Assembly (NCBI GenBank): GCA_003153555.1
Contig: PLZS01000130.1
Location: 1-64,000 of the forward strand
Source: Candidatus Melainabacteria bacterium
GTDB lineage: Bacteria > Cyanobacteriota > Vampirovibrionia > Obscuribacterales > Obscuribacteraceae
DNA: 64,000 nucleotides
Reading direction: 5' to 3'
Shown here: one piece after another, positions 1 through 64,000 of the stretch
Numbering within the stretch: the stretch's first letter is position 1
Layout of the letters: the number at the start of each line of letters is the position of its first letter
Position numbers and translations under genes: made by a program
Notes under the pieces: generated by a model
Seen by the model: only the letters and a program-made list of their open reading frames with translations
Databases searched by the model: none
Told to the model about the DNA's origin: nothing

Positions 1-1313
1 CTAAAGCCAGGAAGTATGTGCGGATGGCTCATCAACTTTTGCCGAACACTTGCGCGCGCATTCGCATTGCAAGCCACCCAACGCAACTCCTGATCATACT
101 GTTCTAAAAGCTTCATAAAAAATTGCAGCGGATCTGCACCAGCAATTCTTGCAGCTTGGGCAATCGACTTTCCAACTAACAAAGAATCCGGAGCACTAAC
201 AATTGTAATTCGATTAAGGTCGCGATGAAACGTACGCGGAAATCCACCCAGCCACGACTTCTCGAACTCAATACGAAATGCCGGGTCACGCCAAAGAGCA
301 GCTCTTTCTTCCTTTGTCTTGCAATTATTCAGTTTTACTCCGCCAGAGAACTCCTCGAAAAATGGAGTCAGGTATCCGTCTGCATAAATAACAAACGGCT
401 CCGCAAGAGTTTGAAAGCGAATATTGCATCCCAGCAACTGATTGCAAACAAACAAGAGCACTGAAAAAATGCGCCACAAGTGTGGCGCACCATCCATATC
501 CAGCGCAGAAAGTATTGTATTTCGAAGTGGTGCTCGCCACAGTCCTGGGCTCAATCGAAGAATATCAACCAATGACCATAGGTTCTGCGGGTTAGGCGTA
601 ACCTGAAAGACAGCATTGCGTTTTCTGCAAACGTCTGCAAGCATTTTATATTCAACAAACGAGGCATGGTGCGAAGGCAGCGCGCGCCCGGCGAATGGTC
701 CACTCACTTTGTGCCAATGCACCATATCAACCGAAATCCCGATGCATCCAGACTCTAAAGCCTCCTCGGCCAACTGCTTCATTGTTTCGATTTCGTCTGC
801 AGTTGCGTGCTCAGCAAGGCTGCGTTCAAGACCCATCACCTTCACCCGCAATGCACTATGTCCGAGCATGCTGGCAACGTTGGGTCCAAGCGACAACTGT
901 TTCAAATGTTGAAAATACTGGTGAGGAGATGACCAGGCTTTGGCAGACTTTAGCCAGCCGCCAATCAGCTCCGCGGGCAGCGTTTCGACGCGAGAGAAGA
1001 TGTGCGCCAAATCTTCCGGTTCGCCATAGATGGTGGATAAACTGCAACCTCCCATGACGATTGAAGTGACACCATGTCTGACAGATTCAGATAAGGAAGG
1101 GGCCAATTCGACTTCCAAATCGTAATGTGTATGGATATCGATAAACCCTGGAGTTATCCACAAACCTGAAGCATCAAATTCCCTGTCGGCAGAGACTTTC
1201 AATTTCGGTCCCAAAGCCGCAATGCGACCATCGCGAACGGCGACGTCGATAGATTTACCTTCACTAAATCCATCAAAGACGAAACCGTTGCGCAGCACGA
1301 GATCGCATTGCAT
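1..1313 (-). CDS. N-acyl-D-amino-acid deacylase / D-aminoacylase-type amidohydrolase (3' end outside window)
   Basis: The frame is open from an ATG at 1313 to the window edge (437 codons), so the C-terminus is missing. The N-terminus has the small beta-sandwich start of the amidohydrolase superfamily, then a PGFIDIHTHYD segment whose HTH pair binds metal, and a GGCS motif at the place where D-aminoacylases carry the metal-bridging Cys. Family members hydrolyse N-acyl-D-amino acids or related amides in the cytoplasm; the real substrate cannot be read here. A later segment with NNCKTKEERAALW also fits the family. It lies 8 nt behind the NTF2-like gene on the same strand and is probably co-transcribed with it. 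Dihydroorotase or urease-type amidohydrolases are less likely because of the GGCS position and the length. Confidence 0.85.
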   Translation of the reverse strand, partial: MQCDLVLRNGFVFDGFSEGKSIDVAVRDGRIAALGPKLKVSADREFDASGLWITPGFIDIHTHYDLEVELAPSLSESVRHGVTSIVMGGCSLSTIYGEPEDLAHIFSRVETLPAELIGGWLKSAKAWSSPHQYFQHLKQLSLGPNVASMLGHSALRVKVMGLERSLAEHATADEIETMKQLAEEALESGCIGISVDMVHWHKVSGPFAGRALPSHHASFVEYKMLADVCRKRNAVFQVTPNPQNLWSLVDILRLSPGLWRAPLRNTILSALDMDGAPHLWRIFSVLLFVCNQLLGCNIRFQTLAEPFVIYADGYLTPFFEEFSGGVKLNNCKTKEERAALWRDPAFRIEFEKSWLGGFPRTFHRDLNRITIVSAPDSLLVGKSIAQAARIAGADPLQFFMKLLEQYDQELRWVACNANARASVRQKLMSHPHILPGF

Positions 1314-1321
1314 GATTGAAC

Positions 1322-1960
1322 TCAAGCCTTTTTGCGGATCATCGACATACCGAGCGCTCCGATAGCGACACCAATCGCTACTCCAGCAAGAACCGCAATA
1401 ATGACGAACTTTTCGATGTCGGCCTTGATCGTCGTCACAACTGGATTATCTAGAATATTTGCAGAGAATATAATTCGGGAGACTTTCCAGACGCCATTAT
1501 CTTTCAGAACAACTGCGCTCCAGCGTTCTGGCATGACTTTCACATCACCAGCTTTAAAATAGTAGCTGTCGTTTGATGTTCCATGACAGACACCAACATT
1601 GTCGGACAAAAATTCTGTTGGACCGTCGGCGATTGGTTTCACCTCGATACGCTCAATTCCAATTGACTTATTCTCGAACAACTTCGTCCAATAGTCACGG
1701 AAAGCCTCGAGCGAAGCGAACTTCTGACCGTCCACAGTGATTACGGTGAGATTGTTCTGTACAAGGTAAGGTTTTAGCAAATCGAAATTTCGTGTGTTGA
1801 TCGCTTTCACGGTCACTTCACGCAACTTCGTAAGTTCTTGATGATCCTTCGCATGTGTTTGATCTGGATGAACATCTTTCTTAGGGACGTCGAGCGCCCA
1901 CGCGCTGGTCGCCATGAGCGACATGAAGAAACTCACAACCACTGGCAATATTTGACGCAT
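1322..1960 (-). CDS. Secreted, C-terminally anchored NTF2-like (SnoaL/DUF4440-type) protein
   Basis: The 212-residue product starts at ATG 1960; an in-frame TTG at 1981 would only add seven residues in front of the signal peptide. Residues 1-23 form a signal peptide (hydrophobic core ending ATSAWA). The middle looks like an NTF2-like fold: an N-terminal helix with LREVTVKAINTRNFD, then a segment about a short field of action (LEAFRDYWTKLF) and a C-terminal sheet ending in VWKVSRIIFS. The last 30 residues are a transmembrane helix (IIAVLAGVAIGVAIGALG) followed by RKKA, so the domain should face the periplasm with a short cytoplasmic tail. NTF2-like folds bind small ligands or act as enzymes; no catalytic set is obvious. 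It is the first gene of a minus-strand pair with the deacylase. Confidence 0.7.
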   Translation of the reverse strand: MRQILPVVVSFFMSLMATSAWALDVPKKDVHPDQTHAKDHQELTKLREVTVKAINTRNFDLLKPYLVQNNLTVITVDGQKFASLEAFRDYWTKLFENKSIGIERIEVKPIADGPTEFLSDNVGVCHGTSNDSYYFKAGDVKVMPERWSAVVLKDNGVWKVSRIIFSANILDNPVVTTIKADIEKFVIIAVLAGVAIGVAIGALGMSMIRKKA

Positions 1961-2128
1961 TATTTTCTCGCTTGTTAACAAAGACGGCCGCTATACTATA
2001 CAGCAAGCGAGACACAGGAACCTTTGAAACAGGCATGGACAGTGGATATCCCGATATATCGAATGATACCACTGGTGAGGTAGCGTGATCGACAAAGTGT
2101 CTATCGGTCAGTGCGATCAGTTCCAAAA

Positions 2129-3484
2129 ATGAAAAAAATGAAACCACAATTGTCCTCAAATGGATTGTCGAATGCACCTATAGAGCGCAGATTGCTGCTA
2201 GCCCTGACAGGCTGTGTCTGCTTGGGCACTGTATTGCTCCTCGTGTACACTCCGCCGGTCACCACACTTGCGCTATTCATTGCATATTCGATTGCTTTCA
2301 TTTGCCTGCGTCTTCTTGCCAGAACAGACGGCAAAGTTGATCGATCGGTGCCACGCGACATCAAGCAAAACTTCTACCAACCATCGATCTCGATTATAGT
2401 TCCGGCCCACAATGAGGCCGCGGTGATTGGCGCTGCAGTGCAAATGTTGCTGCAACAAGATTATCCCAACTACGAGTTATTGGTAGTAGATGACCGAAGC
2501 ACCGATGGAACTGAGGCTGTCCTGCGAAGCATACGCAGCAACTCCCATTGCCGATACAGATACTATGCTCGTCCAAGCGGAAGTACGCCCGGGAAATCGG
2601 CTGTATTAAATGAAGCGCTCCATCAAACTAACGGGGAGATAATTGCAGTCTTCGACGCGGACGCGCAAGTAGAGCCTGACTTTCTATCGAAAATGGCTCC
2701 CTATTTCGCAGATTCTTTGACGGGTGCTGCGCAAGCGCGAAAGGTCTTGTTCAATGCCGAGGAAAATTTCCTAACACGTTGCCAGCAATATGAATATTGT
2801 ATGGATGCATATATTCAAGTCAGACGTGACACTATCCGCAGTGCCGTAGAATTGCGCGGTAACGGTATGCTGCTGCGGCGATCAGCACTGGAAGCCCTTG
2901 GCGGACTGAACGAGCACACCCGCGGTGAAGATCTTGACTTGTGCACCAGAATGCATGTTGCCGGTTGGGACATTCGCTATGATCCCAATGTGATCGTCAA
3001 AGAAGAAGGACTTACGAAGCTCGGTCCCTTGATGCAGCAGCGCATACGATGGACGGAGACAAGCATCATTCGCTATTTGGAAAACGCTAGTCAAATTCTC
3101 TTCAACCCGCAACTTGCTCTTAGAACAAAGATGGACGCCAGTCTCTTTGTCTTTGAGTTCATCGGACCTATTTGGCTATTCTTAGAAAACATCCTGCTAA
3201 CGATACGGTGGCTGACTGGCCATATGGCATCACAAACAGTGCTATTTGCCACTCCTGCCATGACCGTTCTTTCCCTGTATTTCGTCTATGCCAGCTTTCT
3301 GGGAATTTCAAGATTCAATCGAGCTTCCCTTGGTCGTTCGATTCAAGGCACCGCCATGGTTTATTTCTATCTATCGTTTTTGTGGCTGCCTATCGTCTTC
3401 TATTTGACGTTCAAAATTCTTTCTCGAAAGGAACGCCACTTGGTATGGGAAAACACTCCACACTTCGGGGTGGCAGTGGAATGA
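2129..3484 (+). CDS. Membrane glycosyltransferase family 2, processive (PgaC/BcsA-like) type
   Basis: Two N-terminal membrane helices are followed by a GT-A domain that begins SIIVPAHNEAAVIGAA, with the DDRST motif, a FDADAQ metal-binding DxD motif, GEDLDL as the base-containing ED motif, and QRIRW as the QxxRW acceptor motif around residues 304-308. Three more membrane helices close the protein. This set is typical of inner-membrane enzymes such as PgaC or hyaluronan synthase that transfer sugars from nucleotide donors to a polymer or lipid. A GTG at 2111 is an alternative start; neither has a clear Shine-Dalgarno. It is the first gene of a seven-gene operon and its stop overlaps the next start (ATGA at 3481). 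Donor and acceptor are unknown; context suggests glycosylation of a lipid or oxidised product. Confidence 0.88.
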   Translation: MKKMKPQLSSNGLSNAPIERRLLLALTGCVCLGTVLLLVYTPPVTTLALFIAYSIAFICLRLLARTDGKVDRSVPRDIKQNFYQPSISIIVPAHNEAAVIGAAVQMLLQQDYPNYELLVVDDRSTDGTEAVLRSIRSNSHCRYRYYARPSGSTPGKSAVLNEALHQTNGEIIAVFDADAQVEPDFLSKMAPYFADSLTGAAQARKVLFNAEENFLTRCQQYEYCMDAYIQVRRDTIRSAVELRGNGMLLRRSALEALGGLNEHTRGEDLDLCTRMHVAGWDIRYDPNVIVKEEGLTKLGPLMQQRIRWTETSIIRYLENASQILFNPQLALRTKMDASLFVFEFIGPIWLFLENILLTIRWLTGHMASQTVLFATPAMTVLSLYFVYASFLGISRFNRASLGRSIQGTAMVYFYLSFLWLPIVFYLTFKILSRKERHLVWENTPHFGVAVE

Positions 3485-4221
3485 GTCCCTGGATGCTGTG
3501 CGCGCTTCTACCGATGCTGACTTTCCCTCTTCTTCTTTTGGCGGAGAACCGATCGCAGGCAAAGTTAAATGCGTGCGACTATGCCACGGGCGATTGGATT
3601 TTGAATTTGTCCGGTTTCTTTATGCAAGGGCTTGTCATTCCGGCAGTTGGCTTTTTGCTAGCCACGCATTTGTTTCCAGCCATGGTTCCGAAGCTGCGCG
3701 GCTGTCTGCAGATTGGTTTTATTGGCGCATTTGTTTTGAATTTTGTTGGCGTGGATTTCCTCTACTATTTGCAGCATCGTGCTTTCCACCGCATACCGTG
3801 GTTGTGGAAACTGCACGCGCCCCACCACTATTCGCCAGCAGTGAACGTATGGGCGACATCACGCAACGCCCTGGTCACTCACTTCTTTTTTGTCTACATG
3901 TTAGTAAGTCCAGTGCTCGCCTATTTATGCGACGTCACCGAGGGCTTTTTTGCGGGCGCAATGTTGACTGCAGCACTCGATCTGTTTCGCCATGCCAAAC
4001 TCAATTTCAGATTGCCTGGATTGGATGGTGTCATTCTCATGCCCCACGATCATCACCGTCATCACGACGCAGATAAGCCTGAAGCAAACTTTGGTGCCAA
4101 TTTTATTTTGTGGGATAAACTCTTCGGCACTTTTGCTTTAGGAGTGCGTTTTCCGAGTTCGTACGCACCGCCGAATACCCCATCCTACAAAACGCAGCTG
4201 CTCTATCCCTGGAGGTCTTAA
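3481..4221 (+). CDS. Sterol desaturase / fatty acid hydroxylase family membrane diiron enzyme
   Basis: The 246-residue protein starts at ATG 3481, overlapping the glycosyltransferase stop by four bases, which implies coupled translation. It has four or five membrane segments and the histidine boxes of the family: HRAFH, HAPHH and HDHHRHHDA, which bind a non-haem diiron centre and hydroxylate or desaturate lipid-like substrates using oxygen. The last box is more His-rich than usual. Length agrees with short bacterial members, including those that modify sterols, carotenoids, sphingolipids or alkylglycerols. The neighbouring ferredoxin could supply electrons. The operon also carries AurF-like and Rieske oxygenases, so the product is probably oxidised at several positions. 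The substrate is not predictable from sequence alone. Confidence 0.88.
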   Translation: MSPWMLCALLPMLTFPLLLLAENRSQAKLNACDYATGDWILNLSGFFMQGLVIPAVGFLLATHLFPAMVPKLRGCLQIGFIGAFVLNFVGVDFLYYLQHRAFHRIPWLWKLHAPHHYSPAVNVWATSRNALVTHFFFVYMLVSPVLAYLCDVTEGFFAGAMLTAALDLFRHAKLNFRLPGLDGVILMPHDHHRHHDADKPEANFGANFILWDKLFGTFALGVRFPSSYAPPNTPSYKTQLLYPWRS

Positions 4222-4265
4222 TAGTGAATTTTATCCCTAGTGGTATTCACGCCCGCACCAACTCT

Positions 4266-4270
4266 GGAGG
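4266..4270 (+). promoter_or_regulatory. Shine-Dalgarno that decides a TTG start
   Basis: GGAGG lies 8 nt before TTG 4279, making this the likely start of the AurF-like protein instead of the upstream GTG 4240. Confidence 0.6.
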
Positions 4271-4278
4271 TTACTAAT

Positions 4279-5463
4279 TTGCATCCACAGCTAGCACAAA
4301 GGGACAGCAAGTCTTTGCTCGATGACCATTCGACTTACAGGAAGCTGGAACTAAACAAAAAGCGCAACTATGAACAAGATCATTCAGCCATGATGGATGA
4401 GGCTACTTCCTTGTTCGTCTACGAGCACTGCAAAGATGAATACTGGAATCCAGAGGAATTCTCCATCCTTTACGGAACGCCTCTCTGGCACGAAGCTTCA
4501 ACCTCCCAAAAAATTCTTCTCAACCAACTTTATTGGGTCGCATACTACGCTCAAATTATTTCCGCTGAGATTGCCACCATTTATTTGAATCAAGTTTCTG
4601 CAGCCGGATTGTACACGCATGAAGACTTTCGTATAGTATGTGATTCGCTTGATTTAGAAACCAAGCAAGAGCGGGCTCATATCAATGCCTTCAAAACGAT
4701 AGGTGAAGACGTTGAATGGAGGCTCTTTGGTGAACGGCTTTTCACGTATCCAATGCGTAGTCTCTTTGAACAGACTATGGTTTTCGCTGATACCAACCCC
4801 GCAAAAGATTTTTGGAGAATGCTTCAGATCAAGGCGTTTACGCTTCTATCATCCAGCAATGCTTTTCTCGCTAGTCAGTATTTGCTTGTCAGAGGATTGC
4901 GCACTCTTAACGGAAAGCTGATTCAGCATAAGCTTTCTAATTATTACACCATCCATCCAGATAAGGAAAACGCCCCTATCCCATCGAAGATCAGTTACTA
5001 CCACTTTATGGATGAGAGCTTTCACTTCAATACATCAAAAATTATTGGTCACGAAATTCCCCGCAGTTTAGATCCACCGACGGCGTTCGAAAAATTGATA
5101 ATCAATAAGGGCATTGCCGGCTGCCAGAGGGATCACTTCAATTTCTCTGCCACCATAAAAGGGATCTTTTGGTACGAGCCTTCTTTGTTTGCGGTTTTAT
5201 ACAAGCTCTTTCGTTCGCCACACTTCGGCATGAGCGATGCCGAAGCAAAAGTAATGCTGGACAGATGTTTTTGTCAGGAGAATGAGGCTATTCATCAATC
5301 ATTCGAACTGCACCAAACTGCTCATGCTTCTTACAAGGCATACGTGGATTCGATTACATACATAGACAGTCAGAATCGAAATATGGAAATAATGGGCAAC
5401 AACTCAATCCAGAAGTATTTGAAACACAATGCTAATTCGCTGCGTGCGTTTAAGGGATCGTAG
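4279..5463 (+). CDS. AurF-like (p-aminobenzoate N-oxygenase family) diiron oxygenase
   Basis: I place the start at TTG 4279 because GGAGG lies eight bases upstream; a GTG at 4240 is in frame but lacks a ribosome site. The product (394 residues) is all-helical with Glu and ExxH motifs spaced as in ferritin-like diiron oxygenases: ISAEIATIY, ETKQERAHINAF, FMDESFHFN, IIGHEI and ENEAIHQSFELH. In the AurF/CmlI family such residues hold two irons that oxidise aryl-amines to nitro compounds; other members hydroxylate carbon. It is three bases before the ferredoxin gene. The assignment rests on motif spacing, so the substrate and even N- versus C-oxygenation are open. It could instead be a distant member of another ferritin-like oxygenase family. 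Confidence 0.68.
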   Translation: MHPQLAQRDSKSLLDDHSTYRKLELNKKRNYEQDHSAMMDEATSLFVYEHCKDEYWNPEEFSILYGTPLWHEASTSQKILLNQLYWVAYYAQIISAEIATIYLNQVSAAGLYTHEDFRIVCDSLDLETKQERAHINAFKTIGEDVEWRLFGERLFTYPMRSLFEQTMVFADTNPAKDFWRMLQIKAFTLLSSSNAFLASQYLLVRGLRTLNGKLIQHKLSNYYTIHPDKENAPIPSKISYYHFMDESFHFNTSKIIGHEIPRSLDPPTAFEKLIINKGIAGCQRDHFNFSATIKGIFWYEPSLFAVLYKLFRSPHFGMSDAEAKVMLDRCFCQENEAIHQSFELHQTAHASYKAYVDSITYIDSQNRNMEIMGNNSIQKYLKHNANSLRAFKGS

Positions 5464-5465
5464 CG

Positions 5466-5762
5466 ATGGCGTATAACATAGAGTTCCCCGAAACCATTCA
5501 TAAACCTGTCTGCCTGCCAGATGGAGCCAATCTGTCCGAGACGCTGACAGTAGTAAATTCACCCGTTCTCTTTGGTTGCCGAACGGGAATTTGCGGAACC
5601 TGTCTTGTGCAGATTGAGGATGGTTACGCGACGTTGAGCCCACCGAATGAAGCCGAGCAAGAAGCACTCGAAATCTATGCGCCAGGAAATGAAACAGCAA
5701 GACTGGCTTGCCAAATCAACTTGACCAGCAACATCGCATTGATAAAAATCGAGGGCGTCTAG
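5466..5762 (+). CDS. 2Fe-2S ferredoxin (plant/cyanobacterial type)
   Basis: This is a 98-residue single-domain ferredoxin. The cluster ligands are visible as CRTGICGTC (C-x4-C-x2-C) around residues 38-46 and a fourth Cys in ARLACQ near residue 81, the standard spacing for plant-type 2Fe-2S proteins. It acts as a soluble one-electron carrier. It is placed between the AurF-like diiron enzyme and the Rieske oxygenase, with 2 nt before it and an overlap with the next GTG start (TAGTG), so it most likely delivers electrons to one or both. No ferredoxin reductase gene is in the operon; a housekeeping reductase would have to serve. Confidence 0.93.
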   Translation: MAYNIEFPETIHKPVCLPDGANLSETLTVVNSPVLFGCRTGICGTCLVQIEDGYATLSPPNEAEQEALEIYAPGNETARLACQINLTSNIALIKIEGV

Positions 5763-6838
5763 TGGCTGACCGGCAACATTGCAGTGATACAAGAGGGAAT
5801 GTGGTGGCTGAGTCACTGCTTCCACAATATTGGTACGTCGTTGCTGAGGCTCGGGAGCTCACGCAGAACGCAGTGTTGGCACGCACGATTCTGGACGAGT
5901 TGTTGGCGTGTTATCGCGATCAGCAAGGTAATGTCGTAATCGCTCAGGATCGTTGTATTCATCGAAGTGCTCGGCTATCTTCAGGGACAGTCGAAGATGG
6001 GAAATTAAGCTGCAGATATCACGGTTGGGTTTATGGTGAGAAAGGACAGATCGTTTCCATTCCCTGCGAAGGCGGAGAAGAGTTCGCATCGCAATGCGGA
6101 ATGAAAGCGAAAACGTACAAAACGATTGAGCAAGATGGCTATGTGTATGTGTGCTTAAAACCAGGAGAACACACACCGCCTCGACCGCTCACACTTTCAG
6201 AGCTCGGCTCAGTTTGGAAAGGAAGAGTTCGGCTACAAAACAGTTTCAAAAACTCGCTCTCCAATTGCGTCGAAAATTACATCGATGTACCACATACCGC
6301 TTATGTGCATCATGGCATTTTCAGGAAGCCGCGAGGAGAACCTCTACGCACCACAGTGACCAGACATGACGGACGCATAGACATTACTTATCATGGCGAG
6401 CGACTCAACCTGGGCACCTTCAGTGCTTTCCTGAATCCTCAGGGCTCCGAAATTGTCCATACAGATCATTTTTTCGCTCCAAACGTTACGAGCGTTCACT
6501 ACCATATGCAGTGCGGCTACCGCTACTCGATTAGTTCGCAATCAATTCCGGTCAGTGCTATGGAGACGATGGTCTACACGGATATCAGTTACGATTTTGG
6601 CATTTGGACACCGCTTGCAGGTTGGTTGGTGCGTCGACAAGCGCAGCAGGTCCTCATACAAGATATTGATATTCTCAATGAACAAGGGCGGAACATCGAT
6701 AAATACGGAGAACGTTTCTACACAACTTCGGCGGATACGATTCACACTTTAACCAGTGAGATAATTGTCGGCCTTAAAAATGGCATTACTCCTGCGAATC
6801 TTTCTTCTGAGGAAAAGGAGATTACTTTCTGCGTATGA
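5762..6838 (+). CDS. Rieske non-haem iron oxygenase (PaO/CAO-like monooxygenase)
   Basis: The start is GTG 5762, overlapping the ferredoxin stop (TAGTG) with GAGG just upstream; a TTG at 5708 is in frame but lies inside the ferredoxin gene. The Rieske 2Fe-2S site is C65-x-H67 ... C84-x2-H87. The catalytic mononuclear iron motif follows as D-x2-H-x4-H in YIDVPHTAYVH. The C-terminal part (VLIQDIDILNEQ) resembles the pheophorbide a oxygenase/chlorophyllide a oxygenase branch, whose members oxidise large hydrophobic or aromatic substrates. About 358 residues is normal. It overlaps the next gene by ATGA. Electrons probably come from the adjoining ferredoxin. Substrate unknown. Confidence 0.92.
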   Translation: MADRQHCSDTRGNVVAESLLPQYWYVVAEARELTQNAVLARTILDELLACYRDQQGNVVIAQDRCIHRSARLSSGTVEDGKLSCRYHGWVYGEKGQIVSIPCEGGEEFASQCGMKAKTYKTIEQDGYVYVCLKPGEHTPPRPLTLSELGSVWKGRVRLQNSFKNSLSNCVENYIDVPHTAYVHHGIFRKPRGEPLRTTVTRHDGRIDITYHGERLNLGTFSAFLNPQGSEIVHTDHFFAPNVTSVHYHMQCGYRYSISSQSIPVSAMETMVYTDISYDFGIWTPLAGWLVRRQAQQVLIQDIDILNEQGRNIDKYGERFYTTSADTIHTLTSEIIVGLKNGITPANLSSEEKEITFCV

Positions 6839-7443
6839 CAATGCTTGGACGACTTGCTTGCTTCTTCCCGATCGCACACCTGAGCTTGATTTTATTTGCT
6901 GCGCTCATGTTCGTCTCGCATCCAGGATTAGCAACTTTCCTATCAATACTATTCTCCATTTACTTGTTGCCACCACTATTGTTCCGAGCCTACTCGTTGA
7001 AGTATCCTTCAAAATCGGGGCGATGGGTAATCAACAATGGCCAACGTTGTGATTGGTGGATTGCTCATCAACTGCAGATGATCTACGCTGCCGTTCCCGC
7101 CTTCGAAGCGTTCCTACGCTTAGTACCGGGACTATACAGTGCCTGGTTACGCCTGTGGGGAAGCAAGGTAGGCAAACGCGTTTACTGGACACCTCTGGTC
7201 GAGATTATCGACCGTCATATGTTACGCATCGGCGACGATGTAATTTTTGGACACCGAGTAGTGTGCACATCACACGTGGTGTCAAGAAAAGAGAACGGTG
7301 AATTTGTATTGCTGTTGCGTTGCGTGCGGATTGGCTCTGGCAGTTTCATTGGTGCTCTCTCAAGGCTCGGACCGGGAGTCAAAATACCAGCAAAGTCCGC
7401 CATTCCTTACGACACCGAATATCGATTTTCATATGCCGAATAA
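6835..7443 (+). CDS. Membrane-anchored hexapeptide-repeat acyltransferase-like protein
   Basis: The 202-residue product starts in an ATGA overlap with the Rieske gene. Residues 10-50 hold one or two membrane helices. From about residue 105 the sequence reads like a left-handed beta-helix of hexapeptide repeats (KVGKRVYWTP, LRIGDDVIFGH, VRIGSGSFIGALSRLGPGVKIPA). Such proteins usually transfer acetyl or longer acyl groups from CoA or ACP to sugars or lipids in the cytoplasm. I do not see a full catalytic His context with certainty (DVIFGH and CTSH are candidates), so the enzyme class is inferred. The gene overlaps the start of the GH3-like gene by 11 nt, suggesting acylation and adenylation act in the same pathway. 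Confidence 0.62.
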   Translation: MTMLGRLACFFPIAHLSLILFAALMFVSHPGLATFLSILFSIYLLPPLLFRAYSLKYPSKSGRWVINNGQRCDWWIAHQLQMIYAAVPAFEAFLRLVPGLYSAWLRLWGSKVGKRVYWTPLVEIIDRHMLRIGDDVIFGHRVVCTSHVVSRKENGEFVLLLRCVRIGSGSFIGALSRLGPGVKIPAKSAIPYDTEYRFSYAE

Positions 7444-9202
7444 GTTCATTGTTGGTGCGACGGTGAACTTGCTTCGTGCGCTGTGCTGGCACCATTACAT
7501 TCGATTTCACAAAAGTCTAAATAGTCCAAACACAGCACAACAGGCTGTGTTTGAGAAGGTGGTAAGAGATCTTGCAAAGTCTGAGTACGGAAAGAGATAC
7601 GGCATAACAGGTAAGGAAAATTATCAGGAGTTCGCTGCAAAAATTCCCGTCCAAAGTTATGAGCAACTACAACCGTGGATCACGCAGCAATTGAGTCAGC
7701 GGAAGTCCAGAAGTATCACACCACACCGAATCATCCATGTAGAGCAAACTTCGGGAAGTTCGAACGCAGCAAAACAGATTCCTTATACAGTTCAGCTGAT
7801 AAAATCGTTCACCAACATGTTTCGAATATGGGCATACGATCTTCTGAGCAATGGATTGACACCTGAAACTGGACGCATGTTCATTAGTGTTTCTCCAGCT
7901 ATAGGGAAGCTCAAAGTCCAAAATAACATTCAATCCGGCAGCGAAGGGGTCTCGGGGAGCGAAGAAAGATCCGCGAGCAACAGGAAATCCGAGAGCGAAC
8001 GAGGCTCCGCAAGCAATAGGAAATCCAAGAGCAAAGAAAGATCCGCAAGCAACGGAGAATTCGAAAGCGACGGCGACTATCTTGAAGAACCGCTCCGGTC
8101 ACTCGTATCGCGCTTTCTCGTAACGCCACCAGCAGCCGACTGGCCAAACTTTCAACACCAACTAGCGTTGACACTGCTTGAGGATGAGCAACTAGAGATT
8201 ATTTCTGTATGGAGTCCAACGTACCTACTCGTTGTCCTTGACTACATAGAAAGAAACAAACCTCTATTGGACAGTTCGCTGACGCGACGTGTATTGCCTT
8301 GTTCAGACGATTCACCAATCGATTGGCAGAAGATTTGGCCGCGACTGAAGCTAATTTCCTGCTGGGATAGTGCCATGGCTCAGACTTCTGCGGCTCGAGT
8401 CAGAAAGTTGTTTCCCAATGTCCACGTCCAAGGAAAAGGCTTGTTAGCTACAGAAGCGCCCATAACGGTGCCACTTATAAGTGCTCGGGGATGTCTGCCT
8501 CTGCTCAACGACGTCTTGCTTGAGTTTGAAACAAGTGAAGGCACCATAAAGAGGCTACATGAACTTGTCGATGGCGAGCGCTATCAAGTAATCGTCACTC
8601 AGCAGTCTGGACTAACACGCTACCGACTCCATGACGTTGTTGAAGTGCGCGGCTTCTTTAGGCAAACCGCAAAACTTGAGTTTGTTGGGCGAGCGAACTC
8701 TGTGTGCGATCTTGCAGGCGAAAAATTGCAAGAGCAATTTGTTCGTCGAACGTTGACTGCGATTCTACCTCAATGTGATTTCCTCCTGACTCCAACTGAT
8801 GAAAGTCATTTGGGTTATGTGCTCCTAGTCGATCCGCAAGGGACCAATCGATACGATGAAACCGATCGATACGATGGAATCACGGTACAAGCTGACGCAG
8901 CCTTGTGTCAGGCGCACCACTACCGATTGGCTCGCGATCAGGGACAGATCGCGCTCTTGCGAATGCTCTTTGTTCCGAATCTAAAGAGCAGACTGCAAGA
9001 TTTTCATCAGGAAGAAGGAATGAAAATTGGCAACATTAAAGAAGTTGCTTTGCTTACTGACCTTGCAAAAGCAAGGAGACTTTTGGTGTTTATTAACGCG
9101 CAGATAGATAGCTGCAAGCCGCTTCGTGTGAGCTCATCGGAGCAAAGCTACCCGTTGCATTCAAGTTCTCAACCAGATGCTCAACTCCCGGTTGAAGCAT
9201 AA
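7433..9202 (+). CDS. GH3 auxin-responsive-promoter family acyl-adenylating enzyme
   Basis: I start it at ATG 7433; the frame is open further upstream but only into the previous gene. The N-terminal ARTEYGKxYG-like element (LAKSEYGKRYGITG), the ATP loop EQTSGSSNAAKQIPYT, and a later LTRYRLHDVVEVRGFF segment are hallmarks of the GH3 family, which adenylates a carboxylic acid and passes it to an amine to form an amide. Bacterial members make acyl-amino acids or act in natural-product pathways. Between the ATP loop and the core lies a hydrophilic insertion (around residues 165-215) made of three 12-residue Ser/Lys/Glu repeats. The 3' end overlaps the convergent ferritin-like gene by 110 nt. It is last in the operon. 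The acid and the acceptor amine are unknown. Confidence 0.85.
   Translation: MPNKFIVGATVNLLRALCWHHYIRFHKSLNSPNTAQQAVFEKVVRDLAKSEYGKRYGITGKENYQEFAAKIPVQSYEQLQPWITQQLSQRKSRSITPHRIIHVEQTSGSSNAAKQIPYTVQLIKSFTNMFRIWAYDLLSNGLTPETGRMFISVSPAIGKLKVQNNIQSGSEGVSGSEERSASNRKSESERGSASNRKSKSKERSASNGEFESDGDYLEEPLRSLVSRFLVTPPAADWPNFQHQLALTLLEDEQLEIISVWSPTYLLVVLDYIERNKPLLDSSLTRRVLPCSDDSPIDWQKIWPRLKLISCWDSAMAQTSAARVRKLFPNVHVQGKGLLATEAPITVPLISARGCLPLLNDVLLEFETSEGTIKRLHELVDGERYQVIVTQQSGLTRYRLHDVVEVRGFFRQTAKLEFVGRANSVCDLAGEKLQEQFVRRTLTAILPQCDFLLTPTDESHLGYVLLVDPQGTNRYDETDRYDGITVQADAALCQAHHYRLARDQGQIALLRMLFVPNLKSRLQDFHQEEGMKIGNIKEVALLTDLAKARRLLVFINAQIDSCKPLRVSSSEQSYPLHSSSQPDAQLPVEA
7967..8074 (+). repeat. Three 36-bp tandem repeats inside the GH3-like gene
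   Basis: Units at 7967-8002, 8003-8038 and 8039-8074 encode 12-residue repeats of the pattern RSASNRKSESER, GSASNRKSKSKE and RSASNGEFESDG. The first two units are closest; the third has diverged. The repeats form a charged, serine-rich linker that a normal GH3 protein does not need. Confidence 0.85.
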
Positions 9203-10025
9203 GCTGCTTCAACAACATCAGCTTGCGCACCGTCTCTTCTTCATGACGGAGTGCCACCAAAACCTCTTCTACGTCCTCAAGTGACAGCCCACCGGATATT
9301 TGATCTATGGCGGCAACCGCAGCCTGCGGGCCTACTCGCACCATTTGTGTATAACCTTGAAGCGCGTCGCTAATCAATGAAAAATCAGCAACCGAAAACA
9401 CAGTAGAGTCAAAGAGTAAATTACCGCTTTTGTGATGCAGTGCTTCATCCTTCAGAATAGACGAAAAGATTTTCGACAACTGCGGCTGCGCGCAGCCCTT
9501 CGAAAGTCGATTGTAGTGATCTAGTCCCCAACCTTCGAGAATGATTTGCACTAGATAGACAAGCAAGGCCGGCGAAAATTCCTCGATTAGTTTCGAGAGA
9601 AACAGAAGAAAGTGTCCACTCGGCAGTTGTTTTTCTTGTGCATCTAAATAAGGCTCGATCCAAGCCAGATGCTTGGCTTCGTCGGCACCTATAAACGAAT
9701 AGAGCTGCGCATTATCCGTACATTCCGCTGTCAACACCATCTTCGCGCAATACGCCAATCCAGATTTTTCAATAAAGTATGCTTCGTTTAAAAGCGACTG
9801 GTTACAGCGCCCCAGCACGCGCCGCTGTTGCTCCTTCGACAGTTTCGTGTATACAACACTTGTATGGAATCCCCACCATTCGTCCGACCACAATGCGCTG
9901 TAATCGATTGTTGACGGCTCGAATTCCGAAGACATTCCAGTCTTACTCAAAATCATTCGGTAGAGCGGAGACTGCTTACCGGCATGTGGTGCGCTTAGGT
10001 TGTTACGCACTTGTATGTCACGCAT
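9093..10025 (-). CDS. Ferritin-like diiron protein (possible oxygenase)
   Basis: The 310-residue product starts at ATG 10025, seven bases after TGGAG; a GTG at 10061 is an alternative. It is helical, with four carboxylate/His clusters spaced as in ferritin-like diiron enzymes: NEAYFIEKSG, ADEAKHLAW (ExxH), ILEGWGLDHY and KDEALHHKSG (ExxH). These residues should bind two irons and activate oxygen. It is not close in sequence to the AurF-like protein in the operon it faces. The stop lies inside the GH3-like gene, giving a 110-nt convergent overlap. It forms a minus-strand group with the SDR and arfB. Whether it is an oxygenase, a desaturase-like enzyme or an oxidase cannot be decided. Confidence 0.7.
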   Translation of the reverse strand: MRDIQVRNNLSAPHAGKQSPLYRMILSKTGMSSEFEPSTIDYSALWSDEWWGFHTSVVYTKLSKEQQRRVLGRCNQSLLNEAYFIEKSGLAYCAKMVLTAECTDNAQLYSFIGADEAKHLAWIEPYLDAQEKQLPSGHFLLFLSKLIEEFSPALLVYLVQIILEGWGLDHYNRLSKGCAQPQLSKIFSSILKDEALHHKSGNLLFDSTVFSVADFSLISDALQGYTQMVRVGPQAAVAAIDQISGGLSLEDVEEVLVALRHEEETVRKLMLLKQLMLQPGVEHLVENLNATGSFAPMSSHEAACSYLSAR

Positions 10026-10104
10026 TCGTTGACTCCAGCAGGTTTTCCACCTGACTCTCACTACTGTGAGTCCTGCAGCTAATTCGCATTTGAATGTTAC
10101 TCAA

Positions 10105-10959
10105 TCATCTTATCTCCAGCAATTTTTTGCTCATGTTTCGCAGAACATGGTCAGCGACTTTCTGAGGTAGTGACCGGCGAATATAATACAAAGCTTGCGT
10201 ATCTTGTCCGACTCGAACTCGCAAGGGTACAACGCTCTTATTCGAAAGGCTGAATACTGCATCGGCAACGCGTGTCGGATCATTGCCCGGCTGTTCCATC
10301 CTGCGTGCAAGAAATCTGCGATAACCTTGCATCTGCGGCTCATATACTACAGAGTCAACCGAGTTGCTTGACTTACACGGCCATTGGATATTAGCAACAA
10401 AACGCGTGCGAAATCCTCCAGGCTCGACTAAACAGACCTGTATTCCATGAGAACCTAATTCGTATGAAAGACTTTCGCTCAATCCTTCGAGGGCGAATTT
10501 ACTGGCTACATAAAGACTCTGAAGTGGCATTCCAACAAATCCAAGCACAGAAGAAATGTTGATCACCTTACCTTTCGCTGCACGCAAAGCCGGCAGTAAA
10601 TCGCGCGTCAGCAATAGAGGCGCAAAGAAATTGACTTCGAACTGCAGTCGAATTTGTTCTTCAGTCAAGGACTCTAACGGACCGGAAAGTCCGTAACCCG
10701 CGTTATTAATTAGACAATCCAAACTGTTCGAACACAGCTCGGCCACGCGCTCGACAATCGCAGTTCGCTCAGAGTTCAATGCTACATTTAACGGAAGTAC
10801 TGTCAGATTATCGCTCTGAATGTCATTCAACTGCTCTGGATGTCTGGTTGTAGCAAACACTTTCCAATTGCCAGAGTGCAGAAAGCGCTCGACCATGAGC
10901 CTGCCAAAACCAGATGAACAGCCCGTTATTAGAATAGTTTTGCAATCTTTCAATTTCAT
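10105..10959 (-). CDS. Short-chain dehydrogenase/reductase (classical SDR)
   Basis: The 284-residue protein has the Rossmann nucleotide loop TGCSSGFG near residue 12, the structural NNAG motif (LINNAGYG), the catalytic Ser in INISSVLGF, and YVASK as the YxxxK catalytic pair. The lack of an acidic residue right after the second strand and ATTRHPEQ after it suggest NADPH preference, as in the retinol/carbonyl-reductase-like SDR group. It reduces or oxidises a carbonyl or alcohol in the cytoplasm. It follows arfB by six bases and precedes the ferritin-like gene on the same strand, so it may work with the metabolic cluster opposite it. Substrate unknown. Confidence 0.9.
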   Translation of the reverse strand: MKLKDCKTILITGCSSGFGRLMVERFLHSGNWKVFATTRHPEQLNDIQSDNLTVLPLNVALNSERTAIVERVAELCSNSLDCLINNAGYGLSGPLESLTEEQIRLQFEVNFFAPLLLTRDLLPALRAAKGKVINISSVLGFVGMPLQSLYVASKFALEGLSESLSYELGSHGIQVCLVEPGGFRTRFVANIQWPCKSSNSVDSVVYEPQMQGYRRFLARRMEQPGNDPTRVADAVFSLSNKSVVPLRVRVGQDTQALYYIRRSLPQKVADHVLRNMSKKLLEIR

Positions 10960-10965
10960 ATCATC

Positions 10966-11469
10966 CTAGTAGTCTGCATCTGGAGAACGTCGCTGTTGCT
11001 TCTTTTTTCCGATCTCGCGCTTAGCTTCGGTGCGCCGAATCTTAGCGGCTTTGGATACTCGAGTAGGGCGTCTCGGCGTTGGAGGATTAAGCACTGACTC
11101 AAGCATCTCTTTCAATTTTTCTAGACATTCTTCGACATTTGTTATTTGGTCTCTATGCTTCTGGCTTGTCACAACTAAAATGCCTTCGACTGTGAGCCGA
11201 CTTGCATATTTTGTGAGAAAGCGATTTTTTATATGGTCAGGCACACTAGGACTGGAAACAACATTCCAATGCATAACAGCCTTACTGTTGACCTTATTTA
11301 CATTTTGCCCGCCAGGTCCACCGCTGCGAGCAAACGTAAACTCAAACTCGGCTTGAGGAATTTCTTGGCCGGAGCTCAGAACCAGGTTGGTCAAAATCAA
11401 AAATCCTTGAGTACTTGTGCGATTGGGTGAATCTCCAATACGAGTCAAAAATTGGACTACGGATAGCAT
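10966..11469 (-). CDS. arfB: Peptidyl-tRNA hydrolase ArfB (ribosome rescue, GGQ)
   Basis: The domain carries the release-factor GGQ loop (SGGPGGQNVNKVNSKA) and then a basic C-terminal tail rich in Lys/Arg (KIRRTEAKREIGKKKQQRR) that in ArfB enters the empty mRNA channel of stalled ribosomes. There is no codon-recognition domain, which separates it from RF1/RF2. It releases the nascent peptide from non-stop ribosomes. The 167-residue frame starts at ATG 11469, but the family core begins at NLVLSSGQEIP about residue 29, so an internal start is possible. It is six bases upstream of the SDR gene; this pairing has no known functional meaning. Confidence 0.9.
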   Translation of the reverse strand: MLSVVQFLTRIGDSPNRTSTQGFLILTNLVLSSGQEIPQAEFEFTFARSGGPGGQNVNKVNSKAVMHWNVVSSPSVPDHIKNRFLTKYASRLTVEGILVVTSQKHRDQITNVEECLEKLKEMLESVLNPPTPRRPTRVSKAAKIRRTEAKREIGKKKQQRRSPDADY

Positions 11470-11644
11470 CGAAATGGCGCAGATTCTGGGCGCATCCTCA
11501 GTAATTTACATAGAATACTGCACCACTGATAGTATCGCAAGACGGTATTTTTCCGCGTTGAATATATCCATATCTCATAGAAGGATATCCATCTATAAAA
11601 GAGTGGTACATAAATAATGCAAATGGCGCATGGAGATCTGAAGC

Positions 11645-12748
11645 ATGACATTAATCTCGTTTACCAGGCGGTACAGAGACAGGTCTGACAACACAGGCTT
11701 TCAGTTCGAGTTCTTGTGCGATGTGTGCCAGGCGAGTCATATGACGTGTTTTCAATATAGTCCGATGGGCGTTGCTTCTTCAATTGTTACTGCTGCCGGC
11801 TGGATTATGAACCGCGGGCAAAACTTGGGAGTTGCGAGCCAACAGATTCACAGGCTGCTGCGTGGCAAGGAATGGGAGGACGCTTACACAGCGGCAGTTG
11901 CTGAAGCAAAGAAGTCATTTAAACAGTGCAATCGATGCAGTGGTTGGGTTTGCCAGGAGAATTGCTTCAATGTCGAAAAGAAACAGTGTCGACTTTGCGC
12001 TCCCAATCTAGCTGAAGAAGCTGTTTCGATGAAAGCGCAGGCTGGCAAAGTTCAACTTTTCACTGACGCTCTCGCTAGCGACCAAACCGGTGGGCGCGAC
12101 ATGAGTCTGCATCAGGTATCTCGCTGTCCACACTGTAATGCGCGAACTAGCGGAGGAAAGTTTTGCACCGATTGCGGCAAATCAATTTTCATTGAAGTCT
12201 TTTGTGTTGATTGCGGAGCCGAATGGACATCCGATCGAAACTACAAATTCTGCCCCAGTTGTGGCGAAACAATGCCAGAGCCTCAAACATTGCCAACCTT
12301 CGGAGCTCGAGCAAAATCCGAAAAGACAACCGGCACCAAACCTGGCAGCGTTGATCCAGAAGCCGCAAAGGCTGCGCATTCGAAGGCTGCGGCTGCAGCG
12401 AAAACTACCAAGAACGCCTCAACATCGAAAGTTACCAGAACCACTAAACCGGCGGCAAAAACTGTTAGCTCCCAAAATAAATCAAAGTCCAGTAAAACGA
12501 ATGATCCCGCAGCAAAAACTGCCAAGTCTGCGAAGCCAACGGCTACTTTAGCGAAAAGTACCAAGCCCTCAAAAACTTCATCCGCAAGCAAAAAAGTAGC
12601 AGCTCAGACTAAGAAAAGAATAGTTGCTTTAACACCAACAAAATCCGCACCAAAAGCCTCTTCAAGGGTTGCTAGGAAAAAGAATCCAGCCCACACAGTA
12701 GCGCAGCAATCCAAAACTATGGGCACCACTAAGAAAAAGATGAAATAG
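11645..12748 (+). CDS. Multi-zinc-ribbon protein with histone-H1-like Lys/Ala-rich tail
   Basis: The first 215 residues hold several CxxC pairs: CDVC, CNRC/CQENC, CRLC, CPHC, CTDC, CVDC and CPSC, enough for about four zinc ribbons. Residues 15-60 resemble the N-terminus of zinc-ribbon proteins with a glycine/alanine-rich helix. The last 150 residues are low-complexity Lys/Ala/Ser/Thr/Pro (repeated AAKT, KSSK, TKPS motifs), like the tails of bacterial histone-H1-like proteins, and should bind nucleic acid or be disordered. No signal peptide or membrane helix is seen. A likely role is DNA or RNA binding in the nucleoid, but this is inference. The start is ATG 11645 with GGAG upstream. I do not recognise a named family. 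Confidence 0.65.
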   Translation: MTLISFTRRYRDRSDNTGFQFEFLCDVCQASHMTCFQYSPMGVASSIVTAAGWIMNRGQNLGVASQQIHRLLRGKEWEDAYTAAVAEAKKSFKQCNRCSGWVCQENCFNVEKKQCRLCAPNLAEEAVSMKAQAGKVQLFTDALASDQTGGRDMSLHQVSRCPHCNARTSGGKFCTDCGKSIFIEVFCVDCGAEWTSDRNYKFCPSCGETMPEPQTLPTFGARAKSEKTTGTKPGSVDPEAAKAAHSKAAAAAKTTKNASTSKVTRTTKPAAKTVSSQNKSKSSKTNDPAAKTAKSAKPTATLAKSTKPSKTSSASKKVAAQTKKRIVALTPTKSAPKASSRVARKKNPAHTVAQQSKTMGTTKKKMK

Positions 12749-12789
12749 CCAAACAGTCATACAAGAAAAAATCGGACGCTTATCTATAT

Positions 12790-12828
12790 TAACCACAAGA
12801 CTGTTTAGAGATGCCACTTGTGTGGTTA
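12790..12828. promoter_or_regulatory. Inverted repeat between two plus-strand genes
   Basis: TAACCACA at 12790-12797 is matched by TGTGGTTA at 12821-12828, with a 23-nt spacer. It could be an operator for the downstream pentapeptide gene or a weak terminator (TTATT follows). Confidence 0.35.
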
Positions 12829-12859
12829 TTAGGTGAGGCAGGATTAGCTGGAGAATATC

Positions 12860-14296
12860 ATGAAAGTAGAGACAAGCGGAGCTATAGCGAAGATTGCTCA
12901 GGCGATAACTCAATTTCGGAAGTTTGAGACCAGGATGTTAGTCCAAGACGGCGAAGTCTTGAGAGAAATCTTCATAGATTGCTCGAAGAACGGTCAACAA
13001 ATCGAGGTTCGACTAAAGGAGGCGCCGGGCTATATGCAAGGGCGCAACGAATACGTGCCTTCAATTGCTGTGGCATTCAGTACGGCTCGTTCATTTATAG
13101 GCAACATGACACCAATTATCAAAAGCTGCACCTGTACAGGCGGTGATAATCAATTGAGCGCGACAATTCGAGTTATTTGGTGTGAGTTGTTTGACACTGA
13201 TCCAAGCACCGTCGAACAAATGAGCGAGGACGATATTGGAGTGTATCGAAGAGCATCGGTCAGAGCAATGCTCGAGTCGCTCCTCGATCGAGGCGGGGAT
13301 GCCGTCAAACTCTGGAACTCACGCCCAATCGGAGAAAAAATTGATAGCAAAATCGACTTCACCAAACGGGATCTATCGAGTAAGGATTTGACAGGCATTA
13401 ATTTGGAGCGCCTTGATTTTAGCGGTTCCAACTTCGACAACTGTCGATTGATCTCTGCTTCAATCGGCAATTCAGAGTACGCCAAATCTACATTCCGAAA
13501 ATGTGATCTCGAGAAAGCCAATCTCTCTTCGCTAAACGCTACTCGAGCTGACTTTAGCGACGCATGCATGAAGTCTGTGTTTTGCTACCAGGGCAATTTC
13601 AAAAATGCCTTATTTAAAGATGCCGATCTTTCCGACAGCAAGTTCAACGAAGGAGACATACGTGGTGCTGACTTCACCGGCAGCACCACCACCGGTGCGA
13701 ATTTCCAGGGAACAAAATATGACGAAAAAACCAAGTTGCCACCAGATTTTCCTATAGACAACCTTTCATGGAAGGGAACAGGAGTGGATCCCAGACGAGA
13801 GACACAGCTGAAGAGTGCATTATCCAAAGGTGTTAATGACTACGCGGGATTTATCGAACAGATTGAAAAAAACTTCGATTTCGAGAGAATCGACAAAGCA
13901 ATCAACATGCTAAAGAAGGAACGATTCCAGCTGTTTTCGCAGGTCACTCCTGATCAAGTTATAGGTGTTGTTCGCAGCCAGCGCGAACAAGAACTTGTGT
14001 ATTCATGTCTTCTTACGGAAGAGGGCAACTTCACTTGCTGCACACAGAACTTAAAGCCCTGTGGAGGGCTGAGAGGAGCGTTGTGCAAACACCTGCTGGT
14101 TCTCATCATCGGACTGACTAAAAGCGAAGCACTCGAACCAAACTTAGCCGCGACATGGGTGCTCTCAAGTAAATTCCATCAGCCGAAAATTGATAAAGAG
14201 ATGATGAGTTCAGTATTCCTGCAATACAAAGGAGCACTGGTTGGCGAGTTCGACTGGCGTCCAACAGAAACAATTCCGGAAGATTATTACACCTAG
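12860..14296 (+). CDS. Pentapeptide-repeat protein with SWIM-like zinc-finger C-terminus
   Basis: The 478-residue protein starts at ATG 12860 after GGAG. Residues 1-165 are an unassigned domain with a CTCTGG motif. Residues about 170-295 are pentapeptide repeats of the A(D/N)LxX type (DLSSKDL, RLDFSGSNF, ADFSDA, DADLSDSKF, ADFTGSTTTGANF), which fold as a right-handed square beta-helix. After about residue 370 a CC...C...CKH pattern (FTCCTQNLKPCGG, ALCKHLLVL) resembles the CxCx(n)CxH zinc site of SWIM domains, which bind DNA or proteins. No membrane segment or signal peptide. Function unknown; a regulatory or nucleic-acid role fits the neighbouring zinc-ribbon/H1-like gene, but that link is inference. 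Confidence 0.7.
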   Translation: MKVETSGAIAKIAQAITQFRKFETRMLVQDGEVLREIFIDCSKNGQQIEVRLKEAPGYMQGRNEYVPSIAVAFSTARSFIGNMTPIIKSCTCTGGDNQLSATIRVIWCELFDTDPSTVEQMSEDDIGVYRRASVRAMLESLLDRGGDAVKLWNSRPIGEKIDSKIDFTKRDLSSKDLTGINLERLDFSGSNFDNCRLISASIGNSEYAKSTFRKCDLEKANLSSLNATRADFSDACMKSVFCYQGNFKNALFKDADLSDSKFNEGDIRGADFTGSTTTGANFQGTKYDEKTKLPPDFPIDNLSWKGTGVDPRRETQLKSALSKGVNDYAGFIEQIEKNFDFERIDKAINMLKKERFQLFSQVTPDQVIGVVRSQREQELVYSCLLTEEGNFTCCTQNLKPCGGLRGALCKHLLVLIIGLTKSEALEPNLAATWVLSSKFHQPKIDKEMMSSVFLQYKGALVGEFDWRPTETIPEDYYT

Positions 14297-14335
14297 CAGC
14301 GATTATAGGCGGCTAGAATAGCCGCGCTCCAGCGT

Positions 14336-15259
14336 TTATTTTCGATCAGCGTACGGACCCGCAGCACCATACATCTTTAATTCCAGCAGCATCGTCTTCA
14401 TGCTGTATAGCGGTCTATAGTTGAGGACTCGTTGTGTTTCAGATATGTCAATTTTCGAGGGCTTCAGTGAAGGATCCAGACCCAAACTCACCACCAAATC
14501 ATAAAACGGCTTGTAATGGCGTTTGAAAGTGGTGCCTGGACCATCCACGTCCCAGGTTGCTAAATCTTCATCGGTGTATTGATAAGCACCATCGACAGGA
14601 AGAAATAGTGGTGCATTATGCAATTGGTGATCTTTTGCAGACAAAAGTTCGATACTTTTAATCACCGCTTGAGCAACATCGGAAATGTGCACTGCGCCTT
14701 TAGAAAACCACTGACACCACTCGATGAAACTCTCATAGACAGTTCGATTCCAAGGCGGAATGAAAGCACGTGGTCGAAGAGTAATTACGTTCATGCCGTT
14801 CCTGAAAGCGTATGTTGCAGCTATCTCTTCGCCGAGAACTTTCGTGTGCCCGTAGAGTCCAAACCGCTCATCTATGCTAGTGCTCGAAATAAAGACAATA
14901 TCTTGGATGCCTGCTTCAAAGGCTGCCTGGAATACATTGAACGTTCCACCTACATTTAAATCCCAAAATTCGTAAACAGTTTTGTCTCTTCTAAATTCAT
15001 GGATGCCATGCCACGCTGCAATGTGCACGACAATGTCAATGCCTTGCATCGCTATCTTCAATTGTTCACGATCAAGGATGGAGCCAGCGATGAATTCGAT
15101 CGAAGGGACGCCCAGAGCCACCTGTTGGGGCGAACTCTGCTGGTCTAGCAGAGCCGGTCTGTGTAAATCAAACACTACTGGAGTGTGACCCATGCCAACC
15201 AAAGATGAGCAGAGAATCTGCCCTAAGTCACCACTGCCGCCAGTCAAAAGTATCTTCAT
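14336..15259 (-). CDS. NAD-dependent epimerase/dehydratase (extended SDR)
   Basis: This 307-residue protein begins with the extended-SDR Rossmann motif TGGSGDLG at residue 7. It has VHIAAWHG, and the catalytic Ser/Thr and YxxxK (YGHTK) in SSTSIDERFGLYGHTK. The C-terminal domain is that of the nucleotide-sugar epimerase/uronate dehydrogenase group. Enzymes of this type epimerise, dehydrate or oxidise a sugar nucleotide or related alcohol using bound NAD. Length is normal. It is convergent with the pentapeptide gene and separated from the downstream kinase by a region with REP-like sequences. The precise substrate is unknown. Confidence 0.88.
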   Translation of the reverse strand: MKILLTGGSGDLGQILCSSLVGMGHTPVVFDLHRPALLDQQSSPQQVALGVPSIEFIAGSILDREQLKIAMQGIDIVVHIAAWHGIHEFRRDKTVYEFWDLNVGGTFNVFQAAFEAGIQDIVFISSTSIDERFGLYGHTKVLGEEIAATYAFRNGMNVITLRPRAFIPPWNRTVYESFIEWCQWFSKGAVHISDVAQAVIKSIELLSAKDHQLHNAPLFLPVDGAYQYTDEDLATWDVDGPGTTFKRHYKPFYDLVVSLGLDPSLKPSKIDISETQRVLNYRPLYSMKTMLLELKMYGAAGPYADRK

Positions 15260-15317
15260 GATGCCCGGCTCGTTTGCTTAGATTTCTTAATCGGCATGCC
15301 TACGCTCCCTATATGTC

Positions 15318-15383
15318 AGATGCCAGGAAGGATTCTTGCGCTCCGGGTTAGATGCCGGCAAGGATGCCGGCGCTCCCAGGTTA
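15318..15383. repeat. Two tandem REP-like palindromic copies
   Basis: Copies at about 15318-15349 (degraded) and 15351-15383 share the order GATGCC..GGAAGGAT / GATGCCGGCAAGGATGCC followed by GCGCTCC and GGTTA. Inverted GCCGGC segments make a small hairpin. The same GCCGGCGCTCC core recurs at 29.2 and 34.1 kb. A further degraded copy may precede it (15291-15312). Confidence 0.7.
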
Positions 15384-15405
15384 GCTAGCATCAGCTTCAC
15401 TTCAG

Positions 15406-16977
15406 CTAGACATCAACCTTCACTTCAGTCGGTAGATCCCGACTGATTTGCTCGAGTGTAAGTCGCTCAGTTTCGTCAATTCTAGTGCAACCAGAAACCA
15501 GATTGTCCATTTGTATTGACACCGACTCATTTAATTGACGAGGATGAGAGACGGCTATGGCCTCTGGTTCTATTCCCGTTAGAAGAAAGGATAGTGTCGC
15601 GCCCAAAGAGTAGATATCACTGGCAGCAGATGACTTGCCTCTAAATTGCTCAGGCGCCATGTACAAATGTTTGCCCACAACAGAGCCTGTGATATTGATC
15701 TCGATCTGTTGTGCCACCGAGAAATCAATGAGACAGATTTTCTGTTCGTCGGACAGCATCAAATTGTCTGGCGTAAAGTCGCGATGGATTACTGGCGGAT
15801 TTTGCGCATGTAAATAGTTGAGGATGGAGCACATCTGCATGGCATATGCGACCACATCTGACTCAGAGAGCGGACCTCGATCGTCAACCAATTTCTTTAA
15901 AGTCTTTCCAGTGATCCTTTGCATAACCAGGTAAGCTCGATGATCCTCTACAAAGACATCGAATAGTTTGACGATCTGTGGATGATCGATGCAGCTGAGC
16001 ATGTGCGCTTCTTGCTGAAATTTTTCGGCGACAGATTTGCGCACCCGTGCGTCAGGAAACACTGGCATGACAAATTCCTTGAGTGCCACCGTCTGCACCA
16101 AACCTTGAACGTTGTTGTTGCGTGTTGCTAGGTAGACTGTGCCCTGCCCACCCGTGCCCAGCTTGCGGGTAATCGTGTATTCGCCGTTCTGAAGCTTCAT
16201 TCCTGGCGTCAGCGGGGTGAGTTTCTCACGCTTAGACGGTGCGGTCAGTTCGTTGAGCCACAACTCCGTGAACCCTTCAGTTGACCGTGCTGCCTTGAAC
16301 ACTGAAAACATTTCATCGGGCGTCACGTTTCCGAATGCAAGTTTCGGAACACCAACCTTGAGAGCTTGCAACAATTTCTCTCGCTGCGCCGGTACTATCA
16401 TGTCACCATATTTGATACTGCAATCCATATGGAGCCCTTTTCCAACGATCTTTATTCTGTAATCAGTGGCGGCCTTAGTACCTTTAGGTCTAACCACCGA
16501 TATTGATTTAATGTCAGTCCATGGAATCGTCTGTGTAACCCAGTGAACCCCTGTTCCGTTTCTCTGGAACTGCGTGAAAAGCAGAGCCGACTTTGTTATG
16601 CCGAGATGGCTTGGCTGTTCAGCTCGTATGATGGCAAAATGTGCAATCAAAAGAGCCGCAGCACCATAAACCCAAAGCGAAAGTTTTCCGACCAAATCAA
16701 TTGCAGCCGCCGTCGCGGCATTGGGAGCCGCTTGTAATAGCGGCTTCAATGGACTGAGCAACAGCCTCCCCAGAAACAGAATGAGCGGGTCTAACATATT
16801 AAAATATGCAAGCAACCCAACCATAAAAATAAATCCGCAGATCAGATAGGGGAGGCGATGTACCAGCGGTCTCCAAATCCTTTCAAATTCCGAATTCGGA
16901 CAGTAGCTGATCGCAAATTCTTCAGGTATGACGACCATGCGCGATTTTGCAGGAACTGTCATGCCGCAACCAGTCAT
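15406..16977 (-). CDS. Membrane Ser/Thr protein kinase with variant DFS motif
   Basis: The start is ATG 16977, forming an ATGA overlap with the upstream kinase stop; the frame opens further to 17061 but inside that gene. Residues 40-135 hold two membrane helices, followed by a PH-like beta-rich region (about 140-240). The kinase domain runs from about residue 262: glycine loop GTGGQGTVYLA, lysine in VALKEF, catalytic loop HRDFTPDN near residue 397, DFS in place of DFG near 416, and MAPEQ. The kinase domain is cytoplasmic. HRD and N are intact, so catalysis is likely; the DFG glycine is replaced by serine, which can be tolerated. It would phosphorylate unknown partners, possibly the coupled kinase 16974-18371. 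Confidence 0.9.
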   Translation of the reverse strand: MTGCGMTVPAKSRMVVIPEEFAISYCPNSEFERIWRPLVHRLPYLICGFIFMVGLLAYFNMLDPLILFLGRLLLSPLKPLLQAAPNAATAAAIDLVGKLSLWVYGAAALLIAHFAIIRAEQPSHLGITKSALLFTQFQRNGTGVHWVTQTIPWTDIKSISVVRPKGTKAATDYRIKIVGKGLHMDCSIKYGDMIVPAQREKLLQALKVGVPKLAFGNVTPDEMFSVFKAARSTEGFTELWLNELTAPSKREKLTPLTPGMKLQNGEYTITRKLGTGGQGTVYLATRNNNVQGLVQTVALKEFVMPVFPDARVRKSVAEKFQQEAHMLSCIDHPQIVKLFDVFVEDHRAYLVMQRITGKTLKKLVDDRGPLSESDVVAYAMQMCSILNYLHAQNPPVIHRDFTPDNLMLSDEQKICLIDFSVAQQIEINITGSVVGKHLYMAPEQFRGKSSAASDIYSLGATLSFLLTGIEPEAIAVSHPRQLNESVSIQMDNLVSGCTRIDETERLTLEQISRDLPTEVKVDV

Positions 16978-18371
16978 GCAGGCACCCTCACAAGATCCTT
17001 TAAATCTGTGACAACAGAAGCCGCAGACTCGGGTCGGTCGTTTGCCTCCAGTGATGTACATTTAGAAACTAGCGCATCCAGTTTTGGATTAATGTTCGGA
17101 AGAATTGATGACGGTTTAGAGACCGTAAGAGCTTCTGGATCCTTGGCAGTGAGTAGATAGTGGAGAGTGCAACCAAAACCATACAGATCGCTTTTCGTAT
17201 TCGCTTTTCCGCGTAGTTGTTCGGCAGACATATAAGCCTGCTTACCAATCATGGTACCAGTTGCGGTGCCAAGAAAGAGATTGGATGCACCAAAGTCGAT
17301 AAGGTGGATCAACTCGGCATCGTCAACAATCAAATTATCCGGAGAGATATCTCGGTGAATGATGGGAGTAGGCTGACCATGGAGATAAGCAATGATTTCT
17401 GCTATCTGAATTCCCCAATCAACGACCTTCTGTTCGGGTTGTGTACCATGCTGTCGAACATATTTGCGAAGATCTTGGCCCTGAATATATTCGAGCACCA
17501 AATAATGCCTGCCCTGGTCAACAAAATTATCGTAGACACGGGCAATTTGTGGATGATGAAGCGCTGAAAGCAAACCAGCTTCGCGATCAAACAAACGAAT
17601 CGCCTCTGTATGCAGAGCAGTCTCAGCGTCTTCTGGCACAACAGCTTCCTTTAGGACAAACTGTCTTTTGCCGGGATCGCGCACCAAATAGATGGCAGAG
17701 AAGCCTCCGAACGCCAACTGCCTTTCGACCGTAAACCTTCCACCGGCGACTTCCCGTTCTGGTTCAAGCGGAATGAAATTTGTGGCGCCAAAACGCCGAG
17801 TAAGCTCCTCTTCCCACATTTCGGTGTAACCCAGGTTTTTCTGGTCTGTTCCGAGCAAGTGCATATCAGCCTTAGCACTCTCAAGCTCAGGGAAATTCGC
17901 CCCACCGCCAGACCAGACGTCCAGAGCTACCAGGAGTTGCTGCGCCTCAGCGCCGGACAGGGAATCCAGAGAAATACGGGCGGGTAAGCTTTTCTCAAAG
18001 AAAAGGGTGAGGATGTTCTGGCTGTAAGTGATGTTGCGAATCTTCGACCATGCATGATGAGATCGATAGGCGAACGCAGGACACATCCAAACAGGCAGAG
18101 AAATTCCCTGGCGGCTGATGAAAATTGTTCGATCTGATAGCAGAGTGGCGCCAGTAACAAGGAGTGCCATCACCACTATTTGGGCGAAAATGAGCACGGC
18201 GGTAGGGGCAGCTTGAATGGACCCGTTTGAAATAGCAATGAGAATCACGACCCAAGACCAGACGCAAAAAATCAGTGCTATAGGTAAGCTCGCCGTCAAA
18301 GCTACACAAGAGACCTTTACAGGCAGACTTTTATAATTCAGCGTTACTTCGGCTTCAGCCACTATGTGCAC
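16974..18371 (-). CDS. Membrane Ser/Thr protein kinase
   Basis: The 465-residue protein has two N-terminal membrane helices (about residues 25-85), a PH-like region (about 90-150) and a kinase domain from about residue 209: glycine loop AFGGFSAIYLV, FVLKEA lysine, HRDISPDN near 338, DFGAS near 360 and a SAEQ activation segment. All catalytic residues are present. It shares its architecture with the following kinase, to which it is coupled by a four-base overlap, so the two probably arose by duplication. The start codon is a GTG at 18371; a second GTG at 18362 is possible. No ligand-binding extracellular domain is present, so the signal is likely membrane or cytoplasmic. Confidence 0.9.
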   Translation of the reverse strand: MHIVAEAEVTLNYKSLPVKVSCVALTASLPIALIFCVWSWVVILIAISNGSIQAAPTAVLIFAQIVVMALLVTGATLLSDRTIFISRQGISLPVWMCPAFAYRSHHAWSKIRNITYSQNILTLFFEKSLPARISLDSLSGAEAQQLLVALDVWSGGGANFPELESAKADMHLLGTDQKNLGYTEMWEEELTRRFGATNFIPLEPEREVAGGRFTVERQLAFGGFSAIYLVRDPGKRQFVLKEAVVPEDAETALHTEAIRLFDREAGLLSALHHPQIARVYDNFVDQGRHYLVLEYIQGQDLRKYVRQHGTQPEQKVVDWGIQIAEIIAYLHGQPTPIIHRDISPDNLIVDDAELIHLIDFGASNLFLGTATGTMIGKQAYMSAEQLRGKANTKSDLYGFGCTLHYLLTAKDPEALTVSKPSSILPNINPKLDALVSKCTSLEANDRPESAASVVTDLKDLVRVPA

Positions 18372-18449
18372 CGATTAGTACTATTTATCTGCCACAAAAC
18401 AGGCACTTTCATTCAAGGAATGGGCGTGTTAATGAATATTCAGGTGATT

Positions 18450-18480
18450 AGAACAAGGGGCGCCGACATGCAGCGCCCCC
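18450..18480 (-). terminator. Rho-independent terminator after the 195-residue secreted-protein gene
   Basis: GGGGCGC (18457-18463) and GCGCCCC (18473-18479) pair across a nine-base loop, followed on the minus strand by TTGTTCT. It lies 25 bases after the stop at 18504 and would separate that gene from the kinase pair. Confidence 0.6.
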
Positions 18481-18503
18481 TGAAAAACATGTGCTTGCCA
18501 CCA

Positions 18504-19091
18504 CTAACGGTGCGATTGGTTCGCCAGCAAAGAGCCGCGTTGAATTTGTCCTGACACTGCAGTGGAGACATTTCGGCTCAGCATGCCGGAACTTGACGGT
18601 TGACTTGAATAGACCATCGTTTTTGGAGAGCTTGGATATGCCGCAGCTTTTGGTGTCGCAGCCGCCGTCACTATAGGCTTGCTGGCTGTCGGTTTGGCTT
18701 GGTTCATCATCCTTCCGGCGAGCATATTGGTAGATGTGCCACTCGGCAAATTCGTCAACATTCTTCCTGGACCATTAGGAGATATGCTGCTTTGAAAACC
18801 TGCGTCGGGAAGACCACTCTTGATAATCGTCACGCCAGGCGAATTTTGACCGGGTCTGATCATAAGTGGAGGCGGCGATGGTTGAGTTTGAGTAGGAGCT
18901 TCGATCACAACAACTTGGGACGTATTACCTTGTCTGCGCAAATCTGTGAAGAGAGCACTTTCGTCTGTAAGCTGAACTTGCTTTCGAGCGTGCCACATAT
19001 GCTGATCAATATTTGGATTACCAGCCATTGACGGAAGAGGAGACGACATCAGTGCAACTGCAGCGACGATAAGTAGACGATATCCTTTCAT
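18504..19091 (-). CDS. Secreted protein of unknown function
   Basis: The product starts at ATG 19091, preceded by GAGGGG; the frame extends to 19157 but lacks a better start. Residues 1-24 form a signal peptide (LLIVAAVALMSSPLPSMAG). The rest is rich in Pro, Ser and Thr, with no recognised domain: a charged segment (HARKQVQLTDESALFTDLRRQ) is followed by a Pro-rich part and a long Ser/Ala/Thr stretch, which looks disordered and cell-wall-associated. No Cys is present apart from none in the mature part. It is flanked by terminators on both sides, so it is likely monocistronic. I do not recognise a family. Confidence 0.6.
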   Translation of the reverse strand: MKGYRLLIVAAVALMSSPLPSMAGNPNIDQHMWHARKQVQLTDESALFTDLRRQGNTSQVVVIEAPTQTQPSPPPLMIRPGQNSPGVTIIKSGLPDAGFQSSISPNGPGRMLTNLPSGTSTNMLAGRMMNQAKPTASKPIVTAAATPKAAAYPSSPKTMVYSSQPSSSGMLSRNVSTAVSGQIQRGSLLANQSHR

Positions 19092-19132
19092 TTGAATTCC
19101 CCTCACTGCGTGATTCTGCGTATCAAAGGAGG

Positions 19133-19162
19133 GACCGCAGAATGGCTCTGCGGTCATTTTTT
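19133..19162 (+). terminator. Perfect hairpin with T-tract on plus strand
   Basis: GACCGCAGA (19133-19141) and TCTGCGGTC (19147-19155) form a nine-bp stem with a five-base loop, then ATTTTTT on the plus strand. This is a textbook intrinsic terminator in the plus direction, but no plus-strand gene lies upstream; on the minus strand it would be a leader hairpin of the 19091 gene. Confidence 0.55.
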
Positions 19163-19259
19163 CCGATGAATGATACTAAAAGCTGAACACCTAACAGAAG
19201 ACATTGTGTACGAATTGCAAATCAAACGAAACAGGGAAAACCCTAGAACTCATATTCAT

Positions 19260-19292
19260 AAGAAAACCGGCGCTCTCACAGTTAGCGCCGGC
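19260..19292 (-). terminator. Rho-independent terminator of the 1270-residue TPR gene
   Basis: CCGGCGCT (19267-19274) pairs with AGCGCCGG (19284-19291) over a nine-base loop; on the minus strand TTTTCTT follows. It lies about 90 bases after the TPR stop. Confidence 0.75.
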
Positions 19293-19377
19293 TCTCTTTT
19301 AGTATTTCTTCGATGTGTGTTTTCGATCTTTCTTATGATTATTTAGACCATGTCATAAGGGAATTAGTTCCCGGAAA

Positions 19378-22300
19378 TTAGTGTCCGCCCAAAGCCTTAA
19401 TCCGAGCTTTTGTGTCATTCGCGAACTGCCCAGTGGGGGCGGTTTGCAGGTATCTCTTGTATTCAGCAATTGCAGCAGGAATTTGCTTAAGAGATTCGTA
19501 CACAGTGGCTGCGTAATACATCGCATCCGCTGAAGCTTTGGGATCCAGTTGAATAGCCCTTTTATATTTCTCTAGCGCCTTTGGCATGTTGTTAGCAGCC
19601 TGATAGGCGGTGCCTGCGTTCATGTTCGTGGATGCGTCATCACTCAGCCGCAACGCTGCTTCGTAGTCAGCAATTGCGCCCGGTAAGTCAGGCTTTGCGG
19701 CGGTTTGTTTCTTGATGGCCGCATCGACAAGCGGAGCTGCTTTCTGGGCATTGACGGCCGCTTGCGCAGCGATTAACGTCTGCTGATAGGTTTTTTCGCG
19801 ACCGTTATACAATACGGCCTGCTTATAGTCAGCAATTGCATGCTCGAAATCATTTTTAGCTTGATATGCGGTTCCTTCTCCATACCAATAGGTCGCTTCT
19901 TTAGGAGATATTTCTAAAGCTTTCTTATATTGAACAAGAGCTTCGTCTAGATTATTCGCAGTTTGCGCTTTAACCGCAGCATCGTAAGCCGCTTGAGCCT
20001 CTCCTGATTTTTTCGATTCAGCAGCAGCTGCAGCGTTAGCAGCCTCAGCTGCTGCCGCAGTCACGATCTTTTGTGTGTTTGCGGGATGAAGGCGCAAATC
20101 ACTTAACCGTCCTTGAGCCTGGACTGCGTATGTTCCTTTCGGCTGAGCTCTGATATATCGATCGTAGTCACCTATAGCTGCCGCCCCCTGTCCGGAATTT
20201 TCATCGAGTATGCCTAAGAAGTAGTTGTTATCGACTTGTCCTTTAGGATCTAGCGTTAACGCCTTTTGAAAAGCCATCTTCGCGTTGTTGAAATCCTCAG
20301 CTTGCTGATAGGCACTTGCTACGTTAGTCCATAAAGTCGGATCGTCCGGCGTAGATACAAGTGCCTTCTTGTACAACTCAATTGCGCCTGCAAAGTCACG
20401 AGCTGCCTGTTTCTGAATCGCTTCATTGACGACCGGACCAGACTGCTCTGCCCTCGCAGCTTTCATCACAGCTAAATAATCTTTGTTAGTCGGCGCAAGG
20501 TCAAGCGCTTTTTGATACCACTTAATCGCGTTAGGGTAATCCTTCTTCGCTTGATAGGCTGTTCCCAATGCGTACACGAATGCTGATTCAGTCGGATTAG
20601 CAGCTATTGCGATGTTGTATTTTTCAATCGCTCCATCGAGGTTGCCACCTTGTTGCAACTTAACACCAGCATCGTAAGCATCGTTAGCTTGCTTGGTTTG
20701 CGCAAGTTGTCCTTGCGTTTGCAGATGCACCACATTTCCAGGATTGGCCCCCAGAGCCTTTGTGCGTTCCTTAGCTGCTGCAGCATATTGACCGGTTGGT
20801 GCTTGTCTCAAATAGTTTTGATACTCGCCTAAAGCTTTACCACCTTGATTTGAGTTTTCATCGAGTTGAGCCATCAAATACAAATCGCCAATTTCTCCCT
20901 TAGCGTCAAGCTCATAAGCCTTCTGATATGCGTCGCGCGCTGGTCCAAATTGATCCGATTGCTGATAAGCGATACCAAGATTTGACCAGACTCGCGCGTT
21001 CTGAGGAGACATCGCAAGACCTTGTTTGTACAATTCAATGGCTCCAGCATTGTCTCCTGAAGTCTGTTTCGCTGATGCTTGATCAAATAGCGGCCCAGCC
21101 TGCAAGTTGATTGCTTCGGCATAGTACTTCGGTAAATCTTTATTGTTTGGTGCTAACGGCATTGCCTTCTTGTACCAATCCGCAGCGTCGGCAAACTTGC
21201 CCATCGCTTGATACAACGTTCCTAAAGCGAAAACGTAATCCGGATTGTTTGGTGCAATCTGCAATGCTTTCTGATACAGCGTCAGAGCCTGATCGTATTG
21301 CTTTGAACTCTGCAGTTTGACTGCCTGTTGGTACGACTCATCAGCAGCTTTTTCATTCGCAAGTTCAGTGTCAGACTTGATTTTCTGTGCAGTCTTGGGA
21401 TCGCGATTTAATGAGTCACGACGCTCTTTGGCAGCCGCTGCATATGTGCCGGTTGGTGCAGCCATAAGATATTTTCCATAATCCTGGATAGCTTCAGGTA
21501 TTCGATTGTAGTTTTCATCGATGGCACCAATTAGGTACAAGTCCGCGACTTGTCCCTTCGGATCAAGTCCTAAAGCTTTCTGATAAGCATCTTTGGCGCG
21601 ATTGTATTCTTGCTTGGCATACTCCGCACTGGCAATGTTGTACCAGAGACTGGCATTATTTGGTGTTATCTGTAGTGCCTGCGAATAACCAGCGATTGCT
21701 CCGTCATAATCTTTTGCTTGGTGCTTAGCCACAGCTGCAGCGATGATTGGCGCAGCCTGTTTTACATACGCGCCTGCGAGAGCATCCTTAAATTGCTGAC
21801 TCTTAGGATTAGCAGCAATCGCTTGTTGATAGCATTTAATCGCATTAGGAAAGTCATTCTTCGCTTGATACGAAGCACCAAGAGAGAACAAAGTATCCGG
21901 ATCGTTTGGATTGACTTTCAGCACCGCCAAGAAATCAGCAATGGCACCATCAAAATCGCCTGATTTAAACTTGACACCGCCTGATCCATATTTTTCGGTG
22001 ACAAGCTTGTCTTTCTGCGCATTGCTTGCAGTTTGAATACCTTGCTTAGCTGCATCATTTGAAGGATCTATTTTCAAGGCTTGATTGTAAGCATCGAGAG
22101 CACTGGCGTAGTCGTCTTTGGCCTGATATGCCGTTCCGATATTCACCCAAATGTCATCGGCTTTAGCGTTGCGAGGATCGGCTTGAAGAGCTTGTTTGTA
22201 CTCCGAGATTGCGGCGTCATACTGCTTCTTTGCTTGCAAATCAACGCCATTGTTAACATGCTTCGACAGATTCGCTTGAACTTTTGCGGCAGCTAGTCCC

Positions 22301-23190
22301 GACATCAACTTACTAGCAAGTGGATTCGTTTTGCCTGGACTAAAGCGGATTGCCTGCTTGTATTCTTCTTCAGCCTGACCAAAATCTCCGCGATACTGAA
22401 ACGCTTGACCGAGACCGATGTGATTTTCAGGAGCAAGTGGATTTTCTTTGAGAGCTTCTTCCCAACCGGCCACTAATGCATCCTGAACATCTGCATCATC
22501 AGACTTAAATCCAATCGCTTTGCCATAGGCAGCGATTGCACTCGGAATATCTTTCTTTGCCTGAAATGCTTGACCTAGCTTCACTTCAACGTCAGCACCA
22601 TCCGCGGTTCTGGCAGCAGCTTGATATTCGGCAATGGCTTTGTCTGTTTCATCACGAACGCGATAAACATCGCCAAGTTTGATGTGCAATTTCGGGTCGT
22701 CTTTGAGTTTTAGCGCTGCGCCGTACTCAATGATTGCGCCCACGAAATCCGCAGCCAAGCGGGCCTGGTCGCCAAGGGCAACGCGGTCAGCATAAGAGCT
22801 GGGATCTTTCCCCATCATGCGGATAATGCCTTCCACGTTTTGCAAAGTGGTGGCATTGCTCATATTCAAATAAAGAGCCTGATGAAATTGCTTGAGCGCT
22901 TCGGCAGGATTGCTCCGTTGCTGAAGACCGAAATTGTTATGAGCGATTGCCAAGTTGTCCCTGGCGAGCTTGTAAGTTGGATCCAGTTTCAAAGCTGCTT
23001 CAAATTTTTGAATAGCCAACTGGTACTGACTGGCATTCAACGCCTTGACGCCGTCATTGTTCAAGCCAATTACTTGACTTGAATCAGCCCAAGCCATATT
23101 GGCCGGAAAGAAGCCAGTAGACTGCAGCGACAGGGAAAACGCGAGCAACGAATGAACAACTAAAGAACGTCTTGAAAAGCCGCTAGCCAC
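19378..23190 (-). CDS. Giant secreted TPR protein (1270 residues)
   Basis: The start is GTG 23190 with GAGG eight bases upstream. Residues 1-36 form a signal peptide ending near ANMAWA. The mature part is almost only tetratricopeptide repeats (for example YQLAIQKFEAALKLDP), grouped into longer super-repeats of roughly 190 residues, four of which end with a conserved xxYLxxAPTGxYAAAAKER element (LMAAPTGTYAAA, LRQAPTGQYAAA, IRAQPKGTYAVQ, LQTAPTGQFAND). TPR proteins mediate protein contacts; a secreted one this long may be an envelope scaffold. An Ala-rich linker (AAAAEAANAAAAAES) lies near residue 1040. No catalytic domain is seen. A strong hairpin terminates it. The partner is unknown. Confidence 0.88.
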   Translation of the reverse strand: MASGFSRRSLVVHSLLAFSLSLQSTGFFPANMAWADSSQVIGLNNDGVKALNASQYQLAIQKFEAALKLDPTYKLARDNLAIAHNNFGLQQRSNPAEALKQFHQALYLNMSNATTLQNVEGIIRMMGKDPSSYADRVALGDQARLAADFVGAIIEYGAALKLKDDPKLHIKLGDVYRVRDETDKAIAEYQAAARTADGADVEVKLGQAFQAKKDIPSAIAAYGKAIGFKSDDADVQDALVAGWEEALKENPLAPENHIGLGQAFQYRGDFGQAEEEYKQAIRFSPGKTNPLASKLMSGLAAAKVQANLSKHVNNGVDLQAKKQYDAAISEYKQALQADPRNAKADDIWVNIGTAYQAKDDYASALDAYNQALKIDPSNDAAKQGIQTASNAQKDKLVTEKYGSGGVKFKSGDFDGAIADFLAVLKVNPNDPDTLFSLGASYQAKNDFPNAIKCYQQAIAANPKSQQFKDALAGAYVKQAAPIIAAAVAKHQAKDYDGAIAGYSQALQITPNNASLWYNIASAEYAKQEYNRAKDAYQKALGLDPKGQVADLYLIGAIDENYNRIPEAIQDYGKYLMAAPTGTYAAAAKERRDSLNRDPKTAQKIKSDTELANEKAADESYQQAVKLQSSKQYDQALTLYQKALQIAPNNPDYVFALGTLYQAMGKFADAADWYKKAMPLAPNNKDLPKYYAEAINLQAGPLFDQASAKQTSGDNAGAIELYKQGLAMSPQNARVWSNLGIAYQQSDQFGPARDAYQKAYELDAKGEIGDLYLMAQLDENSNQGGKALGEYQNYLRQAPTGQYAAAAKERTKALGANPGNVVHLQTQGQLAQTKQANDAYDAGVKLQQGGNLDGAIEKYNIAIAANPTESAFVYALGTAYQAKKDYPNAIKWYQKALDLAPTNKDYLAVMKAARAEQSGPVVNEAIQKQAARDFAGAIELYKKALVSTPDDPTLWTNVASAYQQAEDFNNAKMAFQKALTLDPKGQVDNNYFLGILDENSGQGAAAIGDYDRYIRAQPKGTYAVQAQGRLSDLRLHPANTQKIVTAAAAEAANAAAAAESKKSGEAQAAYDAAVKAQTANNLDEALVQYKKALEISPKEATYWYGEGTAYQAKNDFEHAIADYKQAVLYNGREKTYQQTLIAAQAAVNAQKAAPLVDAAIKKQTAAKPDLPGAIADYEAALRLSDDASTNMNAGTAYQAANNMPKALEKYKRAIQLDPKASADAMYYAATVYESLKQIPAAIAEYKRYLQTAPTGQFANDTKARIKALGGH

Positions 23191-23304
23191 CTTACAAACC
23201 TCAAATCACTCAAATACACGTCCAATTATCGATTCTAATTGATCGACAACCGACACAGGACAGTATTTACCCTGAATGCCTAAAAATTTGAAAAGAACTG
23301 GCCT

Positions 23305-23907
23305 TTAGACCTCGGGTTCAATCAACCCGTAATTGCCATCCCGGCGGTGATACACGGTATTAACCTGATTTGTCTCGGAATTGATGAACATGAAGAAGTC
23401 ATGTCCAAGCAAATCCATATGCTTACAAGCTTCATCAGGCATCATCGGTTTAAGAGGGAAGCGCTTGGAGCGAACAATTTTCGGTCTAATCTCATCAAGC
23501 GTAACGTCTTTCGCTTCTCTGACAACTTCCAACTCGTCATCTTCAACCAGGTCGGGACTTTCGTCATTGAGAATTTCCAGACCATGTTTGTCAGTAGACT
23601 TACCCTTGCTGTAATAGCGAGTTTTATATTTACGCAGTTGGCGCTCGATTTTGTCGGCGACCAAATCAATTGACGCGTACATATTCTCGGTCGACTCTTC
23701 GCCACGAATCACAGCACCGTTCAGCTTAATCGTCACCTCGGCAGTTTGACTATCTGCCACAGATGGATTCTTAGCCACACTCAGAAGCGCAACCGCGTTG
23801 AGTGCATGGTCAAAGTGCTTTTGCGAGCGTTGAAGTTTATCCAGCAAATACTCTTTCAAAGCTGGCGTCAGGTCTATATTGCGTCCCGTTACTTGAACAT
23901 TCATCAT
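23305..23907 (-). CDS. hpf: Ribosome hibernation promoting factor, long form
   Basis: The start at ATG 23907 has GGAGG eight bases upstream. The N-terminal 100 residues are the HPF/YfiA (S30AE) domain (VTGRNIDLTPALKEYL, then EVTIKLNGAVIRG, KIERQLRKYKTR). After an acidic linker the C-terminal 55-residue domain (IVRSKRFPLKPMMPDEA, HDFFMFIN, VYHRRDGNYGLIEP) marks the long form that dimerises 70S ribosomes into 100S. In cyanobacteria this gene is called lrtA. About 200 residues is the family norm. It silences translation in stationary phase or stress. It is likely transcribed on its own; 334 bp upstream are free of genes. Confidence 0.95.
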   Translation of the reverse strand: MMNVQVTGRNIDLTPALKEYLLDKLQRSQKHFDHALNAVALLSVAKNPSVADSQTAEVTIKLNGAVIRGEESTENMYASIDLVADKIERQLRKYKTRYYSKGKSTDKHGLEILNDESPDLVEDDELEVVREAKDVTLDEIRPKIVRSKRFPLKPMMPDEACKHMDLLGHDFFMFINSETNQVNTVYHRRDGNYGLIEPEV

Positions 23908-24241
23908 GAGCAAAACCTCCGCGGTTATTGTGAATTACCGCAAGTGTGAGATGCGTGCGGTCACTTGTTCCGCACGCTGCTAAATCTAGTAAAAATCCAA
24001 TGCTTCTAACGCTCAAACTCTATTTGTTCGTTGATCTGGACAACTTTAATCGTTCGATTCCAAAGAGCGGCATATTGTTGGGCTGCATATATAGAAGAAC
24101 CGCCACAATATATCTATTAGCTTGAACTACGTCAACCCCAAATGGGTTTTTCCGTTGAACCGGTGAAGCAACTAGGAGTGCCGTTCTCTCGAATTCCTAT
24201 CATTTTTGTACCCGCCCGGGGGGCGGTCAAACATCAGATTA
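23908..24241. other. Intergenic region without recognised gene
   Basis: This 334-bp stretch should contain the hpf promoter (minus strand) and the 3' end of the secreted TIM-barrel gene. A GC-rich hairpin (CCGCCC...GGGCGG, 24212-24226) lies 16 nt after that gene's stop, but no T-run follows. No ncRNA or ORF with a ribosome site was seen. Confidence 0.4.
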
Positions 24242-25594
24242 TTATCTCAAACCGGAGCTGGCTTGAAGGACAATCTGCGCAGCGTCAAGATAATTCAGGG
24301 GTTTCGAAGTTCCTGTGGAATTTCCTTCGGCAAATGCGGGTTGCGAAAACCAATGTCCATTCGGCTTGCGCGGTTGAGCTGAGTTTGCCGTCTGAGGGCG
24401 ACGTCCACTCGACTTGAAATCGACCATTGCCGCAACGACACGCAGAGCCTCACTCGGAGGAAGAGTCGCCGATAGCGACTCGGGCGAAGCATTAGCGGCG
24501 CGCAGCACGCCGTTGTGGTCCAAGAAATTGGCTGCCGTTTCGCCCGTCATTCCCGCATCAGCCTGAGGCTTGCCTGCGTACATATGGCGAACAAGTAACT
24601 TGTAGAAGTCTCCGCGTGACATCGCCGTTGATGGGTCTAAATTGGCAGGCGATTCGATCGTGCCATTTCTGAGCATCTCTCGCAAAGCTGCCAGCCGGAA
24701 ACGCGAATTGACCGGAAAATATTCAGAGTAGTGACCGATACATTCCATCTGCTCAGCTGTCATTTTGAAGTTCGGATAAAGGCTGGCGGAAGTGACTTGC
24801 CCTTCCTGGCAAGCTTTAAAGAACGGAGTGATAGTTGAGGAATTGGTGCCCATCGCATCACCAATGATGTGAATTTCAACGTCTGGGCGGCCAACCAGCT
24901 CGCGCACTCGCTTGATGGTCGAGCGCGTGTAGTCGTAAGCATCGAGCTTCTTGTATTTGCTGTTCCAGTAATTCATCGGGGCAATGACGTCGTAATAATG
25001 GTCCAGCATCTTCCAAGGGATCTGGGCAACTTGTGGTGCCAAGTTCAATGGGCTGTAGACCACAGCGACCATCGGATAGGTTGGTCCAAGTGTCTGCCTC
25101 ATACGTCGGCTATATGGCTCAACCTTGGCTGGACTCAGGTCCTTTTCCATGTTGGCGGCGATGGCATCCATGCGCTGCCCGGTCGGGCTCTGGAATCGAG
25201 CCGCTTCTATGAGCTTGTCGGCATCGGCTTGAGGATTGTGCAATTCCGCAAACGACCAGGCAATGACGCGAATTTTGTATTTGTGACAAGCGTCAATTAA
25301 CGGTCCCAATTTTTCTGGACTGGTTACAGCGATGGTATTACTACGCGAAGTTTGGACAAAGAGATTTCGAATACCCTTCGCATGGAGATTTTGGCAATAT
25401 GTATCGTAGTTACCGTCTGGATAGTTCCACATATTCATCCAAATGCCCGGCCCATCGGCTAGACCTTCTGGAGACGAGGCTGCTTGACACATCAAATACG
25501 GTGCCACAGCAGCCGTGAATGCTACTACCAAACCGATAAGCCGAGCAGCTTGCTGCCTAGGCAATCCTAGGATAATTCCCTGATAGAACCTCAT
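24242..25594 (-). CDS. Secreted TIM-barrel (glycoside-hydrolase-like) protein with SLH-like C-terminus
   Basis: The start is ATG 25594, behind AGGT; a GTG at 25600 is an alternative. A hydrophobic stretch (residues 20-40, LIGLVVAFTAAVAPYLMC) is a signal anchor or signal peptide. The middle (about 50-280) reads as a TIM barrel in which strands end with VQTSRSNTI, VIAWSFAELHN, MVAVVYSP, YDVIAPMNYWN and IHIIGDAMG; this resembles GH-like domains where acidic residues follow strands 4 and 6. The C-terminal third has segments like S-layer homology motifs (AMSRGDFYKLLVRHM, LPPSEALRVVAAMVDF). It probably acts on envelope polysaccharide, or is a catalytically weak relative. A palindromic operator lies upstream. 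Confidence 0.6.
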   Translation of the reverse strand: MRFYQGIILGLPRQQAARLIGLVVAFTAAVAPYLMCQAASSPEGLADGPGIWMNMWNYPDGNYDTYCQNLHAKGIRNLFVQTSRSNTIAVTSPEKLGPLIDACHKYKIRVIAWSFAELHNPQADADKLIEAARFQSPTGQRMDAIAANMEKDLSPAKVEPYSRRMRQTLGPTYPMVAVVYSPLNLAPQVAQIPWKMLDHYYDVIAPMNYWNSKYKKLDAYDYTRSTIKRVRELVGRPDVEIHIIGDAMGTNSSTITPFFKACQEGQVTSASLYPNFKMTAEQMECIGHYSEYFPVNSRFRLAALREMLRNGTIESPANLDPSTAMSRGDFYKLLVRHMYAGKPQADAGMTGETAANFLDHNGVLRAANASPESLSATLPPSEALRVVAAMVDFKSSGRRPQTANSAQPRKPNGHWFSQPAFAEGNSTGTSKPLNYLDAAQIVLQASSGLR

Positions 25595-25632
25595 CCGCAC
25601 CTAACTTCTAGTAAAAAAACCTATTTATTGAC

Positions 25633-25638
25633 ATTATA
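25633..25638 (-). promoter_or_regulatory. -10-like element for the TIM-barrel gene
   Basis: The minus strand reads TATAAT here, 39 bases before ATG 25594. No good -35 is visible; the expected -35 position (about 25656-25661) overlaps a palindrome, which fits repressor control. Confidence 0.45.
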
Positions 25639-25657
25639 CCCACGCGCATTCAGAAAG

Positions 25658-25675
25658 ATACCTCAAATGAGGTAT
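25658..25675. promoter_or_regulatory. Perfect palindromic operator-like site
   Basis: ATACCTCA-AA-TGAGGTAT is an 18-bp inverted repeat with perfect arms. It lies between the divergent TIM-barrel and nadE genes and covers the presumed -35 of the former, so it could bind a dimeric regulator. Confidence 0.5.
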
Positions 25676-25849
25676 ATCCTGCCGATCGTCAGTTGGTGTG
25701 CGGCACTTCAAGAACGCCACCAACTGAGTGTTTCAGCTACCGGCAGTGCAAAACTGCGAAGATTAAACTCTCGTGTGGGTCTCGTGAAGTGCGATAATTA
25801 CAAGACGTTCGGTATCTGAGACATATATGACACTGCGTAGGTATCTTGC

Positions 25850-27547
25850 ATGAAAGTTGCTCTCGGTCAGATCAATACAACCATCGGGGACATCGATGGA
25901 AACGTCGATAAGATGATTGCTTTCGCCATAAACGCCAGGCAGGGAGGGGCGCGACTGATCATATTTCCCGAGCTTGCGGTCTGCGGATATCCGCCGATGG
26001 ATCTACTTTTAAAAGATAGTTTTGTACACGCGAATTTGAAAGGGCTCGATAAACTGCGTCAAAGTGTGGAAGGGATTTCTGTGCTGGTCGGTTTTGTGGA
26101 TACCAACCATGGCAATGGTCGACCTCTCTATAACGCCTGTGCGCTGCTGGAAGATGGAGAGATCAAAGCTAGGCGATACAAGACATTGCTTCCTTCCTAC
26201 GATGTCTTCGACGAAGACCGCTATTTCGAACCGGCGCGCGAATACATGCCTGTCACCATAGACGGTATTAGCGTGGGAATTTCAATATGCGAAGACATTT
26301 GGAATTCCAAGCAGATAAATACGAAGCCTCGGTATCTAATTGACCCAATCGAGCGAATAGTCGAGCTGCATCCACAACTCCTGGTCAACATCTCAGCCTC
26401 GCCGTTTTCAATTGGAAAGGAGCACATTCGCCATGAACTAGTGCGCAATCAGGCCCGGAAACATGGCATTCCAATCATCTATGTGAACCAGGTTGGCGGC
26501 AACGACGAGCTGATTTTTGATGGTCGTTCGATTGTCGTTAACGCCGATGGTGAATTGATTGCCAGAGGGAACGAGTTTACCGAAGATCTGATCTATGTCG
26601 ATATTGAGCCGGGCGAAAAATCTGTGCAAGTTCTGAACGGCATCATTCGACCTTCCGCAGACGACCGCACCATCAACAGCTATAAAGCGGTTGTGCTCGG
26701 CACCAAAGATTACGTGCGCAAATGTGGCTTCACCAAGACTATTATTGGTCTGTCCGGAGGAATCGACTCAGCTGTCACAGCGGCAATTGCAGTCAAAGCA
26801 TTGGGATCTGAAAACGTTGTTGGCATCGCTATGCCTTCTCCTTACTCCTCGCAAGGTTCGCTGGATGACGCAGCCGCCCTAGCCAAGAACTTAGGCATGG
26901 AATACCGAGTCATACCAATTGAGAAAGCGATGGTGGCGTTCAACGAGATGCTGGGTCCCGCGTTTGAGGGCACCAATCGCGATGTCTCTGAAGAGAATAT
27001 ACAGGCGCGCATTCGCGGCTCCATCTTAATGGCCATGTCGAACAAGTTCAATTATTTGGTGCTCACGACGGGCAACAAATCAGAATTGGCGGTGGGCTAT
27101 TGCACCTTATATGGTGATATGTGCGGTGGAATTGCAGTCATATCAGACCTGCTGAAGACCCTTGTCTACGACCTAGCCAAATACATTAACGAAGAAGCCG
27201 GCAAGGAAATCATTCCGCGCTCAACCATTGAAAAGCCACCATCTGCCGAATTGCGCCCAAATCAAACTGACCAGGATTCGTTGCCTCCATATGTGGTGCT
27301 GGATGGCATCTTGCAAGCTTATGTTGAACAAAGACGCAAGCCAGACGAAATTGTTCGTTTAGGCTATAAGCCAGAAGTTGTAATGGACGTGATCAACAAA
27401 ACTGACAGAAGCGAATACAAGCGCCATCAAGCCGCACCTGGTCTAAAAGTTACAACACGAGCATTTGGCGTCGGTTGGAGAATGCCAATCGCCCAACGCT
27501 TCAAGGAAACCGTCGGTCAGGAAACTTATCAAGTAGTATCTAAGTGA
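25850..27547 (+). CDS. nadE: Glutamine-dependent NAD+ synthetase
   Basis: The 565-residue protein joins an N-terminal nitrilase-type glutaminase (FPELAVCGYPP with catalytic Glu, the lysine in KTLLPSYDVFDE, and nucleophile Cys in ISICEDIW) to a C-terminal ATP-PPi synthetase with the P-loop SGGIDSAVT. It makes NAD+ from deamido-NAD+, ATP and glutamine-derived ammonia, the last step of NAD synthesis in the cytoplasm. The motifs and length match the long-type enzyme of cyanobacteria and many other bacteria. It starts at ATG 25850 without a strong ribosome site. It leads an operon with a membrane protein, the FadJ-like gene and thpR. Confidence 0.96.
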   Translation: MKVALGQINTTIGDIDGNVDKMIAFAINARQGGARLIIFPELAVCGYPPMDLLLKDSFVHANLKGLDKLRQSVEGISVLVGFVDTNHGNGRPLYNACALLEDGEIKARRYKTLLPSYDVFDEDRYFEPAREYMPVTIDGISVGISICEDIWNSKQINTKPRYLIDPIERIVELHPQLLVNISASPFSIGKEHIRHELVRNQARKHGIPIIYVNQVGGNDELIFDGRSIVVNADGELIARGNEFTEDLIYVDIEPGEKSVQVLNGIIRPSADDRTINSYKAVVLGTKDYVRKCGFTKTIIGLSGGIDSAVTAAIAVKALGSENVVGIAMPSPYSSQGSLDDAAALAKNLGMEYRVIPIEKAMVAFNEMLGPAFEGTNRDVSEENIQARIRGSILMAMSNKFNYLVLTTGNKSELAVGYCTLYGDMCGGIAVISDLLKTLVYDLAKYINEEAGKEIIPRSTIEKPPSAELRPNQTDQDSLPPYVVLDGILQAYVEQRRKPDEIVRLGYKPEVVMDVINKTDRSEYKRHQAAPGLKVTTRAFGVGWRMPIAQRFKETVGQETYQVVSK

Positions 27548-27585
27548 TATGCTAGTTACCGGCGAAGCCGCACCGTCGAGGTCAT

Positions 27586-28128
27586 ATGACTAAAAAGGAT
27601 GAAGAAATCCAGCGCAAGTTAGAAGAGCTGGAGTCCGCTGTTTTGAGAGAGACACCGACGCCATCTCAACAACATTTGACGTCGCCCCAGAAATCGACTG
27701 ACCTAATATCACTCGAAAAGAAGCAGCTTCCTACCACGCCGGTCCAAAACGATCTGCTGTATTTTGGCGGCATCGGTTTAATTCTCACTGGTCTGTTCAT
27801 GTTCTTCAACCACGTCAGAATAAGCTCCGGATTCATGGGCATGCTGGGCTTGGGCGGTGGCGGTTTTGGACTTTTATTTATTCCGTTGATGATTGGCATC
27901 GGTTGGATGATTTATGATTCGAAGAACAAGATTGCCTGGATGTTAGTCACCGGAACTTGCGTGCTCATAATTGTTTCAGTGCTAAGCAGCTTGGTTATGA
28001 ATTTCCCGCAAATGACTTTGCTTGGAATGATCTTCATGCTCCTGCCTTTCGCGGCTGGTGGTGCCATGCTACTTAAAGGAATGGGCGGACCTAAAGCAAT
28101 CGAGCAGAAGTTTAAGAAGATCGAATGA
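27586..28128 (+). CDS. Small integral membrane protein, function unknown
   Basis: The start at ATG 27586 has GAGG four bases upstream. The first 55 residues are hydrophilic and helical (EIQRKLEELESAVL), then four membrane helices follow (DLLYFGGIGLILTGLFMFF, LGGGGFGLLFIPLMIGIGW, MLVTGTCVLIIVSVLSSLV, LLGMIFMLLPFAAGGAML). The second hairpin contains a Gly-rich turn (GLGGGGFG). The C-terminus is basic. I do not recognise a family. The stop overlaps the FadJ-like start by ATGA, indicating coupled translation in the nadE operon. Confidence 0.65.
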   Translation: MTKKDEEIQRKLEELESAVLRETPTPSQQHLTSPQKSTDLISLEKKQLPTTPVQNDLLYFGGIGLILTGLFMFFNHVRISSGFMGMLGLGGGGFGLLFIPLMIGIGWMIYDSKNKIAWMLVTGTCVLIIVSVLSSLVMNFPQMTLLGMIFMLLPFAAGGAMLLKGMGGPKAIEQKFKKIE

Positions 28129-30317
28129 TCAGCAACAAGTCCGACGGCACTGAAGGCTCGCAAGCTTGGAAAAGTAAAGCGACTCTGCAGCACATCATTG
28201 TTCGAAAAAAAAGATCCGGCGTTGCCTTTTTGTTTCTTGATTCTCCCGGTAAACAGAATTTTCTCAGGGCCGAAGTTATCGATGAGTTGAGTCTCGCGAT
28301 CACCGAAGTGGCAGACGACCCCGACGTTAAAGCGATGGTCGTCATCTCCGGCAAAGCGGATACATTCGTAACAGGAGCCGACTTACACGAGATCATGCGG
28401 TTCTCGAACAAAATGGACGGATTGAAGTTATCGCGACATGGACACAAAGTTTTCGCCGCCCTAGCTAATTTTAAAAGACCAACGGTGGCAGCCATCAATG
28501 GCGTCTGCCTCGGAGGCGGGCTTGAATTGGTTCTATGTTGTGACCGCAGGGTGGCTACCGACGCACTAATTACGGTACTAGGTCTACCGGAAGTAAGACA
28601 TGGAATCGTGCCGGGATTTGGTGGCACACAGCGATTGCCAAGGCAAATAGGCGTCCGCAATGCTTTAGAAATTATTCTCGGCGGAGAGCTCGTAGATGCG
28701 CATCGCGCGCTAGATATGAACATAGTCGATCAGATAGTGCCAGCTGATAATTTGATGCAACGCGCCGAACAACTGGCGCTAGAGTTGTTGGAAATTCCAT
28801 TAGGCGACAGAAAAATAGTCGCTCCAGAATTAGACGCTGAGAAGCTAAGCAAGTTGTTTTCCATTTGTGAACGCTCGGTGCGGATCAAAACAAAGGGCAG
28901 ATATCCAGCTCAGCTGCGAGTACTGGAGGTGATGAAGACTGGTCTGATAGAGGGAATGGAAGCGGGAATAGAGGCAGAAATAACAACATTCGCTGAACTT
29001 TCAGTAAGTGAAGTGGCTCGAAACCTTATCTTCTTATTTTTCTCAAGAGAGTTAGCAAAACAAACTGCCGCGATTGCCAGTCGTCATTCCAATATTCGCT
29101 TGAACGCCGTCTCCATAGTTGGATTGGAGCGCCGGCTTCCAGCCGGCACCGAACCTGGTAACAAAGGCTTTAATCCCGCGTCGAGCTCAGACGTAAACAC
29201 CATCGAAGCCGGCAAGATGCCGGCGCTCCCAGGTGGCACACTAGCCAAATTAGCAATCGCGCATGGACTAGACGTTTCTTTCATTGAAACTAACGAACAC
29301 ACGCACACTGCACTTCGGACCAATTCAAACATCCTAAAAGCCGATCTAATTATCGAATCCACCACCGAAGACAAAGACACCAAACTCAAAATCCTGTCGA
29401 CCATGGCAACGGTGATGAAACCAGATGCGGTGCTCGTAACAGTTACATCTTCTCTTTCAATCGCCGAACTGGCCACATCCATTCCCAACAAGCAAAACTT
29501 CATTGGCATGCAATTGATTCATCCAATAGACAAAATGCCTCTTGCTGAATTGATTCCCCATCCAGACACAAGCAAATTTGCAACAGCGCAAGCAACAAAG
29601 TTCGTCAACAAAATCGGAAAGTTATCTGCGTGCGTTCATGATAGTCCGGGATTTTTATTGAACAGAATCTTGACAGTGTATCTCCAGCAAGCGGCACGGA
29701 TGGCTGAAAGCGGCATCCCGGTGAATTGGCTGGAACAGTCCGCCATTAATTTTGGAATGCCGATGGGTCCATTTTCCGTACTCGATGAAATTGGTTTGGA
29801 TCTGGCACAGACAGTTGCAACTGTCCTAAGCGAAAAGCTTGGCGATAGGTTTAAGGTTCCCAATTCTTTGTCCAAAGCATTAAGCGCGGGTATGATCGGA
29901 CGCGAGAATGGCTGTGGAGCTTACGTTTGGCACGAGGACAAGAAACTCGAACTGAACATTGATCTCCAAACAAAAGTAGGTTTCCTCATTTCCGAAAGTA
30001 GTTTGCCTCCTGAACAATCAACGAAAATCGCCCATGCGATGATACTGCCTATGGTGGACGAAGCATCTCGATGTCTTGATGAAAGGGTAGTGCGGCGTGC
30101 TCGAGAAATTGATCTTTGCATGGTCATGGGCATCGGATTCCCGTCGTTCAGGGGAGGACTGCTGCGCTATGCCGACAGCCTTGGCATTAAACAAATCATT
30201 GACGAAATTCAAGAAATTTATATACAAACCACCCCAGCACACCATATAAGCGATTACCTTAAGAGGCTAGTGCAGGAGAATCGAGGTTTTTACTCGCGAG
30301 CGATGGAACAGAACTAG
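28125..30317 (+). CDS. FadJ/FadB-like protein: intact enoyl-CoA hydratase, degenerate 3-hydroxyacyl-CoA dehydrogenase
   Basis: The N-terminal 300 residues are crotonase-fold: the oxyanion-hole segment GADLHEI, then GGGLELVLCCD and LGLPEVRHGIVPGFGGTQRL, which keep both catalytic Glu residues. The C-terminal part aligns with 3-hydroxyacyl-CoA dehydrogenase, but three key places are changed: the NAD loop after VSIVG is split by about 36 foreign residues, the catalytic His of the G(M/L)HFFNP motif is Gln (GMQLIHP), and NTS is VTS. The Asn in DSPGFLLNRIL is kept. It probably hydrates enoyl-CoA but may not oxidise. The insertion comes from a REPIN-like element (29126-29234). It lies in the nadE operon with ATGA coupling. 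Confidence 0.85.
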   Translation: MISNKSDGTEGSQAWKSKATLQHIIVRKKRSGVAFLFLDSPGKQNFLRAEVIDELSLAITEVADDPDVKAMVVISGKADTFVTGADLHEIMRFSNKMDGLKLSRHGHKVFAALANFKRPTVAAINGVCLGGGLELVLCCDRRVATDALITVLGLPEVRHGIVPGFGGTQRLPRQIGVRNALEIILGGELVDAHRALDMNIVDQIVPADNLMQRAEQLALELLEIPLGDRKIVAPELDAEKLSKLFSICERSVRIKTKGRYPAQLRVLEVMKTGLIEGMEAGIEAEITTFAELSVSEVARNLIFLFFSRELAKQTAAIASRHSNIRLNAVSIVGLERRLPAGTEPGNKGFNPASSSDVNTIEAGKMPALPGGTLAKLAIAHGLDVSFIETNEHTHTALRTNSNILKADLIIESTTEDKDTKLKILSTMATVMKPDAVLVTVTSSLSIAELATSIPNKQNFIGMQLIHPIDKMPLAELIPHPDTSKFATAQATKFVNKIGKLSACVHDSPGFLLNRILTVYLQQAARMAESGIPVNWLEQSAINFGMPMGPFSVLDEIGLDLAQTVATVLSEKLGDRFKVPNSLSKALSAGMIGRENGCGAYVWHEDKKLELNIDLQTKVGFLISESSLPPEQSTKIAHAMILPMVDEASRCLDERVVRRAREIDLCMVMGIGFPSFRGGLLRYADSLGIKQIIDEIQEIYIQTTPAHHISDYLKRLVQENRGFYSRAMEQN
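29126..29234. repeat. REPIN-like inverted REP doublet inserted in frame in the FadJ-like gene
   Basis: Left copy 29126-29158 starts GGAGCGCCGGCTTCC; right copy 29205-29234 ends GATGCCGGCGCTCCCAGG. The two are in inverted order around a 46-bp core and would fold as a long hairpin. Length is about 109 bp, near 36 codons, without a stop, adding residues about 335-370 including AGKMPALPGG. Confidence 0.75.
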
Positions 30318-30319
30318 AG

Positions 30320-30964
30320 ATGCCGAGGCTATTCATAGGAACATTCCTGAGCCTGGATGACCAGCAGAAACTTTCAGTTCTGCAGTCTGACAACGAGCAT
30401 TTAGAAAGTCTCTGGGAGCGAAAGCCGCGCTGGGTTAAGCCAGTAAAGTTGCACATCACTTGGCTGTTCTTAGGTTCTGTTGAGCAAAATCTCGTTGCCA
30501 AGTTGAGCTCGACTCTGCACAAGGTAATCTACGAACGAAATAAGATGCAGAACGACGAAGATCGCAAAGATTTGGTCATGGAATTCACGAAGCCTGAGGT
30601 GTGGCCAAATTCACGCAAGCCGCGGCTAATAGTAGTCGCCAATAAACCAATTCCAAGAGCCGTTGAATCGCTGGCTCGGACGATCCGGACAGGTTTGATT
30701 CCCTTCTATACTGCCCAAACCGAACAAGAACACAACCAGGATTTCAAACCCCATGTAACCTTGATGCGGCTGGACAGGCGCATTGAAACGCCAGCTGATA
30801 AGCTCGCCTTTGATCGGGTTGAAATCCGGGTCGATCCAGCTGCAATTAATTCTCTTGACGAGGCGCTGCCCATCAAGCTGAAGGTTGATGACGTCTGCCT
30901 GGTAGAAAGTAACGTGAACGGGAACGACTACAAGATTTTGGACACCGTCCGACTGCGCGATTAA
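30320..30964 (+). CDS. thpR: RNA 2',3'-cyclic phosphodiesterase (LigT/2H family)
   Basis: The 214-residue protein carries the two His-x-Thr/Ser motifs of the 2H phosphoesterase superfamily: HITWLFLG near residue 50 and HVTLMRL near 150. The first RLFIGTFL segment is also typical of ThpR/LigT. Members hydrolyse 2',3'-cyclic phosphates at RNA ends. The start at ATG 30320 is two bases after the upstream stop. It is longer than usual by about 20 residues because of an insertion between the motifs. It ends the nadE operon. Confidence 0.9.
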   Translation: MPRLFIGTFLSLDDQQKLSVLQSDNEHLESLWERKPRWVKPVKLHITWLFLGSVEQNLVAKLSSTLHKVIYERNKMQNDEDRKDLVMEFTKPEVWPNSRKPRLIVVANKPIPRAVESLARTIRTGLIPFYTAQTEQEHNQDFKPHVTLMRLDRRIETPADKLAFDRVEIRVDPAAINSLDEALPIKLKVDDVCLVESNVNGNDYKILDTVRLRD

Positions 30965-31042
30965 TCCTAGGATAGCCTATCCGAGGAGGGCCTATGCAGC
31001 AAGCTGCTCGGCTCCTGCAGCTAGCTTCTCGGCATAATCTGC

Positions 31043-31213
31043 CTACTCCTGAGGCGCCGGCTTCACTTCATCTGTTTCAGGAATCGGGTTTGGCTCAGGA
31101 AACGGTGGATTGGGGTCAGGTTCGGGACCAGGCACGGGTACTGGTTGGGGATTTGGGCCAGGGCGTGGTATGGGCCGCGGCTCCGCTAATTTTGGACAGG
31201 TAAAACGCCCCAT
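31043..31213 (-). CDS. Small proline-rich (PX)n protein, uncertain
   Basis: ATG 31213 has GAGG seven bases upstream and opens a 56-codon frame rich in alternating proline (PIPRPGPNPQPVPVPGPEPDP). Proline codons vary widely in the third base, as expected if the peptide is selected. The opposite strand reads as (GX)n, and a 69-codon plus-strand ORF at 30994-31203 has a stronger ribosome site (GAGGAGG), so the real gene here is not settled. Could be a cell-wall linker protein or non-coding low-complexity DNA. Confidence 0.3.
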   Translation of the reverse strand: MGRFTCPKLAEPRPIPRPGPNPQPVPVPGPEPDPNPPFPEPNPIPETDEVKPAPQE

Positions 31214-31376
31214 AGCAACACCTCTAAAACTCTGCCGTGTCGGCAATGACGTGCGCATGACAAATAAGAGCCCAGATTTGGTGAAATTTTTGAACACCAG
31301 AGTTAGATTGACTAATCAGCGCGTGCAATAGTGTAAATTAGCTTGAATCAGATTTCGTCTTCTAAAACAAGGTGCC

Positions 31377-31826
31377 ATGCCTCCTAAACCGAAACGAGCT
31401 CTATCCCTCGTAAAAAAGACAGATAGCCATAAATCCGGTACGGAAAAGTCAGAACCGGAGATGGTTCTCATTGTGGAAGACAACGAGGTTTTAAGAAGGT
31501 TGTTTCTTTCACAACTGAAGGTGATCGGGCTGGTCGGGCATGAAGCTACGAATGGCAAGGAAGCTGTTGAAACCTTTTCCAAGGGACAATACGGTTTAAT
31601 CCTGATGGATGTCAGCATGCCCGTCATGGATGGACTGGAAGCGACGAAATTAATTCGCGAAGCTGAAAAAGCAAAGAAGAAGCAGCGCGTGCCGATAATT
31701 GCCGTCACCGGAATTTCGGATCGCGATACTTGCTTACAAGCCGGAATGGATGATTTTATGAACAAACCATTCCTGCTGGAACACTTACGCGGCGTTGTCG
31801 CTAAATGGATGAAGCATCGCGCCTAA
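31377..31826 (+). CDS. Single-domain response regulator (receiver only)
   Basis: After a 28-residue basic tail, the protein is one receiver domain: acidic pocket VEDNEVL, phosphorylated Asp in LMDVSMPVMDG, the Thr in AVTGISD and Lys in MNKPF. No output domain follows, like CheY or a phosphotransfer intermediate. It receives phosphate from a histidine kinase or Hpt domain. The receiver is most like those attached to hybrid kinases (QxxMPVMDGLEAT style). It stands alone on the plus strand. It may couple to one of the hybrid kinases at 43-53 kb; that is inference. Confidence 0.9.
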   Translation: MPPKPKRALSLVKKTDSHKSGTEKSEPEMVLIVEDNEVLRRLFLSQLKVIGLVGHEATNGKEAVETFSKGQYGLILMDVSMPVMDGLEATKLIREAEKAKKKQRVPIIAVTGISDRDTCLQAGMDDFMNKPFLLEHLRGVVAKWMKHRA

Positions 31827-32060
31827 CCTGCGAGCGCCGGCAGCCCTACCAGCAGCTAGTCTTAGCGCTTCACCTACTGGTGCGCACCAAATGTGGTGAA
31901 CGTGCTGTTCATGATTTCTGTTTCCGATTAATACGACCGGTAAATTGACTTAAAGTCGCCCGTTTAGTTTCGTGGTTTTATTTTCCGTTTTGGAGGAACA
32001 TATATCTAGTGCATACCTCCTCCATAACCAACAGACGTATTATTGAAGCCGGAAAAATCG
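31827..32060. other. Intergenic region with an SD-containing hairpin
   Basis: TGGAGGA (31991-31997) can pair with TCCTCCA (32018-32024) around a 20-base loop containing a GTG at 32009. No gene directly uses this ribosome site; otherwise nothing recognised. A weak REP-like fragment (GCGCCGGCAGCC) sits at about 31833. Confidence 0.35.
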
Positions 32061-32366
32061 ATGAACCGCCAAAACAACAGCCAGTCATTAATGCAGAAAG
32101 CCGCACAGGCTCGAATAAACCAACAATGGCAAAAGGCTGAAGCGATGTACCGAGCGATAGCTCAGGTGCTCACGATTGCTGGAATGAATGCAGAGCTGGC
32201 TGTCGTTCTCTATCATTTGGCCAAGACGCTGGAAGATCAGGGCAAATATTTCGCCGCGTTCGAAACATTATCGGCGCTTGATTTATTGCTTGCCGAACTT
32301 GAAGAACTGAACGACCAGGATTTGCATAATCAATTGAACGACGAACTCAACGACGATGTCGCCTAG
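32061..32366 (+). CDS. Small TPR-like helical protein
   Basis: The start is ATG 32061; a TTG at 32043 is an alternative. The 101-residue product has one clear TPR-like helix pair (AQARINQQWQKAEAMYRAIAQV and LAVVLYHLAKTLEDQGKYFAAFETL). The C-terminus is very acidic. No signal peptide or membrane helix is present. TPR pairs mediate protein binding, so it may be an adaptor. It is convergent with the amidase gene. No family is recognised beyond the repeat. Confidence 0.55.
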   Translation: MNRQNNSQSLMQKAAQARINQQWQKAEAMYRAIAQVLTIAGMNAELAVVLYHLAKTLEDQGKYFAAFETLSALDLLLAELEELNDQDLHNQLNDELNDDVA

Positions 32367-32451
32367 CCAATATTGTTTGCTTCGTGTGGTTCGGGACGGG
32401 TCTGAAAATCCGTGCTCAATCTAGCAACACACAAAAATCCAAGTCTGCTGA

Positions 32452-34059
32452 TTATTTAGCCATGGTGGAATCGCTGGGTGTGGTGTTCAATCCAGGCGCG
32501 GCTTGCGGTGCCATCTCGATCGGTCCCCGCAACGATGGCATGTTCTTCGGTAGCACCATCGGGGCGACAGGAGCAACATTGGTCGATTCAGCACTCTCTG
32601 CTCTTGGCGGAATCAGGATCATAGTCGGTTCAGGTACTGGCACCACTACCGGTGCGGTCGGAGCAGTCGGAATGACCTTCTCTTTTATAGTCTTGTGCGG
32701 CTGCAAATACGTTGATGCTTCAGTCGAAGGCGGAGTTGCATAATTGTATTCGCGAACAGCAGGCCCAGTTGGCACAGGGGCGACCCCAGGAACATCAGGA
32801 ATTGTTTCCACACCGCTGGCTGCAGTGGAACTCCAATCCTTAACGTCATCCTTTATTTTGCGAACCTTATACGCGATTGCTCGATTTCTAAAACTATTTT
32901 TGCTGGCGATAAATCCATCCCAATCGAAATTGACGGGGTCGGTATGATCGCCCTGCTGAGCATATCGATGGGTGATTACGTTGGCATCGGGAACTTTATA
33001 ACGTTCTTGCAAATAAGACACCAGCTTGACCACCGATTCTTGAAGAGCAGCTGGATAATCTTGATGCCCTGTGTGACACATCTCGATACCAATACTATTG
33101 TCGTTATTGATACCAGGTAAGGTTTTAAATATGTTGATATGCACAGTGCCCAGGTCGGGATCAACAGCTTGAAAAATCGTGCCGTCACGGTCGACCACAT
33201 ACTGTGCACCAGCATGTCTCAAACCTGATGAACTCCAAGATTCGATCACGCGTTGTGCACCGATCGGAATGCCGGTTTCAGTTGAATGCATAATGATGTA
33301 CTTCACAGGCTCGCGGCGCCAGAAGATGCCACCACGAAGTGGATGATAGCTGACAATGCCGGCCCTGACCAGGCTTCTCGCCGTGTAGGAATCGGCATAA
33401 CCCTGGTGAAATGATCGCGCTATCTTGTTTGAGACGTCGCTTGGCAGAGGCGTGCGCTCAAACTCAGGTGGGTGCATCAAGAAGAAACTTAGAGGATAGG
33501 CATAGCGGCTTCTCGGTGCAGCCTTAGCAACGCGTACTACTTCGTGGGTGACAATAACACCGCGTCGGTGGCGCCCGCGGTGCACAACTACAATAGTCTT
33601 TTTGCTGCCCTCATAAGAAACAACATTGCGATTTCGACCGCGTCCTCGCGTAGTGTGAGCAACTTCGTGCGTATTCCGTGTGCTCGCTCCATGACGCGAA
33701 GAACTCACTTTCACTTCTGAGTGGAGAGAAGAATGGTGACTTACTGGCTCGGCTGAGTGACGCGACGAAGCACCGTGATGACCGACTGACACTGCTGCGG
33801 TATGAGAATGAGTCGCGGTCGGCGCTTTTTTCGAGTGGGAACGAGCGTCAGTGGGGATCGCAAGATTGGACAGAACAGCAAGCAACGCTATCGCAAAAGA
33901 CAATATCTGCACCGTCGCAGTGCCGCTTTGTTTGTGCACACATTGTTCTGTTGAAAGGCGATTAAGCAAAATGATACCCACCGTGAAAGCTACATTATAG
34001 GTACAAGGAACCAGATTCGGCAACGAAAAATAAAGCCACAATACACGCCAAAAGCGCAT
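32452..34059 (-). CDS. Secreted N-acetylmuramoyl-L-alanine amidase (Amidase_2/PGRP fold)
   Basis: The domain at about residues 250-400 has the zinc ligands and fold pattern of Amidase_2: IIMHSTETG, VDRDGTIFQAV, SIGIEMCHTGH and VITHRYAQQGDHTDP. These cut the amide bond between muramic acid and L-alanine in peptidoglycan. The N-terminal 75 residues hold two hydrophobic segments; residues about 41-73 (from a GTG at 33939) look like a better signal peptide than the ATG 34059 start. His/Ser-rich segments follow, and the C-terminal 110 residues are Pro/Ala-rich (wall-spanning or disordered). It may remodel the envelope or act in cell separation. No partner in operon. Confidence 0.9.
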   Translation of the reverse strand: MRFWRVLWLYFSLPNLVPCTYNVAFTVGIILLNRLSTEQCVHKQSGTATVQILSFAIALLAVLSNLAIPTDARSHSKKAPTATHSHTAAVSVGHHGASSRHSAEPVSHHSSLHSEVKVSSSRHGASTRNTHEVAHTTRGRGRNRNVVSYEGSKKTIVVVHRGRHRRGVIVTHEVVRVAKAAPRSRYAYPLSFFLMHPPEFERTPLPSDVSNKIARSFHQGYADSYTARSLVRAGIVSYHPLRGGIFWRREPVKYIIMHSTETGIPIGAQRVIESWSSSGLRHAGAQYVVDRDGTIFQAVDPDLGTVHINIFKTLPGINNDNSIGIEMCHTGHQDYPAALQESVVKLVSYLQERYKVPDANVITHRYAQQGDHTDPVNFDWDGFIASKNSFRNRAIAYKVRKIKDDVKDWSSTAASGVETIPDVPGVAPVPTGPAVREYNYATPPSTEASTYLQPHKTIKEKVIPTAPTAPVVVPVPEPTMILIPPRAESAESTNVAPVAPMVLPKNMPSLRGPIEMAPQAAPGLNTTPSDSTMAK

Positions 34060-34144
34060 TGCTGCTCAATCTATACAAAAAGGATCAAACAGGTGTACAT
34101 GGGAACATATTGCGGATGTACCTTTCAACTTGTGGCAGCGAGGT

Positions 34145-34174
34145 CCAGGTTCGGCTGGAAGCCGGCGCTCCCAG
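34145..34174. repeat. Single REP-like copy downstream of mnmA
   Basis: CCAGGTTCGGCTGGAAGCC followed by GGCGCTCCCAG matches the reverse complement of the left REPIN arm at 29126-29158, four bases shorter. It directly abuts the mnmA stop and could act as its terminator-like hairpin. Confidence 0.65.
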
Positions 34175-35329
34175 CTAGTCGATCCAGCCGCCGCCCAATA
34201 TATACGTATCATCCAAATCAAAAATGCCGAGCACTTGCCCAGGCGTGATCGCCGGCTGAGGATCACTGAAGGTCACACGCACTCGCTTGTCGGCAAGTGG
34301 AATTACCCTTGCAGGCACAGCTTCGCTGTTGTATCTAATTTTTGCCAGCGCATCAAAAGGACCATCCGGCATGTCGTCCATCAACCAATTCATTGCCGAA
34401 GCGGTCAACTCCGTGCGCAGTAACGCTTCCTTCGGTCCGGCAAAAACAACTCGCAACTCCGGATCTAGCGAAGTTACGTAAAGAGGCTCGGACGCAGCAA
34501 TGCCGAGCCCTTTCCGTTGCCCGATCGTGTAGTTATGGGTGCCTTTGTGTTCGCCTAGCACGTCACCAGTGATGGTGTGAATAATCGCGCCTGGAGCTTC
34601 GACAAGAAAGTTAGACAGATAAGTTTGGGTCGTAGTCCCCTTTGGAATAAAACACAGGTCTTGGCTGTCAGGTCGGTTTGCGGAGGCAAGTTCATTTTCA
34701 ACTGCAATCGCTCGAATTTGCTCTTTTGTATATTCACCAAGAGGCAAAAGAGTAGAACGCAACTGCTCCATAGTGATGCCCCAAAGCACATACGATTGAT
34801 CTTTGGTTCGATCCAAAGCGCGTCCCAACCGCGGTCCGTTCTCAGTTTCAATAACGCGGGCATAGTGCCCTGTGGCCATATATTTTGCGTGCAACAATTT
34901 CTTGCCGTAATTGAGAAGAGCGCCCCACTTGATCAGCGTATTGCAAAGACTGCATGGCAGCGGCGTTCGCGCCCGCGCATACGATTCGTGGAATTGATCG
35001 ATGATCTGACTCTTAAAGAGTTCACGCAAGTCGACAGCATGATGTTCAATGCCTAGTTGTTCGCAAACTCTTGCTGCATCAACCATGCCGGTGTCGCAAC
35101 AGCGACTTCCTGATTTGATCAACCAGCCTGTCACGCCGACTACGTCATATCCTTCTCTTTGCAGCAACAATGCGGTGGTGCTACTGTCTACGCCACCACT
35201 CATGGCGACGGCGACACGCACTTTGTTTGCCGGAACAGCACTGGCTTCGCGCGCGGAGGCAATGGCGCAAACTTGTTCAACCATTGCGGCATCGATAGTT
35301 TCTTCTTTAATCGTTTCTACCGTGCTCAT
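34175..35329 (-). CDS. mnmA: tRNA-specific 2-thiouridylase MnmA
   Basis: The N-terminal ATP-PPi loop SGGVDSSTT, the catalytic Cys in PLPCSLCNTLIKWG (first) and the second Cys in SQDLCFIP match MnmA, which puts the thio group on U34 of tRNA Lys, Glu and Gln with sulfur relayed from cysteine desulfurase. I start it at ATG 35329 because a terminator-like hairpin lies just upstream (35358-35373); a longer frame to 35401 would cross it. The length of 384 residues is normal. It is downstream of the TPR gene but separated by that terminator. REP-like sequence adjoins its 3' end. Confidence 0.96.
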   Translation of the reverse strand: MSTVETIKEETIDAAMVEQVCAIASAREASAVPANKVRVAVAMSGGVDSSTTALLLQREGYDVVGVTGWLIKSGSRCCDTGMVDAARVCEQLGIEHHAVDLRELFKSQIIDQFHESYARARTPLPCSLCNTLIKWGALLNYGKKLLHAKYMATGHYARVIETENGPRLGRALDRTKDQSYVLWGITMEQLRSTLLPLGEYTKEQIRAIAVENELASANRPDSQDLCFIPKGTTTQTYLSNFLVEAPGAIIHTITGDVLGEHKGTHNYTIGQRKGLGIAASEPLYVTSLDPELRVVFAGPKEALLRTELTASAMNWLMDDMPDGPFDALAKIRYNSEAVPARVIPLADKRVRVTFSDPQPAITPGQVLGIFDLDDTYILGGGWID

Positions 35330-35349
35330 CTTCCCTACCCGCGTTCGAG

Positions 35350-35373
35350 ACAATAAAGGGCTCTTAAGAGCCC
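35350..35373 (-). terminator. Intrinsic terminator between TPR gene and mnmA
   Basis: GGGCTCTTAAGAGCCC (35358-35373) is a perfect palindrome with a four-base loop, followed on the minus strand by TTTATTG. It lies 40 bases after the TPR stop at 35413. Confidence 0.65.
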
Positions 35374-35412
35374 GGAACCTGATTGTACTACAGATTGGCA
35401 CCCTGTTGACAG

Positions 35413-36957
35413 CTAGCCCTTAGGTTCGATACCTAAGCGGCGCAGGCGAAGGCGAGCCGGTTCTACATTGAGACCGTGGGGTGCAACCTTGAGGTAAAGC
35501 TCATATTCGCGCACTGCTTCACGTGTCTTCTCCATCTTCTCGAGCAACAAGGCGCGATTGTAATGAATGACCGGCAGCTCAAGGCCCGCTTGAGCAATAG
35601 CAGATTTGTATTCATTGTCCGCATCCACAAGTTTGTTTTTCTTCTTGAGCAGCATAGCCAGCGCGTTATGTGCAACTGCCATCGACGTACGAGTGGATCT
35701 TGCATCTTCAAGCGCAAGCCTAAACTCTGCTTCCGCGCTCTTATCATCATCTAACAAACGATAAGTTTGACCGAGATTATAGTGCGCCGATGGAAACGGC
35801 CCTTTTTTTAATTGAATAGCTTTCTTGTAGGACTGAACAGCCTTTTCGTAATTGGCGTGGGGCGTCGCCCCCTTCTGGTGAGCAACCACATAACCTAAAT
35901 TGTTATAGAGAACGGCGTCATCACCCTTAGTCGCTAGAAGGGCCCGTATAGCCGATTCTGCAGGCTTCCACTGCCGCCCCTTAATCAGCTTTTCCACCTC
36001 GCCGATGTCAACAACCGAAGTCGGTGCACTACCCTCAACGTCAGGTCCTGAGCCGGAATTTCGCACATGCTCTAAAAACCGACGGGTATCGGCAGCGTAG
36101 CTCGGGTCTTTCTCATATTTCAAAGACATTTCGAGCGCATTTTCTGCCTCACCCTTGTTCTTCAACGCCGCCTCTGCCAAACCAAGGTGGTAGTAAGCCA
36201 TGGCGTATTCAGGTTTGTATTTCACCGCCCGGCGAGCGTTTTCGGCTGCCAACTCATATTTTTTGCTGTTGTAATACATCCGCGCCAAACAGTTATATGC
36301 CATGGCAAAGTCTGGTCGAATTCTCAAAGCCTGATTGAAGTAATCAATAGCTTCATCATTCCGTCGCTGATCAGCCAGAGCATTAGCAAGATTCACCATC
36401 GGCTCAACTTTAGCGTCGTCAGTTTTCGCTAACTGCAGAGCCTGTTTGTAATAAAGTACACATTGGTCGAACTTCTCCTGGTGATATGTCGCTGAACCGA
36501 GATTGTTAAGGATGTGCACGTTCAGGGCATCCAGGCTCAAACCTTTCATCAGCTCAGTTTCAGCCCGCTTGAAGTCGTTTTGTCGCAGATAGGTCGCACC
36601 AATGCCGTTGTAAGCTCCAGCGCAACTAGGAGCCAGTTTCAGAGCCTCCATAAATTGTTTTCTAGCTTCTGGATATTGACCGCGATCGATGAGCCGATTG
36701 CCGGCAATCAAACAGTCATTGACTTCTTTTATGTTGCCGCGGTCTTCCTGCTGACCGTTATTGCCGCCTTCAGGAGGAGCTTGGTCACCCAACTGCGAAA
36801 GCAACACACGTTCTTGCGCTAAAGCTGGTGCGGATACGCTTAACGCCGCCGACACAGAGATTACGCCTACAACTATCAAGGCTTTTAACGCAAACAATTT
36901 ATTGTGTAAATTCAACTCAGATATCTGACGGGATTTGCTATTGAACCTTTCAAACAT
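35413..36957 (-). CDS. Secreted TPR protein (514 residues)
   Basis: The product begins at ATG 36957 with a hydrophobic segment (ALIVVGVISVSAALSVSAPALAQ) that ends in ALA-Q, a likely signal-peptidase site. The mature protein carries two blocks of TPR repeats (YPEARKQFMEALKLAP, FKRAETELMKGLSLD, YNCLARMYYNSKKYELA, and a second block from about residue 320 including YNLGQTYRLLDDDKSAEAEFRLAL), separated by an Ala/Ser/Gly linker. The C-terminal REYELYLKVAPHGLNVEPARLRLRRLG resembles the unit ends of the 1270-residue protein, so both belong to one family. It is probably exported and may act as a scaffold. It is divergent from mfd. Confidence 0.88.
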   Translation of the reverse strand: MFERFNSKSRQISELNLHNKLFALKALIVVGVISVSAALSVSAPALAQERVLLSQLGDQAPPEGGNNGQQEDRGNIKEVNDCLIAGNRLIDRGQYPEARKQFMEALKLAPSCAGAYNGIGATYLRQNDFKRAETELMKGLSLDALNVHILNNLGSATYHQEKFDQCVLYYKQALQLAKTDDAKVEPMVNLANALADQRRNDEAIDYFNQALRIRPDFAMAYNCLARMYYNSKKYELAAENARRAVKYKPEYAMAYYHLGLAEAALKNKGEAENALEMSLKYEKDPSYAADTRRFLEHVRNSGSGPDVEGSAPTSVVDIGEVEKLIKGRQWKPAESAIRALLATKGDDAVLYNNLGYVVAHQKGATPHANYEKAVQSYKKAIQLKKGPFPSAHYNLGQTYRLLDDDKSAEAEFRLALEDARSTRTSMAVAHNALAMLLKKKNKLVDADNEYKSAIAQAGLELPVIHYNRALLLEKMEKTREAVREYELYLKVAPHGLNVEPARLRLRRLGIEPKG

Positions 36958-37113
36958 AATAGCGGGTTACAGAAAGAACAACCTCGATTGCAATATGCTA
37001 CGATCATATATTCCCCGAAATTCGAAGCTCACGATGGGAAGGGGCTTTAAGGCGCAAACGAGAGCCTTAAAAATTGAAAACGGTGTCCTTCTATTCAGGT
37101 CGAACTTAAAAAT

Positions 37114-40100
37114 ATGCGCGAGAACGTTCTTGCAACTGCACTGCACCAGCGGTTTCTGGACTGCCCTCAGTATGCGCGTCTTTTGGCTCGAACGGCGCGA
37201 GCAGCCGCCGGTGAGCTGAATATTTCGGGGCTTGCTGATTCAGCAAAATCGCTGATCTTGTCAGTTTTGATGCATGAGGTTAAACGCCCATTTTTCCTGA
37301 TTGTGCCAGACAACCATGCGGGCTCGAGATTTCAGCAAGAGCTTTCTAACTTAACCCGATATCCCGTCTATTTTTATCCTTCATCAGAAGTTTCGCCGTA
37401 TGAACAGGTGCTTAGCAGCCCTGACAATATCGCCGCCCAAATGGAAGTGCTTCAGAAGATCGTTGATGCTCCCAACGAGCCCTTCTTTGTTCTGGTTCCT
37501 GCCCGTGCCCTGATTCAAAGAGTGCTGGATAAAGAAACTCTTGCCGCAAACAATTTCAGATTGTCTGTCGGAGACACAGTCGACCCGAAAGAATTGTCAA
37601 CGCGCCTCGTGCGTCTCGGATATTCACGCGAGACGGTCGTTACTTTACGGGGTGAGTTTAGTATCAGGGGCGATATCATCGATATTTATCCTGCGTCAGG
37701 ACAACCCTTGCGTATCGAATTGTTTGGTGACGAAATTGAATCAATCAGGCTCTTTAACATTGAGAATCAGCGCTCAGTAGAAGACGCGAAGAGTGTTTTG
37801 ATCCCACCAAGATATTGGGTGATTCTCGATACAAAGAAAAAAGAAGAGTTTCAAGCGTTGATTGAGCAACTGAGGGCAGTTGCGGACAAAACAATCGAAG
37901 AGCTTGGTGACAGTGCGGCCGCAGAGACTTTGCGCGCGGTCATGGAAAACGATTTAACTAGTTTTGAGTCAGGTACTTATCCCGAGTCGGCAGAATATTA
38001 CTCTCCGTACCTGCATAAGAATATAACGACACTGGTTGACTATTTGCCACCAACAGCGCTGGTTCTGTTTGATGAGTGGGACACCCTGATCATGTCGCTT
38101 ACATCTTACGAAGAGAAATTGAACACCTCTTACACTGAAGGCTTGTCGACAGGACGATTGTTGCCTTTGCCTAATCCTCTGCACATGTCAGTTGCCGAGA
38201 TGTCGCAAAAGTTGAAAGAAAGGCAACGTGTCTATCTTTCCACGCTGCCTATTTTTGACAATGAAAATCAAACAGCGCTTGTTCAATTTGATTGTCATTC
38301 AATCGAGCGTTTCGGCAATCAAATGCAGGTTCTGATAGATCGCATTCGGCAGTGGCGCAAGGATGGTCACCGCATTCTTATTTCCACAGAACAACCTCAA
38401 CGCATTCTCGGCCTTCTTAAAGAATGGGATGTCACCGCCACATATATACCTGGACCGACTGAAGGCTCAGTCGCCAAAGAAATTGCAGAACATGGCGCGC
38501 TGCCAGAAACTGCAGCATCGCTTGGAGAACTTCTTAATTTACCCGGTGGTCGCGCTGCGGGCAGCCTGCAAGAGGTATGGGTGACCAGACATGGCTTTGT
38601 GGGCGGATTCAGACTAGAAGATGTGAAACTGGTTTCAATCACCGATACTGAAATGTTTGGCTTGAAGCGCAAGCCGACTGTTTATCGCAGACCCACTGCC
38701 GAGAAGACATACGATCGTTTCACCTCAGTTACTGACTTGAAGATCGGCGACTACGTTGTCCACATCAAGCAAGGAATCGGACAATTCGTCGGCGTTCAGC
38801 GCATCAGCGTTGATGGACAGCAAAGGGAATATCTCACTGTTCAATATTCTGGTGAGGACCGCCTTTACGTTCCTGTAGATCAAATCAACTTGCTCTCTCG
38901 CTATCGAGGTGCAGGCGAAAGCGCACCACGACTGTCGCGACTGGGTGGTGCTGAATGGGAAACGGTCAAGAAGCGCGTCAAAAAATCCGTCAAAGCGGTT
39001 GCTGAAGACCTCGTTAATTTATATGCCATGCGGGCTAAACAAGAAGGTTTTGCGGCTCTGGCAGACACGCCTTGGCAAAACGAGATGGAAGAAGCGTTTA
39101 GATTCGAAGAGACGCCAGACCAGTGGCAAGCCATTGTTGACACAAAGAGAGATTTAGAATCGACAAAACCGATGGATCGACTAATCTGCGGAGACGTAGG
39201 TTTCGGCAAAACCGAAGTGGCAATCAGAGGAATTTTCAAAGCGGTCATGTCTGGCAAACAAGCCGCCATCCTCGTTCCAACCACGATTCTTGCACAACAG
39301 CATTTCAACACGATGAGCGAGCGTTTTGCACCATACCCAATAAAAGTTGGTCTCCTCAGCCGCTTTAAAACAGCAAAAGAGCAGCGAGAAGTAGTAGTCA
39401 AACTAGCTTCGGGCGAATGTGATGTCGTTGTCGGCACGCACCGCATGCTGCAAAAAGATATTCAATTTAAAGATCTAGGCTTAATCGTGATCGACGAAGA
39501 ACAAAGGTTTGGTGTCGGACACAAAGAGAAATTAAAGCAGCTACGCGTGATGGTTGACGTTCTGACCATGTCAGCAACGCCAATTCCAAGAACACTGCAC
39601 ATGGCATTGTCTGGCGCGCGTGATATGTCATTGATCAATACGCCGCCCACCAATAGAGCACCGATCAAAACATTCGTTGGCGAATATAAATTGCCGCTCG
39701 TGCGCACAGCCATCCTTCATGAAATGGAGAGAGGTGGACAAATCTACGTCGTCCATAATCGAGTCGAAAGTATCGAAGCGATCGCATTTGAGATCAAACA
39801 GTTAGTTCCAGAAGCACGTGTAATCATTGGTCACGGGCAAATGCACGAGCGCGAACTGGAAAATGTGATGCTCGATTTCTCAGCGCACGTATTCGATATC
39901 CTCGTCTGTACCACAATCATTGAATCGGGTCTCGACATTCCAAACGTTAATACGATCATCGTTAATGAAGCAGACAAGCTTGGATTAGCTCAGTTGTATC
40001 AATTGCGTGGGCGGGTCGGAAGAAGCGACGTGCAAGCGTATGCATATTGTTTGTTCCGTCCACAAAAAGTGTTGAGCGAAACTGCCCAAAACAGATTGAA

Positions 40101-40773
40101 AGCGATTCGCGAATTCACTTCATTGGGATCCGGCTACCAAATCGCCTTGAGAGACATGGAAATCCGCGGAGTCGGTAACATCCTCGGTTCCGAACAACAC
40201 GGTCACATGGTCTCGGTTGGATTTGATCTTTATTGCAAATTGCTCGAGGAATCTGTCGCTGAATTGAAAGGCGAAAGCGTATATTCGGATGCCGACACAC
40301 AAGTGGACATCAACGTCACCGCGTTCATACCGGAGACATACGTGTCGGATAACGAGCAGAGATTAATTGAATACAAACGCCTCGCTGACGTTAAGTCCGA
40401 ACGCCAACTAAATATGTTGCTGGAAGAATGGCAAGATAGATTTGGCCATCCTCCCCAAGAAGCCCTGCAACTTACGGCCGTGGTGCGTTTGCGTTTGTTG
40501 GCAAGCAAGGCGGCGGTCACTGCAATTAAACCGGAAGCCCAGGGAATCAGATTGTCGGTAAATTTTCGCTTACAACAGTGGTTGCCAATTCAAGCGCGTC
40601 TTCCGAAACACCTGGCTACTCGCACCACGTATAAGCCAGGAGCCGCTGGTGGAGCCGGTCCAACTCCATACATTCTGGTTCGTTCGCAGGGCGTATCGCC
40701 ACCTGAACAACTTGATTTGCTCCAAGAACTGCTTAGTGCTATGGTTGCTACTAGTCCAGAAAAAGTAAGCTGA
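37114..40773 (+). CDS. mfd: Transcription-repair coupling factor Mfd
   Basis: The 1219-residue protein has the UvrB-like N-terminal part (LRGEFSIRGDIIDIYP), the RNA-polymerase-interacting (CarD-like) domain with DYVVHIKQGIGQFVGVQ, and the SF2 translocase with Walker A GDVGFGKTE, DEEQRFGVGHKE and motif III MSATPIPRTLH, and VI QLRGRVGRS. The TRCF C-terminal domain follows. It removes stalled RNA polymerase from lesions and brings in UvrA. The length is normal. It starts at ATG 37114 without a clear ribosome site. Downstream is the PpiC lipoprotein gene, 45 bases away. Confidence 0.98.
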   Translation: MRENVLATALHQRFLDCPQYARLLARTARAAAGELNISGLADSAKSLILSVLMHEVKRPFFLIVPDNHAGSRFQQELSNLTRYPVYFYPSSEVSPYEQVLSSPDNIAAQMEVLQKIVDAPNEPFFVLVPARALIQRVLDKETLAANNFRLSVGDTVDPKELSTRLVRLGYSRETVVTLRGEFSIRGDIIDIYPASGQPLRIELFGDEIESIRLFNIENQRSVEDAKSVLIPPRYWVILDTKKKEEFQALIEQLRAVADKTIEELGDSAAAETLRAVMENDLTSFESGTYPESAEYYSPYLHKNITTLVDYLPPTALVLFDEWDTLIMSLTSYEEKLNTSYTEGLSTGRLLPLPNPLHMSVAEMSQKLKERQRVYLSTLPIFDNENQTALVQFDCHSIERFGNQMQVLIDRIRQWRKDGHRILISTEQPQRILGLLKEWDVTATYIPGPTEGSVAKEIAEHGALPETAASLGELLNLPGGRAAGSLQEVWVTRHGFVGGFRLEDVKLVSITDTEMFGLKRKPTVYRRPTAEKTYDRFTSVTDLKIGDYVVHIKQGIGQFVGVQRISVDGQQREYLTVQYSGEDRLYVPVDQINLLSRYRGAGESAPRLSRLGGAEWETVKKRVKKSVKAVAEDLVNLYAMRAKQEGFAALADTPWQNEMEEAFRFEETPDQWQAIVDTKRDLESTKPMDRLICGDVGFGKTEVAIRGIFKAVMSGKQAAILVPTTILAQQHFNTMSERFAPYPIKVGLLSRFKTAKEQREVVVKLASGECDVVVGTHRMLQKDIQFKDLGLIVIDEEQRFGVGHKEKLKQLRVMVDVLTMSATPIPRTLHMALSGARDMSLINTPPTNRAPIKTFVGEYKLPLVRTAILHEMERGGQIYVVHNRVESIEAIAFEIKQLVPEARVIIGHGQMHERELENVMLDFSAHVFDILVCTTIIESGLDIPNVNTIIVNEADKLGLAQLYQLRGRVGRSDVQAYAYCLFRPQKVLSETAQNRLKAIREFTSLGSGYQIALRDMEIRGVGNILGSEQHGHMVSVGFDLYCKLLEESVAELKGESVYSDADTQVDINVTAFIPETYVSDNEQRLIEYKRLADVKSERQLNMLLEEWQDRFGHPPQEALQLTAVVRLRLLASKAAVTAIKPEAQGIRLSVNFRLQQWLPIQARLPKHLATRTTYKPGAAGGAGPTPYILVRSQGVSPPEQLDLLQELLSAMVATSPEKVS

Positions 40774-40830
40774 TCAGTCGGTAACCTGTGTTGGATAGAC
40801 AATCCTCGGATATTTGGAGTGGTGAGCGTT

Positions 40831-42276
40831 TTGAAATCGATAATGGTGCGTGATCGGGCGGCGTCTCAATTATTCTTGGCACTATCTTTAAGCGTTGCAC
40901 TTTCGGGTTGCAGCAAAACCGCAGAAAAAACTGACGCAACCAAAACGACAACAGCGACGACAACTAGTACTGCTGCTGTTAATTCTAAGACCGACGCCAA
41001 GACTAAAACCGAAGTAGTTTCAGGAGATCTAGTTCCCAAAATAGAGGCAGCCCGAAAGAAAATCAAATTGGGTGCTATGCCTGATTCGGAAGTAATCTGC
41101 ACGATCGCCGGCACCCCGATCACGATCGGGCAGTATCGACGCACTTTGCAAACGCAAGAAGAACAAATTCAAACGAGCTTAAGTGCTGATCAAGGATTGC
41201 AGCGTCAGCTGATCGAAGAGGGCAGAAGGGAAGGTATTGCGTTAACCGAAGATGAAAAGAAGCGACTGTTCGAAACAGCAACAAAAGCTGAAACAGCGAG
41301 TGGTGGAGTGATCAAGAAACATCTGGATTCAGTGCACGAAACAACAGCGCATTTCAATCAATATGTGGTGGACCTCGGACTGGCCTTTAAGGTGGCCAGC
41401 ACTAAAATTGAAGAGCAGCTGTTGCACCAAATGGTGGATCGCGAAATTCTATGCGGTGCCGCACGGGCAAAAGGTTACGGACCCGGAGCATTCAACGTCT
41501 ATTTAGAAGCCAAAAAGAATAAAGTCTTTGATCAAATGGTTTCGAACGGGTTTACGAAAGATCAATTACGCGACGACATTGTTCAAGGCGAATTGGTGAC
41601 AAAAATGGTCGCTAATATTCACAAGACCGCAAGGGTCTCAGATGCTGATATACAGCAGGTTTACGAAAAGAACAAAGATAAATTCAAGCACGGCGAGATG
41701 CTTCAACTTAGCCAAATCGTTATTGCTGCTCCCAAGAAAGATTCGCCACAGCAGCCAAGTATGCGCACTCAAATCAAACAACAAGAACCAAAGTTATCCG
41801 AAGCAGAACTAGATATGAAGGTGAAAGTCGTTGAGCAGCAGCAGAGACAAAAGGCTGAAGATCTACTAGCCAAGGCGTTGAAAGGCGCAGATTTTGCCAA
41901 ACTGGCCGACGAATTCTCAGATGATATTGCCTCACGCGCGGCCAAGACTGGCGGCGACATGGGTATGCAAGACAAAAGTCATTTATTGAAAGAATTTGCC
42001 CAAAAGGTAGATTCCATCAAAGTGGGGCAGGTCTATCCGAACATCATCCCAAGCGATTACGGATACCACATTGTCAAACTAACTGCGCGCAAGCCTGCTG
42101 GGATTGAACCATTCGCTGAAGCGAAGGAAAAATTGCGCCCAATACTCACGGCAAATGCCGAACAAAAAGCTTTACGCGATTGGTTAGTGGAGAAGAGAAA
42201 GTCAACAGAGATTTCATTGTCTCCCGAATTTCAAGCGCTGGTCACAGCAGATTCAGGCCAGCCCAAAGCTCAATAA
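40831..42276 (+). CDS. PpiC-type peptidyl-prolyl isomerase lipoprotein (SurA/PrsA-like)
   Basis: The start is uncertain: TTG 40831 follows GGTGAG, and ATG 40843 also works; the frame opens at GTG 40819. The signal sequence ends with LSGC, a lipobox, followed by a Lys/Thr/Ala linker. The N-terminal helix pair (about 90-270) resembles the SurA/PrsA chaperone part. The parvulin domain is about residues 285-430: LQLSQIVIAAP, then ADFAKLADEFSDDIASR and GYHIVKLTARKP. It should fold or guide exported proteins at the membrane. The parvulin part carries an unusual charged insertion. It is possibly co-transcribed with mfd. Confidence 0.88.
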   Translation: MKSIMVRDRAASQLFLALSLSVALSGCSKTAEKTDATKTTTATTTSTAAVNSKTDAKTKTEVVSGDLVPKIEAARKKIKLGAMPDSEVICTIAGTPITIGQYRRTLQTQEEQIQTSLSADQGLQRQLIEEGRREGIALTEDEKKRLFETATKAETASGGVIKKHLDSVHETTAHFNQYVVDLGLAFKVASTKIEEQLLHQMVDREILCGAARAKGYGPGAFNVYLEAKKNKVFDQMVSNGFTKDQLRDDIVQGELVTKMVANIHKTARVSDADIQQVYEKNKDKFKHGEMLQLSQIVIAAPKKDSPQQPSMRTQIKQQEPKLSEAELDMKVKVVEQQQRQKAEDLLAKALKGADFAKLADEFSDDIASRAAKTGGDMGMQDKSHLLKEFAQKVDSIKVGQVYPNIIPSDYGYHIVKLTARKPAGIEPFAEAKEKLRPILTANAEQKALRDWLVEKRKSTEISLSPEFQALVTADSGQPKAQ

Positions 42277-42318
42277 AATGGCGCTAAATTCGGCTGAACA
42301 GGGTGCCTCATAATGCAC

Positions 42319-42324
42319 TATAAT
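42319..42324 (+). promoter_or_regulatory. Perfect -10 box
   Basis: TATAAT lies 34 bases before ATG 42359, so transcription should start near 42331. The -35 is weak (CTGAAC at 42294). It supports a real transcript for the Ser-Gly-Gly repeat ORF. Confidence 0.5.
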
Positions 42325-42358
42325 TCGGCGAGATGAGCGCACACGAGCCGAGGTTATT

Positions 42359-42630
42359 ATGATCAAATCCAAGTCGGCTTCGTCTTCGGCGGAGGCGATT
42401 CCGAGAGTGGTGGCGTCTACAATACCGGTTCAGAAACGGATTCAGGCGGCGCGCGTAACTCCGGTGGCCTCAGCGAAAGCGGTGGCGTTTACCAATCTGG
42501 TGCAGAATCTGACTCCGGCGGAATCGCCAATGTCGGAGCTCGTTCAGAATCTGGCGGGCCGAGAGCGACCGGCGCTGAATCAGATTCTAGCGCATACGAC
42601 AATCCAGTAGTTCGCAATTATCACTGGTAG
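42359..42630 (+). CDS. Ser-Gly-Gly repeat protein with a frame conflict near its start
   Basis: ATG 42359 has GAGG five bases upstream and a TATAAT promoter, but its own frame gives an unremarkable 83-residue peptide. The frame one base back (stop TAG 42628) reads ESGGVYNTG, TDSGGARNSGG, ESGGVYQSG, SDSGGIANVG, SESGGPRATG and ends NPVVRNYHW. Differences between the two best repeats are mostly silent third-base changes in that frame, which marks it as the coding frame. It has no ATG, GTG or TTG start, so a one-base assembly error or a frameshift near 42367 is likely. The repeats look like an extracellular Gly/Ser-rich protein. No signal peptide is seen. Confidence 0.5.
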
Positions 42631-42652
42631 GCGCTTGTTTCGTCAGATCGCA

Positions 42653-42682
42653 CAGCCCACGCCTAACACAAGGCATGGGCTG
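42653..42682. terminator. Bidirectional hairpin between convergent genes
   Basis: CAGCCCACGCC and GGCATGGGCTG pair with one mismatch around an eight-base loop. Neither side has a clear T-run, so termination is inferred from position between convergent genes. Confidence 0.4.
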
Positions 42683-42713
42683 GATCTCATTTATGCGAGC
42701 CTAGACCAGTGCA

Positions 42714-42995
42714 CTAAAACACTTTAACTGGACCGATGTTGATCAAGTGATGACTGTGCTTCTTCTTAATCACAATAACCTCTTTAGTCGCAGGTTGCTG
42801 CATGATCACGACTGGTCGTTCTCTAATAACGGTAACAGGTGCACTTTCTACAGTAGTTGAGCGTGTTTCAACCACCGCAGTTGGCTCTGCTTGTTCCGTG
42901 GTCGTCACTGATGAATACGTGTCAGCGCTAACAGCCGGCGCAAATAGACTAGTGCCGACTAGGGCGCCTAGTACCAACATAGCTTGAAAATTCAT
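42714..42995 (-). CDS. Small secreted protein
   Basis: ATG 42995 follows a perfect AGGAGG at proper spacing. Residues 1-24 form a signal peptide (MLVLGALVGTSLFAPAVSA). The mature part is Thr/Val/Glu-rich (TTTEQAEPTAVVETRSTTVE) and ends with a Lys/His segment (IKKKHSHHLINIGPVKVF) that might bind metal or nucleic acid. There are no Cys residues. It is not similar to a family I recognise. It is divergent from the operon of signalling genes only in sharing the intergenic space. Confidence 0.7.
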   Translation of the reverse strand: MNFQAMLVLGALVGTSLFAPAVSADTYSSVTTTEQAEPTAVVETRSTTVESAPVTVIRERPVVIMQQPATKEVIVIKKKHSHHLINIGPVKVF

Positions 42996-43134
42996 GACTT
43001 GTCCTCCTTTCTCTAACCTTTTCTTGGCTCCCGTGACGTGAGTCGTTGTTGAGTTGTTCCGGAAGTCACTATAGTTCCGTAATCTGATTGCTGACGTGGT
43101 TGGAGGACCCCAGCGATTCACTGGGAGGACCCTA

Positions 43135-45612
43135 CTACTCTACAATTGGGATTGGAATTTGGTTGACGATTCTGGTTAACGCTTCAAACGAAGTCTCTAA
43201 GCAACTAAAGTGTTTGGCTATCGCTTGCCAATCTTCGCCTTTTCCCGCGAACTCTAACTCTTTGCTAATCGCCGAAACTTTCATTGCTCCCATACCACCA
43301 GCGGCGCCCTTGATCTCATGAGCCGTGTCGATAATGTCCTGAAGTTCCTTACGCTCGATAGCAGAGCGAAGATTATCGATCGATGATTGCGTGGATGCGA
43401 CGAAAAGTGGCATCAGTTCCGCTAACATTGCCTCAGGCAGCACCATTTCGAGATCCTTCAGATTCTCGATCGCATTCGAGTTGTTACTTGAATCCCCCGT
43501 CCATTTTGCGAGCATCTTAGACATCTTCTCAAGAGAGGTCGGCTTACTTAAATAATCATCCATTCCAGCAGCGATGCATTTGTCTCGATCACCTTCCATA
43601 GCGTGAGCAGTCAAGCCAATAATGGGGATGTGTTTTCCTGTCAGTGCTTCCGATTTTCTAATTACATTCGTGGTTTCAAATCCATCCATTTCAGGCATTT
43701 GGCAGTCCATCAGGATAAGCATGTAATTTCTTCGCTTTAGTTCTTCTATAGCTGAGCGTCCGTTGCCAACGGCCAAGGCTTCATAACCTAACTTTTTGAG
43801 CTGCAACATTGCCACTTTTTGATTTACAGGATTGTCTTCTGCAATGAGCACCATCTCCTTGTTGAGTGAGTCCGAGTTTCCTAACGAGGAATCCAAATTA
43901 GTGAAAGCACCAACTTTGTCATCGTCATCACTGATCATCACTTTTGCAATCGAATTAAACAAGCGCGATTGCTGAACAGGCTTAGTCAAATAGGCTGAAA
44001 AACCTAACTCTAGAGCCTTTTCTCCCTGATTTTTGATGTCATATCCGGTGCACAAAAACACCTTAGTACTTCGCAGCGTCCGGTCTTGCTGAATGCGTTT
44101 CAACAAACTAAAACCGTCTTGCTCAGGCATAGCCAAATCAGTAATGACAATGTCATATGGAATTTTGGATTTAGCTTTCTCCTTTAACTTTTGCAGAGCT
44201 TCGTCGGCACCACTGGCCACGTCGCACTTCATTCGCCACGAATGCACATAAGCCTGAATGATCGTTCGCGCGCTAGCTTGATCGTCAACAACAAGCACTC
44301 GAGTGCTATCCAACCTCTCATGGTACGGTGCGGGACTGCCGGTTTCTGAGCCGACTGCAAAAGGCACTTCGAACCAAAATGTTGATCCCTTATCAACTGT
44401 GCTATTGACGCCAATCCTTCCGCCCATCAATTCAACCAAACGTTTTGAAATTGACAGTCCTAAGCCGGTGCCACCAAACTTACGGGTGGTCGATCCGTCG
44501 GCTTGCGAAAATGGACGAAATAGTCGTTCTATGGTCTCTTCCGAAAGTCCTATTCCAGTATCCCTGATGCCAAAATTGACCACTACTTTACCGTCAACAT
44601 TAGACTTTTCAGCCCTGGTGGCGAGAACAACCACTTCACCTTTTTCTGTGAATTTCATGGCGTTACCAATCAGGTTCAGCAATACTTGCCTGAGACGTCC
44701 CGAATCACCCTTCAGTACTTTCGGCAAATCAGGATCGATGAACGTCATTACGGAAATATTTTTGTATCGCGCTTGCTCACTCAATAACTCAGCGGTGCCT
44801 TCAACGAGCGGGATCACATCGAAATCCAAAATCTCCAGGTCAAGCTTTCCAGCTTCGATTTTTGAAAGGTCAAGGATGTCGTTAATAATGATCAAAAGAG
44901 CCTGAGCTGATTCTCTAATAATGCGGGCGAATTCGCGTTGCTCAGTAGATAGTGGTGTATGCAACAGTAGTTCTGCCATACCGATCACGCCATTCATGGG
45001 AGTGCGAATTTCGTGACTCATATTTGCCAGAAATTCGGTTTTCAGTCGGTCTGCTTTTTGCAATTGTCGACTGCGTTCTTCAAGCAGCTCCTTTTCCATT
45101 TCCTGCCGAAGCAACTCTTGGTGAATCAATTGCTTTTCTGTCTCGAGTCGATCTTTCTCTTCTTGGGCGCGCTTCTTTTCAATTTCAGAAATTAATTCCG
45201 ACTGTCGCCTGATTTCTTCAGTCTTTTTGAACAGATCAACAAAAACACTTACCTTTGATTTCAAAACCTGGGCATTGAACGGCTTGACGATAAAGTCCAC
45301 AGCGCCTAGCGAATAGCCTAAGGAGCGATCGGCATCCTCGGTATTCATAGCAGTTAAAAATATGATCGGCGTATGCTTCGAGTTCTCTCGCTGACGAAAC
45401 AAAGATGCAGTTTCAAATCCGTTCATGCCCGGCATGTTGACGTCCAAGATTACGATGGCAAAGTCATCGCGCAAAAGACACTTGAGCGCTTCCTGACCAG
45501 AGTTGGCCTTCACCACATTCTGACCGAGGGTCTCCAGAACAGCTTCCAAAGCCATCAGGTTTTCAGGCTGATCGTCAACGACCAGGATGTTAACCGGTTG
45601 CTCTGGATGCAC
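43135..45612 (-). CDS. Hybrid histidine kinase: REC-HisKA-HATPase-REC-REC-Hpt
   Basis: The start is GTG 45612 with GGAGGGG six bases upstream; it overlaps the cheB 3' end by 23 nt. The order is receiver 1 ([12 protein letters not shown]) at residues 8-125, coiled coil, HisKA with NMSHEIRTP near 205, HATPase with NAMKFT, DTGIGL and GGTGLGLS, receiver 2 ([11 protein letters not shown]), receiver 3 ([11 protein letters not shown]) and an Hpt domain with HEIKGAAG near 755. It has no membrane part, so it is cytoplasmic. Phosphate could flow His-Asp-His-Asp inside the protein and on to the single-domain regulator or another partner. It ends an operon with cheB, cheR and the poly-HAMP kinase. Confidence 0.94.
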
Positions 45613-46201
45613 GGCGAGCCCCTCCTTCGCGTACGAGGGTTGAAATATAAGGACCGATCTCGCCTAGCGGCATTATTATTGGTGCCTTGGTCGAGGCCAC
45701 TGCAGCATTAGGCAAAGTGTCCTTTTCGGACGTCACCGGGTCTTGAATAATTACCAATCCGCCTCGGTTCTCGATGCTTGCTGCGCCATCTGCACCATCG
45801 CTGCTGGCACCCGTCAGCACCACTCCGATAACCCCACTGCCATAAGTCCTTGCGGCAGAATCGAAGGCTACGTCAATTGATGGACGGGCATAGGTAACGG
45901 GCTCATCTGCCGATAAAGAAAGACAATCGCGCTCCACCAACAAGTGATAATCGGCTGGCGCCAAATATATGCAATTTTGTTTTAGGGGCATCTTATCCTC
46001 GGCTTCCTCCACGGAGCGCCGAATAAATCGCTGCATCATGTTCGTGAGCAGGTTATCCATGCTCACCTCTGCTCCTTGTTCACGATGTTGGATGAAGATG
46101 ATTGGTACAGTACAGTCATCCTCGATTCCTGCCAGCAGCGTTTTGATTGCAGCCAGGCCTCCAAGTGAGCAGCCAATAATGATCAGCTTGTAACTCGTCA
46201 C
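45590..46201 (-). CDS. cheB: CheB methylesterase catalytic domain without receiver
   Basis: The start is GTG 46201, overlapping the cheR stop in GTGA, with AGAGG five bases upstream; the frame extends to 46207. The fold has the catalytic GCSLGG Ser near residue 11, His in FIQHREQG and Asp in [11 protein letters not shown], the CheB triad. Normally a receiver domain comes first; here it is absent, so activity is not controlled by phosphorylation of CheB itself. It removes methyl groups from glutamates of chemoreceptors or related signal proteins and may deamidate glutamines. The only candidate receptor-like protein nearby is the poly-HAMP kinase. Two bases of the 3' end are shared with the next gene's start region. 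Confidence 0.9.
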
Positions 46202-47046
46202 GCACACCTCTTATACAATTTCATCACCGAATCAAGCTCCTCATAAGCCTTTTCGTACTTGCTGAACTTAAGCGATTCCCTTTTGCCTAAGGCGAGAATT
46301 CCAAACGAGGCCATACTCTCATGTAACAAATCCAACACTTTGGTGCGCAAGTCCTCATTGAAATAGATGAGCACGTTGCGAATCAGTACTAGATTGAACT
46401 CGTTGAAAGACTTATCGGTCACCAAATTGTGCTGAGCGAAGATTATGTTCTGGCGCAGTTCTTGGTTGATGATCGCATAGTCGTATTTAGCAGTGTAATA
46501 CTCCGAAAAAGAATTCTTGCCGCCCGATTGAATATAGTTATCGGTATACTCCTTCATGTGTGAAAGAGGGAAGATGCCTGCTTTCGCTTTGCGCAAAACG
46601 TCCTCGTTCATATCGGTCGCGTAGATTCGGCAGCGATCGTAAATCCCTTCCTCTTTCAAAACGATTGCCATCGAATAGGCTTCTTCGCCAGTGGCACAGC
46701 CAGCGTCCCATATCCTAATCATTGGATAAGTTTTTAAAATTGGCACCACTTCAGTGCGCAGCGCCTGGAAAAATGCAGGATCACGGAACATGGAAGTGAC
46801 GTTTACTGTCAACGACAGCACGAAACGATCCATAATCGTCGAGTCATGCAAAACAGCCTCCTGCACAGCAGAGATGGTGCCTAGCTTTTCCAACTTTGCA
46901 AACTTCCAAATGCGCCGGCGTATAGACGCCGACGCATAATTTCGGAAGTCATAACCGTATCGCCGAAAGATTCCGTCAAGCAATAGATCGATTTCAATTG
47001 ATTCGATCTCGTCATTATCTTCCAGAGTGTTCATTAAGTCTTTCAT
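46198..47046 (-). CDS. cheR: CheR-type protein-glutamate methyltransferase
   Basis: The N-terminal helical domain (residues 10-80, with RYGYDFRNYASASIRRRI) and SAM-binding domain (WDAGCATGEEAYSMAI, then IYATDMNEDVL and LVLIRNVLIYFN) are the classical CheR arrangement. It transfers methyl from S-adenosylmethionine to glutamate residues on chemoreceptors, or in non-motile systems to kinase sensors. The length of 282 residues is normal. It starts at ATG 47046, 18 bases after the poly-HAMP stop, and its stop overlaps cheB. No receptor with the usual methylation helices is seen in the operon, which suggests the target is the poly-HAMP array. Confidence 0.94.
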   Translation of the reverse strand: MKDLMNTLEDNDEIESIEIDLLLDGIFRRYGYDFRNYASASIRRRIWKFAKLEKLGTISAVQEAVLHDSTIMDRFVLSLTVNVTSMFRDPAFFQALRTEVVPILKTYPMIRIWDAGCATGEEAYSMAIVLKEEGIYDRCRIYATDMNEDVLRKAKAGIFPLSHMKEYTDNYIQSGGKNSFSEYYTAKYDYAIINQELRQNIIFAQHNLVTDKSFNEFNLVLIRNVLIYFNEDLRTKVLDLLHESMASFGILALGKRESLKFSKYEKAYEELDSVMKLYKRCA

Positions 47047-47064
47047 GCTTGGGAATTAGCGACT

Positions 47065-50000
47065 TCATTGATAGAGCCATACACGCAGCAATGACATCAG
47101 TTGGTCAGTGTCTACAGGTTTGGCGATGTAATCCGAGGCTCCGGCTTCAATACATTTCTCCCGATCGCCTTTCATTGCTTTGGCGGTCAAGGCAATAATC
47201 GGCAGATTCTTGAATTGGTCCATGCCCCTTATTCTACGAGTGGTTTCATATCCATCAATCTCGGGCATCATCACGTCCATGAGGACGACTTCGACATCAG
47301 GATTGTCTTGAATTAGCTTGATTGCCTCCAGACCGTTTTCAGCGTAGATCACGTTCATGTGTTGATCTTCTAGGATGCTTGTAAGAGCGAAAATGTTTCT
47401 TACATCATCATCTACGATCAATATCTTGCGATCCGAAAGGATCGGGTCGCGATTGTGAGCCTGTTGGAGCATCCGACGCTTCGACTCGGGCAGATTATTC
47501 TCGACTCGATGCAAGAACAAAGCCGTTTCATCAAGCAAGCGGTCTGGAGACTTTGCCTCCTTAACGATCACAGCTTCGGTCATTTGCCTGAGGTCCATTT
47601 CTTCCTTTGCAGTGAGGTCCTTGCCGGTGTAGACAACGATCGGCAGGTTTTGCAATCCAAGCTCATCTTGAACCTTCTTTATCAACTCTGAGCCAGTCAT
47701 GTCAGGAAGTCCGAGATCGATAACCATGCAATCGAAGCGATTGGTTTTCAAAAGTTCAATTGCTTCCGCACCAGAGGCCACTGCCGTCGTCTCGACGTCG
47801 CCGTTACCGATTAGCTCAACGATGCTGTTGCGCTGTGTTTCGTCATCTTCAACGACCAATAGGTTTTTGGCTGGTCGCTCTATGAATGCTTTGATGGCGT
47901 TCATCGCTTCATTAATCGCTTCTTTGGTCACCGGTTTCTCTAAGTAGCCGATTGCTCCTTGTTTGAAGCCGCGTTGCTTTTGACCAGACGCCGAAATGAC
48001 GTTAACTGGAATGTGACGTGTCTTAGGATCATGCTTGAGTCTATCCAGCACCGTCCAACCATCCATATCAGGCAGCACTATATCTAGTGTTATAGCGTCT
48101 GGACTGAACCGTCGGGCAAGCGCTATGGCAGCGGCACCGTTCACCGCTACAAGACCTTTGAAGCCGCTCTCACGAGCTTCATCCAAAAGCAGGCGAGCAA
48201 ATGTCACGTCGTCTTCGACGATGAGCAGAACCCTGTCATCATCTTGGATGCTGCCTCGATCATCAGCAACAATACTTTCCAATAATATACTCGTATCGTT
48301 CGCAGTCTCAAGAACGTCTGGTGCAAGTGCATCATAAGGACGCTCCGTTGGTGCAGAATATGAGGACACTATGCTGCGAGGTCTGATTGATTGCACTGGT
48401 GGAACGTAATTGACAGGCAGATAGAGTGTGAACGTACTGCCTTCACCCGGAGCACTTGTCACCCTGATTTCGCCACCTAGTAGGCTGGCAATCTCACGGC
48501 TGATCGGCAGTCCCAATCCTGTGCCACCGTACTTCCTGCTTGTACTTCCATCAGCCTGTTGGAACGCTTCAAAGATGATTCTTTGTTTGTCACCAGGGAT
48601 GCCTATACCACTGTCAGTGACAGAGAAGGCAATTACCGTAGGTGTATCGTTTAACGTTAACTTGTCTGGACTCCATCCCTCCGATACAGGATGAACCTTG
48701 AGGATGATGCCACCATATTCGGTGAACTTGAATGCATTCGATAGCAGGTTCTTGAGCACTTGTTGCAAGCGCTTAGAGTCTGTACTTAACGCACGAGGCA
48801 GGTTATCAGTGAAGTCTAAATGGAATTCGAGTTTCTTAGTCTCGGCAACCTGTCTAAAGTTTCGCTCGATAGCTGCGTGTAGATCCTTGAATCCCACTTC
48901 TCCGATATCGAGAGTGATCGTTCCAGACTCGATCTTCGAGAGGTCGAGAATGTCGTTAATCAACTCAAGCAGGTCAGAACCAGATGCATGAATGGTGCGA
49001 GCAAATTCCACTTGTTTTGGAGTCAAGTTAGCTTCAACGTTGTCGGACAAAAGCTTGGACAAGATAAGCAAGCTATTGAGCGGTGTTCTCAATTCATGCG
49101 ACATGTTGGCGAGGAATTCCGACTTGTATTTCGATGTCAGTGCAAGTTGTTCTGCTTTTTCTTCAAGAGACATTCTTGCCTGCTCTATTTCTCGATTCTT
49201 GCGCTCCACCTCCGCATTCTGAGCGGCCAGCAGTCTTGCTTTCTCTTCCAACTCTTCGTTGGTTTGTTGAAGTTCTTCTTGTTGCTGAGTGAGCAGATCT
49301 TCGGAAGCTTGCAACGTTTTTGCCTGTTGCTCCAATCGCTTGTTCGTTTCGGTAAGCTCTTGTTGTTGAGCCTGCAGTTCCTGCGCAAGAGATTGGGATT
49401 GCTTCAGCAGGTTTTCCGTTCTCATGTTCGCTTCGATAGTGTTGAGCACGATACCGATGCTTTCCGTTAGCTGGTCGAGGAACGCTAAATGGATTTCACT
49501 GAACGGTTCGAACGAAGCAAGCTCGATAACTGCGCGCACGTCACCTTCAAAGATAACCGGCAGCGCTACGATATTTATCGGTGTCGCTTCGCCCAGACCC
49601 GAATTGATCTTGATGTAATCTTCAGGAGCGTTTGTAACCAAGATTCTTTGCTTCTCAACCGCTGTTTGACCGATCAGTCCTTCTCTCATTTTGAAGCGAT
49701 CGGACAAATGTTTTCTCTTTTGATAGGCGTAGCTTCCCATCAGCTTGAGTGAGCCTTCGCCTTCTTCATTCTCGTTTATGTAAAAGACACCATGTTGTGC
49801 GCCCACGAGTGGTGCTACTTCAGACAGAATCAAGTTGGCAACTGTCAACAGGTCTCTTTGTCCTTGCAACATACTTGTAAACTTGGCAAGATTGGTCTTG
49901 AGCCAGTCTTGCTCCGTATTTTTCTGGGTCGTGTCTTTGAGGTTGCGGATCATTTCGTTGATGTTGTCTTTGAGCGACGCAACTTCGCCTCGGGCTTCAA

Positions 50001-52884
50001 CAGCAACTGTTCGAGTCAAGTCACCCTTCGTAACGGCTGTTGCTACTTCAGTAATAGCTCTTACCTGTGTCGTCAAGTTCGCAGCAAGTCCGTTGACGTT
50101 GTCTGTCAAATCCCTCCACGTCCCTGCCGCACCTGGTACCAGAGCCTGTCCACCGAGCACCCCTTCTACTCCCACCTCCCTCGCTACTGATGTAACTTGG
50201 TCGGCGAATGTAGCGAGCGTGTCGATCATTTCGTTGATTGTGTCCGACAGCGCGGCAATTTCGCCCTTTGCTTGCAGGACCAGTTTTCGTTTCAAGTTTC
50301 CGTTTGCAACAGCGGTCACAACTCCGGCAATTCCGCGCACTTGCTCTGTCAGGTTACCTGCCATGGAATTCACGTTATCCGTCAAATCCTTCCATGTACC
50401 GGATACCCCCTGCACCACGGCTTGTCCACCGAGTTTTCCTTCCGTTCCTACTTCTCTTGCAACCCGTGTTACTTCCGAGGCGAACGAGCTGAGCTGGTCA
50501 ACCATGGTATTGATTGTGTTTTTCAACTCCAAGATTTCGCCTTTAACGTCTACCGTGATCTTCTTCGTCAAGTCACCGTTTGCAACGGCTGTTGTCACTT
50601 CAGCGATGTTTCTTACTTGCGCTGTTAGATTGCTGGCCATGGAATTCACGTTGTCCGTGAGATCCTTCCACGTGCCACCAACTCCTTTAACGACAGCCTG
50701 ACCGCCGAGTTTTCCTTCCGTTCCTACTTCTCTGGCAACCCGTGTTACTTCTGATGCAAATGAACTTAATTGGTCCACCATGGTATTGATTGTATTTTTC
50801 AACTCCAAGATTTCGCCTTTAACGTCCACTGTAATTTTTCTGGAAAGGTCACCATTAGCAACGGCTGTCGTCACGTCCGCGATGTTTCTTACCTGACCCG
50901 TTAAGTTGGATGCCATGTAGTTTACTGAGTCGGTCAAATCCTTCCACGTACCTGACACACCTTTTACATCGGCTTGCCCACCCAGTCTTCCTTCAGTTCC
51001 AACTTCTCTGGCAACACGTGTTACCTCTGATGCGAATGAACTTAATTGATCCACCATCGTGTTGATTGTGTTTTTCAGTTCGAGGATTTCTCCTTTTACT
51101 TGCACCGTGATTTTTCTCGTTAAGTCACCATTTGCAACGGCTGTTGTCACCTCGGCGATGTTTCTTACCTGACCAGTCAAGTTTGACGCCATGTAATTCA
51201 CGGAGTCCGTCAAATCCTTCCAAGTACCCGACACGCCGCGTACATCGGCTTGTCCACCGAGTTTTCCGTCTGTTCCTACTTCTCTTGCAACACGCGTAAC
51301 TTCTGATGCGAAGGAACTCAATTGGTCCACCATCGTGTTGATTGTGTTTTTCAACTCCAAGATTTCGCCTTTAACGTCCACTGTGATTTTCTTCGACAAA
51401 TCACCTTTTGCCACAGCGGTCGTCACTTCTGCGATGTTCCGCACCTGAGCCGTCAGATTTCCTGCCATCATATTTACGTTATCAGTGAGTCCCTTCCATG
51501 CTCCGGTAACCCCCTGGACATCAGCTTGTCCACCGAGTTTGCCTTCCGATCCCACCTCACGTGCCACGCGCGTCACCTCTGCCGCAAATGAGCTGAGCTG
51601 GTCAACCATGATATTGATTGTATTTTTCAGTTCGAGAATTTCACCCTTAACGTCCACTGTAATCTTCTTCGACAAGTCGCCCGTCGCCACGGCTGTCGTC
51701 ACCTCGGCGATGTTTCGCACCTGAGCTGTCAGGTTTGACGCCATGTAATTCACAGAGTCCGTCAAGTCTTTCCAAGTGCCAGATACACCGCGTACATCCG
51801 CTTGTCCACCGAGTTTTCCTTCCGTTCCTACTTCTCTTGCAACCCGTGTTACTTCCGAGGCGAACGAGCTGAGCTGGTCAACCATGGTGTTGATCGTCTT
51901 CTTCAGTTCTAAAATTTCGCCCTTAACGTCTACTGTGATCTTTCTTGAGAGGTCACCGTTTGCCACGGCTGTTGTCACATCTGCAATGTTTCGCACCTGA
52001 GCTGTCAGGTTGCTTGCCATCGAATTAACATTATCAGTCAGATCCTTCCATGTACCGGAGACACCCTTAACTTGCGCTTGTCCACCGAGCTTCCCTTCCG
52101 TTCCTACTTCCCTGGCAACCCGTGTTACTTCAGAGGCGAACGAGCTGAGCTGGTCCACCATGGTGTTGATTGTGTTTTTGAGCTCGAGAATTTCGCCTTT
52201 AACGTCCACTGTGATTTTCTTGGAGAGGTCGCCTTTTGCCACGGCTGTTGTCACGTCTGCGATGTTTCGCACCTGACCCGTGAGGTTGCTTGCCATGGAG
52301 TTTACTGAGTCGGTCAAATCTTTCCATGTACCAGAAACGCCCTTTACTTGGGCTTGTCCACCGAGCTTACCTTCCGTTCCCACTTCTCGAGCTACGCGGG
52401 TGACTTCTGAGGTGAATGAGCTGAGCTGCTCAACCATCGTGTTAATCGTCCGTGCGGTGCGCAAGAACTCACCCTTGAGTGGACCGCCCTCAATTTCCAA
52501 GGCCATCGTCTGAGTCAAATCACCTTTTGCCACGGCGCCGATAACGCGGGCTACTTCAGTGGTCGGGCGGACCAGGTCACCGACCAAGCCGTTTACAGAC
52601 TGAATACAGTCATTCCAAGCGCCTGAAGCCTCACCCAATGTCGCTCGCTGGGTAATCTTCCCTTCTTTTCCGACCACGGTATTGATGCGTTGTAATTCCG
52701 CTTGCAGTCGTTGATTCAACTCGATGCAATCGTTGAATGCAGCGGATATTTCACCGGAAAGTCCCGTTTGGTCAAGAGGAAGCCTGATGCTGAAGTCTCC
52801 GCGGGACATTGATCTCAAAACCTTGAGAAGCTGTCTCCCGTCAATTGCGTCAGGTGTGCTCGTCGCTTGCGCAGTGCGTGCCAT
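47065..52884 (-). CDS. Giant soluble poly-HAMP/GAF hybrid histidine kinase with three receivers
   Basis: The start is ATG 52884 behind AGGAG; a TTG at 52953 has no ribosome site. The first ~1050 residues are a HAMP array in about ten 92-residue units ([40 protein letters not shown]), like the fungal Nik1/group III kinases. Then come a GAF domain (about 1075-1225), a coiled coil, HisKA ([11 protein letters not shown]), HATPase ([14 protein letters not shown]), and three receivers with Asp in [22 protein letters not shown] and [11 protein letters not shown]. There is no signal peptide or membrane helix, so it is cytoplasmic and may sense an internal cue such as osmotic or physical state. It leads the operon with cheR and cheB. 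Confidence 0.94.
49960..52480. repeat. 276-bp tandem repeats encoding HAMP units
   Basis: The conserved GEILELK codons recur at plus-strand positions near 50524, 50800, 51076, 51352, 51628, 51904 and 52180, exactly 276 bp apart. Seven units are nearly identical; divergent units at about 49972 and 50248, and one before 52456, keep the same period. Each unit carries two HAMP-like helical elements. Confidence 0.9.
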
Positions 52885-53315
52885 CTGTTGTCTCTCCTGT
52901 CGGCGCCCAAATTTAGCTGCCGCAACCCTTGCTGAGTTGCGCGTTCCAGCCAATTACAACCACGTATAAAATCATCGTTACCAGAGTAATTATGTCACTA
53001 TTAGTCTTCATTAGATGTACCCGGGGATCGTGCACATGCGCCTGTCACCTGTGGGTGCTGAATATCCCAGAACAATCACAAAAGGGCGCAGAGCAGGCTT
53101 CTTGCCATATTCAAGTGCCGAGCAAAAAGATTAAATTCTCGATTCCAGGCTCCGCTTTTTCATAACTGACCTTTGTTTGCTCAACTCAACAATACGTCAG
53201 GTCAATGTTGGATAATGGCAACATCTGAGCTGCGCAACTTAAGCACGACACCATATTAAGTGCCTTGCTTCACCAGTATTAATTGCTGCCTAAAGAAGCC
53301 GAAGAGAAATCAAAA
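52885..53315. other. Divergent intergenic region (431 bp)
   Basis: This holds the promoters of the signalling operon (minus) and of the CPBP protease gene (plus). I see no ORF with a good ribosome site, no RNA gene and no strong palindrome in it. Confidence 0.4.
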
Positions 53316-54845
53316 ATGTTTCAGGTAATACTATGGGCGGTTCTAAACCTTTTTCTGTTAACAGGCGTCTTTATCAGTGGTCTTCTTTCTTGTTTTCTGA
53401 AAGATCGAGCTCGACTAGTCGCCGTCGACAGCTTGCTGATTTTATCAACGCTAATGATAGCGGCTTTCATGAGCGCAAGCTTTTTACCCAAAGAATTTAT
53501 CAAGGGCAAATCGGCCCAAGCATTCGCCACTGAACCCGTGCAACAATCAGATTTAGTGGTGAACGGGCTGAACGAAAGCAGCTACTTAGACGATCTGCCC
53601 GAACCTCTGCACTCATGGGTTTCATTCGAAGTCGGAATGGGGCTAAAGAAAGCGCTCGACGACGTCGAAAACAAAGTCAAAACACTTCTAGACAAATATC
53701 CAAACGAACCCGCACTCGCTTCAAGGCTAGCAATAATTCTGCATAGTGAAAACAAAAACGCGGAACCAGTCTTCGAAAAATACTATAAAGCGGGAGGCAA
53801 ACCAGATTCTTTGCTGGACTCATTGCGTGAGTTGTACAACAAACCAGAGTCGACCAACGAAAAGAAGTATATCTCAATTTTTCAGACGAAATTACCACAC
53901 GAGTGGTACCAACAAACTGCTCTAATCGATGTCTATAAAATCAGCGATGACACTGCATTGGAGGCTGCTTATGCTGATAGAAAAGTCAGTTCAATGCAGT
54001 GGCGAAACAAATATACGATTTATCTTGTGGTGCGAAATCTGTTTGCCCTCTTAGGAATATTTGCAATTGCTTGGTTCCTAAGAGCAAACAAAATACTAAG
54101 CCAACCAATTCCTTTAACCACAGAATTCCGAAGAATGTATGCCTGTCTAATCAGCGTGCTTTTCGCGCAAGTCATTGTCGCCGCATTTGCAGCAATCGCA
54201 CTTGGCTTGAGCAGTACAATTTCACATCGACCGATTGCTGCTGGAAGTTACAAATTCGTTATGACTGCTGCTTTAGTTGTTTCAGGCGTATGCTTCTCAT
54301 TCTTGATTGTTTATTTACTAATTTGTCGGCCACAATCAATTTCGATATGGCAAACCTTTGTACGCTCTGCGGAGAAATTGAAAGCTCGAGAAATAATGAT
54401 CATTTGCGCTGGCGGATTTTGTTCAATGTCTTGTCTCAGCCTGCTTGCACGTTACACGGTCAGACTTATTCCGGGGATAGGAGAAAGCACCAATTCGGCA
54501 ATGATCGAAATTCTCAACGCGTTCTTTTCTGGTAGCGCGTTTTCAATTTGCTGGTCGATCTTCCTCGCGTGCTTTGTGGCACCGTTGACCGAAGAACTCT
54601 TATTTCGAGGTCTGGTTTTCGGATGGCTTCGATACAAAACTGGAGTGGTGCCAGCGATTATCGGGAGTTCGATAAGTTTTTCACTCTATCATTTTGACCC
54701 GAACGGATTCTTGCAATACTTCGTAATGGGTGTTGTCTTTTCCAGTATCTATGAGCGAACACGCAATTTGTGGATATGTGCAGCAGTCCACGGACTCTGG
54801 AACTTCTGGGTGGTGGTCTCGGTTTGGTGGTTGACAGTACACTGA
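53316..54845 (+). CDS. CPBP-family intramembrane metalloprotease with N-terminal extension
   Basis: The start is ATG 53316; a TTG at 53283 is in frame. About 12 hydrophobic segments are spread over 509 residues. The C-terminal 150 residues hold the CPBP (Abi/CAAX) motifs: EELLFRG (EExxxR), SISFSLYHF (catalytic-site His), and HGLWNFW (HxxxN). These proteins cleave membrane substrates or process prenylated or bacteriocin-like peptides. Before it lies a soluble part (about residues 90-220) rich in Glu/Lys and TPR-like helices (LASRLAIILHSENKNAEPVFEKYY). The next gene is a Fic protein; no direct link is evident. Confidence 0.85.
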   Translation: MFQVILWAVLNLFLLTGVFISGLLSCFLKDRARLVAVDSLLILSTLMIAAFMSASFLPKEFIKGKSAQAFATEPVQQSDLVVNGLNESSYLDDLPEPLHSWVSFEVGMGLKKALDDVENKVKTLLDKYPNEPALASRLAIILHSENKNAEPVFEKYYKAGGKPDSLLDSLRELYNKPESTNEKKYISIFQTKLPHEWYQQTALIDVYKISDDTALEAAYADRKVSSMQWRNKYTIYLVVRNLFALLGIFAIAWFLRANKILSQPIPLTTEFRRMYACLISVLFAQVIVAAFAAIALGLSSTISHRPIAAGSYKFVMTAALVVSGVCFSFLIVYLLICRPQSISIWQTFVRSAEKLKAREIMIICAGGFCSMSCLSLLARYTVRLIPGIGESTNSAMIEILNAFFSGSAFSICWSIFLACFVAPLTEELLFRGLVFGWLRYKTGVVPAIIGSSISFSLYHFDPNGFLQYFVMGVVFSSIYERTRNLWICAAVHGLWNFWVVVSVWWLTVH

Positions 54846-54980
54846 TGGCAATCGGCGGCGTGGTTCGACAATCATTGAGTGCATCGATTGTCGAACTTTC
54901 GCCAGCACCTGAGCACCGGTTTGTCCGTCCGGAATTTACCACCGGTCTGGAAATCGCTGTGCCTAGCAGTGTTCCGCATA

Positions 54981-55052
54981 ATAAACTAATAACGGCACAA
55001 CACAATAAACTAATAATAGCCCGACATGATAAACTAATGTTAGCCCGACATT
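54981..55052 (+). promoter_or_regulatory. Three 24-bp direct repeats upstream of the Fic gene
   Basis: ATAAACTAAT occurs exactly at 54981, 55005 and 55029, a 24-bp period, and the second and third copies share TAGCCCGACAT. They lie 24-95 bases before ATG 55076, where an autorepressor of a toxin-antitoxin gene would be expected to bind. Confidence 0.65.
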
Positions 55053-55075
55053 CTAATCATATAAATTCAAAAATC

Positions 55076-56620
55076 ATGTCTACTCCATCCGAAAAACTTG
55101 CGCAATCACTAGAATCTCTTGAACAACTTCAAAGTCACGGGAAGGTTGCCATTCGTAGCGCAGATCTTTCAAGGGTGAATCGAGAACGACTACTCAAGAA
55201 TGGCTTCCTTCGAGAGATAATGAAAGGTTGGTATATCCCGACCAGACCGGACCAACCTGTTGGTGAAAGCACAGCTTGGTTCGCATCATTTTGGCAGTTC
55301 TGCTCAGACTATTTTAGCGATCGATTTGATGACGAGTGGTGTCTTTCGCCAGAACACTCCCTATGTTTGCAAGTCGGCAATCGGACGGTCCCGCGTCAAC
55401 TGATCGTACGTACACCTCGAGGAAAAAACAACAGCACCGTGCTGCCAAACGGAATATCTATTCTTGACGCCCAAATGTCTCTTCCTTCGAAAATGGTCGT
55501 AGAAAAAAAAGACGGATTGAACGTCTATTCATTGCCTGCCGCTTTGATATTTTCCTCGCCGACTCTCTTCCGTCGAAACCCAACGGATGCTCGTGCAGCC
55601 TTAGCAGCCATCGCAAACGTTGCAGATGTTTTGGATATTCTCTTGGACGGTGGACATACAGGAATCGCTGGACGCTTGGTTGGAGCCTTCCGAAATATCG
55701 GGAGAATTCGCTTGGCAGAAGACATTCAAAACACTATGACAGCGGCTGGCTACGATTGTCGCGAAGAAGACCCATTCGAATTTCCTACGCCAATTTCATT
55801 TTCAAAAAGAGCACGATCACCTTATATCAGCAGACTGAGGATGATGTGGAAAACAATGCGACAGCCGATATTGGAATGCTTTCCTCAATCTCCTGGCTTA
55901 CCGCACAACTCGAAAAGTTATATGTCTGAAGTGCAAAATGTGTACGTTACTGATGCATATCACTCTCTATCAATTGAAGGTTATCGGGTTAGCCGCGAAT
56001 TAATTGAAAGAGTTAGACTGGGCTCGTGGAAACCAGATGCTAGCGAAAATGATCGAGAACTTCACGATGCGTTGGCCGCCCGCGGTTACTGGCAATCATA
56101 CCAATCTGTCAGAGAAAGTCTGAAAAGAGTACTTTCTGGCGAAAACGCCGGAACAGTTTCGGACGAAAATCATGGTGACTGGTATCGCGAGCTATTCGCT
56201 CCTAGCGTGACTGCCGGTTTACTCAGACCTGCCGATCTTGCCGGTTATCGCTCAGACCAAGTCTTCATTCGTCATTCGAAACATGTGCCACCAAACAGAA
56301 CTGCCGTTCGAGACTTGATGCCGACACTTTTTGATTTATTGCGCGAAGAAGAAGAGGCCGCAGTTCGAGTTGTTCTTGGACACTTCGCCTTTGTGTACAT
56401 TCATCCTTACATGGATGGCAACGGTCGCATTGCACGCTTCCTTATGAATGTGATGCTTGCCTCGGGCGGCTACCCTTGGACAGTTATTCCTACAAGTCGC
56501 CGAGAGCAATACTTGAGCGCACTCGAAGAAGCAAGTGTGCACCAAAACATTTCGCCCTTTGCCGATCTACTCTCTACTCTCGTGAGCGAAACGATGGCGG
56601 GAAACCCTGAAGCCGAGTAA
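55076..56620 (+). CDS. Fic domain protein with AbiEi-like N-terminal antitoxin-type domain
   Basis: I use ATG 55076; the frame is open to 54770 but the stretch between reads through the 24-bp repeats. Residues 1-220 resemble AbiEi antitoxin-type winged helix proteins (HGKVAIRSADL, LLKNGFLREIMKGWYIP, then LPAALIFSS and ALAAIANVADVLDILLDGG). The Fic core has HPYMDGNGR with catalytic His 443. An inhibitory helix with SLSIEGYR (Glu 301) is located N-terminal, as in class II Fic proteins, where Glu blocks ATP. It AMPylates or otherwise modifies a target protein. Here toxin and a DNA-binding antitoxin-like module are on one chain. The fusion and target are inference. Confidence 0.85.
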   Translation: MSTPSEKLAQSLESLEQLQSHGKVAIRSADLSRVNRERLLKNGFLREIMKGWYIPTRPDQPVGESTAWFASFWQFCSDYFSDRFDDEWCLSPEHSLCLQVGNRTVPRQLIVRTPRGKNNSTVLPNGISILDAQMSLPSKMVVEKKDGLNVYSLPAALIFSSPTLFRRNPTDARAALAAIANVADVLDILLDGGHTGIAGRLVGAFRNIGRIRLAEDIQNTMTAAGYDCREEDPFEFPTPISFSKRARSPYISRLRMMWKTMRQPILECFPQSPGLPHNSKSYMSEVQNVYVTDAYHSLSIEGYRVSRELIERVRLGSWKPDASENDRELHDALAARGYWQSYQSVRESLKRVLSGENAGTVSDENHGDWYRELFAPSVTAGLLRPADLAGYRSDQVFIRHSKHVPPNRTAVRDLMPTLFDLLREEEEAAVRVVLGHFAFVYIHPYMDGNGRIARFLMNVMLASGGYPWTVIPTSRREQYLSALEEASVHQNISPFADLLSTLVSETMAGNPEAE

Positions 56621-56722
56621 TTGTTCATGTAGGGCTCCCGCTCGCATGGGGATTTCCACAATTGTGTTTAACTCCGCGTTCAGAAACAATATAGTGGATA
56701 TCAGATTCTAAAGTGAAAGCCT

Positions 56723-57230
56723 ATGTCGGTCGTAAAAATCTTGATCGGAATGAACATAGCTTGGTTCGTGGCCATAGTCTATCTCTTGTCGGCAATAGGG
56801 GGAGCGCTAACAAGCATTTTCCTCAATCCACTAGTGGTAAGCGCAGGCGCCTCAGGAGCTATATTCGGTGTATTTGGTGCGATGCTGGCGATTGTTTGGC
56901 GACGTCCGGAATTGTTTCCAAAAGGCTATTTGATTTTGCACGGCAAAATAGTACTTTGCCTCATTCTCTACAGCATCGCGTTTAGCTTTATTGACAAGAA
57001 TGCAGATAACGCCGCACATTTTGGAGGCTTTGCTATTAAACAAGCTGGCTGAGGCGAAGAAAGATTTAGATCATGCCATATCAATTAAATCAACCGATGG
57101 TGCATTTTAATATCACCGCGCCATATCACGCAGTCGAGCCGGGCTGGAAGCAAAAGATGACATCGCAGCCGCGAAAAAACTGGGTTACGATCCTGAAATG
57201 TGGGAACCCAGAATCAGCGTCGTGAATTGA
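56723..57230 (+). pseudogene. Degraded rhomboid protease-TPR gene
   Basis: The first frame (56723-57052) keeps rhomboid signatures, GASGAIFGVFGAML with the catalytic Ser and NAAHFGG with His, but TM1 is fused directly to the GALTS...LNP segment, so the region with TM2 and its HxxxNM loop is missing. After AAHFGG the frame shifts; the other frame continues as NKLAEAKKDLDHAISIKSTDGAF, then TAA at 57108-57110, then YHRAISRSRAGLEAK...LGYDPEMWEPR to the stop at 57228. That is a TPR tail with one nonsense codon. Two frame events and a deletion make it non-functional. Confidence 0.75.
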
Positions 57231-57312
57231 TAATCTTGTCAACACAGAATTCAATAGTCTCCGAGCCGCTGGTGATACGGTACAATCACACTTCCAACAA
57301 CTTGGTGCGTAC

Positions 57313-57616
57313 TTGCACAGAAATAGATTCTTCAGCTTAACTGTCTTCGGCGTAATGTTATTATTCCGGGCGTCCGTTGCGTATGGCGCTGTCAAATCTG
57401 GATACTATCCACCTGAACACCGACAAAATTCGGGCGTCGATCCAGATTCAGAACGCCAGCTACTATGGATACGGATGCTTTTACCCCACAAACGGACTGG
57501 TGAAAGCTGGTTTTTGGGTGTTTAAAGACACAGCGATGTCGGATGTGGTAAAGGAAATGAATCAGCCAATCACGCAAACAAAATCCAATGCCACCAAGTC
57601 CGGTGACAGTAAATAG
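57313..57616 (+). pseudogene. Possible secreted protein with frame shift
   Basis: One frame (TTG 57313) reads a signal-peptide-like start (FFSLTVFGVMLLFRASVAYGA), but continues poorly. The next frame (ATG 57383) continues SYYGYGCFYPTNGLVKAGFW and SDVVKEMNQP, a protein-like sequence that lacks a signal. Together they look like one gene with a one-base shift near 57420. The region is next to another decayed gene, so decay is likely, but the call rests on composition only. Confidence 0.35.
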
Positions 57617-57654
57617 TGACCTATCAATGTAAGTCCAATAAATGGAGCACAGTA

Positions 57655-58047
57655 ATGACTCTCAATGCAGAAGACAAAATTGCCATACAAGAACTTTCGG
57701 TTGCATATGCAAATGCGATGGATGCTGGCGATATTGCGGGATGGTTGGAGACTTGGGCCGACGATGGCGTATGGGAAGGGGGTGCCGGACGATATGAAGG
57801 CAAGGAAAGGTTGGCGCAGGTACTGCCTGATTTAGGCAATCGCATAATCGGTAAGCGACACATCATGAGCAACTTCGTGATCAAACGTGACGGCAGGGGG
57901 GCAAGGCAAACTTGTTATTTACTTATTGTCGATTGCTCGAAAAACAATTTGCCTACGAGCGCAGTTTACTCTGACGTACTCAGGAAGAAAAATGGGCAAT
58001 GGCTTTTTGTTCACCGCAAGGTGCAAATTGACCAAGCCCCAACCTGA
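57655..58047 (+). CDS. SnoaL-like (NTF2 fold) protein
   Basis: ATG 57655 is preceded by GGAG. The 130-residue domain has the SnoaL_4 pattern: an N-terminal helix IAIQELSVAYANAMDAGDIAGW, then TWADDGVWEGGAGRYEGKE, RHIMSNFVI and a last strand GQWLFVHRKVQID. Such folds include aromatic-ring hydroxylase small subunits, dehydratases and ketosteroid-isomerase-like enzymes. The Asp in TWADDG and the His in RHIMSN are typical catalytic positions. Cytoplasmic; substrate unknown. It lies downstream of decayed genes and is convergent with the TPR gene 58053. Confidence 0.85.
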   Translation: MTLNAEDKIAIQELSVAYANAMDAGDIAGWLETWADDGVWEGGAGRYEGKERLAQVLPDLGNRIIGKRHIMSNFVIKRDGRGARQTCYLLIVDCSKNNLPTSAVYSDVLRKKNGQWLFVHRKVQIDQAPT

Positions 58048-58052
58048 GCATT

Positions 58053-59132
58053 TTAACCGCGCTCTTTTAGTCTCTTCTCAAACTTACTAAGTTTGTCGCG
58101 TCGCCCACTAGTCGGTTCTTTGGCTACCACAAGTTTCATGTCAGCTACAGCTTTGTCGTACTCATTGAGCTGCGCATAAACGTTTGCGCGCAATTCGTAG
58201 ATCCATGGATATGGTGTCGTGGAAATCCGTTGCGTGTACGAATCAATCGCGGCATGCAAATCTTTCGCTGATTTAGACGGCTCGTTTTTCTTGACCCAAA
58301 GTTCTGCACGGGCGATGTAATAGACTTCTCTATCAAGCGGCGAGGGAGGCTTCATATCAATGATAGTTGTGTAGTCATCGATCGCCTTGTTTAATTCACC
58401 CTGCTTTGCACGAAGCTCTGCTCGATCCCCATAGAGCGAAGCAACGTTCGCAAAATCCCTAAGTGACTTCCGCGGCATCAGTTCAATGGCACTCGTATAA
58501 TCGGCAATCGCTTCATTTGCTTTCCCTAATTCTGCGAGTCCTCTCGCGCGCAAATTGTAGAAAGGAAGTATTGAATAAGCCTCTTTAACGTGCTGGAGTT
58601 TCAACGCCTCTAATGCACGCGAACCAGCATCTACCGCTAATTGATATTGCGGCAACCAATCGGCTTTGTCCTGAGGGTAATGCATCTTCAAATGAGAAGC
58701 GACTGCCAGATAACTAGAGGCAAGAGATTGCATTGCAGTTACATCATTCGCATTCTTTTCTAACGCGCGCAAAGATGAATCCACGCCTTGTTGATCCATC
58801 CATGGCGCGGCGCGTCCGCTTAGATGCCACTCCGGTTCCAGAGTCGGATCTAATTCGCCGGCATGAGCAATGTCTTGAAGAGCAAGCAAGTGGTGCCCGA
58901 GAGCGTCATGAACCAGTGAGCGTTCCTTAAAAGCCAGACCGTATTTTGGGTTTGCGGCGATCGCTTCATCCAGACACTTAAGAGACTCCTGCCACTGCTT
59001 CCTATCGGCCAGTGCTTTGCCCTTCTCATAGGCAGAATTAGCCACATCACTGGCGTTGGCGAGCGGTATTCCGACGCATAGAATAGCGATTACAAGCAAC
59101 GTGAAGGTTCGGGAATTTACGCTTTTCATCAT
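58053..59132 (-). CDS. Secreted TPR protein (359 residues)
   Basis: The start is ATG 59132 (ATGATG); the frame extends to 59180. Residues 1-26 are a signal peptide ending LANA-S. The mature part has about six TPR units in two blocks: YEKGKALADRKQWQESLKC, YGLAFKERSLVHDALGHHL, then NLRARGLAELGKANEAIADY, LYGDRAELRAKQGELNKAID and YELRANVYAQLNEYDKAVADM. A Trp-rich linker (WHLSGRAAPWM) separates them. It should be exported and bind protein partners. It shares its design with the larger TPR proteins of this window. No enzyme domain. It ends six bases from the convergent SnoaL stop. Confidence 0.85.
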   Translation of the reverse strand: MMKSVNSRTFTLLVIAILCVGIPLANASDVANSAYEKGKALADRKQWQESLKCLDEAIAANPKYGLAFKERSLVHDALGHHLLALQDIAHAGELDPTLEPEWHLSGRAAPWMDQQGVDSSLRALEKNANDVTAMQSLASSYLAVASHLKMHYPQDKADWLPQYQLAVDAGSRALEALKLQHVKEAYSILPFYNLRARGLAELGKANEAIADYTSAIELMPRKSLRDFANVASLYGDRAELRAKQGELNKAIDDYTTIIDMKPPSPLDREVYYIARAELWVKKNEPSKSAKDLHAAIDSYTQRISTTPYPWIYELRANVYAQLNEYDKAVADMKLVVAKEPTSGRRDKLSKFEKRLKERG

Positions 59133-59186
59133 AGTGCCATTATCTCTGGTGATTGACCGGGGTTCGAAGATTTCGCGCAAAGAAGT

Positions 59187-59309
59187 ATGAAAGGTGACAT
59201 CAACCGCGATACCATCACAGCGTACGCAGAGACTATCGGACTGGAAGGTGTAGCCATTGTTTCTATTGACGAGGATTGGTCTGCTTTGCGTTTGAAAATC
59301 ACGTCATGA
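59187..59309 (+). CDS. Possible 40-residue ORF or gene remnant
   Basis: ATG 59187 opens a short frame that reads like ordinary protein (RDTITAYAETIGLEGVAIVS, then DEDWSALRLKITS). A weak GAAG lies close upstream. It sits between two divergent-looking minus genes and may be the tail of a lost gene rather than a small protein. Confidence 0.25.
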   Translation: MKGDINRDTITAYAETIGLEGVAIVSIDEDWSALRLKITS

Positions 59310-59318
59310 AATTGATTG

Positions 59319-59672
59319 TCAGTACTGTAGCTTTTGCAAAGTATCATTCAAGGCTTTGTTTACCTGAATGATCTCATCGGAGACGGCATGTTGCTTTTCC
59401 GTAAGCATGTCGATGTCGCGCGTGAGTTCTTGGTCGTTGCGCTGCAATTCGTCCAACGCTTTTTCAAGCTGGTCTCTTGTCGTTTCAAGACCCTCTCGCT
59501 CGTGATCCATCTTGAACTGTACATCATCAGCATGGTTAAGTTGATGTTCAGTATCGTTCAAGTCCTGCTGATCATGCCAATCTTGGTCCCCATCGTAGCC
59601 CAGGCATGGATGACTTCCAAGTGCAAGCTCAAGAAGGATCAATACAATTATCGTGCCTAACTTCCGAGTCAT
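59319..59672 (-). CDS. Small secreted coiled-coil protein
   Basis: The 117-residue protein has a signal peptide (LGTIIVLILLELALGSHPCLG) and then a continuous alpha-helical, highly charged region (DQLEKALDELQRNDQELTRDI) with heptad-like Leu spacing, consistent with a coiled coil. The start of the mature part is rich in Asp, His and Gln. One Cys lies at the signal end (HPCLGY) but this is not a standard lipobox. No family recognised. It forms a minus-strand group with the next secreted protein. Confidence 0.65.
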   Translation of the reverse strand: MTRKLGTIIVLILLELALGSHPCLGYDGDQDWHDQQDLNDTEHQLNHADDVQFKMDHEREGLETTRDQLEKALDELQRNDQELTRDIDMLTEKQHAVSDEIIQVNKALNDTLQKLQY

Positions 59673-59697
59673 TTGCTTTCAGTAAAGTCGATGTCCG

Positions 59698-60300
59698 TCA
59701 TTTGCTATCAGTAAAGTCGATGTTCACGGGATCGTCTGGATAGTGTTTTTTCTTTAACAGATTTGTGCTTGGCACCGTTTTTGCCACGGTCGAAAAGGTC
59801 ACGTCGTTAATCCACACCGTTCCCGGTCCATGCAAGCTAAAACCAAAGGCAATCTCTCTGGTATCAGGAGTAACATCCAGCACCACGCTGTATTTTGTCC
59901 ACTCTGTGGTGCCTTTGATTGGGCGGTTTTCCATGTTGTCGAAGCCCACCATGTCATTAGTGGGTGAACCCAACCTCACCCATAGACCAGCCATGTCTGT
60001 CACATCTTTTGTTTTCACCCACCCGGAGACTTGTATCCTTTGGTCGATGAACTTATCCGGCGAAAGGTACTGAAGTACGATCGCATCACCGGGAATAGTT
60101 GAAGATAGCGACCGCAAATAGGCACTCGGTTTGCCATCTCGGACGGTGTCACGATCAACTCCGCACTCATATTTTTCAGCCCGGCTTCCATGCAATTTCC
60201 AGCCATAAGGTATCCCCGGCTTCATCTGAGCATAAGCGGCAGTGGTGCTGATCGCGATCATCATCGCAATCAACAAAATTCTACGGGCAACATACATCAT
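59698..60300 (-). CDS. Secreted jelly-roll-like protein
   Basis: The start is ATG 60300 behind GGAAGG; an ATG at 60324 is also in frame. A signal peptide (LLIAMMIAISTTAAYA) precedes a beta-rich domain of about 170 residues: YLRSLSSTIPGDAIVLQYL, QVSGWVKTKDVTDMAGLWVRLG, FDNMENRPIKGTTEWTKYSVVLDV, AFGFSLHGPGTVWINDVTFSTV. The pattern (GWVKT...LWVR...FDNM...GT..W..Y.VVLDV...GxGxVWxDDV) resembles carbohydrate-binding or effector-binding domains that follow AraC regulators in actinobacteria. No catalytic residues are apparent. It may bind sugar or aromatic ligands outside the cell. Confidence 0.75.
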   Translation of the reverse strand: MMYVARRILLIAMMIAISTTAAYAQMKPGIPYGWKLHGSRAEKYECGVDRDTVRDGKPSAYLRSLSSTIPGDAIVLQYLSPDKFIDQRIQVSGWVKTKDVTDMAGLWVRLGSPTNDMVGFDNMENRPIKGTTEWTKYSVVLDVTPDTREIAFGFSLHGPGTVWINDVTFSTVAKTVPSTNLLKKKHYPDDPVNIDFTDSK

Positions 60301-60392
60301 TTGAAACCTTCCAAAAGCATACATCTAAGTACCTTTCAAATTTTAACAAATATCTTTCAAACTCGAAGAAGGGACGCCGCACTGAATCTCTA

Positions 60393-61022
60393 TCAGTTTA
60401 GAAACGGATTTCCTTTGCGCTCTGACCAAATATCCGTATCAGGCCCGTGACCTGGCACAACTTTAGTACTGTCATCCAAAGTCATAAGTCGATTAGAAAT
60501 CGATTTGATGATGTCGTCAAACGATCCGCCCCAGAGATCAGTCCGTCCGATTGAGTGTTGAAAAAGTGTGTCGCCCGAAAACAGAACACTATCTTTTCCC
60601 TGCAAACAGAAACAAGTGCTGCCTGGAGTGTGACCGGGAGTATGGATTACCGAAGCGCTGATGTTACCAACTTTCACTTGCTCTTCGTCTTCAAGATAAT
60701 GATCGACAGGAAGAGGCTCAGTGGCGGTGAATCCAAACAATTTAACTTGCTGTTGCAGATTGTCATACAACCACTGGTCACCTTTGTTGATGCAAATCTT
60801 GGCGCCGGTTGCTTCTTTCACTGCACGCGAGCCCATGATGTGATCAAAATGAGCATGCGTGTGCAACAGATATTTGATCGTCAGCTTATGTTCCTTAGCG
60901 TACTCAAGAATCTTTTCGGGATCGCCGCCTGGATCGATAACAGCAGCCTCGCCGGTTTCCGGGCAAGAGATGATTGAGCAGTTGCACTGCAGTTTACCAA
61001 CAGGAAAACTTTCAATGATCAT
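60393..61022 (-). CDS. MBL-fold metallo-hydrolase (glyoxalase II-like)
   Basis: This 209-residue protein carries HTHAHFDH (zinc motif), HTPGHTPGS, SGDTLF and PGHGPDT, the standard order of the metallo-beta-lactamase superfamily. The length and the HSIGRTDLWGG segment match the YcbL/GloB-like group, which hydrolyse thioesters such as S-lactoylglutathione or related substrates. There is no C-terminal domain of true glyoxalase II, so the substrate may differ. It starts at ATG 61022, three bases after the prs stop, and is likely co-transcribed with it. Cytoplasmic, binuclear zinc or iron/zinc. Confidence 0.93.
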   Translation of the reverse strand: MIIESFPVGKLQCNCSIISCPETGEAAVIDPGGDPEKILEYAKEHKLTIKYLLHTHAHFDHIMGSRAVKEATGAKICINKGDQWLYDNLQQQVKLFGFTATEPLPVDHYLEDEEQVKVGNISASVIHTPGHTPGSTCFCLQGKDSVLFSGDTLFQHSIGRTDLWGGSFDDIIKSISNRLMTLDDSTKVVPGHGPDTDIWSERKGNPFLN

Positions 61023-61025
61023 GGA

Positions 61026-62009
61026 TTAAAGGAACAACTCGCTAACAGACGTGTCGTCATGAATACGTGCGATCGCTTCTCCAAGCAATTTGGCGACGCT
61101 CAGCATGACTATCTTTTTGGAGATCTTCTTTGGATCGTGTGGAATCGAATTGGTGACAATCAACTTTTCGATAGGCGATTCGTCGATCCGCTTATTTGCT
61201 GGTCCGGAAAGAACTGCGTGAGTTGCGCATGCATAGATAGCTCTAGCACCTTCTTTCTTCAGCAACTCAGCACCCTTGACCAAAGTGCCGGCAGTATCCA
61301 CCATGTCATCAACCATGAGTACAACTTTGTTCTTCACGTCACCGACAACGCTGTAGACTTCAGCTACATTGTGGGCGCTGCGGCGTTTGTCGATGATTGC
61401 GATCGGAGCGTCATCAAGCTTTTTGGCGAAAGCACGTGCTCTTGAAACTCCACCGACGTCAGGGCTGACTAGCACGAGGTCTGTTTGGTTGAGCGAACGC
61501 ACGTATTCAAGCAAGACTGGACTTGCATATAAGTGATCTACGAGAATATTGAAGAAGCCCATAATTTGCGGTGCATGCAAGTCCAGCGTGACGACTCTTT
61601 GGGCACCAGCAGTGGTTAAAAGATCGGCAATCAGCTTCGCGGTAATCGCTTCTCTACCAGCCGCTTTTCTATCTTGCCTGCCATAACCGTAATAGGGCAT
61701 TACCACGGTTATTCGTCCAGCAGAGGCTCTTTTCAAAGCATCTAAGAGGATAAGCAATTCCATCAAATTTTCGTTGACTGGTGTGCAGGTCGGTTGCACG
61801 ACAAAGCAATCTTGCCCTCGCACGCTCTCTTGCACTTGCACGTAAATCTCACCGTCGGAGAATGGTGCAATTTTCACCGGCGCCACGTGCAGTTCCAGAT
61901 AATCAGCGACTTCTTTGGCAAGTTCTGGATTAGACGTACCGGACAAGATCAACAAGTTGGTCTTTCCGCCCGAAAGTACTTTTGGCCTAACTGGCATCTC
62001 AGCTACCAA
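61026..62009 (-). CDS. prs: Ribose-phosphate pyrophosphokinase
   Basis: The start is TTG 62009 with AGGGGGA seven bases upstream; ATG 61997 lacks a ribosome site. The sequence has the Prs hallmarks: SGTSNPELAKEVADYL, FSDGEIYVQVQESVRG, MPYYGYGRQDRK, DLHAPQIMGFF, DKRR, and the PRPP loop VDDMVDTAGTL. It makes PRPP from ribose-5-phosphate and ATP for purines, pyrimidines, His, Trp and NAD. About 327 residues is normal for class I. It is followed by the MBL gene and preceded by the PLP enzyme on the same strand. Confidence 0.97.
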   Translation of the reverse strand: MVAEMPVRPKVLSGGKTNLLILSGTSNPELAKEVADYLELHVAPVKIAPFSDGEIYVQVQESVRGQDCFVVQPTCTPVNENLMELLILLDALKRASAGRITVVMPYYGYGRQDRKAAGREAITAKLIADLLTTAGAQRVVTLDLHAPQIMGFFNILVDHLYASPVLLEYVRSLNQTDLVLVSPDVGGVSRARAFAKKLDDAPIAIIDKRRSAHNVAEVYSVVGDVKNKVVLMVDDMVDTAGTLVKGAELLKKEGARAIYACATHAVLSGPANKRIDESPIEKLIVTNSIPHDPKKISKKIVMLSVAKLLGEAIARIHDDTSVSELFL

Positions 62010-62083
62010 GAGCTTTCCCCCTACAGTGATGTACGACTATTGTAAAGAAGAACAAGCCGAGCTTAAAGCCAATGAGCAAATCT

Positions 62084-63367
62084 TTAGTTCTGGAAAAATG
62101 GCAACTCGCCGCTTGCACTCATGATTATAGCCTCTTCCAGAACGCACTTAACATGGAGATATGTGAGACCGCCTTGAACAAAAACCGCAAAAGGGGGGCG
62201 AAGCGGCCCATCTGCCGAAAGCTCTATAGTCGCCCCCTCCACAAAAGTGCCCGCTGCCATGATCACAGGGTCCTGATAACCGGGCATCAGGGACGGTTCG
62301 GGAATGACGTGGGCGTTCACTGGGGACCCCTTTTGAATGGCCCGGCAAAAATTGACTAGCTGCTCAGGACCGGCAAATTTTATCGCTTGAATTATGTCAG
62401 AACGCTTATCGAGCGCCGTTGGTTTAACTTCACAACCCAATTCGGCCAGAGTAGCCGCAAATAGCAACGCCCCTTTGACGGCGTTTGAAACCACGGCTGG
62501 CGCCATAAACAAGCCTTGCAAGACAAGACGATTCTGGTTGTAGGTCAAGCCCAGATGACCGCCTATCCCCGGAGCAGTTAGCCTGTTCAACGCCCTGTCA
62601 ACCAGGGCCGTGTCCCCAGCGACATACCCCCCGGTGATTGCCAGCCCGCCGCCAGGGTTCTTTATAAGAGATCCGGCCAGCAAGTTCGCGCCAGCGGAAG
62701 TAGGCTCGGCCGGCTCGACGAATTCTCCATAACAATTGTCGACAAAGACAATGCAATCTTTATGTACGGCTTTGGCTGCAGTGCAAAGCCGGGCAATATC
62801 TTCGTTATTCAAGCTGCGGCGGGCGATGCTGTAGCCACAAGATTTCTGAATGTAGAACATGCAACGAGAACTCGGCGCAGTACTCTTGATTTTCTCTAGC
62901 AAGGATTGATTGGTTTCCTCAGAGGGATCCAAATCTATTTCTTGATAACGAACTCCCAGCGAAATGAGATTCCCAGACTCGTCACCCTCAAGACCAATCA
63001 CCTCTTTCAAAGTGTCATAGGGCTGTCCGGTCAGGGAAAAAAGCGTGTCGCCTGGCCCCAAGTTGCCGAGAAGCGCGCAAGCGATGGCATGGGTTCCCGA
63101 AACAAATTGCATGCGCACAGCAGCTGATTGTGATTCAAATATAGATGCGAATATTTTGTCGATCGTCTCCCGACCTGGATCATTTCGACCGTAGCCTGTG
63201 CGTTCAGCGAAATACTCCTCAGTCAATCGATGTGCACGAAAAGCATTGAGGACACGCTTTTGGTTGATCGTCGCAATTTCATCGACTGCAGCGAAGGCAT
63301 TGAGTAATTTTTTTTCTGCGCTCTTTATCAACGCAGCGGCATTTAGTTCTTTAATCGGCATCGCCAT
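62084..63367 (-). CDS. Aluminium-resistance family PLP-dependent lyase (methionine gamma-lyase-like)
   Basis: The 427-residue enzyme has the pattern of the Met_gamma_lyase/aluminium-resistance family: RTGYGRNDPGRETIDKIF, then MQFVSGTHAIACALLGNL, the Asp-containing VFVDNCYGEFVEP, and the PLP lysine in SLIKNPGGGLAITGGY. Members are fold-type I PLP enzymes linked to Cys/Met metabolism or to aluminium tolerance, but most remain uncharacterised. The length is normal. The start is ATG 63367; an internal ATG at 63361 is equally possible. It is first in a minus-strand series with prs and the MBL hydrolase, and divergent from comF. Confidence 0.92.
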   Translation of the reverse strand: MAMPIKELNAAALIKSAEKKLLNAFAAVDEIATINQKRVLNAFRAHRLTEEYFAERTGYGRNDPGRETIDKIFASIFESQSAAVRMQFVSGTHAIACALLGNLGPGDTLFSLTGQPYDTLKEVIGLEGDESGNLISLGVRYQEIDLDPSEETNQSLLEKIKSTAPSSRCMFYIQKSCGYSIARRSLNNEDIARLCTAAKAVHKDCIVFVDNCYGEFVEPAEPTSAGANLLAGSLIKNPGGGLAITGGYVAGDTALVDRALNRLTAPGIGGHLGLTYNQNRLVLQGLFMAPAVVSNAVKGALLFAATLAELGCEVKPTALDKRSDIIQAIKFAGPEQLVNFCRAIQKGSPVNAHVIPEPSLMPGYQDPVIMAAGTFVEGATIELSADGPLRPPFAVFVQGGLTYLHVKCVLEEAIIMSASGELPFFQN

Positions 63368-63476
63368 CTTTTTTGTAGAAAGACGAGTCTAGCAGGTTCG
63401 ATTTCTTTGGCAGGAAATTGAACTTATTTGCTCGTTCAAACGTTACTTAATTAGAGGCTAGAAAAGGAGATTGGAG

Positions 63477-64000
63477 TTGAACAAGAAAATTCTAGTAAGC
63501 AGAATATCTGCACAATTAAAGGACTTTCTTTTCTCGTTTGTGAGCGAAGAAAATTGTCGAATTTGCCAAAGAGTGTTGCTTGCTCGGGGGCAGCTCTTGC
63601 AGCCGGCGATGGGATTTAAGGTCGAGGCGAAACCGGCTATTGTTCATCGATGGGTGAATGATATTCCAGAATATTCGCGAGTCATTTGCGCAAATTGCTG
63701 GGAATCCTTGTGCACGAGTGCTCCGCTCATTGGTTTCTATCCGCATGAGAATGATCAGTCGTTCGCGATAGTAAGCGGAGCACCCTACAAGGGTGAGTTG
63801 AGGCAGCTGATTCATCGACTGAAGTACGATGGAGATCGACTGTTGGCACCGGATCTGGCAGCAATAATGCTGAATGGCTGGCGCATGGGTTCAATTTTTC
63901 TCAATCAAAAACAACCGATTCTGGTGCCGGTGCCCTTACATTGGCGAAGAAGTATGGAACGAGGTTTCAATCAAGCCGAACTGCTGGCTAGTGAAGCGTC
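63477..64000 (+). CDS. comF: ComF-family phosphoribosyltransferase-like protein (3' end outside window)
   Basis: The start is TTG 63477, seven bases after GGAG; the upstream TTG 63471 is too close to it. The N-terminal part (residues 25-75) contains four Cys in C-x2-C pairs (CRICQ, CANC), a zinc ribbon of the ComF double-zinc type. The middle has YKGELRQLIHRLKYDGDRLL, and PVPLHWRRSMERGFNQAELLA, the hallmark of the ComF family. The PRPP loop lies beyond the edge. ComF proteins are needed for natural DNA uptake in some bacteria, and act near PriA/ComFA. Incomplete at 64000. Confidence 0.9.
   Translation, partial: MNKKILVSRISAQLKDFLFSFVSEENCRICQRVLLARGQLLQPAMGFKVEAKPAIVHRWVNDIPEYSRVICANCWESLCTSAPLIGFYPHENDQSFAIVSGAPYKGELRQLIHRLKYDGDRLLAPDLAAIMLNGWRMGSIFLNQKQPILVPVPLHWRRSMERGFNQAELLASEA

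Follow-up and report, generated by a model that had tools for sequence, protein, structure and literature searches.

In the window, the whole stretch of 64,000 nucleotides that was analysed, Pfam matches identify all seven plus-strand open reading frames of the families named in a preliminary description of this DNA (Table 1). Its gene junctions are borne out by the sequence: ATGA shared by the GT2 and FA_hydroxylase genes (3481-3484), 57 nt between FA_hydroxylase and the AurF-like gene, 2 nt from there to ferredoxin, TAGTG at the ferredoxin/Rieske junction (5760-5764), ATGA at Rieske/hexapeptide (6835-6838), and an 11-nt overlap of hexapeptide and GH3 (7433-7443). The AurF-like gene starts at TTG 4279, preceded by GGAGG, and relatives use the same start. 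The limits first drawn, 2129 to 9202, are too narrow: the ferritin-like and SDR genes belong to the cluster on the right, and on the left it also takes in a SnoaL-like gene, an amidohydrolase-Mpo1 fusion, a GNAT-like gene, and a second Rieske oxygenase. These left-hand genes lie partly on another contig, C57, which holds the second Rieske oxygenase and the rest of the amidohydrolase (own-genome matches C74:30-1308 and C57:1380-3519). Where three oxygen-activating iron enzymes had been counted, we find at least five, probably six. Promoter and terminator scans stayed at chance level, with no more promoter-like matches in 1982-2128 than expected by chance, and base composition gives no sign of recent transfer (GC 47.6% in the cluster, 48.0% in the rest of the window).

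Table 1. Features of the cluster in the window
Feature	Position	Strand	Motifs and remarks
Amidohydrolase (Amidohydro_3), N-terminal part	1..1306	-	Truncated by contig end; 442-aa open frame
SnoaL/NTF2-like protein, membrane segment at C-terminus; conserved neighbour	1322..1981	-	
Intergenic region, divergent, separating two transcription units	1982..2128	.	Sequence
GT2 glycosyltransferase, hydrophobic C-terminal part; peripheral member	2129..3484	+	D-x-D, ED, QxxRW motifs
FA_hydroxylase/sterol-desaturase-type His-box enzyme	3481..4221	+	Nearest curated model OlsE
CylC/AurF-like dimetal-carboxylate enzyme	4279..5463	+	ExxQExxH, HxxDExxH; Gln at NocO E252 position
2Fe-2S ferredoxin, plant-type	5466..5762	+	
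Rieske non-heme iron oxygenase 1	5762..6838	+	Rieske + VanA_C
Hexapeptide-repeat acyltransferase-like protein, N-terminus hydrophobic	6835..7443	+	Invariant His147 (alignment); LacA/Maa matches
GH3-type acyl-acid amido synthetase	7433..9202	+	Adenylation motifs TSGS..K, TE, RYxxxD
Ferritin-like diiron protein, core member, convergent with GH3	9093..10028	-	E, ExxH, E, ExxH
Short-chain dehydrogenase/reductase (SDR), recurrent neighbour	10105..10959	-	

Pfam matches reach 117 bits for the GT2 protein (Glyco_tranf_2_3), 87.5 for FA_hydroxylase, 35.5 for ferredoxin (Fer2), 73 and 41 for the Rieske and VanA_C domains of Rieske oxygenase 1, and 98/50/23.5 for GH3_N/M/C; the AurF match (18.9 bits; gathering cut-off 29.6) and the Hexapep match (23; cut-off 27) fall below threshold, as does, slightly, SnoaL_3 on an orthologue of the SnoaL-like protein (20.9 bits). 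Catalytic motifs are intact throughout, including the His boxes, the Rieske CxH..CxxH and NxxDxxHx4H, the plant-type CxxxxCxxC, and both diiron motifs. The GH3 adenylation motifs are invariant in the aligned set, placing the protein in the GH3 superfamily, and the ferritin-like iron site is invariant in 64/64 orthologues. In relatives the amidohydrolase has 765 aa with an Mpo1-like domain at its C terminus (Pfam of the orthologue); the GNAT-like label comes from PDB profile matches that are weak (E 0.38 or worse). No NCBIfam equivalog scored above its cut-off for any cluster gene, and phmmer searches of PDB sequences with the AurF-like and ferritin-like proteins returned nothing useful, nor did profile A2. 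The AF2 model of the AurF-like protein (pLDDT 88.7) has CmlI and AurF among its top matches (probability 0.98-0.99), and a model of the ferritin-like protein resembles R2lox, RNR R2, and palmitate-bound ADO, all fold matches having E-values above 0.001.

We find the same genes in the same order in two congeners, where the SnoaL-like protein is co-located at 76-79% identity, and the gene set divided among contigs in a third Obscuribacterales genome. Contamination is unlikely, because the flanking genes (ArfB-like and, farther out, kinases) are common to the congeners. We also find the core set in oxygenic cyanobacteria, Accumulibacter, Tahibacter, Chitinimonas, Halobacteriovorax, Elusimicrobia, and Myxococcaceae, with 80 distant loci carrying it in an order rearranged among several phyla. 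Among the 59 loci with complete flanks around the AurF-like gene, 37 have all six non-GT2 genes and 33 all eight core families. The proposal of one functional unit is thus upheld by the recurring gene set, but of its seven genes only six form the conserved unit: GT2, peripheral, adjoins the core in only about 5 of the 80 loci outside Obscuribacterales. In Nostoc, Planktothrix, and Microseira loci the SnoaL-like gene adjoins GT2 and amidohydrolase genes. Scattering in relatives, named beforehand as evidence against a unit, does occur in Synechocystis-like genomes, where the tested genes are all present and dispersed, yet they are linked in congeners and distant loci, and co-occurrence without linkage itself supports a shared pathway. 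In small-genome relatives, probably anaerobic, a GNAT, GH3, and hexapeptide trio adjoins radical-SAM genes.

The locus is one Obscuribacterales copy of the orphan Rieske-containing CylC-type biosynthetic cluster. It was introduced as uncharacterised and as matching no described pathway; the first holds for its product but not for its class, and the second falls, since Eusebio et al. (2021; PMC8406957) described Rieske-containing CylC-homologue clusters, 36 cases with no known product, and recorded two Melainabacteria homologues, although the CORASON survey of the same paper failed to detect this class. One Rieske-domain protein in the window and one on C57, within the two to four of the class, accompany a sterol desaturase family protein (FA_hydroxylase), a CylC homologue that is the only one matched in the whole genome and falls within the Rieske clade of our tree, and no PP-binding match among the cluster proteins. 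A literature search for the GH3, Rieske, AurF, and hexapeptide combination found no paper. Nostochloroside was rejected as the product, its cluster (PMC10849952) being PKS/CylK-based with no mention of Rieske proteins.

The third plus-strand product, first termed an AurF-like diiron oxygenase, is better named a CylC-type dimetal-carboxylate enzyme. It is closely related to enzymes that install chlorine on unactivated carbons. In the tree it forms a single clade with Rieske-cluster homologues, separate from FAAL-, ACP-, or PKS-associated CylC-type proteins. Were it a true chlorinase, the product would be a chlorinated or cryptically chlorinated fatty-acid amide, and both diiron-halogenase signatures (ETKQERAH and HFMDESFH in the window), including the halogenase-specific Gln for AurF Asp135, are held by 80/80 orthologues (PMC12871659, PMC12101540). 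However, NocO E252, a second-sphere Glu among nine conserved residues essential for chlorination (PMC12101540), corresponds, when located by its spacing of 30 residues from the HxxDExxH Asp, to Gln in 105/105 Rieske-cluster proteins (Q229 in the window, numbered from GTG 4240) and to Glu in 19/19 other CylC-type proteins. The window enzyme therefore lacks the full set of nine, and chlorination is not assured; moreover, the substrates of characterised CylC-type enzymes are chains bound to an ACP (PMC8406957), and the cluster has neither ACP nor FAAL. We regard chlorination as a serious but less probable outcome. Equally tentatively, the Glu-to-Gln change by the diiron site may set the Rieske-cluster enzymes off from ACP-dependent chlorinases as a separate functional class that functionalises C-H bonds in another way, on an acyl chain either free or in amide linkage, in a cross-phylum pathway for an amino-lipid, whose GNAT/GH3/hexapeptide core would also have an oxygen-independent radical-SAM form.

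Judged from sequence, the most likely product of the cluster is an extensively oxidised fatty-acid amide, in whose assembly five or six distinct iron enzymes would take part; the oxidised, acylated, amide-type molecule proposed earlier is plausible. We favour, with moderate confidence, a model in which the GH3, hexapeptide, and GNAT-like proteins assemble a scaffold of amide- or ester-linked acyl groups, which is then oxidised by Rieske and diiron enzymes. It draws on the families and their intact motifs, the recurring gene set, Rieske-clade membership, the literature class, the fold matches, the trio beside radical-SAM genes, and the precedent of OlsH, a GH3 protein that forms N-acyl ornithine (PMC12493201). 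By analogy with OlsH and plant GH3 enzymes, GH3 would adenylate an acyl chain and attach an amine or amino acid to it; N- and O-acyl groups would come from the GNAT-like and hexapeptide proteins. Oxygen-dependent chain oxidation would fall to FA_hydroxylase, two ferredoxin-fed Rieske oxygenases, the ferritin-like protein, and the CylC-like enzyme, the last acting on an unactivated C-H by chlorination or by hydroxylation/desaturation; the amidohydrolase-Mpo1 protein and SDR might trim the product and adjust its oxidation state, and GT2 may glycosylate it. No recurring transporter, carrier protein, or dedicated regulator appeared at the cluster loci compared, which favours a cell-retained, amino-lipid-like product.

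Bulk membrane-lipid remodelling (ornithine-lipid-like, or hopanoid/carotenoid tailoring) would likewise fit the missing transporter, with FA_hydroxylase nearest OlsE, GH3 distantly OlsH-like, and GT2 scoring weakly with HpnI and CruG. All these scores are far below their NCBIfam cut-offs, however (OlsE 57.6 against 475, OlsH 21.1 against 620, HpnI 64 against 310, CruG 39 against 600), and the distribution is patchy (4/53 genomes of the order, 22/386 of the phylum), so that we consider it improbable relative to a specialised metabolite. The distance of GH3 from OlsH also makes a non-lipid acid substrate possible. That unrelated redox genes adjoin by chance, as their unlinked state in Synechocystis-like genomes might suggest, is refuted by the locus counts above and by co-localisation recurring across several phyla despite rearranged order.

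The cluster is real, widely shared among bacteria, and already catalogued in cyanobacteria; its class spans oxygenic cyanobacteria, non-photosynthetic relatives, Proteobacteria, Bdellovibrionota, Elusimicrobia, and others. The core gene set, the fixed Glu/Gln difference, and the apparent radical-SAM counterpart make the product and chlorination questions testable. Compared with known systems, the locus shares with the clusters of Eusebio et al. (PMC8406957) the Rieske proteins, sterol-desaturase-family protein, single CylC homologue, and absence of a carrier protein, but it has a non-photosynthetic host, two divergent units and one convergent, the amidohydrolase-Mpo1-like fusion, built-in GT2 and SnoaL-like genes, and nearest relatives in proteobacterial MAGs rather than oxygenic cyanobacteria. 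Its diiron enzyme has the AurF-type fold and both motifs of the CylC/NocO halogenases, differing in the Gln and in the FAAL/ACP-free context, and is about 60 residues shorter than PKS-associated paralogues; a long branch separates it from the halogenases. With the N-oxygenases AurF and CmlI it shares the fold, but it scores below the Pfam cut-off, has Gln for the AurF Asp, and lacks an arylamine context. The OlsH lyso-ornithine-lipid synthetase (PMC12493201) has the same GH3 adenylation motifs, and N-acyl amide chemistry would be common to both, whereas the window cluster lacks OlsI-like alpha/beta-hydrolase and OlsG-like methyltransferase genes and its GH3 protein scores far below the OlsH cut-off.

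The seven plus-strand open reading frames reported in the preliminary description, running from a GT2 glycosyltransferase to a GH3-type enzyme, are all present in the window sequence with the overlaps claimed there, and the catalytic motifs of the cluster genes are intact. Pfam backs each family named, with the AurF and hexapeptide models scoring under Pfam's own thresholds (18.9 bits against a cut-off of 29.6, and 23.1 against 27, respectively). The proposed boundaries, 2129-9202, proved too narrow, as comparison with congeners and relatives places extra genes on both sides; gene order held, the whole set recurring in the same order in both congeners (G036 and G037) with protein identities of 52-83%. 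Base 1 of the window is base 1 of its contig in this 7.8-Mb assembly, and to the left the locus goes on with genes for a SnoaL-like protein, an amidohydrolase bearing an Mpo1-like domain at its C-terminus, a GNAT-like protein, and a second Rieske oxygenase (Rieske2). The amidohydrolase gene is interrupted by the contig end, and a 4.1-kb contig of the same genome (C57) carries the rest of it together with the GNAT-like and Rieske2 genes. The set also extends to the right, where genes for a ferritin-like protein and an SDR run convergent with GH3. The GH3 and ferritin-like genes overlap tail-to-tail by 110 bp, identically in both congeners, and by 4 bp in another compared locus (L040). Elsewhere in the window, a 1962-aa histidine kinase contains a long array of near-identical ~92-residue repeats (HAMP-like by eye) and is adjoined by CheR- and CheB-like genes.

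Positions of features in the window, on other contigs of the genome (C), and in compared loci (L)
Feature	Position	Strand	Remark
FAH (sterol-desaturase-type)	likely start ATG 3481	+	
CylC/AurF-like	4279-5463; likely start TTG 4279	+	after GGAGG; start common to relatives
Rieske	likely start GTG 5762	+	
GH3	likely start ATG 7433	+	start conserved in relatives
Repeat inside GH3 gene	7957-8070		36-bp tandem repeat, 3.2 copies
GH3/ferritin-like overlap	9093-9202		
CheB-like	45590-46207		
CheR-like	46198-47046		
Histidine kinase	47065-52953		
Other GH3-type genes	C88:89919-91334; C171:81318-82691		
Radical-SAM arrangement	L044:7033-12821; L046:6852-12603		
Intermediate CylC-like	L202:7728-8954; L203:7484-8692; L205:5964-7220		

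A profile of the AurF-like protein searched against the GTDB collection yielded 143 loci, 80 of which were kept for comparison. Comparing neighbourhoods shows these genes also in Nostoc, Calothrix, Planktothrix, Oscillatoria, Accumulibacter, Tahibacter, Chitinimonas, Halobacteriovorax, Myxococcaceae, Elusimicrobia, Planctomycetota, and further taxa. When every ORF of the loci was clustered without supervision, the most recurrent families were CylC-like, Rieske (2.4 copies per locus), ferredoxin, ferritin-like, GNAT-like, FAH, hexapeptide, and GH3, followed by amidohydrolase, Mpo1-like, SnoaL-like, and SDR; no family of carrier proteins, transporters, or regulators appears in as many as ten loci. 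All eight core families occur in 33 of the 59 loci with full flanks, and the six non-GT2 genes first described are complete in 37/59. Within the taxonomic order to which the window belongs, distribution of the cluster is patchy (4/53 genomes). Across the phylum, ~21 of 386 evenly drawn genomes hold a Rieske-type copy above 600 bits, and one further genome, at 298 bits, turned out to be Glu-type (Glu at the position matched to NocO E252). Two genomes, probably Synechocystis given a PriA neighbour (compare PMC8406957), have CylC-like, ferritin-like, Rieske2, and GNAT genes at one site and hexapeptide and GH3 genes elsewhere. G080, distantly related within the class, has GNAT-Rieske2-ferritin-like facing GH3-hexapeptide-Rieske1-ferredoxin-AurF, and no GT2, FAH, or SDR was found in it.

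In small-genome relatives of the class, the GNAT-like, GH3, and hexapeptide genes are adjacent and, with an amidohydrolase gene, lie beside several genes for radical-SAM proteins, of which some have B12-binding domains; the arrangement looks like a version of the cluster that does not depend on oxygen. From this adjacency, the trio would be the scaffold-making part, and anaerobic chemistry may be able to stand in for the oxygenases. The GH3 enzyme keeps its adenylation motifs; OlsH, a bacterial GH3, makes N-acyl ornithine (PMC12493201). The tandem repeat in the GH3 gene encodes a ~45-residue Ser/Arg/Lys/Glu-rich insert absent from aligned GH3 relatives, including that of G036. Two more GH3-type genes lie in this genome, and almost every genome of the family has similar ones. 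The hexapeptide protein can be aligned with the LacA and Maa acetyltransferases and has an invariant His. The E/ExxH/E/ExxH site of the ferritin-like protein is invariant (64/64 orthologues), and its model (pLDDT 91.3) lies nearest R2-like ligand-binding oxidase, RNR R2, and palmitate-bound aldehyde-deformylating oxygenase.

In an 87-sequence tree, the Obscuribacterales CylC-like enzymes cluster with two proteobacterial MAGs (98*), separate from an oxygenic-cyanobacterial clade (99*). Transfer between phyla is likely, with MAG binning and long branches standing against proof, and any transfer is not recent, since cluster and surroundings have equal GC content. A MAG labelled Alphaproteobacteria (L049, SCTB01000042.1) holds a cluster copy with a CylC-like enzyme that shares 77% identity with the window's, reflecting either transfer or misbinning.

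Diiron halogenases carry the signatures ExxQExxH and HxxDExxH. NocO has nine essential residues (PMC12101540, PMC12871659), and its E252A variant keeps iron and loses chlorination (PMC12101540). Both signatures occur in 80/80 orthologues. For comparison, genomes also holding the Rieske cluster supplied CylC-type paralogues whose neighbours are FAAL-, ACP-, and PKS-like, and the phylum supplied further homologues. Thirty residues before the Asp of HxxDExxH stands Gln in 105/105 Rieske-cluster proteins and Glu in 19/19 non-Rieske proteins, counted as rows rather than independent genomes, with a few sequences in both earlier and later fetches. In NocO, E252 precedes D282 by the same 30 residues, and we infer that the positions are equivalent. 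Because both motifs are present yet Gln occupies the E252-matched position, the enzyme is a relative of diiron halogenases that cannot be counted as a confirmed one. Its AF2 model (pLDDT 88.7) has CmlI and AurF as best high-probability Foldseek matches, with weak E-values. Three CylC-like proteins (L202, L203, L205) fall between the Rieske and PKS classes; they are Glu-type, share 33-35% identity with the window's enzyme, and had no Rieske neighbour that we could find. Next to those of L203 and L205 are a pair of ABC-exporter-like genes and a ketoacyl-synthase-like gene.

The cluster is real, conserved, and of a described but orphan class. No product for this class was named in the later literature found, and GH3 is not mentioned in the main text of PMC8406957. 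The likely product would be an acyl amide that is oxidised and perhaps also carries a sugar or chlorine. Eusebio et al. (2021) described 36 “Rieske-containing” clusters around CylC homologues, none with a known product; these hold two to four Rieske proteins and in most cases a member of the sterol-desaturase family, and lack a carrier protein. Their CylC-homologue network already included two Melainabacteria homologues (PMC8406957).

Follow-up and report, generated by a model that had tools for sequence, protein, structure and literature searches.

Both the presence of REPs inside ORFs and the existence of in-frame palindromes in Rickettsia are already established (PMC3733652, PMC10969869). 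GTAG/CGTC REPs lying inside ORFs are short palindromes, many of them dimers, which are translated within known proteins, and dimers or grouped REPs code for 20 to 30 amino acids (PMC3733652). As for the multifunctional enzymes of fatty acid oxidation, the NAD-binding domain C of rat peroxisomal MFE1 swings on a hinge, domains D and E pack tightly, and linker helix B touches domain E as well as the hydratase ligand (PMC5715344, PMC10988713); the residue roles of the catalytic Glu pair in the rat enzyme are also described (PMC5715344).

Here we report a FadJ-like gene from a genus of uncultured, non-photosynthetic relatives of cyanobacteria; in one species, a pair of inverted REPs is inserted in frame in its NAD-binding loop. 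Comparison of orthologous sequences makes it quite probable that dehydrogenase catalysis was lost in the ancestor of the genus, that domain C has since been decaying in two different ways, and that the hydratase body has been kept.

Results

Identity and gene setting of the FadJ-like ORF

The DNA analyzed is a 64,000-nucleotide stretch (hereafter the window). It carries, at positions 28125..30317 of the plus strand, a 730-residue ORF which is open throughout and matches the Pfam families ECH_1, 3HCDH_N (partially) and 3HCDH. The best NCBIfam match is FadJ, but it lies below the equivalog cut-off (NF008363/TIGR02440: 518.2 vs 869 and 465.9 vs 968 bits), and we thus refer to the ORF as FadJ-like rather than FadJ. 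Its closest solved structures are the alpha subunits of the E. coli fatty acid oxidation complex (phmmer, 6ysv, 3.9e-109). The hydratase (crotonase) domain A spans residues 21-225 (28185..28799; PF00378, 9.1e-41) and retains both catalytic Glu residues, as claimed in a preliminary description of the locus: Glu134 in the motif GGGLE (28524..28526) and Glu156 in the motif LGLPE (28590..28592), which are equivalent by motif position to Glu103 and Glu123 of rat MFE1, respectively. It is followed by the linker helices of the domain B region (residues 226-328; 28800..29108), a degenerate NAD-binding domain C (residues 329-508; 29109..29648), in which PF02737 covers only model positions 75-179 of 180, and conserved C-terminal domains D/E (residues 509-726; 29649..30302; PF00725, 8.4e-23). 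An Rfam search at this locus returned no match, and an AlphaFold2 model based on a two-sequence alignment was discarded (mean pLDDT of 33).

The gene is tightly packed between two other plus-strand ORFs. The stop codon of a small membrane-protein-like ORF (27586..28128) overlaps the FadJ-like start by 4 nt, and a ThpR-like ORF (2'-5' RNA ligase-like, by eye; 30320..30964) begins 2 nt past the FadJ-like stop. Further neighbors, also assigned by eye, are an NAD synthase upstream of the small membrane protein and a response regulator downstream of the ThpR-like protein. Gene order is common to the window's own genome (G000), two congeners (G001 and G002) and a sister outside the genus (G015), except that the NAD synthase is not among the ORFs listed at the G015 locus.

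An in-frame pair of inverted REPs in the NAD loop

Directly after VSIVG (residues 329-333; 29109-29123), the ORF contains a 36-codon in-frame insert (residues 334-369; 29124..29231, plus strand), which in the ortholog alignment takes the place of some four GxGxMG-loop residues, so that the GxGxxG NAD loop is displaced. The inserted peptide reads LERRLPAG...EAGKMPALP, and GTLAKLA picks up again at residue 371. Relative to the G015 ortholog (L043), the insert replaces the AGLM of GAGLMG, for a net gain of about 32 codons. It contains two REPs in inverted orientation: REP1, GAGCGCCGGCTTCCAGCCGGC, at 29127..29147 (+), which lacks the usual CCTGG in front and folds into an RNA hairpin of -13.5 kcal/mol, and REP2, GAGCGCCGGCATCTTGCCGGC, at 29208..29228 (-), which has the full CCTGG tag, also folds into a hairpin, and reads EAGKMPALP on the coding strand. 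RNA folding of the whole insert yields one long hairpin (z = -4.0). Of its six reading frames, the insert is stop-free in two: the one used, which is the sole open forward frame, and one on the minus strand.

These REPs belong to a genuine dispersed palindrome family. The pattern GAGCGCCGGCNTCNNGCCGGC has 34 exact copies in the genome, and 50 copies when up to two mismatches are allowed; about 0.0001 copies are expected from the base composition of the window, and a reversed-pattern control in the same genome yielded none. Thirty-two distinct copies share the consensus CCTGGGAGCGCCGGC...GCCGGCA(T/C)C, REP1 being the exception without CCTGG. Neither GTAG nor CGTC is found at the end of the repeat, whose consensus starts CCTGGGAGCGC. 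The window holds another copy with one extra base at 15369 (-) and a decayed copy at 34164 (-). Exact copies are absent from both congeners, and their number in other genera of the family ranges from none to 366. The latter figure, in G028, compared with 0 for most members of the family, points to a strong lineage-specific spread.

Elsewhere in the genome, REPs in long ORFs are located in tails, in low-complexity stretches outside Pfam domains, or before probable start codons. For example, REP-encoded peptides occur within ORFs for a CAP-domain protein, ScpB and a GNAT acetyltransferase (L061, L074 and L070, respectively), outside the Pfam domains. Of the 30 loci examined, the FadJ-like gene alone has a folded domain whose core contains REPs.

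The preliminary description had recognized some 36 residues derived from a REP doublet directly after VSIVG in the dinucleotide-binding loop, which agrees with our results, and had called the insert a REPIN, a label that is only partly supported. An inverted pair is indeed present. Yet no other convergent pair exists among exact REP copies, which are otherwise single or in direct arrays, and the spacer has no second occurrence in the genome, so that the doublet is not the repeated unit; moreover, no full-length RAYT was found in the G000 MAG, but only an IS200-like gene and fragments. For these reasons, we use the name inverted REP pair. In related genomes, the same REP core occurs twice at a distance of about 130 nt from a RAYT-like ORF of G024 (L109:971-1845), and a RAYT of G028 (L110) is flanked by the REP variant GGAGCGCGGACGTCTCGTCCGC.

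Lesions are confined to the NAD-binding domain

We compared the ORF with its orthologs in an alignment of about 40 sequences, including orthologs lacking the insert, as had been suggested in the preliminary description. The catalytic His is replaced by Gln463 (CAA; 29511..29513, plus strand), as stated there, and the partner Glu475 is retained. The same Gln is found in all three genus members, while the other aligned orthologs covering the site have His. The GxGxM loop, too, is missing from the three genus members, whereas almost every full-length ortholog from outside the genus in the alignment, that of G015 among them, retains loop and catalytic His. G001 and G002 have no insert, and the stretch from beta1 to beta4 of their NAD domain is deleted. 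The N-terminal side of the Pfam 3HCDH_N match is cut off in G000, G001 and G002, while positions 1-179 are matched in G015. H450Q is reportedly among the mutants tested in a 1996 paper on His450 of FadB.

The preliminary description also noted VTS in place of NTS. This motif is present (residues 440-442; 29442..29450, plus strand), but it is not diagnostic: the Asn is Ile or Gly in G004, G021, G026, G028 and G065 (L019, L018, L020, L023 and L095, respectively), all of which have an intact His and GxGxMG loop. We thus dropped it as evidence of dehydrogenase loss.

To compare domains, near-invariant sites were defined outside the genus, and those altered or gapped in each genus member were counted. 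In the NAD domain, 10 of 17 sites are affected in G001, 9 of 17 in G002, and 3 of 17 in G000, the last being a low count because the aligner matches the G and M of the repeat to the motif. By contrast, the hydratase domain has none of 33 sites affected in G000 and G001 and one in G002, the linker none of seven in any of them, and D/E one of 24 in each (a common L to I change). The excess in the NAD domain over the hydratase domain is significant in all three genomes (Fisher tests, p = 0.03 for G000, 2e-6 for G001 and 8e-5 for G002); for G000 alone, the NAD domain does not differ significantly from D/E (p = 0.29). Lesions are thus confined to the NAD domain. All three genus members, at about 60% identity, preserve the open frame, both hydratase Glu residues, codon bias and synteny. 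Codon position 3 is the most divergent and position 2 the least in every domain, including the NAD remnant, which may still have some role given this codon constraint.

Other irregularities were observed in this gene family. In G002 (L040, 3649-5685, minus strand), a short in-frame repeat, DTSLKHETSLKQEAS, lies between hydratase and linker. The reading frame of the G019 ortholog (L042:5500-5666) continues into three other palindromes at the border between linker and NAD domain, where the contig stops. The contig of the G005 ortholog (L041) also stops at this border.

Discussion

Order of events

In a phylogeny from which the NAD domain was left out, UFBoot support is 100 both for the grouping of G001 with G002 and for that of the genus with G015. 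The genus accounts for 11.6% of tree length in the NAD domain, against 6.4% in the hydratase and 7.3% in D/E; within the genus, no domain evolves faster than the NAD remnant, whereas in most other pairs it ranks among the slowest. As the congeners are devoid of the REP and yet share the Gln and lack the half of the domain bearing GxGxMG, the loss of the active site is most simply placed in the ancestor of the genus, with the REP entering later, in one lineage only. This parsimony argument is based on three genus genomes, all of which are MAGs (86.6-95% complete), and independent His-to-Gln changes within the genus may have occurred. The results support the earlier proposal that dehydrogenase function was lost before or with the insertion.

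We suggest the following scenario. The starting point would be a solitary, bifunctional enzyme of the FadJ type. 3-hydroxyacyl-CoA dehydrogenase catalysis would have been lost in the genus ancestor (through the His to Gln change, according to parsimony), after which the full structure of domain C would no longer have been maintained. In the lineage of G001 and G002, the beta1-beta4 half would have been deleted. In G000, a short REP array would have entered the loop between beta1 and the helix, displacing the glycine-rich NAD-pyrophosphate motif, and would have been retained because it stays in frame. The remainder would have been kept as an enoyl-CoA hydratase on a structural body that comprises linker helix B and the close-packed domains D and E besides domain A. 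The lesion pattern fits the anatomy of MFE1, where the hinged domain C and the tight D/E pair suggest that C can degenerate without the loss of A, B, D and E. The predicted product is a hydratase with a single activity, and the next oxidation step would most likely be carried out by free-standing 3-hydroxyacyl-CoA dehydrogenases. Three of these, with intact loop, NTS and His, were read in the G000 genome, which also encodes thiolases. The insertion, the substitutions and deletions, their confinement to domain C, the conservation of the other parts and the synteny are seen directly in the sequences; from them, we infer that dehydrogenase activity was lost, that hydratase activity was retained, that the events took the above order, and that the free-standing enzymes compensate.

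A broader proposal, which we regard as rather doubtful, is that the genus has made a monofunctional hydratase of the form A-B-(C remnant)-D-E by dropping only the NAD-binding domain, with D/E under selection, and that inactive domains are landing sites tolerating in-frame palindromes. The palindromes of G019 at the same domain border may be cited alongside this proposal.

Alternative explanations

The loss of a catalytic residue, a core motif hit by deletion or by a repeat, and a faster-evolving NAD domain could all be found in a decaying pseudogene whose frame is open by luck. This is very unlikely for the gene as a whole, because three congeneric sequences keep the frame, both Glu residues, 32-33 of the 33 hydratase sites and 23 of the 24 D/E sites, with codon constraint in all domains. 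It is also very unlikely that translational coupling within a compact operon, and not enzyme function, is the sole reason for the open frame: the 4-nt overlap upstream, the 2-nt gap downstream and the conserved order agree with coupling, but they do not account for hydratase and D/E sites being so strictly conserved. Coupling may nonetheless add to selection for in-frame inserts. An assembly error at the repeat seems hardly credible. Although the MAG comprises 208 contigs and repeats cause misjoins, the segments on either side of the insert belong to a single gene, share its frame and lie in a conserved gene order, the insert measures about 108 nt, its spacer has no other copy in the genome, and both the His to Gln change and the short loop after beta2 are independent of it.

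Two other alternatives concern the insert and the dehydrogenase. The position of the insert, exactly in the NAD-pyrophosphate loop, would be expected if the REP had come first and had itself killed the dehydrogenase, His changing to Gln afterwards. However, Gln is present and the REP family absent in both congeners, and this order of events, which we consider very unlikely, requires either independent His losses or deletion of the REP in the ancestor of the congeners. Finally, the dehydrogenase could still be active, with the REP-encoded EAGKM serving as a substitute glycine loop, as AGKM resembles AGLM and aligners pair them. We give this idea almost no credence: GxGxxG does not regain its first or last Gly, Gln stands at the position of the catalytic His, and the loop is entirely absent from the congeners. 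As REP2 is a canonical repeat, we put the likeness between AGKM and AGLM down to chance and rejected it. Loss of dehydrogenase catalysis in the genus ancestor, followed by decay of domain C, is the explanation we favor.

Significance and comparison with known systems

The locus documents an order of events within one clade, in which loss of a catalytic residue would have been followed by structural decay, through deletion and through insertion of a selfish repeat. It offers a natural test of whether the hydratase of FadB/FadJ/MFE1 enzymes needs domains D/E irrespective of NAD binding. It also calls for caution, as repeat-encoded peptides such as AGKMPALPG get into protein databases within real enzymes.

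Among palindromic repeats, Pseudomonas REPINs (PMC3116915) likewise consist of two inverted REPs and a spacer, but here there is one convergent exact pair only, the spacer is not shared and the genome yielded no full-length RAYT. GTAG/CGTC REPs differ by their tag, which is CCTGGGAGCGC here, and the present insert lies midway in a folded motif of a domain that was probably already inactive. The palindromic elements of Rickettsia (RPE; reviewed in PMC10969869) are likewise selfish palindromes that have entered metabolic genes in frame; the repeat is different here, an RPE-type peptide family is not part of the case, and the host domain was already degenerate.

As for the enzyme, a free-text literature search retrieved no published FadB pseudo-dehydrogenase. 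Rat peroxisomal MFE1 has the same five-domain plan (PMC5715344, PMC10988713), but it retains His431 and NAD binding. The FadJ/FadB alpha subunits (E. coli FadJ, 6ysv and 8bnr; P. fragi, 1wdk) share the domain order, the hydratase Glu pair and D/E with the present ORF, in which, however, the GxGxMG loop is gone, the catalytic His is Gln and the NAD domain is shortened. In addition, unlike in the FadJ/FadB complex, the ORF is solitary, with no adjoining thiolase in the sequence read. Compared with these systems, the newer part is a natural A-B-(C remnant)-D-E enzyme, from a clade that is dismantling a probably inactive domain by two routes while the rest is under selection.
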